Assembly (NCBI GenBank): GCA_037143175.1
Contig: JBAWZF010000026.1
Span: 1 to 37,716 of the forward strand
Reading direction: 5' to 3'
DNA length: 37,716 bases
Origin: a bacterium
GTDB lineage: Bacteria; Verrucomicrobiota; Kiritimatiellia; CAIKKV01; CAITUY01
The position numbers were made by a program, and so were the translations under genes. Positions within the stretch are counted from its first letter, which is position 1. Every line of letters starts with the position of its first letter. The notes under the pieces are model-generated. The model was not told where the DNA came from. It worked only from the letters and a program-made list of their open reading frames with translations, and made no database searches. This document shows, piece after piece, positions 1-37,716 of this stretch.

Positions 1-198
1 GCCCACAACGCAAAACCAATTCGATTTTGTGGAAGGACTTGATGAGGGGGCTGCTCACAAGGTTAATAATAGTAACTACTCAGCGGGGACTGTTCCTCGA
101 TTCCGCTACCGGTCACCGATCATACAACGCCATGGGTGCTACGTGGCGTAAGAAGGCTAAGTTTGAAGATATTTCCGGGAGGGTCGGACGTTGTGTTC

Positions 199-228
199 TT
201 GACAATATTCTGAATATTCTGGTGTAAT
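199..228 (+). promoter_or_regulatory. Candidate sigma70-type promoter with internal palindrome
   Basis: A perfect TTGACA at 199-204 is followed after 18 bases by TGTAAT at 223-228. The spacer carries AATATTCTGAATATT (204-218), an inverted repeat around a CTG centre, placed where a repressor could block polymerase. The same TTCTTGAC core recurs upstream of the genes at 27091 and 28245. The promoter would read into the decayed hydrolase and perhaps on to the operon starting at 761. This is prediction from sequence only. Confidence 0.45.
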
Positions 229-258
229 GTATTCAGATTTATACGCAAGTTCTTGTCA

Positions 259-735
259 ATGATGAAGGAGAAGCGGGCGGAGCCTCAATACCGGCAGATT
301 ACCCGGGTACTGAAGTTGATGAATGCCAGCCTGAGCTACACGTGGTCGGCGGAATTCATGTCCGGCACCTGAAACAAGAATCTCGGCAACACGCGGGTAT
401 CCGACGACCATATGCGGTTCATGGCCCGCTGCACGCTCGCGCAGGGCTGCAAGTCCATCGACTGGTTCATGTTTCATGACCGCGACTGCTGGGGTGATGC
501 TCCAGTCAGTTCGCATGCGTATGTCCGGCCCAGCCATCAGGTGCTCAAGGAGACACCGAACCTGCTTTTCAACAAGATCAAGGCCTGGGATGGGTTGGTG
601 CCGCAGGACAAGGCGGAAGAGGAGTCGCTGCAGAGCATCGCGCGGGTGGGTGGAGTCGATGTGAGACGTGCGACATTAGATGAGTCAGTTAAGAAGAATA
701 TGCGGGCCTTCCGGAAGGCGGCTGCGGAGTCATGA
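259..735 (+). pseudogene. Decayed glycoside hydrolase fragment (beta-galactosidase-like)
   Basis: Frame 1 reads as coding from ATG 259 but is broken by TGA at 370-372. The flanking residues (SAEFMSGT, stop, NKNLGNTR) suggest a TGG tryptophan codon became TGA. Downstream, GCKSIDWFMFHDRDCWG and the following proline-rich stretch resemble the late barrel strands of GH35/GH42-type beta-galactosidases. After about residue 115 the similarity I recognise stops, and a charged tail ending RKAAAES may come from another gene or from drift. Only about 160 codons remain of a family usually over 600 aa, so both ends are missing. It lies just upstream of a fucosidase operon and may be the relic of a sugar-degradation gene. 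The family call is by eye and tentative. Confidence 0.45.
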
Positions 736-760
736 ATAATGAAAGAGGGAAGAAAACGGT

Positions 761-2008
761 ATGAGCTATCGAGAGATACTACAAAAAGCTATTAATCACA
801 AAGACGGGCCGGTTCCCATGGACTTTGGCGGCACGGCGGTCACGGGAATCCATGTGTCGGTGGTGGCGGCACTTCGCGACCACTATGGTTTGGAGAAACA
901 GCCGGTCAAGGTGATTGAGCCCTATCAGATGCTGGGTGAAGTCGAGGACGATCTCAAGGACGCCATGGGTGTTGACACCACCGGCATCTATGGACGGTCC
1001 ACCTTGTTCGGGTTCGCCCTGGAACAGTGGAAAGAATGGCAGGCTCCGTGGGGTCAGCCCCTGCTGGTGCCCGGTCAGTTTAATGTCACGGTTAAAGGTA
1101 AGGATATCTACATCTATCCCGAAGGGGACACGTCGGTTCCGCCGAGTGGGCATATGCCGGAAGGGGGCTATTTCTTCGACACCATCATCCGGCAGCAGCC
1201 CATCGACGAAGATCGGCTTAATCCTGAGGATAACACAGAGGAATTCGGCCCCATTTCAAAGGAGGCTCTGGCCCATTTCGCGCGGGAAGCCAAACGGGCG
1301 GAAGCGTCCGGACGGGGGGTGATTGCCAATTTCGGGGGAACTGCCTTCGGGGACATTGCCCTGGTTCCCGGGCCTTTCATGAAACACCCCAAAGGCATCC
1401 GGGACATTGCGGAATGGTATGTGACAACGGCAATCCGGCAGGATTATGTCCATGCAATGTTTCAGAAACAGATCGAATTCGCCTTGTCCAATCTTGAAAA
1501 GATTCATGCTGTGGTCGGGGATAAGGTGGATGCGGTCTTCCTGTGCGGCACCGATTTCGGGACCCAGAGCAGTCAGTTCTGCTCGACGGACGCTTTTGAC
1601 GAGCTCTGGTTGCCGTATTACAAGAAGATGAACGACTGGATTCACCAGCACACCACCTGGAAGACGTTCAAGCACTCCTGTGGCGCGGTGGAGCCGTTTA
1701 TGGAGCATTTCATCAAGGCCGGCTTCGATATTATCAATCCCGTCCAATGTTCCGCGACCGGGATGGATCCTAGGGTGCTGAAGGACAAGTACGGGGACCG
1801 CCTGGTTTTCTGGGGCGGTGGGGTTGACACGCAGAAGGTGCTGCCGTTCGGCACTCCGGCCCAAGTCCGGGAGCAAGTATTGGAACGATGCAAGATCTTC
1901 TCAAAGAGCGGTGGGTTTGTCTTCGACGCCATCCATAATGTGCAGGCCCGCACCCCGGTGGCCAACGTGGTCGCCATGATTGAGGCTGTTCGTGAATTCA
2001 ACCGATAA
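761..2008 (+). CDS. URO-D superfamily protein, MtaA-like, with HxC metal site
   Basis: A 415-aa protein of the uroporphyrinogen decarboxylase superfamily. It is a probable corrinoid- or thiol-dependent methyltransferase rather than HemE: residues 305-308 read HSCG, the His-x-Cys zinc motif of MtaA/MtbA-type methyltransferases, followed by the family pattern of GFDIINP and a late WGGGVDTQ segment. The start is ATG 761, preceded by GAGGGA at a suitable distance. It is the first intact gene of a tight operon, with the histidine kinase starting 15 bp downstream and the fucosidase overlapping that. No corrinoid protein gene is visible nearby, so the methyl donor and acceptor are unknown. PVC-group genomes carry many such paralogues inside carbohydrate loci. 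The family is secure; the reaction is inference. Confidence 0.8.
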   Translation: MSYREILQKAINHKDGPVPMDFGGTAVTGIHVSVVAALRDHYGLEKQPVKVIEPYQMLGEVEDDLKDAMGVDTTGIYGRSTLFGFALEQWKEWQAPWGQPLLVPGQFNVTVKGKDIYIYPEGDTSVPPSGHMPEGGYFFDTIIRQQPIDEDRLNPEDNTEEFGPISKEALAHFAREAKRAEASGRGVIANFGGTAFGDIALVPGPFMKHPKGIRDIAEWYVTTAIRQDYVHAMFQKQIEFALSNLEKIHAVVGDKVDAVFLCGTDFGTQSSQFCSTDAFDELWLPYYKKMNDWIHQHTTWKTFKHSCGAVEPFMEHFIKAGFDIINPVQCSATGMDPRVLKDKYGDRLVFWGGGVDTQKVLPFGTPAQVREQVLERCKIFSKSGGFVFDAIHNVQARTPVANVVAMIEAVREFNR

Positions 2009-2023
2009 GGGGAAAGATAAAGC

Positions 2024-3115
2024 ATGATGAGCACCGGGTCACAGAGCAGACGGAAACCTAATGCAGGTCTACAAGACGTAGTTCATGATGAGGGCCTCAG
2101 CAGGGTTCTGAGCTGTTACCCGGGCGTCTGCGTCATTTATGATGCCAAACGCCATATACGGTTCATCAATGATTATGGAGTGACGGTTAGCAGACTTACA
2201 CGAAAACAGATCCTGGGCCAGCGTGACGAGGAGCTGTTCCCTGACAATGTCACCCGTCCATATTTATCACTCCTGAAGCGCACTATGGCGACCAGGAAAA
2301 CCCAGCGTGATGACGTCAAGATCGTCATGCCCGATGGGCGGATCATGTATATCGAGGTCACTTACATTCCCCTTTTGGATGAGCGCGGTAAAATTGAGCG
2401 GATTCTGGGGCTGACCCATAACGTGAGTGACTGCCGGCGATTGGAGCAGGATCTTCTGCGGGCGGCCGAACAGGAGCAGGAGCGGGTCGCGCGCGAACTC
2501 CATGATGGGCTGTGTCAGAAACTGGCCGCCATCGCCATCAAAGCCGACTGCTTGGCACAGGACTTGAAGAACCGTCATGTCGACGTGGGCAGGCAGGCGG
2601 AAAGCCTCTCGGTGGTAATAACCTCCGCCATTGTCGAAGTAAAGGACATCGCCAGGGGATTGCACCCGGTCCATCCTGGTTCTGACGGTTTGAAGGTTGC
2701 ATTGGGGGCCTTGGTGGGAGCTGTCCGTGAAGGCTTTTCTGTGGACTGCAGGATCCGTTGTAACGGACAATTCTGCGTCCACGACACCGAAACAGCAAGC
2801 CATCTCTACCGGATTGCCCAGGAAGCCATCAGCAATGCTGTCAAACACAGTCAGGCCCGGTCGATTTCCGTTACGCTGAACCAGACCGGGGACACGATCA
2901 GGTTGCAGGTTCGTGACAACGGCAAGGGGATGCCAGCCGATCTGTCGGGTTGCATGGGGATGGGGCTCAAAAATATGAACTATCGCGCGGGCCTTCTTGG
3001 CGGAGTGTTGAAGTTCGGGCGGAATGGAAAACGAGGCACGCTCATGTCGTGCGTTGTACCTTCCGTGAAATCGCCTGCTTTGAGATCAGGAACTAAGTCA
3101 AAGGTCGGGAAATGA
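2024..3115 (+). CDS. PAS-domain histidine kinase, NarL-partner type (HisKA_3)
   Basis: A 363-aa soluble sensor kinase. A PAS domain covers about residues 25-135. A HisKA_3 dimerisation/phosphoacceptor segment follows, with RELHDGLCQ placing the phosphorylated histidine at residue 160. The C-terminal HATPase_c domain shows the N-box ISNAVKHS (Asn271), the G1 box DNGKGMP and a later GMGLKNM. No transmembrane segment is visible, so the signal is probably cytoplasmic and read by the PAS domain. The start is ATG 2024 after AAGGGGA; ATG 2027 is possible. Kinases of this type partner LuxR/NarL-family response regulators, but none lies in the window, so it is an orphan here. Its stop overlaps the fucosidase start by four bases, implying coupled translation and a link to sugar sensing. 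Confidence 0.9.
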   Translation: MMSTGSQSRRKPNAGLQDVVHDEGLSRVLSCYPGVCVIYDAKRHIRFINDYGVTVSRLTRKQILGQRDEELFPDNVTRPYLSLLKRTMATRKTQRDDVKIVMPDGRIMYIEVTYIPLLDERGKIERILGLTHNVSDCRRLEQDLLRAAEQEQERVARELHDGLCQKLAAIAIKADCLAQDLKNRHVDVGRQAESLSVVITSAIVEVKDIARGLHPVHPGSDGLKVALGALVGAVREGFSVDCRIRCNGQFCVHDTETASHLYRIAQEAISNAVKHSQARSISVTLNQTGDTIRLQVRDNGKGMPADLSGCMGMGLKNMNYRAGLLGGVLKFGRNGKRGTLMSCVVPSVKSPALRSGTKSKVGK

Positions 3116-4404
3116 AAGGGGTTTTCGTGGAAAACAGTCTTACTAAGTTTAGCGATTGGCGATACGGGTTGTTCATTCATTACGGGCTCTACAGTCTTCT
3201 GGGACGGGCTGAATGGTCCTGGAACCGGGAGGAGATTCCGGCGGAGGAATACCGGGCGCTGGCGAACCGTTTTTCGGCCGAGAAGTTCGAGGCGGAAGCG
3301 TTGTGCGATCTCGCCGTGCGCGCCGGGATGCGTTATGTGGTGTTGACGACGATGCATCACGAGGGCTTCCGGCTCTATGACACTGCCTTGAGTGACTTCA
3401 ATACAGTGAAGACGGCCGCCAAGCGCGATCTGGTTGCGGAACTCGTAGCGGCGGCCCGGAAGCGGGGACTGAAGATCGGCCTTTACCATAGTCTCAACAA
3501 CTGGCATGACCAGCCGGATGCGGTGGCGGCACTCGAGGACAAATCCGCCTATGCGCGATTCATGGTCGCAACGCTTGCCCGTATCCGCGAACTGGTAACT
3601 TTATTCAATCCGATTGATGTTCTCTGGTATGATGGTTGGTGGCCCTTTAATGCGGAAGGCTGGCAGGCGGAGCATATGAATGAGATGGTTCGTAAGATTC
3701 AGCCGCATATCCTGTTCAACGGTCGTAACGGGTTATCGGGCGACTTTGCCACACCGGAAGGCCATATGGGCTCGCCGAATCCCTGGCGACCCTGGGAAGC
3801 CTGTATGACGCTCAACAACAGTTGGGGTTTCCATGCCGGTGATCATGACTGGAAGTCACCTGGCCAAGTCGTGGATCTGCTCGCCTCGGCAGCACAGGGG
3901 CGGGGTAACCTCCTGCTCAACATCGGGCCGCGGGGGGATGGCTCCGTGCCGGAGGAATCTGTAAAAGTGCTGGAGACCGTCGGGGCCTGGTTGAACCGTT
4001 GTGGTGGCGAGGCGATCTACGATACTGAACAATTCACCTTTGATCTGCAGCAGCGCGGGGAACATCGAGGTGACTGGTCCTTTCATGGCCCCTTCACGCT
4101 GCGGAAAAACAACCTGTATTGGATCATCCGGCGCTGGCCCGGGGGCACGCTGACCTTTGGCGGGTGTCAGGCGAAGGTCCGGAGTGTCTCACTGTTGGGC
4201 GAGTCCGGTCGTCCGGTGAGCTTCAAGCAGGAAGGAACACGGGTGACGTTGAGCGGCCTGCCTGATCTGCCACCCGATCCGCTGTGTCCCGTGTTCCGGA
4301 TCGAGTGTGATCAGCCGCCGTCATTGTATCAATGTGGGGGCTTGCGTATTCCGAATGGTCCGCATCCCCATTACGATCCCTGTCCGTCTGATATAAAACA
4401 TTAA
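3112..4404 (+). CDS. Alpha-L-fucosidase, GH29 family, cytoplasmic
   Basis: A 430-aa glycoside hydrolase of family GH29, which releases alpha-linked L-fucose with retention. The N-terminal WRYGLFIHYGLYS and the HEGFRLYDT and IGLYHSLNNWH segments are typical of the barrel, and VLWYDGWW places the nucleophile aspartate at residue 174. Glycines and tryptophans further on (GNLLLNIGPRGDG) match the end of the catalytic domain, followed by a short beta-rich C-terminal domain. No signal peptide is present, so the substrate must be imported or intracellular. The start at ATG 3112 overlaps the kinase stop as ATGA; GTG 3127 is an alternative. The acid/base residue varies in this family and I cannot assign it. 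Context suggests the operon responds to and degrades fucosylated glycans. Confidence 0.92.
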   Translation: MKGVFVENSLTKFSDWRYGLFIHYGLYSLLGRAEWSWNREEIPAEEYRALANRFSAEKFEAEALCDLAVRAGMRYVVLTTMHHEGFRLYDTALSDFNTVKTAAKRDLVAELVAAARKRGLKIGLYHSLNNWHDQPDAVAALEDKSAYARFMVATLARIRELVTLFNPIDVLWYDGWWPFNAEGWQAEHMNEMVRKIQPHILFNGRNGLSGDFATPEGHMGSPNPWRPWEACMTLNNSWGFHAGDHDWKSPGQVVDLLASAAQGRGNLLLNIGPRGDGSVPEESVKVLETVGAWLNRCGGEAIYDTEQFTFDLQQRGEHRGDWSFHGPFTLRKNNLYWIIRRWPGGTLTFGGCQAKVRSVSLLGESGRPVSFKQEGTRVTLSGLPDLPPDPLCPVFRIECDQPPSLYQCGGLRIPNGPHPHYDPCPSDIKH

Positions 4405-4468
4405 TGAAAAATAACCGATTAAGGTGGCGTTCGACGTCCTCGGCGAACGCATTTACCCAGGTAAGGTC

Positions 4469-6082
4469 ATGAGAATGATGAGAATAGTTTCTGAATTGGC
4501 GGCGGAGTTGAACATTTATTCGCTAGTAGGTGTAGCGACCAGCCATCTGGTGGTACGTAACGGGCGGAGCCTGTTGATTGACTGTCATAGCGCGCAGATG
4601 GGGCGCTGGATTAGCCGGCGGGGGCTTCCTGTACCTGAATTGATCCTGCACACGCATGTGCAGCCGGAGCATTGCCGGGAGGCTGATCAGTTTCCTGCTA
4701 CCCGAATCCTGGTGCATGATGAGTTGCGTGAACTGGCGAGTGATCGCGCCGCCTATGCGAAGACGGCGCATACAGTTTGGGATAATCCCGCTGACTGGAT
4801 GAATACATTGGGCCGTGAAAAGTACGGCATTGCGGGTAGCATCACCGTGTTCCCTCCAGAAGTGTCCCTGAAGGTGGCTGGGACATTCCGTGAAGGCGAG
4901 CGGTTGACCTGGCAGGATCTGGTGTTCGAGGTGATTCCGCTGCCGGGGCATGGCCGGCACCATGTGGGCTTCATTCTTGAAATAGACGGCAAGCCCTTGG
5001 CCATCTTTACCGGCGACCTGCTTTGTCACCCGGCCAAACTGGTGAACGTCTACGATCTTGAAAGCAATTATGGTGGCACGGCTATTGCCTCATTGCCTGC
5101 TGTGTTGAGGGAGTTGGCGAAACGTCCCGTGCAGCGGTATTTTCCTGCAACCGGTCCTGCGCTTGAGAATGGCCCAGCCCAAGCAGTGGAACTGGCTGGG
5201 GCCATTGACGCCTATCAGGAAGCACTGAAATGGCAAAGCGGCGACTTCAAACCTGCTCCGCAACCTGAATACCCACGGGTGGGGCGGTATCTGCAACTTC
5301 ATAAGGGCGTTTACCAAATCGATAACTTCGGCAACTGCATTCTTCTGATTGACGATCAGGGTAGGGGCTTGATGTTTGATCCGGGGCCCTGTGATTTCGA
5401 ATCACCGACCAGGGTGGCTGATTTTCATCGTGACCTTGATCTCTTTGAACGGGAGTGCGGGCTCAAGACCATTGACCTGGCGTTGGTGACCCATATCCAT
5501 GGTGACCACTATGATCTGGCACCGGAGCTCCGGAAGCGATATCTGGACTGCAGGGTAGGGGCATGGGATCTGGTGGCCCGAGTCATGGAGGCACCGTGGG
5601 ACTACCCGTATCCGGCACTTCTGCCCTGGTACAACCTGGGCTTTGATCATGTGGTGGTGGACGATGTGCTGAGTATGGGAACGCCTTACCACTGGCATGA
5701 TGTGGCCATCCGTTCGATGCACCTGCCAGGGCATTGTTACTGTCACGCTGCCTACCTGTTGACTTTCAATGGCCTGCGGTTGGCGATTACGGGTGACACG
5801 ATTCAAAGCCGTGGTGATTCGGATGGGGTTAGTTTCGTTATCTCCAACCACAGTGTTCCGGACGGCGATAGCGGCATCCTGAAGACCTATCGTCAGATGG
5901 CAGGCGAAACAGCAGATCTCAACCTCGGCGGCCACGGTTCGCACTTTGTTGATTGTCAGGCTTTGTATGCAGAGAGCCTGCGGCGTATTGAGCACACGTT
6001 GCCGGCGTTGTGCCGGCTGGTTCCGGACGGCAACTTGCGCCCGGCGTTCATCCGTCCTGGGTTTCCAATACTCTTAGTCTAA
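4469..6082 (+). CDS. Tandem metallo-beta-lactamase-fold hydrolase, first metal site degenerate
   Basis: A 537-aa protein with two MBL-fold halves. The second half has a canonical site, T-H-I-H-G-D-H (His342, His344, Asp346, His347), then HLPGH (His422) and TGD (Asp443). The first half has only HTHVQPEH (61-68), in which the HxHxDH spacing is lost, although LPGHG and FTGD follow at the usual places. The first domain is therefore probably structural or binds fewer metals. I prefer ATG 4469 (AGGTAAGG just upstream) to the in-frame GTG at 4424, because the extra 15 residues look non-coding. It follows the fucosidase by 64 bp and ends the operon. Substrate unknown; MBL hydrolases act on thioesters, lactones, phosphodiesters or lactonised sugars, and a lactonase-like role would fit but is speculative. 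Confidence 0.8.
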   Translation: MRMMRIVSELAAELNIYSLVGVATSHLVVRNGRSLLIDCHSAQMGRWISRRGLPVPELILHTHVQPEHCREADQFPATRILVHDELRELASDRAAYAKTAHTVWDNPADWMNTLGREKYGIAGSITVFPPEVSLKVAGTFREGERLTWQDLVFEVIPLPGHGRHHVGFILEIDGKPLAIFTGDLLCHPAKLVNVYDLESNYGGTAIASLPAVLRELAKRPVQRYFPATGPALENGPAQAVELAGAIDAYQEALKWQSGDFKPAPQPEYPRVGRYLQLHKGVYQIDNFGNCILLIDDQGRGLMFDPGPCDFESPTRVADFHRDLDLFERECGLKTIDLALVTHIHGDHYDLAPELRKRYLDCRVGAWDLVARVMEAPWDYPYPALLPWYNLGFDHVVVDDVLSMGTPYHWHDVAIRSMHLPGHCYCHAAYLLTFNGLRLAITGDTIQSRGDSDGVSFVISNHSVPDGDSGILKTYRQMAGETADLNLGGHGSHFVDCQALYAESLRRIEHTLPALCRLVPDGNLRPAFIRPGFPILLV

Positions 6083-6141
6083 CGGGAGAACCCGTCGAAG
6101 TGTTGCCCCCGGCTGAATCGGGCCGCATGGTTGATGCAGAG

Positions 6142-6178
6142 GCTCTTGCAAAACCCCCTCTGGGGTGTTTGCAAGAGC
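6142..6178. terminator. Long stem-loop between convergent genes
   Basis: GCTCTTGCAAA (6142-6152) pairs perfectly with TTTGCAAGAGC (6168-6178), and the stem continues inward with ACCCC against GGGGT around a four-base loop, with one bulged G. It lies between the forward MBL gene ending at 6082 and the reverse regulator ending at 6184, where a two-way transcription stop is expected. No T-run follows on either strand, so intrinsic termination is not certain; it may instead be a dispersed palindromic element. Confidence 0.5.
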
Positions 6179-6183
6179 AGAAT

Positions 6184-7248
6184 TCAGGAGCCAGGAGCGT
6201 GGGTCCCTTGCCCAGTGGCTCGTACCGGAAGATTGATAGCCACGTGAAGATTAGGCCGCTGGGGATGGCGGAGGCGACTGAGCAACAAATCCGCGCAGGT
6301 TTGGGCCATGGCGCGCTGATCGATTGGCAGGCGATAGCGGCCCTCGACCTGCCCGATAGCGATCACCGGCAGTCCGGACGGCAAACGGAGGCCGGCCTGG
6401 CTGCAACGCTCCCGGAACTCGACCTCATAGGGGTAGTGCAGCAGGATCGCCCCGGGTTTCCAGGATCGCCGGTCGGCGGGGCGGAACAGTCGCCGCAGGG
6501 TCGAGGGGCGTTGTACGTCATCTTCGAACACATGCCCCGCCACATCCTGAATGCCCCGCGCGAGCAGTTCGGACTCGAAGCCCGTCTGAGTGGTTTGCGC
6601 CGCAAAGATCGTCAGGTCGGATCGGTTCAACAGGACCGGGTGCCGAATGCCGCGGGAAGCCAACTTCGCCACCAGCAGACGGGCCGCCTGCTGGCCGTCG
6701 AAGTGCACCAGGTCGACACGGTGCCGCCCTTGCAGCGAAAGGCCCAGCAGATCGTCCACCAGCACTAAGGGCAGTTGCGGCGGTAGTTGACGACGGGCCG
6801 CCGTTGCCGCGCGGATGCCGTCGGGGTGGCTCGCCACGTACCAGAATACCGCCTCCGCCTGACGCACCTCGTCCAGGCGAAACGTTTCCGACAGCGCCTC
6901 GCCCCGCATTCCCGTCTCCCGCACGATCAGCCGGTAGCCTTCCCCGGCCAGCAGATGCTGCATCCAGGAGAAGAGCCGGCTGTAGGCCGGCAGCATATAG
7001 CCAAACGCGAAGATGAGCCGCACCGCCCGGCCCTGACTGAAACTGCCCGAGCCCCTCAGTCGGTGGACGAGGCCCTGCGCCCGCAGCTCCTCCAGCGCGC
7101 GCCTCGCGGTGTTGCGGGCCACCCCATAGCGTTTCGCCAGGGCGTTCTCGGAAGGCAGAGGCCGGGCCGTATCACCCGGCGCCTGCAAAGTGGCCAGCAG
7201 GTTGTCGGCAATGCGGCGATAATGGGGTATTCCCGGGTTTCGAGGCAT
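6184..7248 (-). CDS. GntR/LacI hybrid transcriptional regulator
   Basis: A 354-aa repressor-type regulator. Residues 1-70 form a GntR winged helix (PHYRRIADNLL near the start, then LPSENALAKRYGV and TARRALEELRAQGLV), and residues about 75-345 form a periplasmic-binding-protein-like sugar sensor as in LacI and AraR. The start is ATG 7248-7246; the first codons and upstream region lie in a 30-bp sequence repeated at 8296-8325. The sequence GAATTGAGCAAC just upstream of the gene also occurs on the other strand at 8391-8402, ahead of the secreted-protein genes, and could be its operator. The ligand is probably a sugar or nucleoside; targets could include the fucosidase operon or the downstream secreted proteins. 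Family secure, targets inferred. Confidence 0.88.
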   Translation of the reverse strand: MPRNPGIPHYRRIADNLLATLQAPGDTARPLPSENALAKRYGVARNTARRALEELRAQGLVHRLRGSGSFSQGRAVRLIFAFGYMLPAYSRLFSWMQHLLAGEGYRLIVRETGMRGEALSETFRLDEVRQAEAVFWYVASHPDGIRAATAARRQLPPQLPLVLVDDLLGLSLQGRHRVDLVHFDGQQAARLLVAKLASRGIRHPVLLNRSDLTIFAAQTTQTGFESELLARGIQDVAGHVFEDDVQRPSTLRRLFRPADRRSWKPGAILLHYPYEVEFRERCSQAGLRLPSGLPVIAIGQVEGRYRLPIDQRAMAQTCADLLLSRLRHPQRPNLHVAINLPVRATGQGTHAPGS

Positions 7249-7266
7249 AAATAGTTGCTCAATTCA
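7237..7266. repeat. 30-bp direct repeat, copy 1 of 2
   Basis: Matches 8296-8325 at 29 of 30 positions, the only difference being C versus T at position 22. Copy 1 contains the first four codons and 18 bp upstream of the reverse-strand regulator. The two copies enclose 1029 bp holding the MntA/HepT pair. Either a duplication or insertion brought the pair in, or the repeat is a regulator binding site. Confidence 0.85.
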
Positions 7267-7386
7267 TTAGCCAAGGAATTTCCTGGCTTCATTCATGATT
7301 ACCACGGCTGTAATGTCCGCTATCGTGAACATACCGTCAAGGATCGTCTGTTGAACTTGCATGGGATCCGAGGCTATGGTACTCAT

Positions 7387-7806
7387 ATGGCCATGGATTT
7401 TACAAACCCCGTACGGCTTCGCCTGCAGGATGTTTTTTCGAACTATCCTGAGATTCTGGCTGTTTATCTGTTTGGCTCCCACGCCACAGCAACGGCCAGG
7501 CCGGATAGCGACTACGATTTCGCGGTGGTGTCAGATCGGAAGAGGTCGGCCCGAAGTCGAAAACTGGACATCCTGTCGGATCTCGCTCAAATCGGCTTTG
7601 ATAATGTCGACCTTGCCTTTTTAGATCGTGACAACCTGGTGCTTAGCCATGAAGCGGTTCGAATGAATCGGGTCATATTCTCCCGTCCGGAGTTTGATCC
7701 TGACTCCTTCTATTCTAAAGTCATCCGCATGTACTTCGATTTTCTGCCATATGTGAACACTCAGCGGGCGGCCTTGAAACAAAGGATTCTCCATGGTGCG
7801 ACCTGA
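7387..7806 (+). CDS. mntA: MntA-type nucleotidyltransferase antitoxin
   Basis: A 139-aa minimal nucleotidyltransferase. LFGS places the motif Gly30-Ser31, followed after ten residues by Asp42-x-Asp44, the GSx10DxD signature of MNT antitoxins. These enzymes transfer AMP groups from ATP to a tyrosine of the partner HepT toxin and so silence it. I choose ATG 7387 (GAGG about 13 bp upstream; ATG 7393 is also possible) because the frame upstream of it, open from a TTG at 7255, looks non-coding. The gene overlaps hepT by 14 bp, the usual arrangement for this module. The module sits between two 30-bp direct repeats. Confidence 0.9.
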   Translation: MAMDFTNPVRLRLQDVFSNYPEILAVYLFGSHATATARPDSDYDFAVVSDRKRSARSRKLDILSDLAQIGFDNVDLAFLDRDNLVLSHEAVRMNRVIFSRPEFDPDSFYSKVIRMYFDFLPYVNTQRAALKQRILHGAT

Positions 7807-8206
7807 AGTCATTCATAAACGCCTCGGCAAAGTCGACGAATATCTGACGATCCTGAAGAAAATTCAGCGTTACCCTCTCGATGAATTTCTGGCTGACCCC
7901 GAAAAATATGGTAGCGCGGAACGATTTTTACAGCTCACGATCGAAGCGCTGAACGATATTGGGAGTCACCTCGTTGCTGACCTGAATTTAGGGATCGTGG
8001 ACTCAGCAGGCGATATTCCTCGCCTCCTCTGTGAAAAAGGGTATTTCGGTGAAGAACTGCGGGAAATCTGGATTCGTATGATTGGATTCAGAAACATACT
8101 CGTCCACGACTACTTGGATGTCGACCGACGAGTGGTTCACGAAGTCCTGCAAAAAAACATCACTGACGTTCAATCCCTGATGCGCGTATTTGCCCGTTTT
8201 CTTTGA
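7793..8206 (+). CDS. hepT: HepT (DUF86) HEPN RNase toxin
   Basis: A 137-aa HEPN-domain toxin that cuts RNA as a dimer when not modified by MntA. The catalytic and target motif is intact: RNILVHDY gives Arg100, His105 and Tyr107, the Rx4HxY arrangement in which the tyrosine is the residue adenylylated by the antitoxin. Helices before the motif and a late VHEVLQKNI helix fit the family. The start is ATG 7793 inside the end of mntA; the alternative GTG 7796 changes little. All key residues are present, so the toxin should be active unless neutralised. Possible roles are phage-triggered growth arrest or stabilisation of the region. Confidence 0.9.
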   Translation: MVRPEVIHKRLGKVDEYLTILKKIQRYPLDEFLADPEKYGSAERFLQLTIEALNDIGSHLVADLNLGIVDSAGDIPRLLCEKGYFGEELREIWIRMIGFRNILVHDYLDVDRRVVHEVLQKNITDVQSLMRVFARFL

Positions 8207-8295
8207 ATCTGGGAATAGGAATTCAGGGACCGCGCCCGGCATTGGCGAGGTTGAGAATCATCCGTGAAAATCCCCCCCACAAACCCGGCAACGCC

Positions 8296-8325
8296 GTTTC
8301 GAGGCATAAATAGTTGTTCAATTCA
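8296..8325. repeat. 30-bp direct repeat, copy 2 of 2
   Basis: Second copy of the 7237-7266 sequence. On the reverse strand it includes an ATG with codons for Met-Pro-Arg-Asn, as at the start of the regulator gene, but the reading frame beyond (towards 8210) shows no further similarity to the regulator. The 282-bp stretch 8207-8488 holds nothing else coding. It does hold the inverted repeat CGCCAAG (8381-8387) and CTTGGCG (8403-8409), which encloses a GAATTGAGCAAC site. Confidence 0.8.
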
Positions 8326-8380
8326 ATCGCGCACATAATCGGGTTGTCTTGGTGAGATAATGGCATAATGTTTGGAATAT

Positions 8381-8409
8381 CGCCAAGTACGAATTGAGCA
8401 ACCTTGGCG
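8381..8409 (+). promoter_or_regulatory. Candidate operator: inverted repeat around GAATTGAGCAAC
   Basis: CGCCAAG (8381-8387) and CTTGGCG (8403-8409) form a perfect 7-bp inverted repeat. Between them GAATTGAGCAAC (8391-8402) is identical to the sequence just upstream of the regulator start (reverse strand, 7254-7265) and one base different from that in the second 30-bp repeat (8313-8324). It lies 80 bp upstream of the secreted protein at 8489. A binding site for the GntR/LacI hybrid is a reasonable inference. Confidence 0.35.
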
Positions 8410-8488
8410 GCCAGCGGGCAGATCGGGTGTTGCGTCCGGCATTTTCCAAGACCTATTATGTCATCAACACATGCAAAAAGGAGATCTC

Positions 8489-9145
8489 ATGAAGACGCAG
8501 TTGGTCACGCTTGCGGTTGCTGCCCTGCTCAACATCATCGTCGTCGTGCTCACCCGCGCCGACAGCGTCAATATCAATAACGCCGGCTTTGAGACGCCCA
8601 CGTTGGCCGATGGCAACTACGTTCCTACTACTGCCGGTAATCCCACACTGTCCGGCGGTTGGACCAACAACGTCGGTACAGATCACAATGCCGGTATCTT
8701 GAATCCGAGTAGCGGGATGTGTGTCGGCGGCAACGCCCCGGAAGGCACCAACGTGCTCTATGTGTACAGCAGCACCGGCAGTGGAAATACCGCGAGTTCC
8801 GTCGTTGCGCAGGTGTTGAGCACCAATCTCCAAGTTGCGGTTTACACCTTGACTGTTAAAGTGGGTGACCGGTTGGATACGGCAAACAACGGGTACGCTG
8901 TCCGGCTCGGCTATGGCGCCTCGATGGGTAGCTTCACTCTACTGGCGGAGGATAACAACACGTTGACCCTCCCGAACGGTGGGTGGGTCACCTCTACCGT
9001 CACCTACACAAATCGCACCGCTATCGCCCAACCGTTGCAGATCCAACTCATCGCCAAGAACGGAAACGGTACCCAGGTCATCTTTGACGATGTGTCGATT
9101 ACAGCTACCCTTCTTCCCCGCGGTACATTGATTTGGATTGAATGA
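8489..9145 (+). CDS. Secreted protein, HpiC1-like beta-sandwich
   Basis: A 218-aa protein starting at ATG 8489, 9 bases after a strong AAGGAG. The upstream in-frame extension is rejected because it runs through the operator region. Residues 1-30 form a signal peptide with a hydrophobic core (VAALLNIIVVVL). The mature protein begins VNINNAGFETPTLADG and later has GGW, VLYVYSS and VIFDDVSI segments; this pattern is seen in HpiC1-type domains of extracellular proteins, often carried with PEP-CTERM tails. Here there is no PEP-CTERM. The protein instead ends LLPRGTLIWIE, close to the end of the next protein (LSRGTVFKIR). Function is unknown; glycan binding at the cell surface is possible. Confidence 0.65.
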   Translation: MKTQLVTLAVAALLNIIVVVLTRADSVNINNAGFETPTLADGNYVPTTAGNPTLSGGWTNNVGTDHNAGILNPSSGMCVGGNAPEGTNVLYVYSSTGSGNTASSVVAQVLSTNLQVAVYTLTVKVGDRLDTANNGYAVRLGYGASMGSFTLLAEDNNTLTLPNGGWVTSTVTYTNRTAIAQPLQIQLIAKNGNGTQVIFDDVSITATLLPRGTLIWIE

Positions 9146-9157
9146 CAAGGTGCAGCA

Positions 9158-11083
9158 ATGAAAATTGAACATCAATGCATGGGGGATCTTGCGAAACGGG
9201 GGCTCCTGTTTCTGATCGGCGCGCTCGCCCTGGGCCCGGCCTTCACCGCCCAGGCGGCTCCGGAGGTGTTCGACGATTTCGAAGGATACGGCTCCGGGAT
9301 GACGTTCACCTCCCCCACGAACGGGTGGCAGGCGTCCGGGACCGCCGCCTATGTGACCAACAGCGGCGGCTATGTGACCAACAGCGTGACGCCTTCAAAT
9401 AGCGTGTTCCTGGGGTTGGCCGTCGCCCTGACGAATTCCCTGCCCACCCCTGCCGTGAATCGAGTCTGGACGGATATGCGGATCAGACCGGTGGCCGGGG
9501 AGGAGCCGCCCAATGCCCCGACCGGAACCGCCAGTTTCGTCTGCTATTTCAACGCCAACGGGTACCCGGTCCTGGCCACGAATGGCGTGTGGTTCGCCTG
9601 CACGAACGATATCTGGGGCAATGGCCTTCTTCCGGCGACCAATGGCTATGTGCGGATTTCCCTTTTCCAAGACTACAGCGCCTCGAACCAGGTGGTGTTC
9701 CTCGATGACCGGCTGATTCTCCAGGATGCGCGCTTCTCGGGTACGGCGGGCAGTTATCATCAACTCGGCTTCCAGAATTCCGACAGCAATAGTTGGCTGG
9801 ATAATGTGTGGATCCGGACCAATGCGGGGCCGCAAAGCCTGACCAACGATATCAATCTCGATGGCCTGGCCGATGCCGCCGAGGTGGTCGTCTATGGTCG
9901 CGCCGCCCGGAAGCTGTATGTCTTTGCGGGGACGACGAACCTTGTGCCGGTATTCACCACGATCACCAATGCCATCGCCGCCTGGCGGCCCCGGGATGTC
10001 ATCCATGTCATTGCCGGTAATTACGCGGGCGAGAGTGTCGTGGTGGCGGCCAATCCATCCAATATCGTGTTTGAAGGCGATGCCTTTACGGTCGCCAGCC
10101 TGACGGTGGCCTCGAACGCTTCGGCCTCATTTGCCCAGTCCGTGACCTGCGCGGGGGCGCTGACGGTCAGCGGCCAGGTGGCGATGGCGGTGTCGGCTTG
10201 CCTGACCTCCGGTTCCGCGAGGGTGGACGGAACGGTGGCCATGGCGTCGAACTCAACCTTCTATGTAGGCGCGGCCGGCCTGGATGTGGGGGCCGGGGGA
10301 ATCCTCCGTTTCGCCACCAATTCACAACTCGTGGTGAATTCGGCGGGGGTGAACATGACGGGCGCGTTCACGATCTCCAGTACCTGGAAAACCGCGGCCA
10401 GTCTGCCGCTGGCCTTTGCGGACGATTTCAACCTCTACGCCGTCGGCACGGTGGTGACCAACCTCAACTTCCGCGGGTGGTACGCCGATGCCCCCTCGGT
10501 TCTTGTTACGAACCAAGGCATAGGGAACAGCCCGGCGGTTGTGATCCCGGGCGGGAGCACGTTGACCAACAGCATCAGCGCCACAGGGCTCGCAAGAGTC
10601 TGGTCCGATTTCTACCTCAAGCCCCTTTGGGGCCTCGAGCCGCCGAATGCGCCTACAAATACCGCGAGCTTTGCCGCCTACGTCAACAGCGACGGTTTTC
10701 TGGTGGTTGCCGTTAAAGGCGGGTGGACCGTTTGTTCCAATACGGTGGATGGTCGCAGCCTGCAATTGGACAGCAATACGTTCAACCGGATCACGATATG
10801 CCAGGACTTGAGTACGGGACTTTTCTCCCTGTTTGTGCAAAGCAACCTGATGGCCATGGCTTTGAGCGCGCCGACGAACACCGGCGGGTATCATTTGCTG
10901 GGGGTAAAAAACGCGAATAGCGCCGACCAGAATACGTTTGTCGACAACGTGCTGATTACGACCCTGTTGCCTGGCGGGCTCACGAATGACCTGAATAACG
11001 ACGGAATTGCTGACGGGTACGAGGTGAATGCCTATAACTGGTTGGACGTGCTGTCGAGGGGGACGGTATTCAAGATACGGTGA
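9158..11083 (+). CDS. Large secreted repeat protein with Ca-binding loops
   Basis: A 641-aa exported protein; the start is ATG 9158 or ATG 9179. The signal peptide core is LLFLIGALALGPAFTAQA, ending near residue 34. Two similar beta-sandwich-like modules (about 38-230 and 425-620) each start DDF, contain a W(T/S)D(M/F)-x-(I/L)(R/K)P strand followed by EPPNAPT, and end in a loop of the D-x-N-x-D-G type: DINLDGLADAAE and DLNNDGIADGYE, likely calcium sites. Between them (about 245-420) a Val/Ala/Ser-rich stretch begins YVFAGTTNLVP and looks like a right-handed beta helix. The C-terminus LSRGTVFKIR resembles that of the upstream neighbour, 12 bp away. Probably a surface or extracellular polysaccharide-interacting protein; no catalytic motif recognised. 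Confidence 0.65.
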   Translation: MKIEHQCMGDLAKRGLLFLIGALALGPAFTAQAAPEVFDDFEGYGSGMTFTSPTNGWQASGTAAYVTNSGGYVTNSVTPSNSVFLGLAVALTNSLPTPAVNRVWTDMRIRPVAGEEPPNAPTGTASFVCYFNANGYPVLATNGVWFACTNDIWGNGLLPATNGYVRISLFQDYSASNQVVFLDDRLILQDARFSGTAGSYHQLGFQNSDSNSWLDNVWIRTNAGPQSLTNDINLDGLADAAEVVVYGRAARKLYVFAGTTNLVPVFTTITNAIAAWRPRDVIHVIAGNYAGESVVVAANPSNIVFEGDAFTVASLTVASNASASFAQSVTCAGALTVSGQVAMAVSACLTSGSARVDGTVAMASNSTFYVGAAGLDVGAGGILRFATNSQLVVNSAGVNMTGAFTISSTWKTAASLPLAFADDFNLYAVGTVVTNLNFRGWYADAPSVLVTNQGIGNSPAVVIPGGSTLTNSISATGLARVWSDFYLKPLWGLEPPNAPTNTASFAAYVNSDGFLVVAVKGGWTVCSNTVDGRSLQLDSNTFNRITICQDLSTGLFSLFVQSNLMAMALSAPTNTGGYHLLGVKNANSADQNTFVDNVLITTLLPGGLTNDLNNDGIADGYEVNAYNWLDVLSRGTVFKIR

Positions 11084-11110
11084 TGGTGTGCGACTATTAG
11101 TATCCCATAG

Positions 11111-11209
11111 AAATCCTAATCGTAATCCTAATCATAATCGTAATCGACTGCCCCGGAAAGGATTACGATCACGATTAAGATTACGATTACGATTACGATT
11201 ATGATTAAG
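11111..11209. repeat. Hexamer-repeat imperfect inverted repeat
   Basis: The left arm (11111-11146) is built of TAATC-x units such as CCTAAT and CGTAAT. The right arm (11160-11209) is built of the complementary GATTAC, GATTAA and GATTAT units. A GC-rich spacer GACTGCCCCGGAAAG separates them, so the transcript could fold into a long imperfect hairpin. It fills the gap between the secreted-protein gene and the nucleoside hydrolase, whose first codons lie inside the right arm. Arrays of this kind recur in some PVC genomes (from memory); their function is unknown. Confidence 0.8.
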
Positions 11210-12142
11210 ATGCAAACTACACCTGTCATTCTTGATACAGATCCTGGAACCGATATAGACGATACCTGGGCATTGCTCTATCTGCTGCGCTGTCCGGAGT
11301 TGGACCTGCGGTTGGTGACCACTGCCACGGGCGATACGACCTATCGCGCCAAGCTCACCGCGCGTCTGCTGGAGCTCACCGGCCGTGCCGACGTGGCGGT
11401 CGGGATCGGGCGGCCCGGCGGTCAATTCGATTGCACGCTCCAGCCCTGGGCCGCCGACTATGACCTCGCTCGCTATCCGGGGACCATCCACGCCAATGCG
11501 GCGGAGGCCATCGTACGCACCATCATGGATAGTCCGGAGCCGGTGACGGTGATCGCCATCGCGCCGCTAACGAATCTCGGCGACGCCCTCCTCCTGGAGC
11601 CCCGCATCGCGCAGAAAGCCCGATTCGTGGGCATGCACGGCTCCATCGCCCGGAATTTCGATGGCGCCGAGGGTGCCATTGCGGAGTGGAACGTGATTAA
11701 GGACATCCCTGCCGCCCAGCGGGTGTTCCAGGCGCCGTGGGACAAGACGATCACGCCCTTGGATACTTGCGGACAGGTGCGGCTCAGCGGCGAGCAACTC
11801 CGGCGTGTGGAGCGCGCTTCAAGCGCGGATCCCGACCTGGGTGCCCTGATGGAGTGCTACCGCATCTGGCGCGACTTCTACGGGCCGGAAGCCAGGGTGT
11901 CCGGTTGGCTCAAGGGGCAGCCGGAACAGCACACCTCCATCCTTTTCGATTGCGTGGCCGTTTACCTCGCGTTCTGCCGCGACGGCTTGCGTGTGGAGGA
12001 TCTGAACCTGCGGGTGGCCGACGACGGGTTCCTGCGGCAGGATGCCACCGGTCAACCGGTTCACTGCGCTCTGGACTGGCTCGATCTGCCCGCATTCCGT
12101 GAACATCTCATGCAGCGGTTACTCAAAACACTAAACACATGA
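11201..12142 (+). CDS. Nucleoside hydrolase (IUNH family)
   Basis: A 313-aa enzyme of the inosine/uridine-preferring nucleoside hydrolase family, which splits ribonucleosides into base and ribose. The calcium-binding N-terminus is VILDTDPGTDIDD (9-21), slightly longer than the classic DTDPGIDD form. VIAIAPLTNLGDAL and a HGS segment follow as expected. Near the C-terminus the usual HD motif reads FDCVAVY, so the general-acid histidine is replaced while the metal-binding aspartate is kept. Substrate preference may therefore differ from the classic enzymes. The start is ATG 11201 or ATG 11210, both inside or at the edge of a hexamer repeat. The stop overlaps the next start by four bases. With the kinase at 14299 it forms a plausible ribose-salvage route. 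Confidence 0.85.
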   Translation: MIKMQTTPVILDTDPGTDIDDTWALLYLLRCPELDLRLVTTATGDTTYRAKLTARLLELTGRADVAVGIGRPGGQFDCTLQPWAADYDLARYPGTIHANAAEAIVRTIMDSPEPVTVIAIAPLTNLGDALLLEPRIAQKARFVGMHGSIARNFDGAEGAIAEWNVIKDIPAAQRVFQAPWDKTITPLDTCGQVRLSGEQLRRVERASSADPDLGALMECYRIWRDFYGPEARVSGWLKGQPEQHTSILFDCVAVYLAFCRDGLRVEDLNLRVADDGFLRQDATGQPVHCALDWLDLPAFREHLMQRLLKTLNT

Positions 12143-13251
12143 CTACACAACCTACCCCCATGACCCATCGCCAACGCTTTGCCGCCTGCCTGGATTATCA
12201 ACCTATGGACCGTCTGCCAGCCTATATTTTCGGCTACTGGGATGAAGCCCTGGCCCGGTGGCAGCAGGAAGGGTTGCCCGCAGGCCAGACGGTGGCGGCG
12301 GCCGTTGGCCTCGATCAGGATTGGGAGGAGGGGATGTGGTCGCTTCACGGTCTCGCCGCGCCCTGGCCCCGCTCGCCGGAACCGGAGCAGATTCTGGAGG
12401 AAACCGCCGAATGGCGGCTGGTGCGGACTTCGCTGGGCGCCGTGGAACGGCGGCCCAAGCTCGGCAGCAGTCTGTGCCAGCACGTGTCGCCAGCGCTGGA
12501 ACCGACCCGGGAATCCTGGAACCGTTTCCGGGGCTTCCTTGACGCGGCAGCCGCCGCGCCACCACCCGTGGGCTGGGAAGCCAGGGCCGATGCCCTGAAC
12601 CGCCGTGATCGTGTCGCCACCTTCATGGCCGGCAGCTTGTATGGCTGGCCGCGCGACTGGATGGGCGTCGAGGGCATCAGTTACCTGATGTATGACGACC
12701 CCGTGCTGTTGGAGGAGATGCTTGATTATCTCTCGAACCATTACATGACGATTTTCCGGCCGATGCTGGAGCGCGTCCAGTTTGACTTCGCCTATATTTT
12801 CGAGGATTGCTGCGGCAAGTCCGGTCCGCTTTTCTCCCCGGCGATGTACCGGCGGCATTTCGACAAGTATTACCGGCGGCTGCTGGAGTTTTATCGCGGC
12901 ATGGGCATCCCGCACATGCTGATTGACAGCGACGGCTGGGTGGACGACCTCGCGCCCTGCTGGGTGGAGTCCGGGTTCGATATCCTTTTCCCGATCGAAG
13001 TCGGCACGTGGGGGGCGGATCCCCGCGCCTTCCGGAAACGGTTCGGCCGCGACCTGAGGTTGATGGGGGGTGTGGACAAGCACGTCATTGCCCGGGGCGA
13101 GGCCGCCATCCGGGCGCACCTTGAGCCCTTGCGTCCCCTGGTGGCGGAAGGCGGCTTCCTGCCGCTCCCCGATCACCGCATCCCCCCGGAAGTCTCACTG
13201 GAGCAGCTTGGAACCTACGTCCGTGTCTTCAAAGAGGTGTTCAATGGTTGA
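12139..13251 (+). CDS. URO-D superfamily protein lacking the HxC metal motif
   Basis: A 370-aa member of the uroporphyrinogen decarboxylase superfamily. It has the family N-terminus (MTHRQRFAACLDYQPMDRLP), the YIFEDCCGKSGPLFSP region and a late LMGGVDKHVI strand. At the position where methyltransferase members have HxC it reads DSDG (Asp263, Asp265), so the zinc-thiolate site is replaced by acidic residues. It may bind a different metal or act on another substrate. Translation is coupled to the nucleoside hydrolase through an ATGA overlap and to the next URO-D gene through an 8-bp overlap. It is not HemE by context: no haem genes are near. Role in nucleoside or sugar metabolism is inferred only from the operon. 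Confidence 0.8.
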   Translation: MTTQPTPMTHRQRFAACLDYQPMDRLPAYIFGYWDEALARWQQEGLPAGQTVAAAVGLDQDWEEGMWSLHGLAAPWPRSPEPEQILEETAEWRLVRTSLGAVERRPKLGSSLCQHVSPALEPTRESWNRFRGFLDAAAAAPPPVGWEARADALNRRDRVATFMAGSLYGWPRDWMGVEGISYLMYDDPVLLEEMLDYLSNHYMTIFRPMLERVQFDFAYIFEDCCGKSGPLFSPAMYRRHFDKYYRRLLEFYRGMGIPHMLIDSDGWVDDLAPCWVESGFDILFPIEVGTWGADPRAFRKRFGRDLRLMGGVDKHVIARGEAAIRAHLEPLRPLVAEGGFLPLPDHRIPPEVSLEQLGTYVRVFKEVFNG

Positions 13252-14299
13252 CTGGGAGAAAAGTCAGGAACGGTTTCGCGCCTTCTGGGAGCGACAACTT
13301 GTTGACCGGCCCGTGGTTCAGGTGTATGCCCCCAAGCGCCCCGGGGTGCCCAAGGGCTGGTGGCGCATCCTGGACGAATCCGTGTGGGCCGATCCGGACC
13401 GTACGGTCGAAGAGATGCGGGCGTTCTTTGATGGAATCCACTTCGCCGGCGATGCCTACCCCATGTGGTACCCCAATCTAGGGCCGGGCGTTCTGACCGC
13501 GTTCCTCGGGAATCGGATCCATTTCGATCCGGAGCACGACACCTCTTGGCAGGATCACACGGTTACCGACCTGAGTTCCTGGCGGCCGCAGTTCGATCAT
13601 CAGAATGCCTACTGGCAGGCGACGCTACACTTGACCGAACGTATCGCCGCCGCTGCCCCCGGCCGGTTCATTGCCGGCATCACCGATCTTGGCATGGGGG
13701 CCGATCTACTGGCGGCGGTGCGCGGGGCGGATGGCCTGTGCATGGATATGATGGACTGTCCGGATGTGGTGCAAGCCCGTTTGAGCGAACTGCGCCAACT
13801 CTGGCAGCAGTGTTACCAGACGCTTTACGACCGGTTGCCGGCGGGTAACGGCTCGAACTGCTGGTTGGCGGCGTGGGCGCCGGGCCGGACCTACCCGTTG
13901 CAGAACGACTTCTCCTGCATGATCTCGCCGGAGATGTACCGCGAGTTTTTCCTGGAGGATCTCGTTGCGCACTGTGACTGGCTCGATTATGCCGTCTATC
14001 ATTTGGACGGGCCGGGGGCGGTGCCGCATCTCGACATGCTGCTTGAAATCCCGAGTCTGCGCGCCATCCAGTGGACGCCCGGCGCCGGGCAGCCGCCCAT
14101 GCCGTACTGGCTGCCCATGCTTCGCCGGATACAGGCGGCGGGAAAGGGGTTGTTCCTGTATACCGGGCCGCAGGAATTAGATGCGCTTATGGACGGGTTG
14201 CGGCCCGAGGGGGTGATACTCAACCTCTGGGCGGGTTCACCCGCCGAAGCGGATGCCCTGGTTGACAAGGTCGCCGCGTGGGGTGTAAAGAGTTGCTGA
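13244..14299 (+). CDS. Divergent URO-D superfamily protein
   Basis: A 351-aa divergent paralogue of the preceding protein. The start is ATG 13244, eight bases inside the upstream gene; the open frame continues further upstream but only as a shadow of that gene. It begins WEKSQERFRAFWERQLVDRP and shows the family pattern of SPEMYREFF and a C-terminal beta-alpha segment GVILNLWAGSPAEADALV. The metal-site position reads HLDG (His253, Asp255): the histidine is kept but the cysteine has become aspartate, which differs from both the HxC and the DxD paralogues. The two neighbouring URO-D proteins could form a heterodimer, since family members are usually dimers, but this is inference. The stop overlaps the kinase start as TGATG. 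Confidence 0.75.
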   Translation: MVDWEKSQERFRAFWERQLVDRPVVQVYAPKRPGVPKGWWRILDESVWADPDRTVEEMRAFFDGIHFAGDAYPMWYPNLGPGVLTAFLGNRIHFDPEHDTSWQDHTVTDLSSWRPQFDHQNAYWQATLHLTERIAAAAPGRFIAGITDLGMGADLLAAVRGADGLCMDMMDCPDVVQARLSELRQLWQQCYQTLYDRLPAGNGSNCWLAAWAPGRTYPLQNDFSCMISPEMYREFFLEDLVAHCDWLDYAVYHLDGPGAVPHLDMLLEIPSLRAIQWTPGAGQPPMPYWLPMLRRIQAAGKGLFLYTGPQELDALMDGLRPEGVILNLWAGSPAEADALVDKVAAWGVKSC

Positions 14300-15180
14300 T
14301 GAAGATCCTCAATTTCGGTTCGCTCAACATTGACCTGGTGTACCGGGTTCCGCACATCGTCAAGCCCGGTGAGACGCTCTCCAGCCTTTCCCTTGCCACA
14401 TTCGCGGGGGGGAAGGGGAATAACCAATCCATTGCGTTGGCCCGGGCCGGTGCCCCGGTCTATCACGCGGGCAGGATTGGCAAGGATGGTGAATGGCTTG
14501 TTGGCATTCTCAAGGCGGCGGGGGCGGATGTTCGTTTTGTGAGGCGGGATTCCGGCCCGACGGGGCATGCCGTGATCCAGGTGGCGGATGGCGGGCAGAA
14601 CTCGATCGTGCTGTTCCCCGGGGCGAACCGGACCATTACCCTGCCGGAGATCCGTCAGACCCTGAAGCATTTCGGGAAGGGGGACATTCTCCTGCTCCAG
14701 AACGAGATCAATGCGATCCCGGATATCATGAAAGCCGCGCACAAGGCCGGGCTGAAGATCTGGTTCAATCCCGCGCCCTTTGATCCCGCGATCCTCACGT
14801 ATCCGTTATCGCTGGTGGATTTGTTCATTGTGAATGAGATCGAGGCGGCCGATCTTTCCGGGGCCAGGGCGGGGAAACCCGCATTGGCCGCCCTGGCGAG
14901 GCGTTTCCCCGGTGCGCAAATCCTCATGACGCTTGGGGCGAAGGGGGCGATGCTCAAGAGCGGGCCGCGGCAATGGGCGGCACCCGCGCCGAAAGTCAAA
15001 TCCGTGGATACCACTGCGGCGGGCGATACCTTTATCGGCTATTATGCCGCGTCATTCATCAAGGGTCTCTCTCCCGAGCAATGTCTTGCCTATGCCTGCA
15101 AGGCCGCGGCGATATCAGTTACCCGAAAAGGCGCCGCGGATTCGATTCCCGGAAAAGAGGAAGTTTTCCTAGGTGAGTAG
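14299..15180 (+). CDS. PfkB/ribokinase-family sugar kinase
   Basis: A 293-aa kinase of the PfkB family. The N-terminus KILNFGSLNIDLVYRV and the substrate loop FAGGKGNNQSIALARAG are ribokinase-like. The C-terminal signature DTTAAGDTFIGYYA carries the anion hole and the catalytic aspartate. I choose ATG 14299, which overlaps the upstream stop as TGATG, over an in-frame GTG at 14278. As the last gene of the nucleoside-hydrolase operon it probably phosphorylates the released ribose, though PfkB enzymes also act on nucleosides and other sugars. It ends directly against a decayed nuclease fragment that continues in the same frame. Confidence 0.88.
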   Translation: MKILNFGSLNIDLVYRVPHIVKPGETLSSLSLATFAGGKGNNQSIALARAGAPVYHAGRIGKDGEWLVGILKAAGADVRFVRRDSGPTGHAVIQVADGGQNSIVLFPGANRTITLPEIRQTLKHFGKGDILLLQNEINAIPDIMKAAHKAGLKIWFNPAPFDPAILTYPLSLVDLFIVNEIEAADLSGARAGKPALAALARRFPGAQILMTLGAKGAMLKSGPRQWAAPAPKVKSVDTTAAGDTFIGYYAASFIKGLSPEQCLAYACKAAAISVTRKGAADSIPGKEEVFLGE

Positions 15181-15390
15181 CGGATTATCTCACCGTACGA
15201 CATTCAACTCAACCGCGAAGCCTTCTATCACTCGGTCTTTTTTGCCGCTCTCCAGGCGGCAGGCGGAGAAATCATCGCCGCATTGCACTCCGACAACCTA
15301 CTTCGCCAAGGCTACGAAGGTCAGGAGGGCCGCGCAGACGCCGTGATCAAGACCCCAAAAACCATCTAAGACATTGAGTGCCATTTGTCG
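15181..15390 (+). pseudogene. PD-(D/E)xK nuclease C-terminal fragment (DUF1703-like)
   Basis: Directly after the kinase stop and in the same frame, about 60 codons read SPYDIQLNREAFYHSVFF, then a GRADAVIKTPKTI segment. These match the C-terminal PD-(D/E)xK domain that follows AAA-ATPase domains in DUF1703-type proteins, where the continuation is normally I-Y-x-x-E-F-K. Here the tyrosine codon is TAA (15367-15369), and DIE follows beyond it. The start, the whole ATPase part and the C-terminal end are missing. It marks the edge of the accessory island and implies past recombination at the operon boundary. Confidence 0.6.
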
Positions 15391-15436
15391 CCAGCTCCCA
15401 TCATCCCGCTTGAACTATTGGCTTCAATTTAGCACC

Positions 15437-18400
15437 ATGCCCACCATGGACATCATTTCGGGAATAAGGGATAATCATAAACGAGGCAAGGTAGGCGATT
15501 TTCTGCGAGAGAAGATCCAGTCCGGGTCAAAATTATCCTTCGTTTCAGCCTATTTCACGATTTACGCCTACGACATGATGCGCTCGCAATTGGAAGCGTC
15601 CGATTCACTGCGGTTCCTGTTCGGTGAACCCCGATTTGTCCGTAATATCGATCCCGACAAAACCGACAAAAAGGCGTTCGATATCGAGGATTCCAAACTT
15701 CAGTTGCAGAAACGGCTGGAACAACGGCGGGTGGCCAAGGACTGTGCCGACTGGATCCGGCGCAAGGTGAATATCCGGTCGGTCCGCTATCCCGGCTTCC
15801 TTCACGGCAAGATGTACCACATGGATAACCATGGTGTGCAGGAGGCGCTACTCGGTAGTTCCAATTTCACGGTCAGTGGCCTGGGGATCGGCAAAGGCGA
15901 GCGCAATAATATCGAGTTGAATCTTGAGGTAAACGATAACCGCGATCGGCGCGACTTGCTCACCTGGTTCGACGAAATCTGGAATGACGAAGCGGTCGTC
16001 GAAGATGTTAAAGCTGAGGTTTTAAGTTACCTTGATCAGCTTTACGCTAATCACTCACCGGAATTCATCTATTTCAAGACGCTTTTCCACCTTTTTGAGG
16101 ATTACCTCAAAGAGGCGGATAAAGGCGGTCTGTTGGATGAGAAAACCGGCTTTTTTGAAACCGATGTGTGGGACATGCTCTATGACTTCCAGAAGGATGG
16201 GGTCAAGGGGGCGATCAATAAAATTATCAAGCATAACGGCTGCATTATTGCCGACAGTGTCGGTCTCGGAAAAACCTTTGAAGCGCTTGCGGTGATCAAA
16301 TATTTTGAATTACTCAATAGCCGGGTTCTCGTGCTCTGTCCCAAGAAGCTGGAGGATAACTGGAATGTCTATCGCGACAATGACCGCCGTAATCCTTTGC
16401 TGAAAGACCGGTTCGCCTACACGGTGATGGCGCATACCGACTTGGGTCTGGCTAAGTTCGATACCCTTAACTGGGGTAATTACGACCTGGTTGTGATTGA
16501 TGAGTCGCATAATTTCAGGAATAACACACGGGGCGCGGTGCAGGACGACGGAACAAAGAAAACAACCCGGTATGAATTCCTGATGGAGCAGATCCTGCGA
16601 AAGGGAATCAAGACCAAGGTGCTATTGCTTTCAGCCACCCCTGTAAACAACAACCTGAAGGATTTGCGCAATCAGTTTTTGTTGATCACACAGGATCAGG
16701 ATACCGCTTTTGTAGAAACACTGAGCATTGGCAGTATCGGCCAGGTTATGCGGAATGCGCAGACCAACTTCACCAACTGGGCCGATACGAAGAAGAATCC
16801 CGGTCGCAAGGTGGCCCGGCTTCTTGAAGTCCTGGACTCCTCGTTTTTCAAGCTTCTGGATGAATTGACCATCGCTCGCTCACGCAAACATATCGTTAGT
16901 TATTACGGAACTAAAGAAATGGGCGAATTTCCCGAGCGACTCAAACCACTCGCCCGGTCGACCGTCATCGATATCAAGGGGTATTTTCCGACTTATGACG
17001 AGTTGGACGAGGCGATATCCGGTTACAAGTTATCTATTTTCAACCCTTCGGCCTACCTCCTTGAGAGTCATCTGAGTAGGTATATGAAGGAGGGCGAACT
17101 CGCCCTTTTTAATGATCAGAAAAAACGTGAGTTCAATCTGATCGGGATGATGCAGGTCAACTACCTGAAGCGGCTTGAGAGTTCAGTCCACAGCTTCGAG
17201 ATATCGATCGATAACACGATCCAGAAGATCAAGACATTGCTTGGCAAGATCGATCATTTTGAGACCAATCTCGAAGAATACACCCAGCCCGATCTGCTTG
17301 ACCAGCAAGAGGACGAGGAAGCCGCGGAACTCCTTGAGAAGTTAACGGTCGGAAAAAAATTGGAATTCAAGCTTGAGCACCTGAAACGAGAGGAATGGAA
17401 GGCGGATCTAAAGCGGGATCTTGCGCAGTTGATCACCATCCATGAGAAGGCGGCGGCGATTACACCCGAGCGCGATGCCAAGTTCCAGGAGTTGAAAACC
17501 TTGATTGCGGCAAAGGTGCGCAGCCCGATCAATGATGCCAATCGAAAGGTGCTTGTGTTTACCGCGTTTTCCGACACCGCCAGTTATCTGTATGAACATC
17601 TGGAAAGTTGGGTGCGGAATGAGCTCGGATTACAGATTGCGCTGGTCTCCGGGTCGGGTGACAATAAAACCACTTTTAAGCTGGCGGGCTTCCAGCATCA
17701 GACCGACTTCATTTCCATCCTCACCAATTTCTCGCCACGCTCCAAGCATCGCGAAAAAATGCCTAACATGCCGCAGGCGGGTGAAATTGATATCCTGATT
17801 GCCACGGACTGCATTTCGGAAGGACAGAACCTGCAGGACTGTGACTATCTGATCAACTACGACATTCACTGGAATCCAGTGCGCATTATTCAGCGCTTTG
17901 GGCGTATTGATCGTCTCGGCAGCACGAACAAGCGGATTCAGCTTGTCAATTTCTGGCCGACCGATGATTTGAACAAATACATTAACCTCAAGGACCGGGT
18001 GGAAGCCCGCATGGCGCTAGTGGATATCGCCGCCACTGGTGCCGATGATTTGCTCAATCCGGATCAGATCAAAGATCTCGTGACAGAAGAGTTGACCTAC
18101 CGTGAGAAACAGCTTCTTCGTCTTAGAGATGAGGTCATTGATCTGGAAGAAATGGACGACAATGTTTCGCTCAGCGAATTTACGCTGGATGATTTCCGTA
18201 TTGAGCTGATGAACTTTTTGGAAGCCAACCGTCAGGCTTTGCGTGATGCGCCATTGGGACTGTATGGATTGGTGCCGACTTTGGATAAAACCAAAGATGC
18301 CGGGCTGTTTGACAAGAACTGGCATGAGATTGTTAAGCCGGGTGTGATTTTCTGTTTACGACATAAAAACCCGCCGCAGGAGAAAACCTCATCCAATGTC

Positions 18401-18748
18401 AACCCGCTGGGTGGCTATTATCTGCTCTATATTCGTGATGACGGAACCGTCCGGTTCACCTTCACCCATGCCAAGAACACCCTGACCCTTTTTCAGAAGC
18501 TCTGTGCCAGTAAAACCGAACCCTATCAGCAACTTTGCGACCTCTTTGACAAAGAAACCGTCCACGGTCAGGATATGGCAAAATATGACGATTTGTTGGG
18601 TAAGTCCGTCAAAAGCATTGCCGGAACATTTAAAAAGCGCCTTGCTGTCGGATTGACCGCTGGGCGAGATTTTGTAATCCCGGATCAAAATGAGCAGGCT
18701 AAAGATGACACGGATTTTGAACTCATAACCTGGTTGGTGATTAAATAA
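15437..18748 (+). CDS. PLD-nuclease/SNF2-type helicase, defence-associated
   Basis: A 1103-aa two-part protein. Residues 1-210 form a phospholipase-D-like nuclease domain with half of an HKD site: HGKMYHMD (His123, Lys125) then LLGSSNFT. Residues about 240-900 form an SF2 helicase of SNF2/HepA type, with Walker A DSVGLGKTF (near 275), DESH (from Asp355), LSATPVNN (near 397) and the motif VI QRFGRIDRLG (from 819). A C-terminal region of about 200 residues has no motif I recognise. The start is ATG 15437 or ATG 15446; the frame is open to a TTG at 15374, which looks non-coding. No clear ribosome binding site is seen. Such helicases accompany Eco57I-type methyltransferases in restriction-like systems; one lies 2.1 kb downstream. 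Probable motor and nuclease of the locus. Confidence 0.85.
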   Translation: MPTMDIISGIRDNHKRGKVGDFLREKIQSGSKLSFVSAYFTIYAYDMMRSQLEASDSLRFLFGEPRFVRNIDPDKTDKKAFDIEDSKLQLQKRLEQRRVAKDCADWIRRKVNIRSVRYPGFLHGKMYHMDNHGVQEALLGSSNFTVSGLGIGKGERNNIELNLEVNDNRDRRDLLTWFDEIWNDEAVVEDVKAEVLSYLDQLYANHSPEFIYFKTLFHLFEDYLKEADKGGLLDEKTGFFETDVWDMLYDFQKDGVKGAINKIIKHNGCIIADSVGLGKTFEALAVIKYFELLNSRVLVLCPKKLEDNWNVYRDNDRRNPLLKDRFAYTVMAHTDLGLAKFDTLNWGNYDLVVIDESHNFRNNTRGAVQDDGTKKTTRYEFLMEQILRKGIKTKVLLLSATPVNNNLKDLRNQFLLITQDQDTAFVETLSIGSIGQVMRNAQTNFTNWADTKKNPGRKVARLLEVLDSSFFKLLDELTIARSRKHIVSYYGTKEMGEFPERLKPLARSTVIDIKGYFPTYDELDEAISGYKLSIFNPSAYLLESHLSRYMKEGELALFNDQKKREFNLIGMMQVNYLKRLESSVHSFEISIDNTIQKIKTLLGKIDHFETNLEEYTQPDLLDQQEDEEAAELLEKLTVGKKLEFKLEHLKREEWKADLKRDLAQLITIHEKAAAITPERDAKFQELKTLIAAKVRSPINDANRKVLVFTAFSDTASYLYEHLESWVRNELGLQIALVSGSGDNKTTFKLAGFQHQTDFISILTNFSPRSKHREKMPNMPQAGEIDILIATDCISEGQNLQDCDYLINYDIHWNPVRIIQRFGRIDRLGSTNKRIQLVNFWPTDDLNKYINLKDRVEARMALVDIAATGADDLLNPDQIKDLVTEELTYREKQLLRLRDEVIDLEEMDDNVSLSEFTLDDFRIELMNFLEANRQALRDAPLGLYGLVPTLDKTKDAGLFDKNWHEIVKPGVIFCLRHKNPPQEKTSSNVNPLGGYYLLYIRDDGTVRFTFTHAKNTLTLFQKLCASKTEPYQQLCDLFDKETVHGQDMAKYDDLLGKSVKSIAGTFKKRLAVGLTAGRDFVIPDQNEQAKDDTDFELITWLVIK

Positions 18749-18772
18749 ATTATGAAGTATGAGTGATGAAGT

Positions 18773-19819
18773 ATGAAGACGCTTGAACAGATACGAGACC
18801 ATCGTCTGCAGATTCCCATGTCAGCTTCATGGTATTTGTCGGATATTGGTAAAGCCCAGGGGTTGCAGGAATTGTTTACTCGGCAATCGCCGCAGAAGTT
18901 GAAGGTGCTTAGGGAACATGCTGTTGCTCAAAGTGTGGTGTCCTCAAATCGGATAGAAGGGGTCACTATTGACGATTCACGGATTGGAACCGTTGTTTTT
19001 GGGCATCCTTCGCTACGGGATCGGGATGAGATTGAGGTGGCCGGTTATCGTGATGCCCTGAATCTTATCCATACGCAAGGCGCTGCACTTCCTGTCAACG
19101 AGGAGACCATTCTGAATCTTCACAAACTGAGTCGTGGAGAAAGTTGGGATGCAGGCCAGTATAAGGATAAGCCGGTAGACATCATTGAGAAATTCGCTGG
19201 TGGTGGGGAGCGAGTTCGGTTTCGAAGTGTGCTTCCAAAAGAGACTCCCGAGTTTACCTGCAAGCTGGTGACCCTGTGGCAGGATCAGAGCCGTGACCAT
19301 GACATCTCGCCCCTCATTGTCATGGCCGCCTTCAATCTGGATTTCCTCTGCATCCATCCGTTTCGCGATGGGAACGGGAGAGTGTCCCGGCTTCTATTGC
19401 TATTGACTGCCTACCATCTGGGGGTTGAGGTGGGGCGGTATGTCAGCCTTGAGCGGATTATTGAAGAGAATAAAGCACGGTATTACGAAACCCTTCAACT
19501 CAGTTCCAAAGGGTGGCATGAGGGAAAGCACGATCCCTGGCCCTATATTGGATACCTGTTGTACATCATCAAGAAGGCTTACGATGAGTTTGAGGAGCGG
19601 GCGGGCCAGATCGCTGCACCTCGTGGTGAAAAGAGTGAGATGGTGCTGAATTGGATCCGGGCTAGACAAGAGCCGTTTCGCTTGGTTGATGTTGAGTCGG
19701 CTTGTCCGGGGGTTGGAAGAGATTGGATTCGCACGCTTTTATTTGAACTCAAGAAAAAGGGGCGGCTTACGTGTTCTGGAAAGGGGCGTGCTGCCCGATG
19801 GAACTATGAAAAAGAATGA
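18773..19819 (+). CDS. Fic-domain AMP transferase, class II
   Basis: A 348-aa Fic/DOC-family protein that transfers AMP or a related group from a nucleotide to a target protein. The catalytic loop HPFRDGNGR (195-203) is complete. The N-terminal SSNRIEG (57-63) fits the inhibitory (S/T)xxxE(G/N) motif, with Glu62 the residue that blocks ATP, so the enzyme is self-restrained (class II). A C-terminal winged-helix-like tail (about 285-345) may bind DNA. The start is ATG 18773, 24 bp after the helicase stop; an 11-bp direct repeat ATGAAGTATGA spans the junction. Fic genes are frequent passengers within restriction loci. The target is unknown; regulation of the island is one option. Confidence 0.9.
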   Translation: MKTLEQIRDHRLQIPMSASWYLSDIGKAQGLQELFTRQSPQKLKVLREHAVAQSVVSSNRIEGVTIDDSRIGTVVFGHPSLRDRDEIEVAGYRDALNLIHTQGAALPVNEETILNLHKLSRGESWDAGQYKDKPVDIIEKFAGGGERVRFRSVLPKETPEFTCKLVTLWQDQSRDHDISPLIVMAAFNLDFLCIHPFRDGNGRVSRLLLLLTAYHLGVEVGRYVSLERIIEENKARYYETLQLSSKGWHEGKHDPWPYIGYLLYIIKKAYDEFEERAGQIAAPRGEKSEMVLNWIRARQEPFRLVDVESACPGVGRDWIRTLLFELKKKGRLTCSGKGRAARWNYEKE

Positions 19820-20175
19820 GTGTACTACACTCTATTGAGTGTATTATTGAGTGTATTGAGTGGTATGGCTTAAGTGAAATGTGTCAGAAAAGACGTAGTA
19901 CCCCTACGTAAGGGTATTCGTAGGGGTATTATCTTGTGCGGGTAATGGGTAATAGGTAGTGGTAATGGGTAATTTATTAGGTAAGGCCTTCAGATTTAGG
20001 CACTTACAAGGAAAGAGTGTAGTACACTTAAAAGAGTGTATTAAAGAGTGTACTGTGTCAGATTTGAGAAGAGGTATTACCCCAAATAAGGGTAATAATG
20101 AGGGTAATATCGTGATTCGAAATAGGTATTACCCAGTCAAGTGGGTAATGAAATAGGTAATTAATTAGGTAACGC
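19818..20175. repeat. Duplicated repeat-rich intergenic region
   Basis: This gap holds two diverged copies of one layout. Copy A (19818-19988) and copy B (20015-20175) each contain, in order: the palindrome GAGTGTA-N-TACACT (19818-19832; 20015-20028), two further GAGTGTA words, GTGTCAG (19881-19887; 20055-20061), a hairpin with a CCCC-containing arm, several GGGTAAT words and a final TTAGGTAA. Hairpins are TACCCCTACG with its complement (19899-19908/19919-19928), TATTACCC (20075-20082/20090-20097) and ATTACCCA (20128-20135/20142-20149). The region separates fic from the coupled regulator-methyltransferase pair, so it may be a multi-site operator, an attenuator or a small RNA source. No convincing gene is seen in it. 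Confidence 0.75.
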
Positions 20176-20179
20176 ATTG

Positions 20180-20869
20180 ATGACCGACCTCAAAACACTA
20201 CTTAAACAGGGCGAAGGCATAGCCGTTGAATTCAAGGTATGCCAGCGGGCACTCAGTCGGGACGTTTATAGTAAAAACCCGGTTATTGCCCATTTTTTCC
20301 AGCAGATCGGGCGGGCGGACGAACTGGGCTCCGGCACGCGCAAGTTAATGAAATACGGGAAACTCTTTGGCGGAAGTGATCCGGAACTGATTGAGGGAGA
20401 TGTTTTCCGGATTATCGTCAAATATCCTGATTTCGACGCCCCGCTGGCGGACCAGACTGTAGTCACCCCGCAAGTCACCCCGCAAGTCACCCCGCAAGTC
20501 AAAAATGATGATAAAGTACTGCATGATAACATCTTCCGTGAACTATCGAAGGAGTTTATGGCGTTAACCGGACAAGTCACCGGACAAGTCACCGGACAAG
20601 TCACCGCGCAAGTCGCCGCGCAAGTTGGTATGATACTCAATACGGTGGCACACGAATCAAATTCCCGGGAGACACTTCAAACAGCAACGGGCATGACAGA
20701 TCGTGAACACTTCCGGAAGGCGTATTTGGAACCTTTACTTTTGGTTGGCTGGATTGAGCGCACCATCCCCGACAAACCCACCAGCCGCCTCCAAAAATAC
20801 CGGCTGACCGCCAAAGGCAAAGCTCTGTTGAAATTCACAACGAAATCACAGGATAAAAAATTATTATGA
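20180..20869 (+). CDS. Internally deleted AlbA/RecG-like regulator with VTPQ repeats
   Basis: A 229-aa protein that reads as the two ends of a normally 450-500-aa Schlafen/AlbA_2-type ATP-binding protein. Residues 1-30 (LLKQGEGIAVEFKV, then RALSRDVY) are the AlbA_2 start. Residue 31 jumps directly to the far C-terminal part (KNPVIAHFF, IGRADELGSGTRKLM). About 300 residues with the nucleic-acid and ATPase-like core are gone, yet the frame is kept. The tail holds the tandem repeats (VTPQ)3 and (VTGQ)n, then a winged-helix-like end. The start is ATG 20180 after AGGTAA. Its stop overlaps the methyltransferase start as ATGA, so it is still translated as a leader. It could be a remnant kept for coupling, or a functional mini-regulator. 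Confidence 0.65.
   Translation: MTDLKTLLKQGEGIAVEFKVCQRALSRDVYSKNPVIAHFFQQIGRADELGSGTRKLMKYGKLFGGSDPELIEGDVFRIIVKYPDFDAPLADQTVVTPQVTPQVTPQVKNDDKVLHDNIFRELSKEFMALTGQVTGQVTGQVTAQVAAQVGMILNTVAHESNSRETLQTATGMTDREHFRKAYLEPLLLVGWIERTIPDKPTSRLQKYRLTAKGKALLKFTTKSQDKKLL
20462..20500 (+). repeat. 12-bp coding tandem repeat (VTPQ)
   Basis: Three near-perfect copies of GTCACCCCGCAA plus a partial fourth encode Val-Thr-Pro-Gln repeats inside the deleted regulator. The lengths can vary by slippage without shifting the frame. Confidence 0.9.
20567..20626 (+). repeat. 12-bp coding tandem repeat (VTGQ/VTAQ)
   Basis: Five units beginning ACCGGACAAGTC and drifting to ACCGCGCAAGTC and GCCGCGCAAGTT encode a second repeat array in the same protein. 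It is related to the array at 20462-20500 by the shared CAAGTC core. Confidence 0.88.
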
Positions 20870-23800
20870 CCAACCTTCGCCAACAATTATCCGGTGCACT
20901 CGCGGCTTTTGCCAAACAATCTGTAGTTGAAGCCGCAACCGCGTTATTTAAGACCCTTGGTTATCATAGCGAAAAAAGGATGGAGTTTTCCGGTCTGCAG
21001 GATTTTCTTGGCGAGATAGACCATGTCGGGAAATATACCAAACTCTTTCCGGATGCGCGCACGTCGGCAGGGCGTGCACCTGTTATGCTGCTACAGTTGA
21101 CCAGCGAGGAAATTGCTTCAGGCTCGGGTGGTCAACTCCTGTTAGTATCGGATAAAAAAGCAGATTTGCGTCTATTCGAGTCTTATCTTTTTCTAGCCAT
21201 TAGTCTGCCTGACCGAGCCTACACACGTGTCGAACTAGCTGACCGCGCTCGTGTCCTGAATGGCCTTTTTCGGCAGCCTGTTCTTATCCTGTTCCGTTAT
21301 TCTGACCTCATTTCCATGGCCATTACCTATCGCCGTGCCCACAAACGCGATCAGTCCCGAGATGTTTTGGATCGTAAGGTGACTCTCATCAAGGATATCA
21401 GTTGCACCCGGCCACATCGCGCGCATCTGGATATTCTCTTGGACTTCAGTCTGTCGAGTCTCTCTACCCCTCAGACGCCCATCAGCACCTTCGCTCAGTT
21501 AGATGACGCTTGGCGTAAGACCCTGAGTACTGAGGCCCTTAACCATCGCTTCTACAAAGAACTGGCTGCCTGGTATTACTGGGCCGTCAACACCATTCGC
21601 CTCCCCATTATCGCCGACTATCTGAAAGAGCGAAAAGATGCTCAGGATGAGAATATTAAACAGTTCACTATCCGACTGTTGTGTCGCACCATTTTTTGTT
21701 GGTTTCTGAAAGAACGAGGACTGATTGATCGACAACTGCTGGAAATTGCCGATGATGCCGGGCAGGATTTGATTCTTGTTCGTCAACCTTTAAAGGGCCA
21801 GAAATTCAGTGACGTCAGTAGTTATTACCGCGGCATTCTTCAGAACGTATTTTTTAACTGCCTCAATACCCCAATGGATCAACGCAGATTGGATGCTAGC
21901 CGCGCGGCCAATGACAAGACAGTTAAAGACCCTAAACTTAAAAAACTCTCATATCGCGGCAAACAACATTTGCCCGATGATTTTGATTACGATCTATTTG
22001 ATCGGATTCCCTACCTAAACGGGGGGCTATTCGATGTGCTGCCGGAAGACAATGCTTCCGACACTATTGATGACGATGTAATTCACGTACCTAATGACTT
22101 GTTCTACGCATCTGAACGGAAGTTCAAGCACGACAAGAAGATACTGGCAGTCAAGGGGCTCAATCGCATTCTTGATGGGTACAAGTTTACCATTGCCGAA
22201 AACACTCCGTTGGAAGAAGAAATTGCGCTGGATCCGGAACTCCTGGGTTTGGTTTTCGAGAATCTGCTGGCCGAAGTGGATACCAGCGATGAAGGCGCGG
22301 CAACCTCTGCCCGTAAGGCATCAGGTTCTTACTATACCCCCCGCCGTGTCATTGACTATATGGTTAATGAGGCACTGCGCCTCCACTTGGAAAATTACAT
22401 TCGAGCCCGTGCCGCTTCGCCGGAGGAGTGCCAGGCCTTGCAGAGTCTCCTCTATCATGACTCCTTTGATTCCAGCCAGAAGCGGTTAGCAGGGTGGATA
22501 GTTGAAGCATTTGATGAAATTCGTATCCTTGACCCTGCTTGCGGATCCGGTGCTTTTCCCATGGGTGCATTACATCGTATGGTCGCCCTCCTGCAACGTG
22601 TGGATCCACAGAATCGCCGCTGGTTACATCGACAAGTGAGTCACATTCCTGACCGCCATCTGCGTGAGACCGCCGAGAAGGAACTGGCCCGACATGCCGA
22701 TGACTATTCCCGCAAGCTAGGGTTGATAAAGAACGCGGTCTATGGTGTGGATATCCAGCCGCTAGCGGTGCTGATTACGAAACTGCGTTTTTTTATTTCA
22801 CTGCTGGTGGATCAAAATATCAACCTGGATAATCCCAAAGGCAATTATGGCCTCACTCCGCTTCCCAATCTGGAAACGAAGGTTCTCTGTGCCAACACGC
22901 TGCGCGAGGTGCAGGTTTCTCTATTTGAACGTGAAGCTATCCGGAAATATCAGTCGGCGCGTGACGAGTATTACCAGCCTGAGACGCAAACTACCCGACG
23001 TGAGGAATTGGCTGATGAAATCGCCGCCGCCTTGAGTGAATTACTGCCGGGATTCTCTAGGGAAGTGACGGGACACGAATATAAGGATAAACGAACTCAG
23101 GATCTCCGCAATCGCGAACTACTTAAGGAATGGTTCCGTCACTCGACTCTGCCTGCACCTTTTTTCAACTTTGCCGTCTTTTTCCCTGAAATCTGTGCCG
23201 ATGCCCCGGGCGCTACGGTTGGTGGTGAAATGCCCCTTGTCAACGATGCCCAAAAACAGCAGGAACTGGTTGTGCCGGGGCGGAAGACCCCCGCCAGCCC
23301 TCGATCTGGCTTCGATATTGTCATTGGAAATCCGCCCTATGGCGGCGACAAAATACCTGATGAGGTCAAGGAGGCATTACATCTGGGCTCCAAGGATCCC
23401 TACGGGGCCTTTATCGCCCGGTTTATGGGTGACGGAAAACAGTCCACGCCCCTGCGTATTGGCGGTGTGCTGAGTTACATCGTGTCCGATACCTTTATGA
23501 CCATCAAGACCCATCGGTCTTTGCGGGAACAGTTAATGGGGTCGCGCATTCACAAGATGATTCGGGTCCACCCGGATACCTTCTCGGCCACGGTCAACAC
23601 CGCCATCATATTGCTTCAAAGAGGTGGCGGGCCGGGAACGACTGCGCCAACGGAAGCAGAATTGACCGAGGCATGGGCCAAAGGGCCATGGTGTCAGATG
23701 GTTGACCTCACCCAAGTCAGTATCAGCGAGCAACATGACCGGTTCTTGAACCTGCTTTTTGAGACTGCAGGCTCCGAGCGCCGACGGGATGTGTCCACAG

Positions 23801-25698
23801 AATCTTGCGCAGTCTATCACTATCCTCAGACGCTGATCGCGAGAAACACGAATTTGCCATTTTTTGTTGCATCGCCAAAATTATTCGAACTAATGAATGA
23901 TACAACAGCTCCCGTGCGCCATGTAAAGCTTGGAGAGGTTGATACTCCGGTCCGCAGTCTTGTATTTAATGGGAGAACCGTACGCCTTGTAAGACTTGGC
24001 GATATTGCGGATGTAAAGCAAGGGTTGGCTACCGGAGACAATGACTCCTATCTCTTTCAGAGCCCTGAGGCCAGAGGCAGTTATAGGTCGATTGACCAAT
24101 ATAAACAGTTCTTGTTAACCGATGCGGATTTGGAACATATCCGATCCGATTCCGACTTGCGTCATGAAGTGAGTCAAAAGGGCATTTCGAAAGAAAACAA
24201 GAGCTCACGTCGGTATTTTGAAGGGCGCTATATTGTTCCATTTGACAAAGGTGGAGAATCAGATGCTGGAGAGGGGTGGACGCCTAATTACTGGGTTCCG
24301 ACTGACTACTTTATTGACTGGAGTGAATTCGCAATTGATAGAATGCGGACACTCACAATAGGTGTTCGTGATGATAACAAGCGTAATGAGCTATGTGCTG
24401 TTATCAGGAATGCCGATGCATATTTCGCGAAGGGTATCACTTACTCGCCAACCGGTATTTATTCGCCAAGTTTTCGACGAAGTTGTTGCGCAATTTTTGG
24501 GAATAAAGGATCTACGATAATCCCTCTATCCACAGATTTAGATACTTCGGCTCTCTTGGGTGTATTGGCCTCAAAAGCGTTTAAGTATTTCCTGAAACCA
24601 TACCGTGCACACACGGTTGAGTCTCCTGAGCAGGGTTTAGTGGATACGCAAATCCCTTTCCCGATCGTGGATGTTCGTGCCCTGGTAGCGAAGGTGATTG
24701 CAAAGCAACGAGCAGATCCGCGGTACGACTATGCGCCTGAAGAACAGTTAGAGATTGATCGGTTGGTTTATGATGCATACGGATTAACTCAAGCTGACAT
24801 TGCTGAGGTCGAAACGTGGTTTGTTCGCCGTTATTCGAGGTTAGCGACCGCCCAGCGTCGAAATTTGCGGGCAGCTGGTAAGGTGCCATACTTTGACCGA
24901 TGGTGTGTGTATTGCGATGAGACTGGCCATTTGGCCTACGATCATGCTCCGGACATGATTCTGGGCGCGTTGCTGGTGCCTCGTGATCGTGTCCGTCCGC
25001 TGACGGTGGCATTGCGTGAGCGTCTTGCTGAGCTTGGCTGGCCCGCTAAGCGGGAGCTCAAGTGGACCAAGGTGTCGCCTGCTGGCCTTAGGTTTTACGA
25101 GGTGGCTTTGGATTTCTTTCTAAACGAACCCGATTTACGGTTCCGAGCGCTCATTTCGCCAAAGCATCCGCCACCGCCAAAATTGCCCGCACCGCCATCT
25201 GGCGCCGCAGATCCCGAATCTGCTGATTGGGAGAAGTACAACAAGGTTTTAGAAGACTCTGCGCCAGCTGTTGTGGACTATATGCAGCGGCACGAAGCCT
25301 GGTACTACGACCGTTATTTCGATCTTTTACGCGAAACACTCATTCCACCAGCAAGACATGCTATTTTTGTGGATGTGAAGGACACGCGCGGTGGAACCAG
25401 GATCAGGGAACTTGAGAACCGGCTGGCCGATGCACATTACGATTGGACGCGCAGTGGAATTGTCGAAGGCGTGTCGCAAATTGCCAGTCACGATGTTCTG
25501 CTTGATCAACTGGTGGATATTCTGCTTGGTTGCGTGGCGTGGATACACAGCCATCCCCAGCGTAATGTCGGGCACCAACCCAGCCCTGCCAAGGCGGCGC
25601 TGGCCTCAAAAGTGAAGGCGATTCTGGATAAAGCGGATACGACTCTAGTGCCGAAAATCGTTGTGGAACGTTCGTTGGAAAGGAATCCAGTGATATGA
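20866..25698 (+). CDS. Eco57I-type adenine methyltransferase fused to a DUF3800-like domain
   Basis: A 1610-aa protein. Residues 1-480 are the N-terminal region seen in type IIG/Eco57I-like enzymes (RVLNGLFRQPVLILFRYSD near 125). The N6-adenine methyltransferase core has motif I ILDPACGSGAF (SAM binding, Asp556) and motif IV NPPYGG (Asn822). A TaqI-C-like target-recognition domain covers about 1030-1290 (GDIADVKQGLATGDND; FAKGITYSPTGIYSP). From about 1338 a second domain starts FDRWCVYCDETGHLAYD and ends SQIASHDVLLDQLVDILLGCVAW. This is the RNase-H-like DUF3800 pattern with its acidic residues. DUF3800 is normally a separate protein; this fusion is unusual. No PD-(D/E)xK site is evident, so cutting may come from DUF3800 or the PLD-helicase. 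Starts by ATGA overlap with the regulator; ends by ATGA overlap with the next gene. Confidence 0.85.
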   Translation: MTNLRQQLSGALAAFAKQSVVEAATALFKTLGYHSEKRMEFSGLQDFLGEIDHVGKYTKLFPDARTSAGRAPVMLLQLTSEEIASGSGGQLLLVSDKKADLRLFESYLFLAISLPDRAYTRVELADRARVLNGLFRQPVLILFRYSDLISMAITYRRAHKRDQSRDVLDRKVTLIKDISCTRPHRAHLDILLDFSLSSLSTPQTPISTFAQLDDAWRKTLSTEALNHRFYKELAAWYYWAVNTIRLPIIADYLKERKDAQDENIKQFTIRLLCRTIFCWFLKERGLIDRQLLEIADDAGQDLILVRQPLKGQKFSDVSSYYRGILQNVFFNCLNTPMDQRRLDASRAANDKTVKDPKLKKLSYRGKQHLPDDFDYDLFDRIPYLNGGLFDVLPEDNASDTIDDDVIHVPNDLFYASERKFKHDKKILAVKGLNRILDGYKFTIAENTPLEEEIALDPELLGLVFENLLAEVDTSDEGAATSARKASGSYYTPRRVIDYMVNEALRLHLENYIRARAASPEECQALQSLLYHDSFDSSQKRLAGWIVEAFDEIRILDPACGSGAFPMGALHRMVALLQRVDPQNRRWLHRQVSHIPDRHLRETAEKELARHADDYSRKLGLIKNAVYGVDIQPLAVLITKLRFFISLLVDQNINLDNPKGNYGLTPLPNLETKVLCANTLREVQVSLFEREAIRKYQSARDEYYQPETQTTRREELADEIAAALSELLPGFSREVTGHEYKDKRTQDLRNRELLKEWFRHSTLPAPFFNFAVFFPEICADAPGATVGGEMPLVNDAQKQQELVVPGRKTPASPRSGFDIVIGNPPYGGDKIPDEVKEALHLGSKDPYGAFIARFMGDGKQSTPLRIGGVLSYIVSDTFMTIKTHRSLREQLMGSRIHKMIRVHPDTFSATVNTAIILLQRGGGPGTTAPTEAELTEAWAKGPWCQMVDLTQVSISEQHDRFLNLLFETAGSERRRDVSTESCAVYHYPQTLIARNTNLPFFVASPKLFELMNDTTAPVRHVKLGEVDTPVRSLVFNGRTVRLVRLGDIADVKQGLATGDNDSYLFQSPEARGSYRSIDQYKQFLLTDADLEHIRSDSDLRHEVSQKGISKENKSSRRYFEGRYIVPFDKGGESDAGEGWTPNYWVPTDYFIDWSEFAIDRMRTLTIGVRDDNKRNELCAVIRNADAYFAKGITYSPTGIYSPSFRRSCCAIFGNKGSTIIPLSTDLDTSALLGVLASKAFKYFLKPYRAHTVESPEQGLVDTQIPFPIVDVRALVAKVIAKQRADPRYDYAPEEQLEIDRLVYDAYGLTQADIAEVETWFVRRYSRLATAQRRNLRAAGKVPYFDRWCVYCDETGHLAYDHAPDMILGALLVPRDRVRPLTVALRERLAELGWPAKRELKWTKVSPAGLRFYEVALDFFLNEPDLRFRALISPKHPPPPKLPAPPSGAADPESADWEKYNKVLEDSAPAVVDYMQRHEAWYYDRYFDLLRETLIPPARHAIFVDVKDTRGGTRIRELENRLADAHYDWTRSGIVEGVSQIASHDVLLDQLVDILLGCVAWIHSHPQRNVGHQPSPAKAALASKVKAILDKADTTLVPKIVVERSLERNPVI

Positions 25699-26195
25699 GC
25701 GGTAACTTGGTTTTTCCGCCGATTCTTCCGGATAATGGTGGTGTCCCAATTGTCGAACCCCAGTCGTTGACGAGATACCAGACTGATTTCCCCGCTGGTG
25801 GTACGCTGCCATCCGTGAGAGGCAAACCGGTTATGGTTCGTCGTGAACCCCACCCTGCGAATCCGGCTCGTGAATACACCTATTGGCATATGGTGACGGA
25901 GGGGGAGGATGAGGACGAACAAAAGCGTACTCCTGACTTGACCAGAATGATAAGGATGCCTTGGGCGAAACCGCTACTGATCAATCATGCCCACACCGCC
26001 GTCAAACGCTGGTGGAATGTGCGTTATGGAATGCGCCACTACTGTATTTGGCATTCGCCAGTAAATTATTTGGTGGTCATAAAAGAACGTTACGAGGGGC
26101 TGTTTCTCGTCACAACTTACTGTCCGATCCCGAAGCGAGCCTTAGGGTTTCACAAGGAATGGGCGATAGCAAAAAAAGCAGGCCGCACCTTTTGA
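25695..26195 (+). CDS. Small protein, possible BECR-fold nuclease
   Basis: A 166-aa protein whose ATG lies in the stop of the methyltransferase gene (ATGA). The core reads RTPDLTRMIRMPWAKPLL, then a histidine-rich turn (INHAHTAVKRWW), then YLVVIKERYEG and FLVTTYCPI. The order basic-PW helix, His turn, paired strands with LVV and a TxYC end resembles phage-type barnase/EndoU/ColicinE5/RelE (BECR) nucleases as I remember them, but I cannot confirm it. If right it would be an RNA- or DNA-cutting effector. Otherwise it is a protein of unknown function co-translated with the methyltransferase. The gene is real: overlap with its neighbour and even amino acid composition support it. Confidence 0.5.
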   Translation: MSGNLVFPPILPDNGGVPIVEPQSLTRYQTDFPAGGTLPSVRGKPVMVRREPHPANPAREYTYWHMVTEGEDEDEQKRTPDLTRMIRMPWAKPLLINHAHTAVKRWWNVRYGMRHYCIWHSPVNYLVVIKERYEGLFLVTTYCPIPKRALGFHKEWAIAKKAGRTF

Positions 26196-26268
26196 CGGGT
26201 ACGGCCCTTGTGCACTGTTCCACGCTTGGTGGCTGTGTCTGGCAATATTGAACGAAATCCGACGGACG

Positions 26269-26700
26269 ATGTCAATACCCGAAGAGAAAAGATTCTGGCT
26301 GATCAAGTTTGCACCCTTTCGTACCGCTTGGGCCGAAATCGTAAAGAGGGGACATTTCACCCTGAGAGGTGTTCGTAGTCCTGCGGCCAGAAACAATCTC
26401 TCGAAAATGCGATTGGGTGATAAGGTACTCTACTACCACAGCCAGGAAGAGTTGGTAGTGGTCGGCGTTATGGAAGTCGCTCGTGAGGCTTACCCTGATC
26501 CTACCTGTACCGATTCACAATGGTTGACTTGTGATTTTGTGCCAATGAAAACGCTGGAACATCCTGTTCCCCTTAGGGCAATCAAGGCAGATCAACGATT
26601 GCAGACACTAGCCGTGGTCCGTCAGCCCCGACTTTCAGTAATGCCTGTAACAGAAGAGCAATTTCAAATTATAGCTGGTGGGATTAAGGGGGGAATCTGA
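26269..26700 (+). CDS. EVE-domain protein (modified-base reader)
   Basis: A 143-aa PUA-like EVE-domain protein. RFWLIKFAPFRTAWAEIVKRG, split by a short charged loop, then VRSPAARNNLSKMRLGDKVLYYHS and VVGVMEVAREAYPDPT are the usual EVE strands and loops; the aromatic pocket for a flipped modified base comes from this region. EVE domains bind modified bases such as 5-hydroxymethylcytosine in DNA or modified RNA bases, and are often paired with nucleases in type IV-like restriction. I place the start at ATG 26269 rather than the TTG at 26248. The stop and the next ATG share one base (TGATG), so it is co-translated with a GIY-YIG nuclease. That points to a two-subunit modification-dependent nuclease. 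Confidence 0.85.
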   Translation: MSIPEEKRFWLIKFAPFRTAWAEIVKRGHFTLRGVRSPAARNNLSKMRLGDKVLYYHSQEELVVVGVMEVAREAYPDPTCTDSQWLTCDFVPMKTLEHPVPLRAIKADQRLQTLAVVRQPRLSVMPVTEEQFQIIAGGIKGGI

Positions 26701-27002
26701 TGAAACGACGCACGCAGTTAGTTTGTCAGCATTTGGAGAACATCTCCAGGCAGGCATTAGAACGGCATCAGGATATTATCGGGCAGTATGCGCGGGGGCG
26801 GCAGGGGATCTATGCGTTATATCGCCGCGGGAAACTCTATTATATCGGTTTGGCGACTAACCTGCGGACTCGCCTGAAACAGCATCTCAAGGATCGGCAT
26901 GGCGGGTCATGGGATCAATTCTCGGTCTACCTGACGGTCGGCGACAATCACCTGCGAAAACTTGAAGCCTTGATGTTACGGACTGTCAAGCCATCCCTGT
27001 AA
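26700..27002 (+). CDS. GIY-YIG nuclease, short form
   Basis: A 100-aa GIY-YIG endonuclease. GIYALYRRGKLYYIGLATNL gives both the GIY and YIG motifs and the expected start of the basic helix; RTRLKQHLKDRHGGSWDQFSVY supplies the arginine and histidine, and KLEALMLRTVKP the metal-binding glutamate. Members I remember with this N-terminus (KRRTQLVCQHLENISR) continue for some 40 residues beyond the glutamate, so this one may be cut short at its C-terminus, but the catalytic residues are all present. It overlaps the EVE gene by one base. Likely the cutting subunit of an EVE/GIY-YIG pair. Confidence 0.85.
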   Translation: MKRRTQLVCQHLENISRQALERHQDIIGQYARGRQGIYALYRRGKLYYIGLATNLRTRLKQHLKDRHGGSWDQFSVYLTVGDNHLRKLEALMLRTVKPSL

Positions 27003-27015
27003 TGGCTGGATCTTC

Positions 27016-27044
27016 TTGACAGCGTCCAGCATTGATAATACTAC
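27016..27044 (+). promoter_or_regulatory. Candidate promoter for the aldo/keto reductase
   Basis: TTGACA at 27016-27021 is followed after 17 bases by TACTAC (27039-27044); TAATAC at 27036-27041 is a closer -10 match with a shorter spacer. It lies in the only gap between the island and the reductase, so it probably marks the end of the island transcription unit. Confidence 0.45.
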
Positions 27045-27090
27045 CCCATGCACGAATTTCGAACTCACCTAAATATCAAGGAGCATGATG

Positions 27091-28050
27091 ATGAAGATGG
27101 TATCCATTCCGAACACCGGGCTCACCGTATCGCGGATCGCGTACGGCTGCATGAAGCTTGCATCCATTCAGGCGGTGCCGGCCGATTTGCCGAAGGCCGC
27201 TGTCGATGTCTGCGTTGCGGCGTACAATGAAGGCATTAATTTTTTCGATCATGCGGACATTTACGGCCGCGGCAAATGCGAGGAGTTGTTCTCCGGTTTC
27301 TGGAAACAGGTCCCGCGTGATCAGATCATTCTTCAGACAAAATGCGGCATACGGCCCAGGGATACGCCGGAAACGGGGGAGCCCGGTAGATATGACTTCA
27401 GTTTCGAACATATTATCCGGACAGTCGAGGCCAGCCTTTCACGCCTCAAGACTGATTATCTCGACATACTGCTGCTGCATCGTCCGGACGCGCTTGTTTC
27501 GCCCGAGGAAGTTGACCGAGCATTCAATGAGTTGCATGGTGCGGGAAAAGTGCGCTATTTCGGCATCAGCAATCACAACGTTCTGCAGATCGAACTCCTC
27601 CGTAAATTCGTCAAACAGCCGCTTGTCACCAATCAGTTGCAGTTGAGCATTCTACATCATTATCTTGTGTCGGAAGGCGTATTGGTGAATGTGGTGGGGA
27701 AACCCTCGGTTCTGGCCTCGGGGACGCTCGATTATTGTAGGCTTCATGGAATTTCAGTTCAGGCGTGGAGTCCAGTCGCCCGCGGTATTCCGCTCAATCC
27801 GCCAGCGGAGGCGCCGCAACATCTGAAGGACCTGGCCGCTTACGTAAAGAGGCTCGCGGACGGAAAGGGAACCACTCCCGAGGCGATCCTCCTGGCCTGG
27901 ATACTCAGGCATCCGGCGAATATCATCCCCATCATCGGAACGGTCAATGTTGCACACATCAAAGGAAGTATACAGGCCGACAAGGTTTCTCTCACCCGCG
28001 AAGAGTGGTATCGCATGCTTGAGTTTGCCCGCGGAGAAAGCGTTCCGTAA
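27091..28050 (+). CDS. Aldo/keto reductase
   Basis: A 319-aa NADPH-dependent oxidoreductase of the aldo/keto reductase superfamily. The catalytic tetrad is visible: Asp53 and Tyr58 in FDHADIYG, Lys84 in LQTKCGI and His130 in LLLHRPD. RYFGISNHN and the C-terminal IIPIIGTVNVAHI cofactor segment agree. Three ATGs occur in a row (27085, 27088, 27091); AAGGAG at 27078-27083 has the best spacing to 27091. It resembles the YdhF-like oxidoreductase subgroup. Natural substrate unknown; sugar or short-chain carbonyl compounds are common. Followed by a weak hairpin (CCCGCC/GGCGGG, 28079-28093). Confidence 0.92.
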   Translation: MKMVSIPNTGLTVSRIAYGCMKLASIQAVPADLPKAAVDVCVAAYNEGINFFDHADIYGRGKCEELFSGFWKQVPRDQIILQTKCGIRPRDTPETGEPGRYDFSFEHIIRTVEASLSRLKTDYLDILLLHRPDALVSPEEVDRAFNELHGAGKVRYFGISNHNVLQIELLRKFVKQPLVTNQLQLSILHHYLVSEGVLVNVVGKPSVLASGTLDYCRLHGISVQAWSPVARGIPLNPPAEAPQHLKDLAAYVKRLADGKGTTPEAILLAWILRHPANIIPIIGTVNVAHIKGSIQADKVSLTREEWYRMLEFARGESVP

Positions 28051-28078
28051 AGCGCACATGGGGCCTGTTCCCCGTTTC

Positions 28079-28093
28079 CCCGCCTCCGGCGGG
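28079..28093 (+). terminator. Short GC hairpin after the reductase
   Basis: CCCGCC, a TCC loop and GGCGGG, followed by AGATTTG. The stem is stable but the T-run is poor, so this is a possible, not a clear, intrinsic terminator. Confidence 0.4.
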
Positions 28094-28152
28094 AGATTTG
28101 ACGGCAACATTAAAGATATTGTTCTGCATTCGTGGGAGGGGGCTGGAATTTC

Positions 28153-28181
28153 TTGACGCCATGAGTCGCGCTTCCTAGCAT
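28153..28181 (+). promoter_or_regulatory. Candidate promoter for the small gene at 28245
   Basis: TTGACG (28153-28158), a 17-base spacer and TAGCAT (28176-28181) give a good sigma70-like promoter 64 bp upstream of the next start. Confidence 0.5.
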
Positions 28182-28244
28182 ACTTGGGTTAGGACAATAT
28201 CTTAAAATCCAACAGTCAGACTTAAGACAGAAAGAAGGAATCAC

Positions 28245-28469
28245 ATGGACAAACTCAATATAGAATTGTGCCCGGAAACAGGAATCTGTTCCATTATCAA
28301 GAACGATGGGTCGAAGGTGGACCTGATGCCAGATGAGGTTAAAAATCTGCGTGTGGCTTTGGAAAATCCCGATAGCGCGCGGCAGGTGATCGCGGAGGCG
28401 GATGCCGGGTTTGCCGCCTCGCTGGCGGCGGACGAACTCAAACAACTGGCGGCCCGTTTTAAGAAATAA
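28245..28469 (+). CDS. Small acidic/amphipathic protein, unknown function
   Basis: A 74-aa protein with good gene signals: promoter at 28153-28181, GAAGGA 6 bases before the ATG, and a terminator downstream at 28623-28656. It begins MDKLNIELCPETGICSII and has a predicted two-helix C-terminal half (LMPDEVKNLRVALENPDS, then an Ala-rich helix ending LAARFKK). Two cysteines sit at positions 9 and 15. I do not recognise the family. The helical, charged end suggests a small regulatory or adaptor protein. Confidence 0.7.
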   Translation: MDKLNIELCPETGICSIIKNDGSKVDLMPDEVKNLRVALENPDSARQVIAEADAGFAASLAADELKQLAARFKK

Positions 28470-28622
28470 TAAGCAGAGCTACCCCGGCGGACGATACGGA
28501 GGTCGTCCCTCCATAGTTGAAAATAGGCCCGTGAATCGTCTCTGGACGCCAAGCAGGAGGAGGAGGGCGATTGCTACGATGAGGGTGACCGCAAACTCGC
28601 GATTGCCGAATTTAGACAAGAA

Positions 28623-28656
28623 AAAACCGCGTATTCCTTAGGAAACACGCGGTTTT
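28623..28656. terminator. Bidirectional intrinsic terminator
   Basis: AAAACCGCGT (28623-28632) pairs perfectly with ACGCGGTTTT (28647-28656), with a 14-base loop and A/T runs at both ends. It can stop the small gene on the plus strand and the tRNA on the minus strand. Confidence 0.85.
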
Positions 28657-28662
28657 AGTAAG

Positions 28663-28747
28663 TGGTGGTGGGATAAGGATTCGAACCTTAGAAGGCGTAG
28701 CCAGCAGATTTACAGTCTGCCCCGTTTGACCGCTCCGGAATCCCACC
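28663..28747 (-). tRNA. tRNA-Tyr (GTA)
   Basis: On the minus strand the acceptor GGTGGGA pairs with TCCCACC, and the discriminator A and CCA end are encoded (28666-28663). The anticodon stem-loop CAGACTGTAAATCTG gives GTA. The variable arm is long, as expected for a class II bacterial tyrosine tRNA, and the T loop reads TTCGAAT. Confidence 0.95.
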
Positions 28748-28867
28748 ATGTCTTTTTTGAAGCCATTTCGTCGACAAAAAGCTCGGCTTTGACCTCAAGA
28801 AAGGCGGGCATAATGGCGTTTGAATCTGATCCTAGCAAGCCAAAAATGAAATAAATGTGGTGTCGTG

Positions 28868-28895
28868 GGGACGTCGGCATCCACTTTAACACCGG
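28868..28895. repeat. 28-bp direct repeat, copy 1
   Basis: Identical to 28937-28964, with 41 bases between the copies. The 310-bp gap 28748-29057 otherwise contains nothing I can call. On the minus strand both copies translate to GVKVDADVP in one open frame, which may be a decayed repeat protein or chance. Two copies with no leader do not make a CRISPR array. Confidence 0.85.
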
Positions 28896-28936
28896 CATTT
28901 GCGCCTGGATGGCCTGTTACAGACACTAATGCCGCC

Positions 28937-28964
28937 GGGACGTCGGCATCCACTTTAACACCGG
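28937..28964. repeat. 28-bp direct repeat, copy 2
   Basis: Second exact copy of the 28868-28895 sequence, which begins GGGACGTCGGCATCC. It could be a dispersed intergenic element of this genome. Confidence 0.85.
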
Positions 28965-29057
28965 ATATGTCAGCACTGGTGACCCGGAAATGAGCGTGGT
29001 GGGTTGTACCCTTGATGCGTTTGTGAGTTTCTGTCATCATTAACGTTTTCAACATGG

Positions 29058-31109
29058 ATGGAACAGATGACAGAATCGGTTAAAGATAATTTGGAATGGT
29101 TGGCGGATCTCAATCCTCAGCAACGACAGGCCGTCGTTCATGGAGAAGGACCTCTCTTGGTGGTGGCTGGCGCGGGGAGTGGTAAAACTAAAACCCTTGC
29201 CTATCGTGTGGCCTATTTGATCGCCCAGGGCGTAAACCCCGCGAATATCTTGCTTATGACGTTCACCCGGCGCGCCGCCGAGGAGATGCTGAGTCGGGCC
29301 GCCGCGGTCAGTATGCATAGCGCCCACATGACGGGCCGCGTCTGGGGCGGGACGTTTCATGCCATCGCCAATCGGCTCCTTCGCACCTACTCAAAACAGG
29401 CAGGCCTGCCTAATAATTTTACGGTAATGGATCAGTCGGATTCCGAAGATCTGCTCAATGTGATTCGCAATGAATTAAACATCGGCAAAAATGACAAACG
29501 CTTTCCCCGCAAGAATACGTGTCTCGCGATCTATTCGCGTTGCGTCAATGGGGGCGAGAAACTCGAAACGGTGCTGGTGAAACAGTTTTCCTGGTGTCTG
29601 GAATATCAGGAGGAACTGAAAAGTTTATTCAGCAATTATGTCATCCGCAAGCAGCAGCGGGGCGTCATGGATTACGATGATCTCTTGCTGTATTGGCTGC
29701 AATTGTTGAGCAATGACGATCTCGCTCGTGAAATTGGCGGTCGGTTTGATCATGTGTTGGTGGATGAATACCAGGATACCAATCTGGTCCAGGCTGATAT
29801 TTTACGGGCACTGCGGAAATTCAATCCGAATATCATGGCGGTGGGTGACGACGCTCAAAGTATCTACGGGTTCCGGGCGGCGAATGTCCGTAATATCCTT
29901 GATTTTCCCGAGCAGTTCCCCGGCGCAACGGTGATTACCCTGGAACAGAATTACCGCTCTGTCTGTCCCATTCTGGAAACGACCAACCGTCTGATCAGCC
30001 AGGCCCATGACCGTTTTACCAAGGATCTCTGGTCTGCCCGCAAGGAGGGGCAGCGGCCCATGATTGTGACCTGCCGGGACGAGGCCTCACAAGATGTCTT
30101 TGTTGTGGATCGTATCAGGGAGCATCTCGAAAAGGGGATCCCCTTGAATAAACAGGCGGTTCTATTCCGCTCCGGTCATCTATCAGACTCTCTGGAAATT
30201 GCCCTGACCACCCGGAATATTCCCTATCATAAATATGGCGGACTTCGCTTCCTGGATGCGGCGCATGTCAAGGACCTGATCAGTTTCCTGCGCGTCTCTG
30301 AAAATGCGTCCGATGAAATTGCCTGGTTCCGGGTTTTGCAGATGATCGATGGGATCGGGCCGGCGACAGCGGCTAAGATCGTTAATCATATCAGTAGGGC
30401 CCATGATCCCCTCGCCATGAAAACATTTCCAGTACCAGCCTCTGCCAGGGCTGGCTGGAATTTACTCGGTAAACTGCTGGATGATCTGGTGGCGGCGGGG
30501 GAGTCGGAGCCGGTAGCTCAGATTCAACGCATCCGGACATTCTATGAACCGCTCATGAGTCTCCGTTATGAAAATGCCCAGTCCCGAGTCCGTGATTTGG
30601 ACCACATAGAGCAGGTCGCCTCCAAGTACAAGTCACGGCGGCAATTGCTGACCGATCTGACGTTGGATCCGCCTAACTCAACCCGTGATATCGCCTCGCA
30701 TGCCGCGCAACATGATGACCGGCTGGTATTATCCACGATTCATTCCGCCAAGGGGTGCGAATGGGATGTCGTGTATGTGATCCACGCTTCGGATGGCTCC
30801 CTGCCTTCCGAAAAATCCACCGGCAGCGAAAAGGACCTTGAGGAGGAGCGGCGACTGGCGTATGTCGCCATGACCCGCGCCCGTGATATCCTTTACATTA
30901 CCTGGCCCAGGCGGGTCTATCAACGCTGGGGGGCGGCAGGGGGGAAGCATGCAAATGCTCAGATCTCCCGTTTTATCAACGATGACGTGCGCGCCTCCTG
31001 TTCCATGATGTCTTTTGGGGATAGTGGTGGGTATTCGGATGATCGTTCTTATGATCAGAGGGATATCATTGGCCGCGTTCGCAATCAGGTCAATTCCCGA
31101 TGGGATTGA
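29058..31109 (+). CDS. UvrD/PcrA-type superfamily 1 DNA helicase
   Basis: A 683-aa ATP-dependent 3'-5' DNA helicase. Seen in order: Q-motif-like LNPQQRQAV, Walker A VVAGAGSGKTKTL, Ia MTFTRRAAEEM, FHAIANRLLR, Walker B LVDEYQDTN, motif III VGDDAQSIYGFRAA, motif IV EQNYRS, motif V LSTIHSAKGCEWDVVY and motif VI YVAMTRARD. The length is close to PcrA/UvrD. The start is ATG 29058; ATG 29067 is possible. It acts in repair and replication-conflict resolution. The 3' end overlaps the convergent lytic transglycosylase gene by 20 bp. Confidence 0.93.
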   Translation: MEQMTESVKDNLEWLADLNPQQRQAVVHGEGPLLVVAGAGSGKTKTLAYRVAYLIAQGVNPANILLMTFTRRAAEEMLSRAAAVSMHSAHMTGRVWGGTFHAIANRLLRTYSKQAGLPNNFTVMDQSDSEDLLNVIRNELNIGKNDKRFPRKNTCLAIYSRCVNGGEKLETVLVKQFSWCLEYQEELKSLFSNYVIRKQQRGVMDYDDLLLYWLQLLSNDDLAREIGGRFDHVLVDEYQDTNLVQADILRALRKFNPNIMAVGDDAQSIYGFRAANVRNILDFPEQFPGATVITLEQNYRSVCPILETTNRLISQAHDRFTKDLWSARKEGQRPMIVTCRDEASQDVFVVDRIREHLEKGIPLNKQAVLFRSGHLSDSLEIALTTRNIPYHKYGGLRFLDAAHVKDLISFLRVSENASDEIAWFRVLQMIDGIGPATAAKIVNHISRAHDPLAMKTFPVPASARAGWNLLGKLLDDLVAAGESEPVAQIQRIRTFYEPLMSLRYENAQSRVRDLDHIEQVASKYKSRRQLLTDLTLDPPNSTRDIASHAAQHDDRLVLSTIHSAKGCEWDVVYVIHASDGSLPSEKSTGSEKDLEEERRLAYVAMTRARDILYITWPRRVYQRWGAAGGKHANAQISRFINDDVRASCSMMSFGDSGGYSDDRSYDQRDIIGRVRNQVNSRWD

Positions 31110-31809
31110 TCGTGGGGATAGTGGGTGAAGGTAATGCGCTAAGTTGTGTGTTTTCGCGAAGGGCCAGGGTGGTCATGACCTTGATGACGTAGACTTGGGT
31201 TTGAGGGGGGAGGTATGGGGCGATGGCTTCGTATTCACTGGTCTCATGCTTTTTCAGCAGTCTTCCCACGCATCCTTCCCCGGCATTATAGGCAGCGACG
31301 GCCAGAGTCCAATCACTGAACTGAGCATAAAGTTTTGCAAGATATCGGGCGGCGGCTTTGGCGCTTTTTTCCGGTTCAGCACGAAAATCATCGGCCTCTT
31401 TCAGAAGGCCGAATCGTCTGGCGGCCTCCCTTTTGAACTGGAATAAACCCCGTGCGCCTGAGCCACTGACGGCGTTGGTGTTAAGCATGGATTCAACTTC
31501 GGCTACCCATGCCAGTTCCTGGGGTAAACCTTCAATGACAAACCATCTTTTTAATTCTGGAATAAGCACTTTGGCATGATCCGGAAGCGTGCTTTGGGCC
31601 TGTCGCTTGGCCCACAGGCCCCCCTTGACAATGCAGGGCCATCGGTTTTTTTCGAAATGCGGATCAAGGAGGGGGGCATCCTCGAATTTTAATTCAAGTT
31701 TGGGGCAGACTTCTGGAGTGTTGGGTGCCGGATATAACTCCAGGCAGGGAGTGCCCTGGGCGATTCCAGACAGGAGAAAGATGAATAATAGAACCGAAGG
31801 TGCTGTCAC
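31090..31809 (-). CDS. Lytic transglycosylase, SLT domain
   Basis: A 239-aa exported murein lytic transglycosylase. A signal peptide covers residues 1-20 (LLFIFLLSGIAQG). The SLT domain shows the catalytic glutamate in AEVESMLN (Glu106), then SGARGLFQF and AVAAYNAGEG, the usual motifs. It cleaves peptidoglycan between MurNAc and GlcNAc with 1,6-anhydro product. The start is GTG 31809, 11 bp after the stop of the 643-aa gene, so the two are probably one operon. Convergent 20-bp overlap with the helicase gene. No LysM or membrane anchor is visible. Confidence 0.9.
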   Translation of the reverse strand: MTAPSVLLFIFLLSGIAQGTPCLELYPAPNTPEVCPKLELKFEDAPLLDPHFEKNRWPCIVKGGLWAKRQAQSTLPDHAKVLIPELKRWFVIEGLPQELAWVAEVESMLNTNAVSGSGARGLFQFKREAARRFGLLKEADDFRAEPEKSAKAAARYLAKLYAQFSDWTLAVAAYNAGEGCVGRLLKKHETSEYEAIAPYLPPQTQVYVIKVMTTLALRENTQLSALPSPTIPTINPIGN

Positions 31810-31820
31810 TGGGTGTATGA

Positions 31821-33752
31821 TTATTTCGTGAACTCTTTCCGGATGGAACTTTCCAGGTTGGCGGGCTTAGTGTGGTTCAGTCTGTCCAAAACACGCTCCC
31901 ACCGATACGCAAAACTTCCTCGCTCATCGCGTGGGCGATGTTTAAAGAGCATGTCGAAAGCCCGCTTTCGCAAGCGATAGTCCTGCTGGATATGCAGCAC
32001 CCGCTCGACAAAAGAGGCGAGATAGGCATCTATCACGGCTTGGGGCGATGGAAAGAATGGAATCCGCCGGAGAATGGGAGCGGCATAGGAGCTGGCAAAA
32101 GTGTCCAGAGGTGAGAAATAGTCGGTAAAGGTACCGGTGTGATCCGAGACAATGAGTTCGGTGGGGAAGCCAGAACTATTTTCAAGAATGACTTCATCGC
32201 CATCATCGAAAAGCACCGAGTTCTGTAGGTTCATGCGCCCGACAATCAGGCTGGATGCCGCCGCTTTTCCAAGTAACTCGGCAAATTTGATGCAATAGGC
32301 GGGATTCAAAAATCGAGATCGTGGAATTTTGTCGCTTGCCAGCCCGGGGAGATAGTCGCGCTCGAAATAGGTAGACCAGATGAGTTGTCCATCATACCGG
32401 GTACCCCGGTAATGTTCGCTGATTTTACGGGTGGTCATGCGGGGCGGTAGATTCATGCCAAGCTGGCGGCAGCCCAGCCGCCGGTCAAGGATGTACTCGG
32501 TATACTCCTCCGCTTCCATGATCGAGGGGAGCAGGTCTTTTCCTTCATTAAGATGTTCCCGGATTCCCCACTTTTGCATGCGGCTGATGCGGACAACAGG
32601 GCGGTCAATATTTGCCTGTTTAACTTCCGAGACGTAGACATCCCGACGTCCCGCGCTTGTTGGGCGTCGGGAAAGGGAGCCTATGACCCGGCCGATGTTG
32701 ACGTATTCGATATCGCCAAATTCCCTGACGAAATTAAAAATAAACCCCCGTGCTTTTTCGTCACACAACATTTGTAAGTCAGGCGATTCCGGATGGCGGT
32801 CGAGTTCGTCAAAAATGGAGTCGAATATAAGTTCGCCTTCTTCAATTTTGCCGCCAGGCAGCCATTCGATTTGCATGAAGAATTCAGGACTCAACCCCAG
32901 TAACACTTCTTCGGGAATCGTTTTGTCGTGTTGGCCGAGAAGTGCAGAAAACATCATGTTCCGCCATTGCACATCCTCGATATTATCCTCGCGTAATTCC
33001 GAGGGAACGGCCTCGCGAAAGGCATCTTTAAGGGTTTCGTAGCAGGTGCGGATGGGGCCCTCAAGCGCATGGGAAAAACGGGTGTGGGTAAAGGTTTTGT
33101 CGGCAGCAAAGAACGCGACCTCTGGATGAGCCATACGGTTGTATTTGCCGGAATAGTCACGGATCTCAATGAGATGGCTTTTTAACTCGGCGTCTGGAAG
33201 GTTGCCGAGGTTGCAAAACTGTTGAAAGCTGATGAAGCGTGTTCCCGTGTCGCGGCTGTAGTAATAGATGGCTTTACCCCCGATCGGGGTAATAGAGGCA
33301 TGAATCATCCGCTTCATTTCATCAGGCGTTTGGGGCAGTGAGGCAATTCGCCAATTCTCGCCACGACTCTTAATGCCTGAGCGGACTTTCTCATTCATGA
33401 GGTTCAGGAACTTGATTTTTTGTTTGGACACCAATTCCTGCAACAGCTCATCAGCTTCGAAGGCGAGGGCCATATTTTCGGGATCGGGCCGGATCAGGAT
33501 GCCGCTGGAATCCATGATCAAGTCGACCGAATTCTGCCACTCGCGCATTTCGTCTTCTTCATCCAATTTGGGTTGGCCTGATGCGAGTCGTGTCGCATTA
33601 ATGTCGGCAATGTAGGCTATACTTTGAGTGGCATGGATGCCGGGCAGGGTCACCAGAGTTCGGCTTCGTGGAAAAAGAGTCCCAGTTCTGGATAGCAAAC
33701 GTCCTTCGCGATCAACAGCCAGAGGATGTGCGCCTAAAATTCGTATAGTCAT
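31821..33752 (-). CDS. Large protein of unknown function, possibly kinase-like
   Basis: A 643-aa soluble protein, with ATG 33752 preferred to TTG 33764. I do not recognise the family. A central stretch has HARFSHALEGP-like acidic/aromatic patches (TFTHTRFSHALEGPIRTC). The C-terminal half reads LIVGRMNLQNSVLFDDGDEVI, which faintly recalls the catalytic-loop and DFG region of aminoglycoside-kinase-like folds (GR-x-N-x-x-N then an acidic strand), but the expected HxD is absent. There is no signal peptide or membrane span. The gene is divergent from the ATP-grasp/Mur-ligase pair, 100 bp away, and is followed by a lytic transglycosylase, so a cell-envelope or peptide-ligation role is possible. Confidence 0.7.
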   Translation of the reverse strand: MTIRILGAHPLAVDREGRLLSRTGTLFPRSRTLVTLPGIHATQSIAYIADINATRLASGQPKLDEEDEMREWQNSVDLIMDSSGILIRPDPENMALAFEADELLQELVSKQKIKFLNLMNEKVRSGIKSRGENWRIASLPQTPDEMKRMIHASITPIGGKAIYYYSRDTGTRFISFQQFCNLGNLPDAELKSHLIEIRDYSGKYNRMAHPEVAFFAADKTFTHTRFSHALEGPIRTCYETLKDAFREAVPSELREDNIEDVQWRNMMFSALLGQHDKTIPEEVLLGLSPEFFMQIEWLPGGKIEEGELIFDSIFDELDRHPESPDLQMLCDEKARGFIFNFVREFGDIEYVNIGRVIGSLSRRPTSAGRRDVYVSEVKQANIDRPVVRISRMQKWGIREHLNEGKDLLPSIMEAEEYTEYILDRRLGCRQLGMNLPPRMTTRKISEHYRGTRYDGQLIWSTYFERDYLPGLASDKIPRSRFLNPAYCIKFAELLGKAAASSLIVGRMNLQNSVLFDDGDEVILENSSGFPTELIVSDHTGTFTDYFSPLDTFASSYAAPILRRIPFFPSPQAVIDAYLASFVERVLHIQQDYRLRKRAFDMLFKHRPRDERGSFAYRWERVLDRLNHTKPANLESSIRKEFTK

Positions 33753-33852
33753 TACTTTTAACAATACTAACGTTTACTGGGGTTAAACAACAGTTCTTTA
33801 TAAGAATTTCTTTTCTTTATCCATCCCGTCCGATTCCCTAACATGGCTGCTT

Positions 33853-34776
33853 ATGAATTCCATTTATACCACGACGATTACCCGGGAGGCGCAGCGGCGC
33901 GGGATCGGGATTGAAGTCATCGATCCCGTGACACCTGTGTTTGTATTGAAGCATAAAGGCAAGCGGATCAGATGTTATAATGCCCTTACAGACCAGGTGG
34001 GCGCGGTGACCTTTCACATGACGCAAAGCAAGCGTCTGGCCAACATTTTTCTAAAATCAAACGGGTTCCCTGTGCCAGCCCAGCAGTCGTTTTCGGATTT
34101 GGCCGCCGCCAAAACTTTTTTGAAAAAGTACAAGACGATTGTAGTCAAGCCCTGTACCCAATGGGGGGGGCGCGGGGTTTCGGTGGCCGTTCGCACCCTG
34201 AAAGAGCTTTTCCTGGCGATTGAGTTTGCCCGGGAATATGAGGAAGAGATTGTGCTGGAGGAGTTCGTCAGCGGTGAGGATTATCGGCTCATTTTTGTGG
34301 ACTACCGGTATGTGGCGGCTATTCGCCGACGGGCTGCCCGAGTCACTGGTAATGGGCGGGATTCCATCCGTAAACTTATATTGGCTCAAAATCGAATCGA
34401 GCGGCAACAGGATCCCAGTCATGTGATTCCTTTGGATTCAGAGACGAGCCGTAATCTTACGGCGCTGGGATTGAAATGGGGGAGTGTGCCGAAGGCTGGG
34501 CGAGCGGTTCAGGTGCGACTCACCTCAAATTACCATACCGGTGGGAGCGTGGATATTGTCACCCGGGAGGTTAAGCCTGTTTTGGTGAAACTCGCGGCTC
34601 GGGCTGCCAAAAAGTTGGGTGTACCGGTGATTGGGATTGATTTTCTCGTTAACGAAAAGACCGGGAAATTCTGGTTAATCGAGTTGAGCCCCGATCTGGC
34701 CATATCTCCGCCTGAAGGGGATATTGTGGTTCGCCATTTCATCGATTATCTCTTCCCGGAGACGCGAGGACAATGA
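33853..34776 (+). CDS. ATP-grasp ligase, cyanophycin-synthetase-like
   Basis: A 307-aa ATP-grasp enzyme. An N-terminal lobe has KSNGFPVPAQ, followed by VVKPCTQWGGRGVSV (ATP/Mg loop), EEFVSGEDYRLIF, VTGNGRDSIRKLI and the C-terminal magnesium-binding region GIDFLVNEKTGKFWLIELSP. This is the ATP-grasp half of cyanophycin synthetase (CphA) and of GshB-like ligases, which join an amino acid or peptide to a carboxyl group through an acyl phosphate. CphA normally has this half and a Mur-ligase half in one chain; here the Mur half is the next gene, one base after the stop. The start is ATG 33853, without a clear ribosome binding site. Substrate unknown. Confidence 0.85.
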   Translation: MNSIYTTTITREAQRRGIGIEVIDPVTPVFVLKHKGKRIRCYNALTDQVGAVTFHMTQSKRLANIFLKSNGFPVPAQQSFSDLAAAKTFLKKYKTIVVKPCTQWGGRGVSVAVRTLKELFLAIEFAREYEEEIVLEEFVSGEDYRLIFVDYRYVAAIRRRAARVTGNGRDSIRKLILAQNRIERQQDPSHVIPLDSETSRNLTALGLKWGSVPKAGRAVQVRLTSNYHTGGSVDIVTREVKPVLVKLAARAAKKLGVPVIGIDFLVNEKTGKFWLIELSPDLAISPPEGDIVVRHFIDYLFPETRGQ

Positions 34777-34777
34777 T

Positions 34778-36112
34778 ATGACCACTGAAATGATAAAATC
34801 ATGCCATCTGGTAGGTGTGGCCGGAGTAGGAATGAATGCTCTGGCGCAGGCGCTTAGCGGCGGGGGATGGCGCGTGAGCGGGTCGGACCGGTATCAGGAT
34901 CAAGGCCAGGATCTTGAGGTGATTCACAAACTCAAGGAAGCGGGCATCCAATTTTATCCTCAGGATGGCCAGGGTGTGAAGCCGGATACGGGTGCCGTGG
35001 TGGTCAGCACGGCCATCGAACAGGATAATCCCGATATTGCGGCGGCTCAACGGTTGAAGGTTCCGGTTCGTCATCGCGCCGAAATGCTGGCGGAGCTGGT
35101 GGCGGGTAAAGAGGTGGTTGCCATTGCCGGGACATCCGGAAAAACAACAGTTACCGGAATGATGGGCTGGTTGTTGGAACAGTTGGGGGCAGATCCCACG
35201 GTGGTGAATGGGGGCGTGCTGGTCAATTGGGCTGATGCCACCCGTATTGGGAACGTCCGCACAGGGCAATCGCGGTTGTGTGTGATTGAGGCGGACGAGA
35301 GTGATCGGTCGTTGTTGAAATTTAATCCAGACTGGGCACTGATTACAAATATGTCTGCTGATCATTTCAGCCTTGAGGAGACCGAGCGTCTGTTCGCGCA
35401 GTTCAGGGGGCAGGTCCGGCGTGAGTGCATTGCCGGTTGGGATCCGGGAATGCCCTGGCAGGAAGTGTCACCGCAACTGGACAGGCGAGGTGTCCGATTT
35501 AAGTTTGAGGGGCTTGCGTTTGAGATCCCAATGCTGGGGGCGCACAATGCCGAAAATGCAATGCAGGCTGCGATGCTGTGCCGGCGTATGGGGTTCGGGC
35601 TCAAACCCATTCGGGATGCGTTGAGCCAGTTCAGGGGCATCCAGCGACGACTTGAACTGATCGGGGAAGCTGCCGGCGTGACCGTACTGGATGAATACGC
35701 TCATAATCCTGCAAAGATCGCGGCGGCCTGGCGGGCGGTCGCTCCCCATTACCGTCGCGTACTGGCGTTCTGGCGTCCGCATGGGTACAGGCCTCTGTCG
35801 CTGATGTTTGATGATCTGCTTGAAACCTTTGTGGAGGTGTGTCGGCCGAACGATAAACTCTACCTGCTGCCTGTCTACTACGCTGGCGGTACCGTCAGCA
35901 AGCAACGTGATGCGGATGAACTGGTTGCCAGATTACGGGAGCGCGGGGTTTCTGCCGAGTGGATGACTGAATATGAAGTGATGATGGCGGAGATCGTGGC
36001 GCAGGCAAAGAGCGGGGATGTTGTGCTTTGCATGGGGGCTCGTGATCCCGGTATTCCAAAGTTTGCCCGGGAGTTGGTAGTTAATTTGAAAAATATCGAG
36101 GCAAAAGGTTGA
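34778..36112 (+). CDS. Mur ligase, MurC-like
   Basis: A 444-aa ATP-dependent amino acid ligase of the Mur family. The N-terminal Rossmann-like part reads HLVGVAGVGMNALAQAL as in MurC and Mpl. The P-loop GTSGKTT spans residues 118-124. The middle domain has EADESD, TNMSADHF and GAHNAENAMQA; the C-terminal domain has VLDEYAHNPAKI. The start is ATG 34778, with GAGGA at 34766-34770; the upstream in-frame ATG at 34724 lies within the ATP-grasp gene. Together with the ATP-grasp gene it resembles a split CphA, although the N-terminus is closest to MurC. UDP-MurNAc:alanine ligation is the alternative reading, but MurC is usually in a dcw cluster, which is absent here. Confidence 0.88.
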   Translation: MTTEMIKSCHLVGVAGVGMNALAQALSGGGWRVSGSDRYQDQGQDLEVIHKLKEAGIQFYPQDGQGVKPDTGAVVVSTAIEQDNPDIAAAQRLKVPVRHRAEMLAELVAGKEVVAIAGTSGKTTVTGMMGWLLEQLGADPTVVNGGVLVNWADATRIGNVRTGQSRLCVIEADESDRSLLKFNPDWALITNMSADHFSLEETERLFAQFRGQVRRECIAGWDPGMPWQEVSPQLDRRGVRFKFEGLAFEIPMLGAHNAENAMQAAMLCRRMGFGLKPIRDALSQFRGIQRRLELIGEAAGVTVLDEYAHNPAKIAAAWRAVAPHYRRVLAFWRPHGYRPLSLMFDDLLETFVEVCRPNDKLYLLPVYYAGGTVSKQRDADELVARLRERGVSAEWMTEYEVMMAEIVAQAKSGDVVLCMGARDPGIPKFARELVVNLKNIEAKG

Positions 36113-36137
36113 CAATACACAAACAAGTCGGCAGTAT
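36109..36137 (+). promoter_or_regulatory. Candidate tRNA promoter
   Basis: TTGACA (36109-36114) overlaps the Mur-ligase stop codon; CAGTAT follows after 17 bases (36132-36137), 32 bp before the tRNA. Confidence 0.4.
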
Positions 36138-36169
36138 TGCGGCCCGTTTTACAGCGGAAGTTTTCTGAT

Positions 36170-36246
36170 GGGGGATTAGCTCAGTTTGGTAGAGCGCTTG
36201 AATGGCATTCAAGAGGTCGCGGGTTCGACCCCCGCATCCTCCACCA
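36170..36246 (+). tRNA. tRNA-Ala (GGC)
   Basis: A complete cloverleaf: acceptor GGGGGAT with ATCCTCC (one G-T pair), D arm GCTCAGTTTGGTAGAGC, anticodon stem-loop CTTGAATGGCATTCAAG with anticodon GGC, T arm CGGGTTCGACCCCCG and an encoded ACCA end. Confidence 0.96.
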
Positions 36247-36268
36247 TCAGAAAACACCTTAAAACCTA

Positions 36269-37333
36269 ATGAAGATGCATATGGAATTTCAGCCAGACTA
36301 TCGGCATTTTACGAACGTGATGCTGAACAAACGCCCCGTTCGCCTACCGCTGTACGAGCATATTGTCAACGCGGCATCCATGGAAAAGATTCTGGGCCTG
36401 CGCTTTGCCGAATTGGAAGGCGGAAACGCGAAGGATAAAGCCGAGTACTTTCACCAGCATTGTCGTTTCTTCCGCCAGATGACATACGACACGGTGTCGT
36501 ACGAAGTCTGTATCGGCGCGACGTTGCCGGGGAAGATGGCGATTTGCGGCGGCCAAGGTCCCATTCAATCCCGCTCGGACTTCAATGCCTATCCGTGGAA
36601 TGAATTGCCCCTGCTTTATTGGCGTTACGCTCGTCCGCGCCTGGACGCCCTCGTTGCCGCGCTACCGTCCGGCATGAAGGCGGTCGGCGGGGTCGGCAAC
36701 GGTGTGTTTGAACTGGCCGAAAGCCTGGTCGGGATGGAATACCTCCCTTTCATGGAAGTGGACGATCCGGATCTCTACGCCGACTTGTTCCGTGCTATCG
36801 GCGATCTGATGTGCGCCATTTGGGAGGAATTCATGCCGCGCTACGGAACGTACTTTGCGGCCTGCCGTTTTGGGGACGATCTCGGCTTCAAGTCGTCGCT
36901 TCTGACCAATCCGGCGACAGTTCGTGGGCACATCCTCCCGCAGTATCGCCGTGTGATTGACATCGTGCATTCCGGTAACGGACTATTTCTCTGGCATTCA
37001 TGCGGGTGTATCTTTGAAATCATGGACGACGTGATCGCCTTGGGGATCGACGCGAAACACTCGAATGAAGATTCAATCGCTCCGTTCGATCGCTGGATCA
37101 CGGCCTATGGCGACAGGATAGGTCTGTTGGGTGGCTTTGACATGGATTTCCTGTGCGGGAATACTCCGGACGTCATCTACGACAAGGTGCGTGAAGCGGG
37201 CAGACGATTCAGGAAGTCGTCGCAAGGGTATGCCTTGGGTTCAGGGAACTCCATTCCAGCCTATGTCCCGACCGACAACTACCTTGCCATGATCCGAGCG
37301 GCTCAGGATTTGCGGCAAGAAGAATCCACCTGA
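36269..37333 (+). CDS. URO-D superfamily protein with HxC metal site
   Basis: A 354-aa member of the uroporphyrinogen decarboxylase superfamily. It has the family N-terminus (NKRPVRLPLYEH), GDDLGFKSSLL (the usual active-site strand) and the zinc motif HSCG (His243, Cys245), as in MtaA-type methyltransferases and the first URO-D gene of this window. GLLGGFDMDFLCG and a C-terminal GYALGSGNSIP complete the pattern. The start is ATG 36269, ATG 36275 or ATG 36281; no clear ribosome binding site helps to choose. It is monocistronic: tRNA-Ala lies upstream and an intrinsic terminator downstream. The methyl donor and acceptor are unknown. Confidence 0.82.
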   Translation: MKMHMEFQPDYRHFTNVMLNKRPVRLPLYEHIVNAASMEKILGLRFAELEGGNAKDKAEYFHQHCRFFRQMTYDTVSYEVCIGATLPGKMAICGGQGPIQSRSDFNAYPWNELPLLYWRYARPRLDALVAALPSGMKAVGGVGNGVFELAESLVGMEYLPFMEVDDPDLYADLFRAIGDLMCAIWEEFMPRYGTYFAACRFGDDLGFKSSLLTNPATVRGHILPQYRRVIDIVHSGNGLFLWHSCGCIFEIMDDVIALGIDAKHSNEDSIAPFDRWITAYGDRIGLLGGFDMDFLCGNTPDVIYDKVREAGRRFRKSSQGYALGSGNSIPAYVPTDNYLAMIRAAQDLRQEEST

Positions 37334-37370
37334 ATCGGATCAAAAGTTTCGGGTTTCTATAGAGGGCCTG

Positions 37371-37393
37371 AAAGTCTCATGATGAGACTTTTT
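37371..37393 (+). terminator. Intrinsic terminator of the last URO-D gene
   Basis: AAAGTCTC (37371-37378), loop ATGAT and GAGACTTT (37384-37391), with a T-run to 37393. An 8-bp stem with a T-run fits a rho-independent terminator 38 bp after the stop codon. Confidence 0.85.
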
Positions 37394-37524
37394 CGCAACT
37401 CACTTATTTCTAACCTGTTACACAATGCGTCGTTTTGCAAGAGGACATGGGAGTTCTACTGTTAACCTGTCCCCGTTCCCGTCCCGGTACCGGCGATCGA
37501 TGCGGTTCTGAGACGACAGTTGGT

Positions 37525-37550
37525 CTGTTATGTTGAGCTCAACATAACAG
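37525..37550. promoter_or_regulatory. Perfect 26-bp palindrome
   Basis: CTGTTATGTTGAG followed at once by its exact complement. A 13-bp half-site without spacer is typical of a dimeric repressor operator rather than a terminator. The centre TTGAGCTCAA shares TTGAGC with the TTGAGCAA core found near the GntR/LacI regulator. The rest of 37394-37716 has no gene I can support. Confidence 0.7.
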
Positions 37551-37558
37551 GAATTATG

Positions 37559-37639
37559 GTAAGTGTAGCCGGTTAAGGGTAGTCGATTAAGGGTATCCGA
37601 GTAAGTGGGGCGGTTAAGAGTAGGAAGGTTAAGTGCGTG
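37559..37639 (+). repeat. Degenerate 14-bp tandem array
   Basis: Six units of 12-15 bp with the core (G/A)TTAAGGGTA-x-x-CG can be lined up: 37559, 37572, 37586, 37600, 37613 and 37628. The array starts nine bases after the 26-bp palindrome. Its spacing is irregular enough that binding sites or decayed repeats are both possible. Confidence 0.6.
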
Positions 37640-37716
37640 ATTATGGGTCTGTCCCCGGAGTCCGGGTGCGGTATTTCACGGATGGGGTGGCGCTGGGGAG
37701 TCGTGGGTTTGTGGAC

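Follow-up and report, generated by a model that had tools for sequence, protein, structure and literature searches.

Gene content and integrity of the locus

Seven open reading frames, all on the forward strand, occupy positions 15437-27002 of the window (the whole stretch of 37,716 nucleotides analysed), in agreement with an earlier reading of the same DNA from its sequence only. PLD, SNF2/Helicase_C, Fic, Eco57I methylase, DUF3800, EVE and GIY-YIG domains all scored above the Pfam cut-offs, and the HKD, Walker A, DESH, motif VI, DPACGSG, NPPY and HPFRDGNGR motifs are unbroken.

The first gene (15437-18748) encodes an intact HKD/PLD-nuclease-SNF2 helicase of 1103 aa, with PLDc_2, SNF2-rel_dom and Helicase_C domains and the motifs HGKMYHMD, GLGKT, DESH and QRFGRIDR. 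Its ATG at 15437 is also where relatives that are 50-77% identical start. No nuclease fragment of the kind previously placed at the start of the locus was recognisable in 15181-15436; the PLD domain is part of the intact 1103-aa helicase. The top PADLOC model for this protein was "C3a139, HKD+Snf2", for which a literature search returned no papers. A Fic protein follows (18773-19819), with the SxxxEG inhibitory-helix motif upstream of HPFRDGNGR, and Fic fills the slot between helicase and methyltransferase in three other loci as well (L036, L039 and L042).

Two of the seven genes are broken. The ORF at 20177-20869 had been taken for a regulator but is a remnant of an AlbA/HATPase/Fic-like_C transcriptional regulator that keeps its C-terminal winged helix. 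Intact regulators occupy the equivalent slot in L046, L113 and L153; residues 5-31 of the remnant align to residues 12-38 of the AlbA-type regulator L153 and residues 31-81 to 342-392, an alignment that indicates an internal in-frame deletion of about 300 residues. The second is the last ORF (26700-27002), a C-terminally truncated GIY-YIG-RAMA protein of 100 of ~230 aa. Its 80% identity to an intact GIY-YIG-RAMA protein, 230 residues long, covers just the first ~100 of these; it has lost the RAMA reader and is probably a non-functional edge fragment. It abuts a stand-alone EVE protein (26248-26700, E 9.7e-35), whose role in reading modified bases is suggested by family membership. The two had been read as an EVE protein with its own nuclease. 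We tried them as a conserved pair and rejected this, since no GIY-YIG ORF adjoins EVE in other loci and the intact relatives carry a RAMA reader of their own instead. The damage to the regulator and to the GIY-YIG gene shows an island in decay, so the present copy could be inactive.

The GC content of the locus (0.50) is below that of the operon at 11.2-15.2 kb (0.62), as had been observed, but that operon is the outlier, the remaining flanks lying at 0.53-0.56. Insertion targeted to tRNA-Tyr was considered and discarded, no stretch of at least 12 bases of the tRNA being repeated elsewhere in the window. There was no clean empty site in the nearest genome compared (G139), which lacks the aldo/keto reductase and has pfkB and UvrD on separate contigs.

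A recurrent operon around a helicase and a methyltransferase

We scanned genome contigs for recurrence of the locus, anchoring the scan on the methyltransferase, and obtained 80 relatives from many phyla. The helicase lies beside the methyltransferase in 48 of the 59 loci having at least 5 kb upstream and is missing in the other 11, mostly from Poribacteria. Identity matrices of the two proteins are correlated (r = 0.45 over 63 loci), with none of 1000 permutations as high. EVE linkage is limited to one methyltransferase clade: EVE is a neighbour of the methyltransferase at 18 of the 19 readable loci there and in 0 of 79 rows elsewhere. Within the EVE clade, a subclade is marked by DUF3800 and the small ORF, and 12 of its 13 rows have DUF3800; none of 500 label shuffles was as clustered as the observed data. 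Most of the genes form an operon that recurs, as opposed to a random accumulation: the helicase, the methyltransferase, DUF3800, the small ORF and EVE are found together in several phyla, so the lack of co-occurrence that would have refuted the sequence-only reading does not hold for most of the set. Their association exceeds chance; that of GIY-YIG, which has no conserved pairing with EVE, does not. Most of the wider methyltransferase family has neither EVE nor DUF3800, so that the core pair needs neither of them; other accessory genes, such as SIR2, AlbA and SMC-like, are carried in that wider family.

The two broken genes, the many relatives without EVE and DUF3800, and the other accessory genes of the wider family also favour a view of the methyltransferase as an orphan or epigenetic enzyme that shares no mechanism with its neighbours, these being passive hitch-hikers in a defence island. 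Clade-specific linkage across phyla, helicase-methyltransferase covariation and protein fusion all speak against this, and we consider it improbable.

The methyltransferase itself (20866-24870; residues 1-1335 of a fusion with DUF3800 that spans 20866-25698 as one chain) is predicted to be an Eco57I-type, type IIG-like N6-adenine enzyme, with DPACGSG and NPPY motifs and a C-terminal target-recognition region. Its nearest solved relatives are the site-specific adenine methyltransferases 7lni and 7qw5. Residues ~1051-1330 of the fusion, the recognition region, have been exchanged relative to both flanks: they are nearest to those of L122 or of its kin (63-80% for L122), and the flanks are nearest to L106 (61-81% over residues 561-1050 and 66-77% in DUF3800). 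The type IIG-like assignment is based on the methyltransferase motifs together with this recognition region swapped among relatives. Such exchange resembles that of restriction-modification enzymes and points to an ordinary sequence-specific system.

This bears on whether the locus is instead a type IV-like, modification-dependent system, in which modified DNA is the target of EVE and the helicase and the role of the methyltransferase is purely protective. The strong EVE linkage in the locus's own methyltransferase clade is in keeping with that idea, as is an archaeal operon of EVE, an SNF2-nuclease, a COG1743 methyltransferase and DUF499 that has been proposed to restrict modified DNA (PMC7641849). 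Yet none of the 79 sister-group rows has EVE, most of them retain helicase and methyltransferase, and the recognition-region exchange favours restriction-modification; we regard the type IV-like alternative as unlikely.

The DUF3800 domain and its small partner

The DUF3800 domain at the methyltransferase C-terminus (24871-25698) and the following small ORF (25695-26195), which overlaps its stop codon, match the PADLOC models PDC-M04A (2e-39) and PDC-M04B (2.3e-27), with the M04B ORF directly after the M04A domain. RlfA and RlfB of phage P1 match the same two models at 1e-95 and 1e-51. By these matches, the DUF3800 domain and the small ORF are the phage P1 rlfA-rlfB pair, PADLOC candidate PDC-M04, for which a literature search found no papers. 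This identity and the RNase H-like fold described below had been overlooked in the sequence-only reading, and its label "small nuclease" is unproven for an ORF that matched no nuclease family by sequence. The order M04A to M04B is common to the locus, P1 and viral contigs, and on viral contigs the pair is present in 37 of 37 readable loci. When a two-row alignment of the small ORF served as the pattern, a scan of viral contigs found nothing. The pair is obligate, with fixed order and overlapping or abutting ORFs, and M04A forms the C-terminal part of the methyltransferase in the window as well as in 10 relatives.

An AF2 model of DUF3800 (pLDDT 88.5) matched RNase HII 1eke in Foldseek (E 2.8e-5, prob 1.00), with a loose global superposition. 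Residues D22-E23, D174 and D222, in the numbering of the modelled fragment, are invariant in 40 rows. The predicted fold of DUF3800 is thus RNase HII-like, the DE...D...D residues are all in place, and the domain is a candidate nuclease. The RlfB model had no significant match in the PDB (E about 1, TM-score at most 0.41). By fold, the small ORF gave only non-significant BECR-type matches and one viral relative; the top-ranked of the non-significant PDB matches include RNases of the RelE/colicin D type, namely HigB1 and colicin D.

These features could fit a toxin-antitoxin-like or abortive-infection module in which one of the two proteins is an RNase and the other its control, the fusion enabling the recognition domain to respond to foreign DNA or to a loss of methylation by releasing the toxin, so that the cell dies or is arrested. 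The obligate pairing and its gene layout, the HigB1 and colicin D matches with near-invariant H65, R84, R87, W90 and T140 in RlfB, and the listing of RlfA as an RNase H fold beside toxin families (PMC3710099) lend some weight to it. The RlfB matches are not significant, however, no Pfam toxin or antitoxin family was matched, and a two-subunit nuclease accounts for the pairing equally well. We hold this a serious possibility, if one we are inclined to doubt.

Proposed mechanism and relation to known systems

Our preferred reading, which we consider reasonably probable, takes the locus for an ATP-dependent defence operon that resembles restriction-modification and carries a grafted RlfAB module. 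The steps that we infer would run as follows. The Eco57I-type methyltransferase would place N6-methyladenine at sites picked by its exchangeable recognition domain and so mark self DNA, and the HKD-SNF2 protein would track along unmarked incoming DNA and cut it. This division of labour, already put forward in the sequence-only reading, agrees with the domains present, with the helicase-methyltransferase distance correlation and with the swap of the recognition region. The RlfA-like DUF3800 domain, tethered to the methyltransferase, would form with its RlfB-like partner a second nuclease effector guided by the recognition domain. The separate EVE protein would read modified bases, so that phage DNA escaping through base modification would also be seen. 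Fic may act as an accessory AMPylating or regulatory enzyme, with regulator and GIY-YIG left as broken remnants. DUF3800 and RlfB need not be the methyltransferase's effector, because the pair also occurs by itself and is carried by phages, among them P1, in which rlfA and rlfB are both non-essential (PMC10695390).

Somewhat doubtfully, we also suggest that the methyltransferase-DUF3800 fusion together with RlfB is a new restriction-enzyme architecture, in which a type IIG-like recognition domain directs an RNase HII-fold nuclease and its RlfB partner, and that RlfAB loose in phages such as P1 is a portable weapon against competing DNA. P1 rlfA and rlfB gain a testable context from the equivalent obligate pair in restriction-type operons, where, in 11 observed loci, an RlfA-like member is fused to a putatively sequence-specific methyltransferase. 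The clean, clade-wide tie of EVE to one helicase-methyltransferase branch makes the idea that unmodified and modified phage DNA are both caught directly testable.

The earlier statement that the locus is not BREX, DISARM or a classical type I system holds as far as tested. BREX PglZ (PF08665), the DrmB/DUF1998-type (MZB) domain of DISARM (PF09369) and the DUF499 ATPase (PF04465) have no match anywhere in the genome, which is 95% complete, and BREX, DISARM and DUF499 systems were rejected as the identity of the locus for want of these marker families. The methyltransferase is homologous to PglX but below membership (BREX_1_MTaseX 76 bits, cut-off 500), the DrmD model NF038317 reached 154.6 bits where its cut-off is 610, and no DrmA-like gene lies in the locus beyond weak helicase cross-matches.

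DISARM class 1 (DrmD with DrmMI/PglX-like) and ARMADA likewise join an SNF2 helicase to a PglX/Eco57I-like m6A methyltransferase, and weak HMM matches to DrmD, DrmMI and PglX occur here, but the locus lacks the DrmA/YprA helicase and DrmC, the genome lacks the MZB domain, and the locus nuclease is fused to the helicase N-terminus. That last arrangement is shared with the DUF499-centred BREX-related or Hma type 2 systems (PMC12839542), whose HKD-SNF2 helicase is present here (HmaA model 80 bits). More distant PLD-helicases (42% identity) were tried as DUF499-system members and rejected, a representative (L097) having type III Mod, Res and DUF4391. An m6A methyltransferase, a stand-alone EVE and a similar proposed logic are common to the locus, the DUF499-related systems and the archaeal operon (PMC7641849), but the methyltransferase is Eco57I/type IIG-like here and COG1743 in the archaeal operon, and DUF499 is missing here. 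PADLOC PDC-S14 (GIY-YIG, here with a RAMA reader) has the GIY-YIG catalytic half in common with the window copy, which is without the RAMA half. Type IIG (Eco57I, MmeI) and type ISP enzymes, the closest PADLOC models of the methyltransferase, also combine an m6A methyltransferase and a C-terminal recognition region in one chain, but the only recognised nuclease-like domain of the present chain is C-terminal and RNase H-like, and the helicase-nuclease is separate. With PDC-M04 and P1 rlfA-rlfB the locus shares both genes in the same order, but M04A is fused to the methyltransferase in the window and its 10 relatives.

Layout and surroundings of the island

Seven ORFs lie on the plus strand of the window between a pfkB kinase gene ending at 15180 and an aldo/keto reductase gene starting at 27085, and the co-directional run at 15437–27002 carries the PLD-SNF2, Fic, methyltransferase, DUF3800, EVE and GIY-YIG domains that the sequence-only reading had named. 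An HKD/PLD-SNF2 helicase (15437–18748; motifs HGKMYHMD, GLGKT, DESH and QRFGRIDR intact) and a Fic protein (18773–19819; HPFRDGNGR and SNRIEG intact) are followed by a regulator ORF (20177–20869), an Eco57I-type methyltransferase of 1610 aa with DUF3800 at its end (20866–25698; DPACGSG and NPPY intact), a small ORF of 166 aa (25695–26195), an EVE protein (26248–26700) and a GIY-YIG ORF (26700–27002). The lower GC content claimed for the island holds against the operon on its left (0.50 versus 0.62), but most of the contrast comes from the high GC of that operon, because the farther flanks are at 0.53–0.56. Elsewhere in the window, two large ORFs lack a Pfam match (9158–11083, 641 aa; 31821–33764, 647 aa), and the nearest genome of the genus has a version of the second at 85% identity.

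The regulator and GIY-YIG genes, previously read as intact or near-intact, are broken. The regulator ORF aligns to an intact AlbA-type regulator as two pieces, abutting in the window and ~300 residues apart in the relative; intact AlbA-type regulators fill the slot before the methyltransferase in three related loci (L046, L113, L153). The linker of the remnant (20461–20625) contains two 12-bp in-frame tandem repeats (TPQV, TGQV), and further 12-bp repeats lie in the gap at 19820–20176. In the GIY-YIG ORF, only the N-terminal ~100 residues of a 230-aa protein have a counterpart, at 80% identity; the half that is missing here holds a RAMA domain. The nuclease fragment said to open the island was not borne out: the stretch before 15437 held no recognisable gene fragment.

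The UvrD gene right of the island is conserved across the genus, with its tRNA-Tyr in two of the genus genomes that were checked. Since the content left of UvrD is not conserved, a variable island fits; a search for an attachment repeat or a clean empty site found neither. The UvrD homologues of three genus genomes (L239, L240, L241) are reported with an in-frame TGA.

Recurrence of the operon and recognition-domain exchange

A 12-row methyltransferase alignment served as the query for genomes limited to one per species, and the best 80 loci were kept; given this selection and the many metagenome-assembled loci in it, the counts describe the methyltransferase family, not population frequencies. 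Among these, 59 loci have 5 kb or more of sequence upstream, and the helicase occurs in 48 of them. Helicase, methyltransferase-DUF3800, small ORF and EVE form a unit in L102, L103, L108, L110 and L118 (Verrucomicrobiota, Nitrospirota, Lentisphaerota); L031 has this set with DUF3800 as a separate gene, and L107, L109, L114, L116 and L119 (Bacteroidota, Cyanobacteriota) have helicase, methyltransferase and EVE without DUF3800. Fic lies between helicase and methyltransferase in a few same-phylum relatives (L036, L039, L042). Co-occurrence of the seven genes elsewhere, on which the composite locus had been staked, thus stands for helicase, methyltransferase, DUF3800, small ORF and EVE and fails for the GIY-YIG ORF, whose relatives turned up in four of the 289 phylum genomes, counting that of the window, and at full length in two.

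In a 103-row methyltransferase tree, the window groups with L106 (SH-aLRT 97), nested in a 13-row DUF3800 clade (97) and this in a 22-row EVE-linked clade (99). EVE is found in 18 of the 19 rows of the last clade whose contig is readable beyond the methyltransferase, whereas the other large clade, of 79 rows, has none. Across 63 loci, helicase identity tracks methyltransferase identity (r = 0.45, with 0 of 1000 permutations as high and shared host ancestry uncorrected).

Against L106, the window shows 61–81% identity at methyltransferase residues 561–1050 and 66–77% in DUF3800, and only 32–59% at residues 1051–1330. Against L122, identity in that last segment is 63–80%, with only 43–52% in the core (residues 491–770) and 30–42% in DUF3800. 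At residues 1051–1190, several members of the clade roughly equal L122 in closeness to the window; at 1191–1260, L122 stands alone (80%). The recognition region, residues 1051–1330, has thus been exchanged, and exchange of a single segment is the behaviour of restriction-modification specificity domains. Loci can hold several methyltransferase matches, three each in L129 and L122, which suggests arrays of specificities.

Behind related methyltransferases (L125:13684–17318, L148:15652–17520), the genes present encode, among others, SMC-like ATPase, AlbA/HATPase and SIR2 proteins, which suggests that accessory genes of the family can be exchanged at this position. In a second branch of HKD-SNF2 helicases (L086–L100, identity ~42%), a set of neighbours recurs; because these are type III Mod, Res and DUF4391 in L097, the sole member examined, the branch resembles a helicase-nuclease accessory of type III restriction-modification.

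The DUF3800–small ORF module

RlfB of phage P1 is a match for the small ORF, and the P1 gene directly before rlfB, rlfA, encodes a DUF3800 protein. P1 RlfA and RlfB match PADLOC PDC-M04A (1e-95) and PDC-M04B (1e-51), as do the window's DUF3800 and small ORF; both P1 genes are dispensable for plating (PMC10695390). DUF3800 occurs on 40 viral contigs (L197–L236), and in all 37 of the 37 that continue beyond it the RlfB-like small ORF is immediately next. One of these contigs filed as viral (L206) carries a complete methyltransferase-DUF3800 fusion. The pair adjoins a type IIG/ISP enzyme in L190 and other neighbours elsewhere.

Modelled at pLDDT 88.5, DUF3800 matches RNase HII (E 2.8e-5, probability 1.00) with a loose global superposition, in agreement with the RNase H fold of RlfA (PMC3710099) and with the description of DUF3800 next to certain CRISPR loci as a nuclease of RNase H fold (PMC12669027). 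Its DE pair and two more aspartates do not vary across 40 sequences. The confident small ORF model (pLDDT 95.8) had zero significant matches among solved structures; the highest-ranked ones include the RNases HigB1 and colicin D at E ~1, so a role as an RNase is only a lead.

Proposed working and known systems

Most simply, the helicase and methyltransferase core pair would be an ATP-dependent restriction-modification machine, as family knowledge and genome linkage suggest. On the same grounds, the fusion would tether an RlfA-like nuclease fold to the methyltransferase recognition domain, and EVE may extend sensing to modified DNA, as proposed earlier for a different archaeal operon (PMC7641849). 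PglZ, a DrmB-type MZB domain and DUF499 were absent in whole-genome searches, and at the island the models for DrmD and PglX fall well short of their cut-offs, the PglX-type match indicating homology below the level of membership, so the operon is not filed as a DISARM/BREX-related system, in line with the mismatch to BREX and DISARM first noted from sequence. Read from its genes, the operon would nevertheless work similarly to DISARM/BREX-related restriction-modification systems.

Follow-up and report, generated by a model that had tools for sequence, protein, structure and literature searches.

A DUF3800 domain fused to an Eco57I-type methyltransferase and paired with an RlfB-family protein in a restriction-modification-like operon

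What does a DUF3800 domain do at the C-terminus of a DNA methyltransferase? The question is raised by a stretch of 37,716 nucleotides of contig JBAWZF010000026.1 (hereafter the window), in which an earlier note had described one uninterrupted 1610-codon frame carrying both parts, and had suggested that the domain acts with the methyltransferase, perhaps as the missing nuclease. In type IIG enzymes, the endonuclease domain lies in the same chain as the methyltransferase and is normally an N-terminal PD-(D/E)XK domain.

Results

A methyltransferase gene continuing into a DUF3800 domain

The frame was borne out by the ORF at 20866-25698 (+ strand), which contains 1610 codons and a stop codon with no interruption. 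The first part (aa 1-1329; 20866..24852, +) is an Eco57I-type N6-adenine methyltransferase with a target-recognition region. The methyltransferase elements listed in the earlier note were all found, namely motif I (DPACGSG, aa 556-562), motif IV (NPPY, aa 822-825) and a region resembling BrxX/PglX chains in the PDB (profile positions about 1134-1248). The two motifs and the Pfam Eco57I score (61.1 bits versus a cut-off of 25.3) place it among the Eco57I-type N6-adenine methyltransferases, and from its sequence the enzyme is predicted to be intact. This part also matches the PADLOC profile REase_MTase_IIG (9.3e-42).

The second part (aa 1330-1610; 24853..25698, +), in frame with the first, is an RNase H-like DUF3800 domain of the PDC-M04A family, identified by PADLOC (PDC-M04A, 2e-39) and AlphaFold2. 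Its Pfam DUF3800 match (aa 1348-1559) is barely above the cut-off (21.7 versus 21.0 bits); DUF3800 was found by Pfam in 12 of the 13 full-length fused proteins (best 6.9e-11). No REase domain was detected by the Pfam scan in any of these 13 members.

A search for proteins with the same architecture recovered fused relatives in at least 16 further genomes, which confirms the physical link and rules out an assembly artefact at the junction. The fusion is present in 17 loci including the window, whose other hosts are Verrucomicrobiota, Spirochaetota, Bacteroidota and Gammaproteobacteria, and the window protein is 45-66% identical to fused relatives over the full length. Matches from an independent collection span the junction in 14 loci, and the others were found by genome search. 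One fused relative is interrupted by an IS630-type insertion. Here, fused relatives were recovered solely through alignment across the junction; scans with the window DUF3800 domain alone returned nothing in genome or viral contigs. The fusion is a real, conserved part of the locus.

Fold and active site of the DUF3800 domain

Structure prediction of aa 1330-1610 also agreed with the proposed RNase H-like fold. The AlphaFold2 model (pLDDT 83.7, pTM 0.80) matches PDB entry 2dff in Foldseek (E 7.7e-5), and in VIA its best matches are RNase H2/HII/HIII structures, which occupy all of ranks 1-17 (Z 11.4 for 3puf_G and 11.2 for 1eke_B). The YCDE motif of the domain lies at aa 1349-1352. Residues D1351, E1352, E1397, D1503 and D1551 do not vary among the aligned fused proteins and are also conserved in copies encoded separately, and the dN/dS ratios of the domain (0.11 for L077/L078, 0.15 for L089/L090) indicate purifying selection. 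The model and this conservation support the prediction that DUF3800 is a metal-dependent nuclease of the RNase H2-like type with its catalytic site intact; the fold alone does not discriminate between RNA, DNA and hybrid as its substrate. Sequence searches of the PDB returned no relative of DUF3800 or M04B, and the literature found reports no activity for any DUF3800 or RlfB protein.

The M04B partner

Immediately downstream of the DUF3800 domain, its start overlapping the stop codon of the fusion, lies the gene for M04B (25695..26195, +), a member of the RlfB family identified by PADLOC, phrog and AlphaFold2; the arrangement is that of the two-gene module PDC-M04. M04B is an obligate partner of DUF3800, being encoded directly downstream of the fusion in all 17 loci. 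It matches PADLOC PDC-M04B (2.3e-27) and phrog_16230, 'replication protein' (3e-14). Its AlphaFold2 model has a pLDDT of 91.7, the structure matches are weak (best Z 5.6 and 5.2, Foldseek E 0.32), and most of the top 20 rows are RelE/colicin D-like. Residues H65, R78, R84 and T140 are invariant in 31 sequences. M04B may be a second RNase-like protein or a control protein of DUF3800.

The operon around the fusion

Upstream of the fusion, as in most fused loci, is a gene for an HKD (PLD-like) nuclease fused to an Snf2 helicase (15374..18748, +), a restriction motor/nuclease recognized by PADLOC (C3a139 HKD+Snf2, 3.3e-125) and Pfam (PLDc_2, SNF2-rel_dom and Helicase_C). It retains HxKx4D (HGKMYHMD, aa 144), Walker A (GLGKT, aa 297) and DESH (aa 376), and by these motifs should be intact. 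It is followed by an optional accessory, a SoFic-like Fic-domain protein (18773..19819, +; Pfam Fic 3.2e-13, PADLOC SoFic 7.8e-31), homologs of which (44-73% identity) are encoded before the methyltransferase in four other loci (L101, L102, L105 and L109). Another accessory gene (20177..20869, +; Pfam Fic-like_C 1.7e-21, HATPase_c_4 4.2e-4), whose stop overlaps the methyltransferase ATG, probably encodes a shortened AlbA-RecG-like protein; a similar ORF precedes the methyltransferase in L080.

Downstream of M04B, also as in most fused loci, is a gene for an EVE-domain protein, a predicted modified-base reader (26248..26700, +; Pfam EVE 9.7e-35). The operon ends with a short GIY-YIG ORF (26700..27002, +; Pfam GIY-YIG 5.2e-6), which shares 80% identity with the initial portion of a 253-aa ORF in L035 and is possibly truncated. 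An Rfam search matched two tRNAs and nothing else, so that no DUF3800-type RNA motif was seen. With the HKD-Snf2 protein, the Eco57I/IIG-like methyltransferase and the EVE reader, 15374-26700 is strongly supported as a restriction-modification-like defence operon.

Related defence systems were also compared. The methyltransferase core and target-recognition domain are related to those of type IIG enzymes and BREX PglX, from which the window fusion differs in its appended domain, a C-terminal RNase H fold. BREX was rejected, as PglX reached 76.4 bits versus a cut-off of 500 and neither PglZ nor BrxC is matched among the nine proteins of 14278-28050. DISARM was rejected as well: DrmD scored 154.6 bits versus 610, the only DrmA-type match is a cross-hit to the HKD-Snf2 helicase, and no DrmB was listed. 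The HKD-Snf2 helicase and N6-methyltransferase are shared with Type-2 BREX-Related systems (NAR 2026, PMC12839542), and these two together with EVE are shared with the COG1743-DUF499-SNF2-EVE system (PMC7641849). A Type-2 BREX-Related assignment was excluded by operon scans (Pfam/NCBIfam/PADLOC), in which the DUF499 ATPase and DUF3780 were absent.

A probably auxiliary domain rather than the missing nuclease

Three sibling loci (L091-L093) retain HKD-Snf2, the methyltransferase and, directly after it, EVE, and lack both M04A and M04B. Between the methyltransferase and EVE genes, DUF3800 and M04B are both present in every fused locus and both absent from the siblings. That the domain works with the methyltransferase locus, as the earlier note proposed, held up; its role as the missing nuclease did not find support, and a role as the sole nuclease is rejected, in view of the intact HKD-Snf2 protein and the siblings without DUF3800. 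Because the domain is gained or lost with M04B, and because the pair also occurs in complete type I and type III operons with their own restriction subunits, DUF3800 looks auxiliary.

These observations also bear on a direct role in restriction, in which the methyltransferase would hold DUF3800 on unmodified DNA that the Snf2 motor has opened, and DUF3800 would cut DNA or RNA-DNA hybrids there together with the HKD nuclease. The domain is fused straight to the specificity-bearing methyltransferase and its DE/E/D/D site is intact. Moreover, a DUF3800 protein with a predicted RNase H fold is a defence accessory of Cas12a2 and VI-F CRISPR systems (PMC10910872, PMC12669027), although there the context is CRISPR, with a TPR fusion and no methyltransferase. 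However, the siblings keep the remaining machinery, type I and III systems that contain the pair have an R subunit of their own, and such a role would not account for why DUF3800 is strictly paired with M04B. We regard a direct effector as unlikely, although it is the strongest of the alternatives.

Unfused pairs and phage P1 rlfAB

The unfused DUF3800-M04B pair corresponds to the rlfA-rlfB families of phage P1, also present in P7 and P1-like plasmids, and has been catalogued by PADLOC as the candidate PDC-M04; our literature search found no paper naming PDC-M04. The domain and the next gene in the window belong to exactly these two families, which are two separate small proteins in PDC-M04 and P1, whereas in the window M04A forms the C-terminal part of a methyltransferase. 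Separate pairs were observed in type III (mod-A-B-res, L032), type I (hsdM-S-A-B-R, L033 and L132) and ISP (MTase-A-B, L035) arrangements. Of the 17 strong unfused loci, 13 have a restriction or nuclease-helicase gene no more than about 7 kb away, and the remaining four are outside restriction loci. Given a background of about 1.9 N6_Mtase genes per ~3 Mb genome, less than 1% would be expected by chance for that family.

The pair might alternatively be a toxin-antitoxin-like addiction module that stabilizes restriction loci and mobile elements, with the toxin silenced by the methyltransferase fusion. The overlap of the two genes, which move together, their presence in P1, P7 and P1-like plasmids and the putative toxin-like fold of M04B would fit, but catalytic-looking invariant residues in both proteins are unusual for an antitoxin, and the pair's bias towards restriction operons points to coupling rather than mere linkage; this reading is rather improbable. 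Least probable is a role in nucleic-acid processing, such as removal of RNA primers or R-loops, outside defence: the RNase H2-like fold and the position of P1 rlfAB beside repL/oriL under C1 control, with the annotation 'possibly associated with lytic replication', point that way, but rlfA and rlfB were scored non-essential in P1 (PMC10695390) and lie within a variable region of P1-like plasmids (PMC9603915), and the pair is strongly enriched in restriction operons.

Discussion

Uptake by this operon of a two-protein accessory module, DUF3800 (RlfA family) and M04B (RlfB family), is strongly supported, as is the joining of DUF3800 to the C-terminus of the methyltransferase. For the function of the captured module we favor, with roughly even confidence, a PrrC-like second line of defence. 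The type Ic enzyme linked to PrrC keeps it silent, and PrrC becomes active once phage Stp neutralizes that enzyme (PMC2610378). By analogy, the DUF3800-M04B pair would stay inactive as long as the methyltransferase/helicase complex is whole and sits on correctly marked self DNA. When restriction comes into play or is blocked by a phage, the pair would be released and cut RNA (or RNA-DNA hybrids), a second and probably self-harming line, as PrrC backs up the type I restriction enzyme. Fusion to the methyltransferase would keep the nuclease under its direct control. Against this explanation stand the weak fold match of M04B, the replication annotation of P1 rlfAB and the unfused loci outside restriction loci.

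What the window locus has in common with PrrC and EcoprrI (and RloC) is a nuclease gene embedded in a restriction operon, with a physical link to the restriction enzyme (PMC2610378). PrrC itself is a tRNase with HEPN and ABC-ATPase parts, while the window has an RNase H fold fused to a methyltransferase and an M04B partner; no HEPN nuclease or ABC ATPase domain was found in the fusion or M04B, which share with PrrC just the nesting in a restriction-modification operon. A second precedent is the NamA/RlfA domain, predicted in 2013 as an RNase H-fold, RNA-cleaving toxin of conflict systems and reported near restriction-modification and Pgl genes in operons with HEPN (Biol Direct 2013, PMC3710099); the parts of that account available to us describe neither an Eco57I-type methyltransferase fusion nor an RlfB/M04B partner.

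More broadly, and more tentatively, a mobile two-nuclease module, RNase H2-like DUF3800 and RelE/colicin D-like M04B, may be common to type I, type III, ISP and IIG-like HKD-Snf2/EVE restriction systems. It would sense when the restriction enzyme fails or fires and then attack RNA; its first nuclease would have joined the methyltransferase in one lineage, and P1 would carry the pair as rlfAB. The present results connect an orphan family of RNase H-like proteins, together with its unnamed partner, to restriction-modification, both physically and by gene order, and give a testable function to the long uncharacterized rlfA and rlfB of P1. If true, the PrrC principle, a backup nuclease governed by a restriction enzyme, would extend to several restriction types.

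A methyltransferase-DUF3800 fusion within a defence operon

The gene at 20866-25698 (+) encodes an Eco57I-type N6-adenine methyltransferase (MTase, aa 1-1329) followed by a DUF3800 domain (aa 1330-1610). As an earlier note had proposed, the reading frame is unbroken over 1610 codons, and it carries motif I (DPACGSG, aa 556-562), a motif IV-type NPPY (aa 822-825), and YCDE (aa 1349-1352). Pfam matched Eco57I with 61.1 bits and DUF3800 with 21.7 bits, barely over the cut-off of 21.0; PADLOC recognized the C-terminal part much more clearly, as PDC-M04A (2e-39), and the proposed DUF3800-type C-terminus is thereby confirmed.

The operon is bounded by sugar kinase and aldo-keto reductase genes. It starts with an HKD-Snf2 nuclease-helicase (15374-18748; PADLOC C3a139 'HKD+Snf2', 3.3e-125), followed by a Fic protein (18773-19819), a HATPase/Fic-like_C protein (20177-20869), the fusion, M04B (25695-26195; PADLOC PDC-M04B, 2.3e-27), an EVE-domain protein, and a short GIY-YIG ORF (26700-27002). 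The fusion-gene ATG overlaps the stop of the preceding gene and its own stop overlaps the M04B start, suggesting that the three genes are translationally coupled.

A Fic protein (44-73% identical) recurs just 5' of the MTase in several related HKD-Snf2/MTase loci (L101, L102, L105, and L109). The 20177-20869 product is probably a shortened AlbA/RecG-like protein, whose start, GEGIAVEFK, jumps straight to the HATPase part. The GIY-YIG ORF may be truncated; upstream of another M04A-M04B operon (L035) lies a 253-aa ORF whose initial portion matches it at 80% identity. Farther out, two uroporphyrinogen decarboxylase-like genes (12139-13251 and 36269-37333) lie on either side of the defence operon.

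Conservation of the fusion in other genomes

A junction-spanning search gave matches running from MTase into DUF3800 in 14 loci, 13 of which hold both within one ORF; their hosts are chiefly Verrucomicrobiota, along with a Leptospiraceae member, a Gammaproteobacterium, a Cytophagaceae member, and an unplaced bacterium. In the 14th (L084, on the same contig as L030 of genome G015), the fusion gene is interrupted inside the MTase tail. The inserted element (L030:8222-9342), about 1.1 kb long, encodes a DDE_3 (IS630-type) transposase and is bounded by inverted ends of 29 nt; the insertion shows that the gene was ancestrally fused. Two additional fusions (L097 in G401 and L137 in G621) bring the loci sharing this architecture to 16 besides the window and the total to 17. 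The fusion is thus genuine and conserved.

M04B is directly next in all 17 fused loci (in L085, as seen via the same contig as L135), whereas three sibling loci (L091-L093) share the gene order HKD-Snf2, MTase, EVE and lack both DUF3800 and M04B. Between the MTase tail and EVE, DUF3800 and M04B are therefore either both present or both absent, as one unit.

Unfused pairs in restriction loci

With E at most 1e-40, phylum and class searches yielded 17 loci with unfused M04A. In 13 of them, a gene for restriction or for a nuclease-helicase occupies the same strand no more than about 7 kb away: a type III mod-A-B-res operon with the pair between mod and res (L032:4389-10875), type I hsdM-S-A-B-R operons (L033, and L132:5921-13157, where the pair lies between hsdS and hsdR with overlapping gene ends), other type I loci (L038, L130, L131, L133, L134, L136, and L139), an ISP MTase-A-B operon (L035), an N6/N4 MTase with helicase (L039), and an HKD-Snf2 helicase (L031). 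The remaining four (L034, L036, L037, and L040) are outside restriction settings. N6_Mtase genes average about 1.9 per genome across 79 genomes from the phylum, a background that puts the chance expectation for that family below 1%.

The E. coli plasmid copies of M04A are RlfA of phage P1 and RapA of P7 (99.6% identical). In P1, rlfB comes after rlfA (NC_005856, 51740-52908; L148:3501-4669), forming an unfused M04A-M04B pair; both genes stand under a C1-controlled operator and were scored non-essential (PMC10695390). Within a type I operon, a 216-aa ORF (L041:9478-10128) consists of roughly the first 80 M04A residues continued by the greater part of M04B; it looks like an internal deletion product.

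The module is already catalogued as PDC-M04 and the domain as DUF3800/NamA/RlfA. In the non-subscription literature searched, no description was found of the MTase-DUF3800 fusion, of DUF3800-M04B embedded in type III or ISP operons, or of the RelE/colicin D-like reading of M04B set out below.

Predicted structures of DUF3800 and M04B

The RNase H-like fold suggested for the C-terminal domain was supported by structure prediction. An AlphaFold2 model built with 14 related sequences (pLDDT 83.7, pTM 0.80) had RNase HII/H2 as its top PDB matches in Foldseek (2dff, E 7.7e-5), and RNase H2/HII/HIII filled ranks 1-17 in VIA-align (Z 11.4 and 11.2). Such a fold had been predicted for DUF3800/RlfA in PMC3710099, PMC10910872, and PMC12669027. 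Five acidic residues, D1351-E1352 (YCDE), E1397 (E-KW), D1503 (D-K), and D1551 (Q--D), never vary among the fused proteins aligned and are also conserved where DUF3800 is a separate protein. YCDE resembles the D-E pair of RNase HII; these residues were matched to those of RNase HII by order and secondary structure rather than by superposition. Two pairs of close relatives gave dN/dS values of 0.11 and 0.15 for the domain, which is thus under strong constraint.

The M04B model (pLDDT 91.7) gave no significant Foldseek match. Its VIA list is headed by CdiA-CT, colicin D tRNase, HigB, YafQ, and RelE (Z 5.6 to 4, with unrelated folds at about 3), and H65, R78, R84, and T140 are unchanged across 31 diverse sequences. 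H65 (in a helix) and T140 (in the last strand) would sit where colicin D and its relatives bear catalytic residues, going by the general features of that fold. Given these matches, invariant residues, and placement, M04B is plausibly a second RNase.

History of the module

The DUF3800 tree needs three changes between the fused and separate states, of which strongly supported branches enforce at least two. The window, L077, and L078 cluster with an unfused copy in L142 (100/100), away from the 13 other fused copies; in L142, a DUF3800-M04B pair of the window type follows a different MTase. The cassette is mobile among MTases. The fused MTases stay close in the MTase tree, with which a single origin of them may be compatible. 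M04B has been shuffled still more, as in L077, where identity is 72% for DUF3800 and just 35% for M04B. Across L077-L090, M04B genes are of very different types even where the DUF3800 domains are near-identical, as if M04B were exchanged or fast-evolving.

Possible role

The earlier note had considered DUF3800 to be perhaps the missing nuclease. This was not borne out: the HKD-Snf2 protein retains HGKMYHMD, GLGKT, and DESH, so the operon already possesses a nuclease and motor, and L091-L093 do without DUF3800. By its anatomy, DUF3800-M04B is an accessory module on restriction systems rather than the principal nuclease. The closest precedent known to work is that of PrrC, a nuclease that its own restriction enzyme keeps silent and that is released once a phage inhibits that enzyme (PMC2610378); PrrC is associated with the restriction enzyme, whereas the DUF3800 domain here is fused to the MTase. 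Unlike the fold, conservation, co-occurrence, and gene order of the module, which are tool results, its silencing, trigger, and substrate are what we infer. DUF3800-M04B would be silenced by its restriction system and released, as in PrrC, on phage inhibition of that system, and fusion to the MTase would take the place of PrrC's association with the restriction enzyme.

Follow-up and report, generated by a model that had tools for sequence, protein, structure and literature searches.

Two neighboring ligase genes of a Kiritimatiellia bacterium would, on the reading that we favor, encode functionally separate enzymes: a fifth peptidoglycan Mur ligase that stands in for Mpl, for which we use the label MurX, and an ATP-grasp ligase of the N-acetylglutaminylglutamine (NAGGN) synthetase type. 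We put the probability of this reading at about 50%. Both genes lie in the window, the whole of contig C26 (JBAWZF010000026.1; 37,716 nucleotides) of genome G000, an assembly of 3.3 Mb in 107 contigs that is 95% complete. The stand-alone ATP-grasp gene (33853..34776, + strand; 307 aa) and the gene for MurX (34778..36112, + strand; 444 aa) were identified by open reading frame, Pfam and NCBIfam searches; each is intact and starts with ATG, and a single base separates the stop codon of the first from the start codon of the second. This arrangement had been described correctly in an earlier note, which took the pair for a split cyanophycin synthetase (CphA).

MurX would be additional to MurC, MurD, MurE and MurF in bacteria of the Verrucomicrobiota type. 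Its N-terminal domain would bind UDP-MurNAc and its middle domain ATP, as in MurC, and an acyl-phosphate would be formed on the lactyl carboxylate of UDP-MurNAc. This intermediate would then be attacked by an acceptor amine that is not free L-alanine and is independent of the arginine pair used by MurC. The likeliest acceptor would be a murein peptide released by wall turnover, L-Ala-D-Glu-A2pm or longer, and MurX would in this way perform the job of Mpl in lineages without Mpl. The ATP-grasp protein would be a carboxylate-amine ligase of the NAGGN-synthetase type, placed before MurX only in one genus (g1). We infer the UDP-MurNAc donor, the peptide acceptor and the recycling role. Support for this reading of MurX comes from the predicted fold, the domain set, the loss of the arginine pair, separate descent, the co-presence of MurC, wall-gene neighbors and the lack of co-occurrence with Mpl.

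Wall synthesis in the phylum is usually described with MurA to MurG only. If the favored reading is true, an extra Mur ligase beside MurC changes how MurC is counted in genomes of the phylum, and MurX could explain the reuse of wall peptides in lineages without Mpl. It would also offer a test case for the refitting of the MurC scaffold to another acceptor. The fold of MurX is ordinary; what is new is its acceptor site and its distribution.

Relationship of MurX to MurC

MurX contains PF01225, PF08245 and PF02875 in this order, each above its gathering score. PF01225 covers residues 10-111, and residues 1-110 (34778..35107, + strand) appear to form a MurC-type UDP-MurNAc-binding Rossmann domain. 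The nearest family model was that of MurC (TIGR01082), with a score of 289.6 bits, under its cut-off of 335.1. An AlphaFold model of MurX had a mean pLDDT of 92, and the top PDB structure match of this model was MurC 1p3d (Z 44.6, rmsd 2.0, 417 residues). Lower values were obtained with Mpl 3hn7 (Z 29.4) and with CphA1 (Z 23.6, over residues 110-435 only); CphA1 chains aligned to no more than residues 109/110-439 of the model, which excludes the N-terminal domain. MurX is, therefore, predicted to have the three-domain MurC fold with a UDP-MurNAc-type N-terminal domain. The MurC-like N terminus that the earlier note had pointed to is present, and the likeness extends over the whole chain in both the model scores and the structure match.

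Motifs were counted in 134 MurX proteins read from their loci. The EADESD, DH, GxHNAxNA and RR motifs are retained in MurX, and counterparts of MurC Tyr346, His348 and His376 were found by alignment, while Arg377 and Arg380 of MurC are aligned with Gly and Pro, respectively. The roles of these five MurC residues are described in passages of PMC3060825, according to which Arg377 and Arg380, in the motif PHRxxR, bind the incoming amino acid, L-Ala. The corresponding motif of MurX, WRPHGYRPL (residues 332-340; 35771..35797, + strand), aligns to PHRYSR of MurC, which carries this arginine pair. PHGxxP was present in 132 of the 134 MurX proteins and PHRxxR in none, versus 17 of 17 MurC rows; the class MurC rows had been selected by GTHGKT, so their P-loop count is given by construction, and PHRxxR was no criterion. 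The P-loop of MurX, GTSGKTTVT (residues 118-126; 35129..35155, + strand), has a replacement for the His of the MurC motif, and the loss of this His was observed in 134/134 proteins. A C-terminal signature, GARDP (residues 420-424; 36035..36049, + strand), belongs to a GAR[DNE] motif found in all 134 proteins, with an invariant Arg that is new relative to MurC. The motif HNP is prominent in the class but was present in only 107 of the 134 proteins and is, therefore, no family-wide mark of MurX.

G000 also encodes a true MurC, which lies within a frame of 832 aa on a different contig, scored 387.7 bits and has kept the MurC motifs. Matches to the MurC family were detected in all of the 143 class genomes searched, 115 of which had a match above the cut-off. 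MurX shares with MurC the three-domain fold, the UDP-MurNAc-type N-terminal domain and the EADESD and DH motifs but differs in a shorter middle domain, the lost P-loop His, its placement in a separate clade and its residence beside a true MurC. The alignments point to MurX being a paralogue of MurC in which the acceptor site has changed.

Such a change might also have led elsewhere. It is possible, though with clearly lower odds than the Mpl-like reading, that MurX joins another acceptor (an amino acid, an amino acid amide or an amine) to UDP-MurNAc, giving a second wall precursor and making MurX the equivalent of neither MurC nor Mpl. The absence of both carboxylate-binding arginines, the retention of counterparts of His376, Tyr346 and His348 and the new invariant Arg in GARD all favor another acceptor; evidence on both sides of this alternative from distribution and gene neighbors is given below. 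That MurX is a second ligase for L-alanine (or glycine or serine), acting as an isozyme of MurC under other conditions, is unlikely. MurC is indeed its nearest model and structure, and the UDP-MurNAc-type domain and the ATP site are retained, but the counts for PHGxxP, PHRxxR and the P-loop argue against an isozyme, as do the separate MurC of the same genome, with MurC motifs, and the separate descent of MurX.

The ATP-grasp gene and its pairing with MurX

CphA combines an ATP-grasp ligase and a Mur-ligase domain in a single chain. The window resembles it in encoding both kinds of ligase, ATP-grasp and Mur-type, in neighboring genes, and the fold of the middle and C-terminal Mur domains is common to CphA and MurX. 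A split CphA was nevertheless ruled out by model scores, domain content and the lack of conserved adjacency. MurX scored 31.8 bits with the CphA model (TIGR02068), versus 289.6 with that of MurC, and the ATP-grasp protein scored 159.7 bits with TIGR02068 (160-162 with CphA models), versus 252.2 bits (E 9.4e-75) with the NAGGN-synthetase model TIGR03103, the top score among all NCBIfam models. CphA is without the UDP-MurNAc-type N-terminal domain that MurX carries. The alignment of the ATP-grasp protein begins at CphA position 161-162, the preceding part of CphA being missing here, and the two ligases are separate genes whose pairing is not conserved beyond genus g1. The best PDB sequence matches of the ATP-grasp protein were solved CphA chains, which may have been the source of the split-CphA impression. 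The proposal that the pair makes a peptide jointly is likewise unsupported, given the wrong Mur subfamily, the extra UDP-MurNAc-type domain and an adjacency confined to one genus.

The ATP-grasp protein covers positions 241-546 of the 547-position NAGGN-synthetase model (TIGR03103, ngg), matching the ATP-grasp half of this enzyme end to end. The GNAT acetyltransferase half is absent, and for this reason the 569-bit cut-off is not reached. Plasmid relatives with 37-39% identity are annotated as ngg where named. The protein is not a D-Ala-D-Ala ligase, Ddl models giving only 23-26 bits. At a threshold of E ≤1e-40, matches were found in 46 of 288 class genomes, 34 of them at identities of at least 49%; the other 12, at 34-37%, were mostly in longer frames. 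Those of 34-37% in family f13 (G007, G024, G036, G048 and others) occupied frames of at least 585 aa, approximately the full length of NAGGN synthetase. A Mur ligase beside an ATP-grasp is also a feature of the MurC-Ddl fusion of Chlamydiae and relatives (PRK14573), and the class MurC is often in fusion-length frames, as with the 832-aa frame of this genome; the pair in the window, in contrast, is neither that MurC nor Ddl.

In each of the six genus g1 genomes the ATP-grasp and MurX genes lie side by side (in one of them the contig stops within MurX), and they overlap by 4 bases in sister genomes of the genus. The 1-base gap and these overlaps suggest co-translation within genus g1. Searches with tblastn did not find MurX in any of the 15 other ATP-grasp loci or the ATP-grasp gene in any of the 129 other MurX loci. 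The pair is a genus-level juxtaposition, seen only in genus g1 among the loci examined. This result invites caution over adjacency as a guide to function: a striking pair was present in one genus, while the conserved signal resided in MurX alone. A partner for the ATP-grasp protein was sought in 15 other genomes, where neighbors were mostly dissimilar and did not indicate a substrate; in family f7 they were alike, comprising DUF6941, DUF362, an acyltransferase, an aldolase and an FGGY kinase.

A two-protein peptide synthetase of genus g1, with the ATP-grasp protein supplying a short peptide for ligation to UDP-MurNAc by MurX, is improbable. Both enzymes form amide bonds, and the short gap, the overlaps and the 6/6 adjacency would suit such a system, but no proximity was seen outside genus g1 (0/15 ATP-grasp loci and 0/129 MurX loci) and the two genes differ widely in range (238/288 class genomes for MurX versus 46/288 for the ATP-grasp gene).

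Upstream of the pair is a divergent gene (31821..33752, − strand) for a protein of 643 aa, as counted from ATG. Pfam and NCBIfam searches of this protein were without a match, its structure prediction had a mean pLDDT of 46, and it is 62-85% identical to six relatives. Its cluster was present in seven loci (six of genus g1 and one of genus g2) and was divergent to the ATP-grasp gene in all seven. The earlier note had proposed a conserved set of ATP-grasp, Mur ligase and 643-aa genes. This set was rejected: the genus g2 locus has the 643-aa gene and the ATP-grasp gene without MurX, and adjacency of the ATP-grasp and Mur genes was limited to genus g1. In G093, of this sister genus, the ATP-grasp and 643-aa genes point away from each other just as they do in the window, and MurX is on another contig. 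The 643-aa gene is not part of the conserved surroundings of MurX. Beyond it lies a gene with a transglycosylase SLT domain (31090..31809, − strand; Pfam). The two genes had been offered as support for an envelope connection; both exist, but the transglycosylase cluster was present in only 3 of 6 genus g1 loci.

Descent of MurX and its distribution relative to Mpl

At E ≤1e-60, MurX was detected in 238/288 class genomes, and it was also present in other classes of the phylum. A profile search at E ≤1e-80 found it in 224 of 387 phylum genomes, 104 of these being outside the class. Mpl (TIGR01081, E ≤1e-60) was found in 121 of the 387 genomes, 60 of them above the Mpl cut-off. No genome among the 387 had both MurX and Mpl, and 42 had neither at the thresholds used. 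The absence of genomes with both favors murein peptides over another acceptor for MurX. Mpl, like MurX, is a MurC relative retained beside MurC, its distribution in the phylum is complementary, and the task that we propose for MurX would be the same. MurX differs from Mpl in its clade and in scoring 124.4 bits with TIGR01081, far under the cut-off of 388.7. Passages of PMC3060825 give the Mpl-specific loop as (S/T)AFFDKRSK; the alignment showed CAFFDKRSK for E. coli Mpl and no such loop in MurX.

Phylogenetic analysis separated 29 MurC and Mpl rows from 50 MurX rows with an SH-aLRT value of 98. This tree of 80 rows was built by a quick method and rooted on E. coli MurD with a long root branch; one of the 29 rows was long and unassigned, and some proteins were entered under two names. 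The topology points to MurX forming a group outside MurC and Mpl, with a separate descent. In an rpoB tree of 30 genomes, hand-chosen by family, the 14 genomes with Mpl formed one clade (99/96), with MurX on both sides of it. These trees suggest that MurX is ancestral and that Mpl arrived later. As one switch on the rpoB tree accounts for the exclusion, it may reflect ancestry rather than replacement, and the Fisher test of the counts is not independent evidence. A more tentative proposal than the favored reading takes MurX for an ancestral fifth UDP-MurNAc ligase with an acceptor other than L-Ala (a murein peptide or another amine) that one large lineage lost on acquiring Mpl; in genus g1 the acceptor would perhaps be made by the co-translated ATP-grasp protein.

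The range of MurX given here rests on phylum genomes, plasmid records and one contig scan and is not evidence of restriction to the phylum. Among the matches listed for plasmid records (20 of 74 records), identities to MurX reached up to 34.5%. The scan of genome contigs gave nine MurX loci, labeled PVC group (1), Verrucomicrobia (2), Kiritimatiellae (1), bacterium (1) and uncultured bacterium (4). MurX of family f61 (L181, L182) groups with that of G290, yet the rpoB of this family (G319) falls in the other large clade, and the discordance hints at a transfer of MurX. Locus L016 carries, roughly 600 bases upstream of its complete MurX gene, a second, partial N-terminal piece (2185-2616; residues 18-161, 67% identity), which may be the remnant of a duplicated copy. 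Searches of a collection of open-access papers, including one on the distribution of Mpl, listed no description of such a paralogue of MurC; print beyond it may differ, and the MurX family is apparently undescribed.

Gene neighbors of MurX

Neighbors of MurX were counted in 48 loci outside the class and 86 within it. Outside the class, a penicillin-binding protein was encoded directly upstream of MurX in 9 of the 48 loci, in the dcw cluster, and MraW is encoded some 2.3 kb farther upstream; these loci all belonged to family f52 and were spread over six genera (Pfam for examples). This dcw position is consistent with the use of another acceptor to make a second wall precursor. An oligopeptide ABC ATPase was directly upstream in 3/48 loci, all of family f61, preceded by an OppC-type permease in two of the three, and an S66 LD-carboxypeptidase was directly downstream of MurX in one of them. 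This permease and carboxypeptidase context favors murein peptides over another acceptor and, together with the exclusion of Mpl, is the reason why a murein peptide is preferred here.

Within the class, a bactofilin was directly upstream of MurX in 16/86 loci, usually preceded by another bactofilin. The bactofilin pair is co-directional with MurX (L107, L113, L116, L226 and L257), and the second bactofilin has a cysteine-rich stretch. The envelope connection of the earlier note is supported for MurX by the PBP/dcw, oligopeptide permease and bactofilin neighbors of its relatives, but not for the reasons originally given. No repeated wall neighbor was recognised in the remaining loci of the 48 and 86. 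A peptide-transporter link within the class was considered and rejected, two repeated neighbors being nucleotide-sugar dehydratase-like (by eye) and flippase-like (Pfam LPG_synthase_TM).

Genes for recycling were scarce in the class: LD-carboxypeptidase was present in 6/96 genomes and AnmK in 0/96, G000 being without both. This scarcity speaks against recycling of the E. coli type in the class and is in keeping with another acceptor. A comparison of 80 hand-chosen genomes, taken from the 121 with Mpl and the 104 non-class genomes with MurX, gave LD-carboxypeptidase in 1/40 of the former versus 36/40 of the latter; as the gene is rare in Mpl genomes too, its scarcity in the class is not decisive and weighs little. 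Counting against an Mpl-like MurX are, then, the single switch, the failed Mpl model, the missing Mpl loop, the few recycling genes in the class, the confinement of the permease and carboxypeptidase context to one family (f61) and the presence of FolB beside MurX.

FolB was directly upstream of MurX in 14/86 class loci from 12 families (e.g., L108, L111, L112, L118 and L250), and a short-chain dehydrogenase gene often preceded it. FolC is another Mur-fold enzyme and acts in pterin/folate metabolism, but a function of MurX outside the wall, e.g., in this metabolism, is the least probable of the alternatives in view of the full MurC-type N-terminal domain and the bactofilin, PBP and oligopeptide-permease contexts found elsewhere.

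In the window itself, MurX is followed by a tRNA-Ala gene (36170..36246), and genes of the uroporphyrinogen-decarboxylase type are present at both ends (36269-37333 and 761-2008). The region 15374-26195, where the GC content drops to about 48%, is likely an anti-phage island. It encodes a 1124-aa protein with PLD and SNF2 helicase parts, for which the best PADLOC model was HKD+Snf2, followed by DrmD, and also a Fic protein (SoFic-like), a 1610-aa Eco57I/type IIG-like methylase and a PDC-M04B-like small protein.
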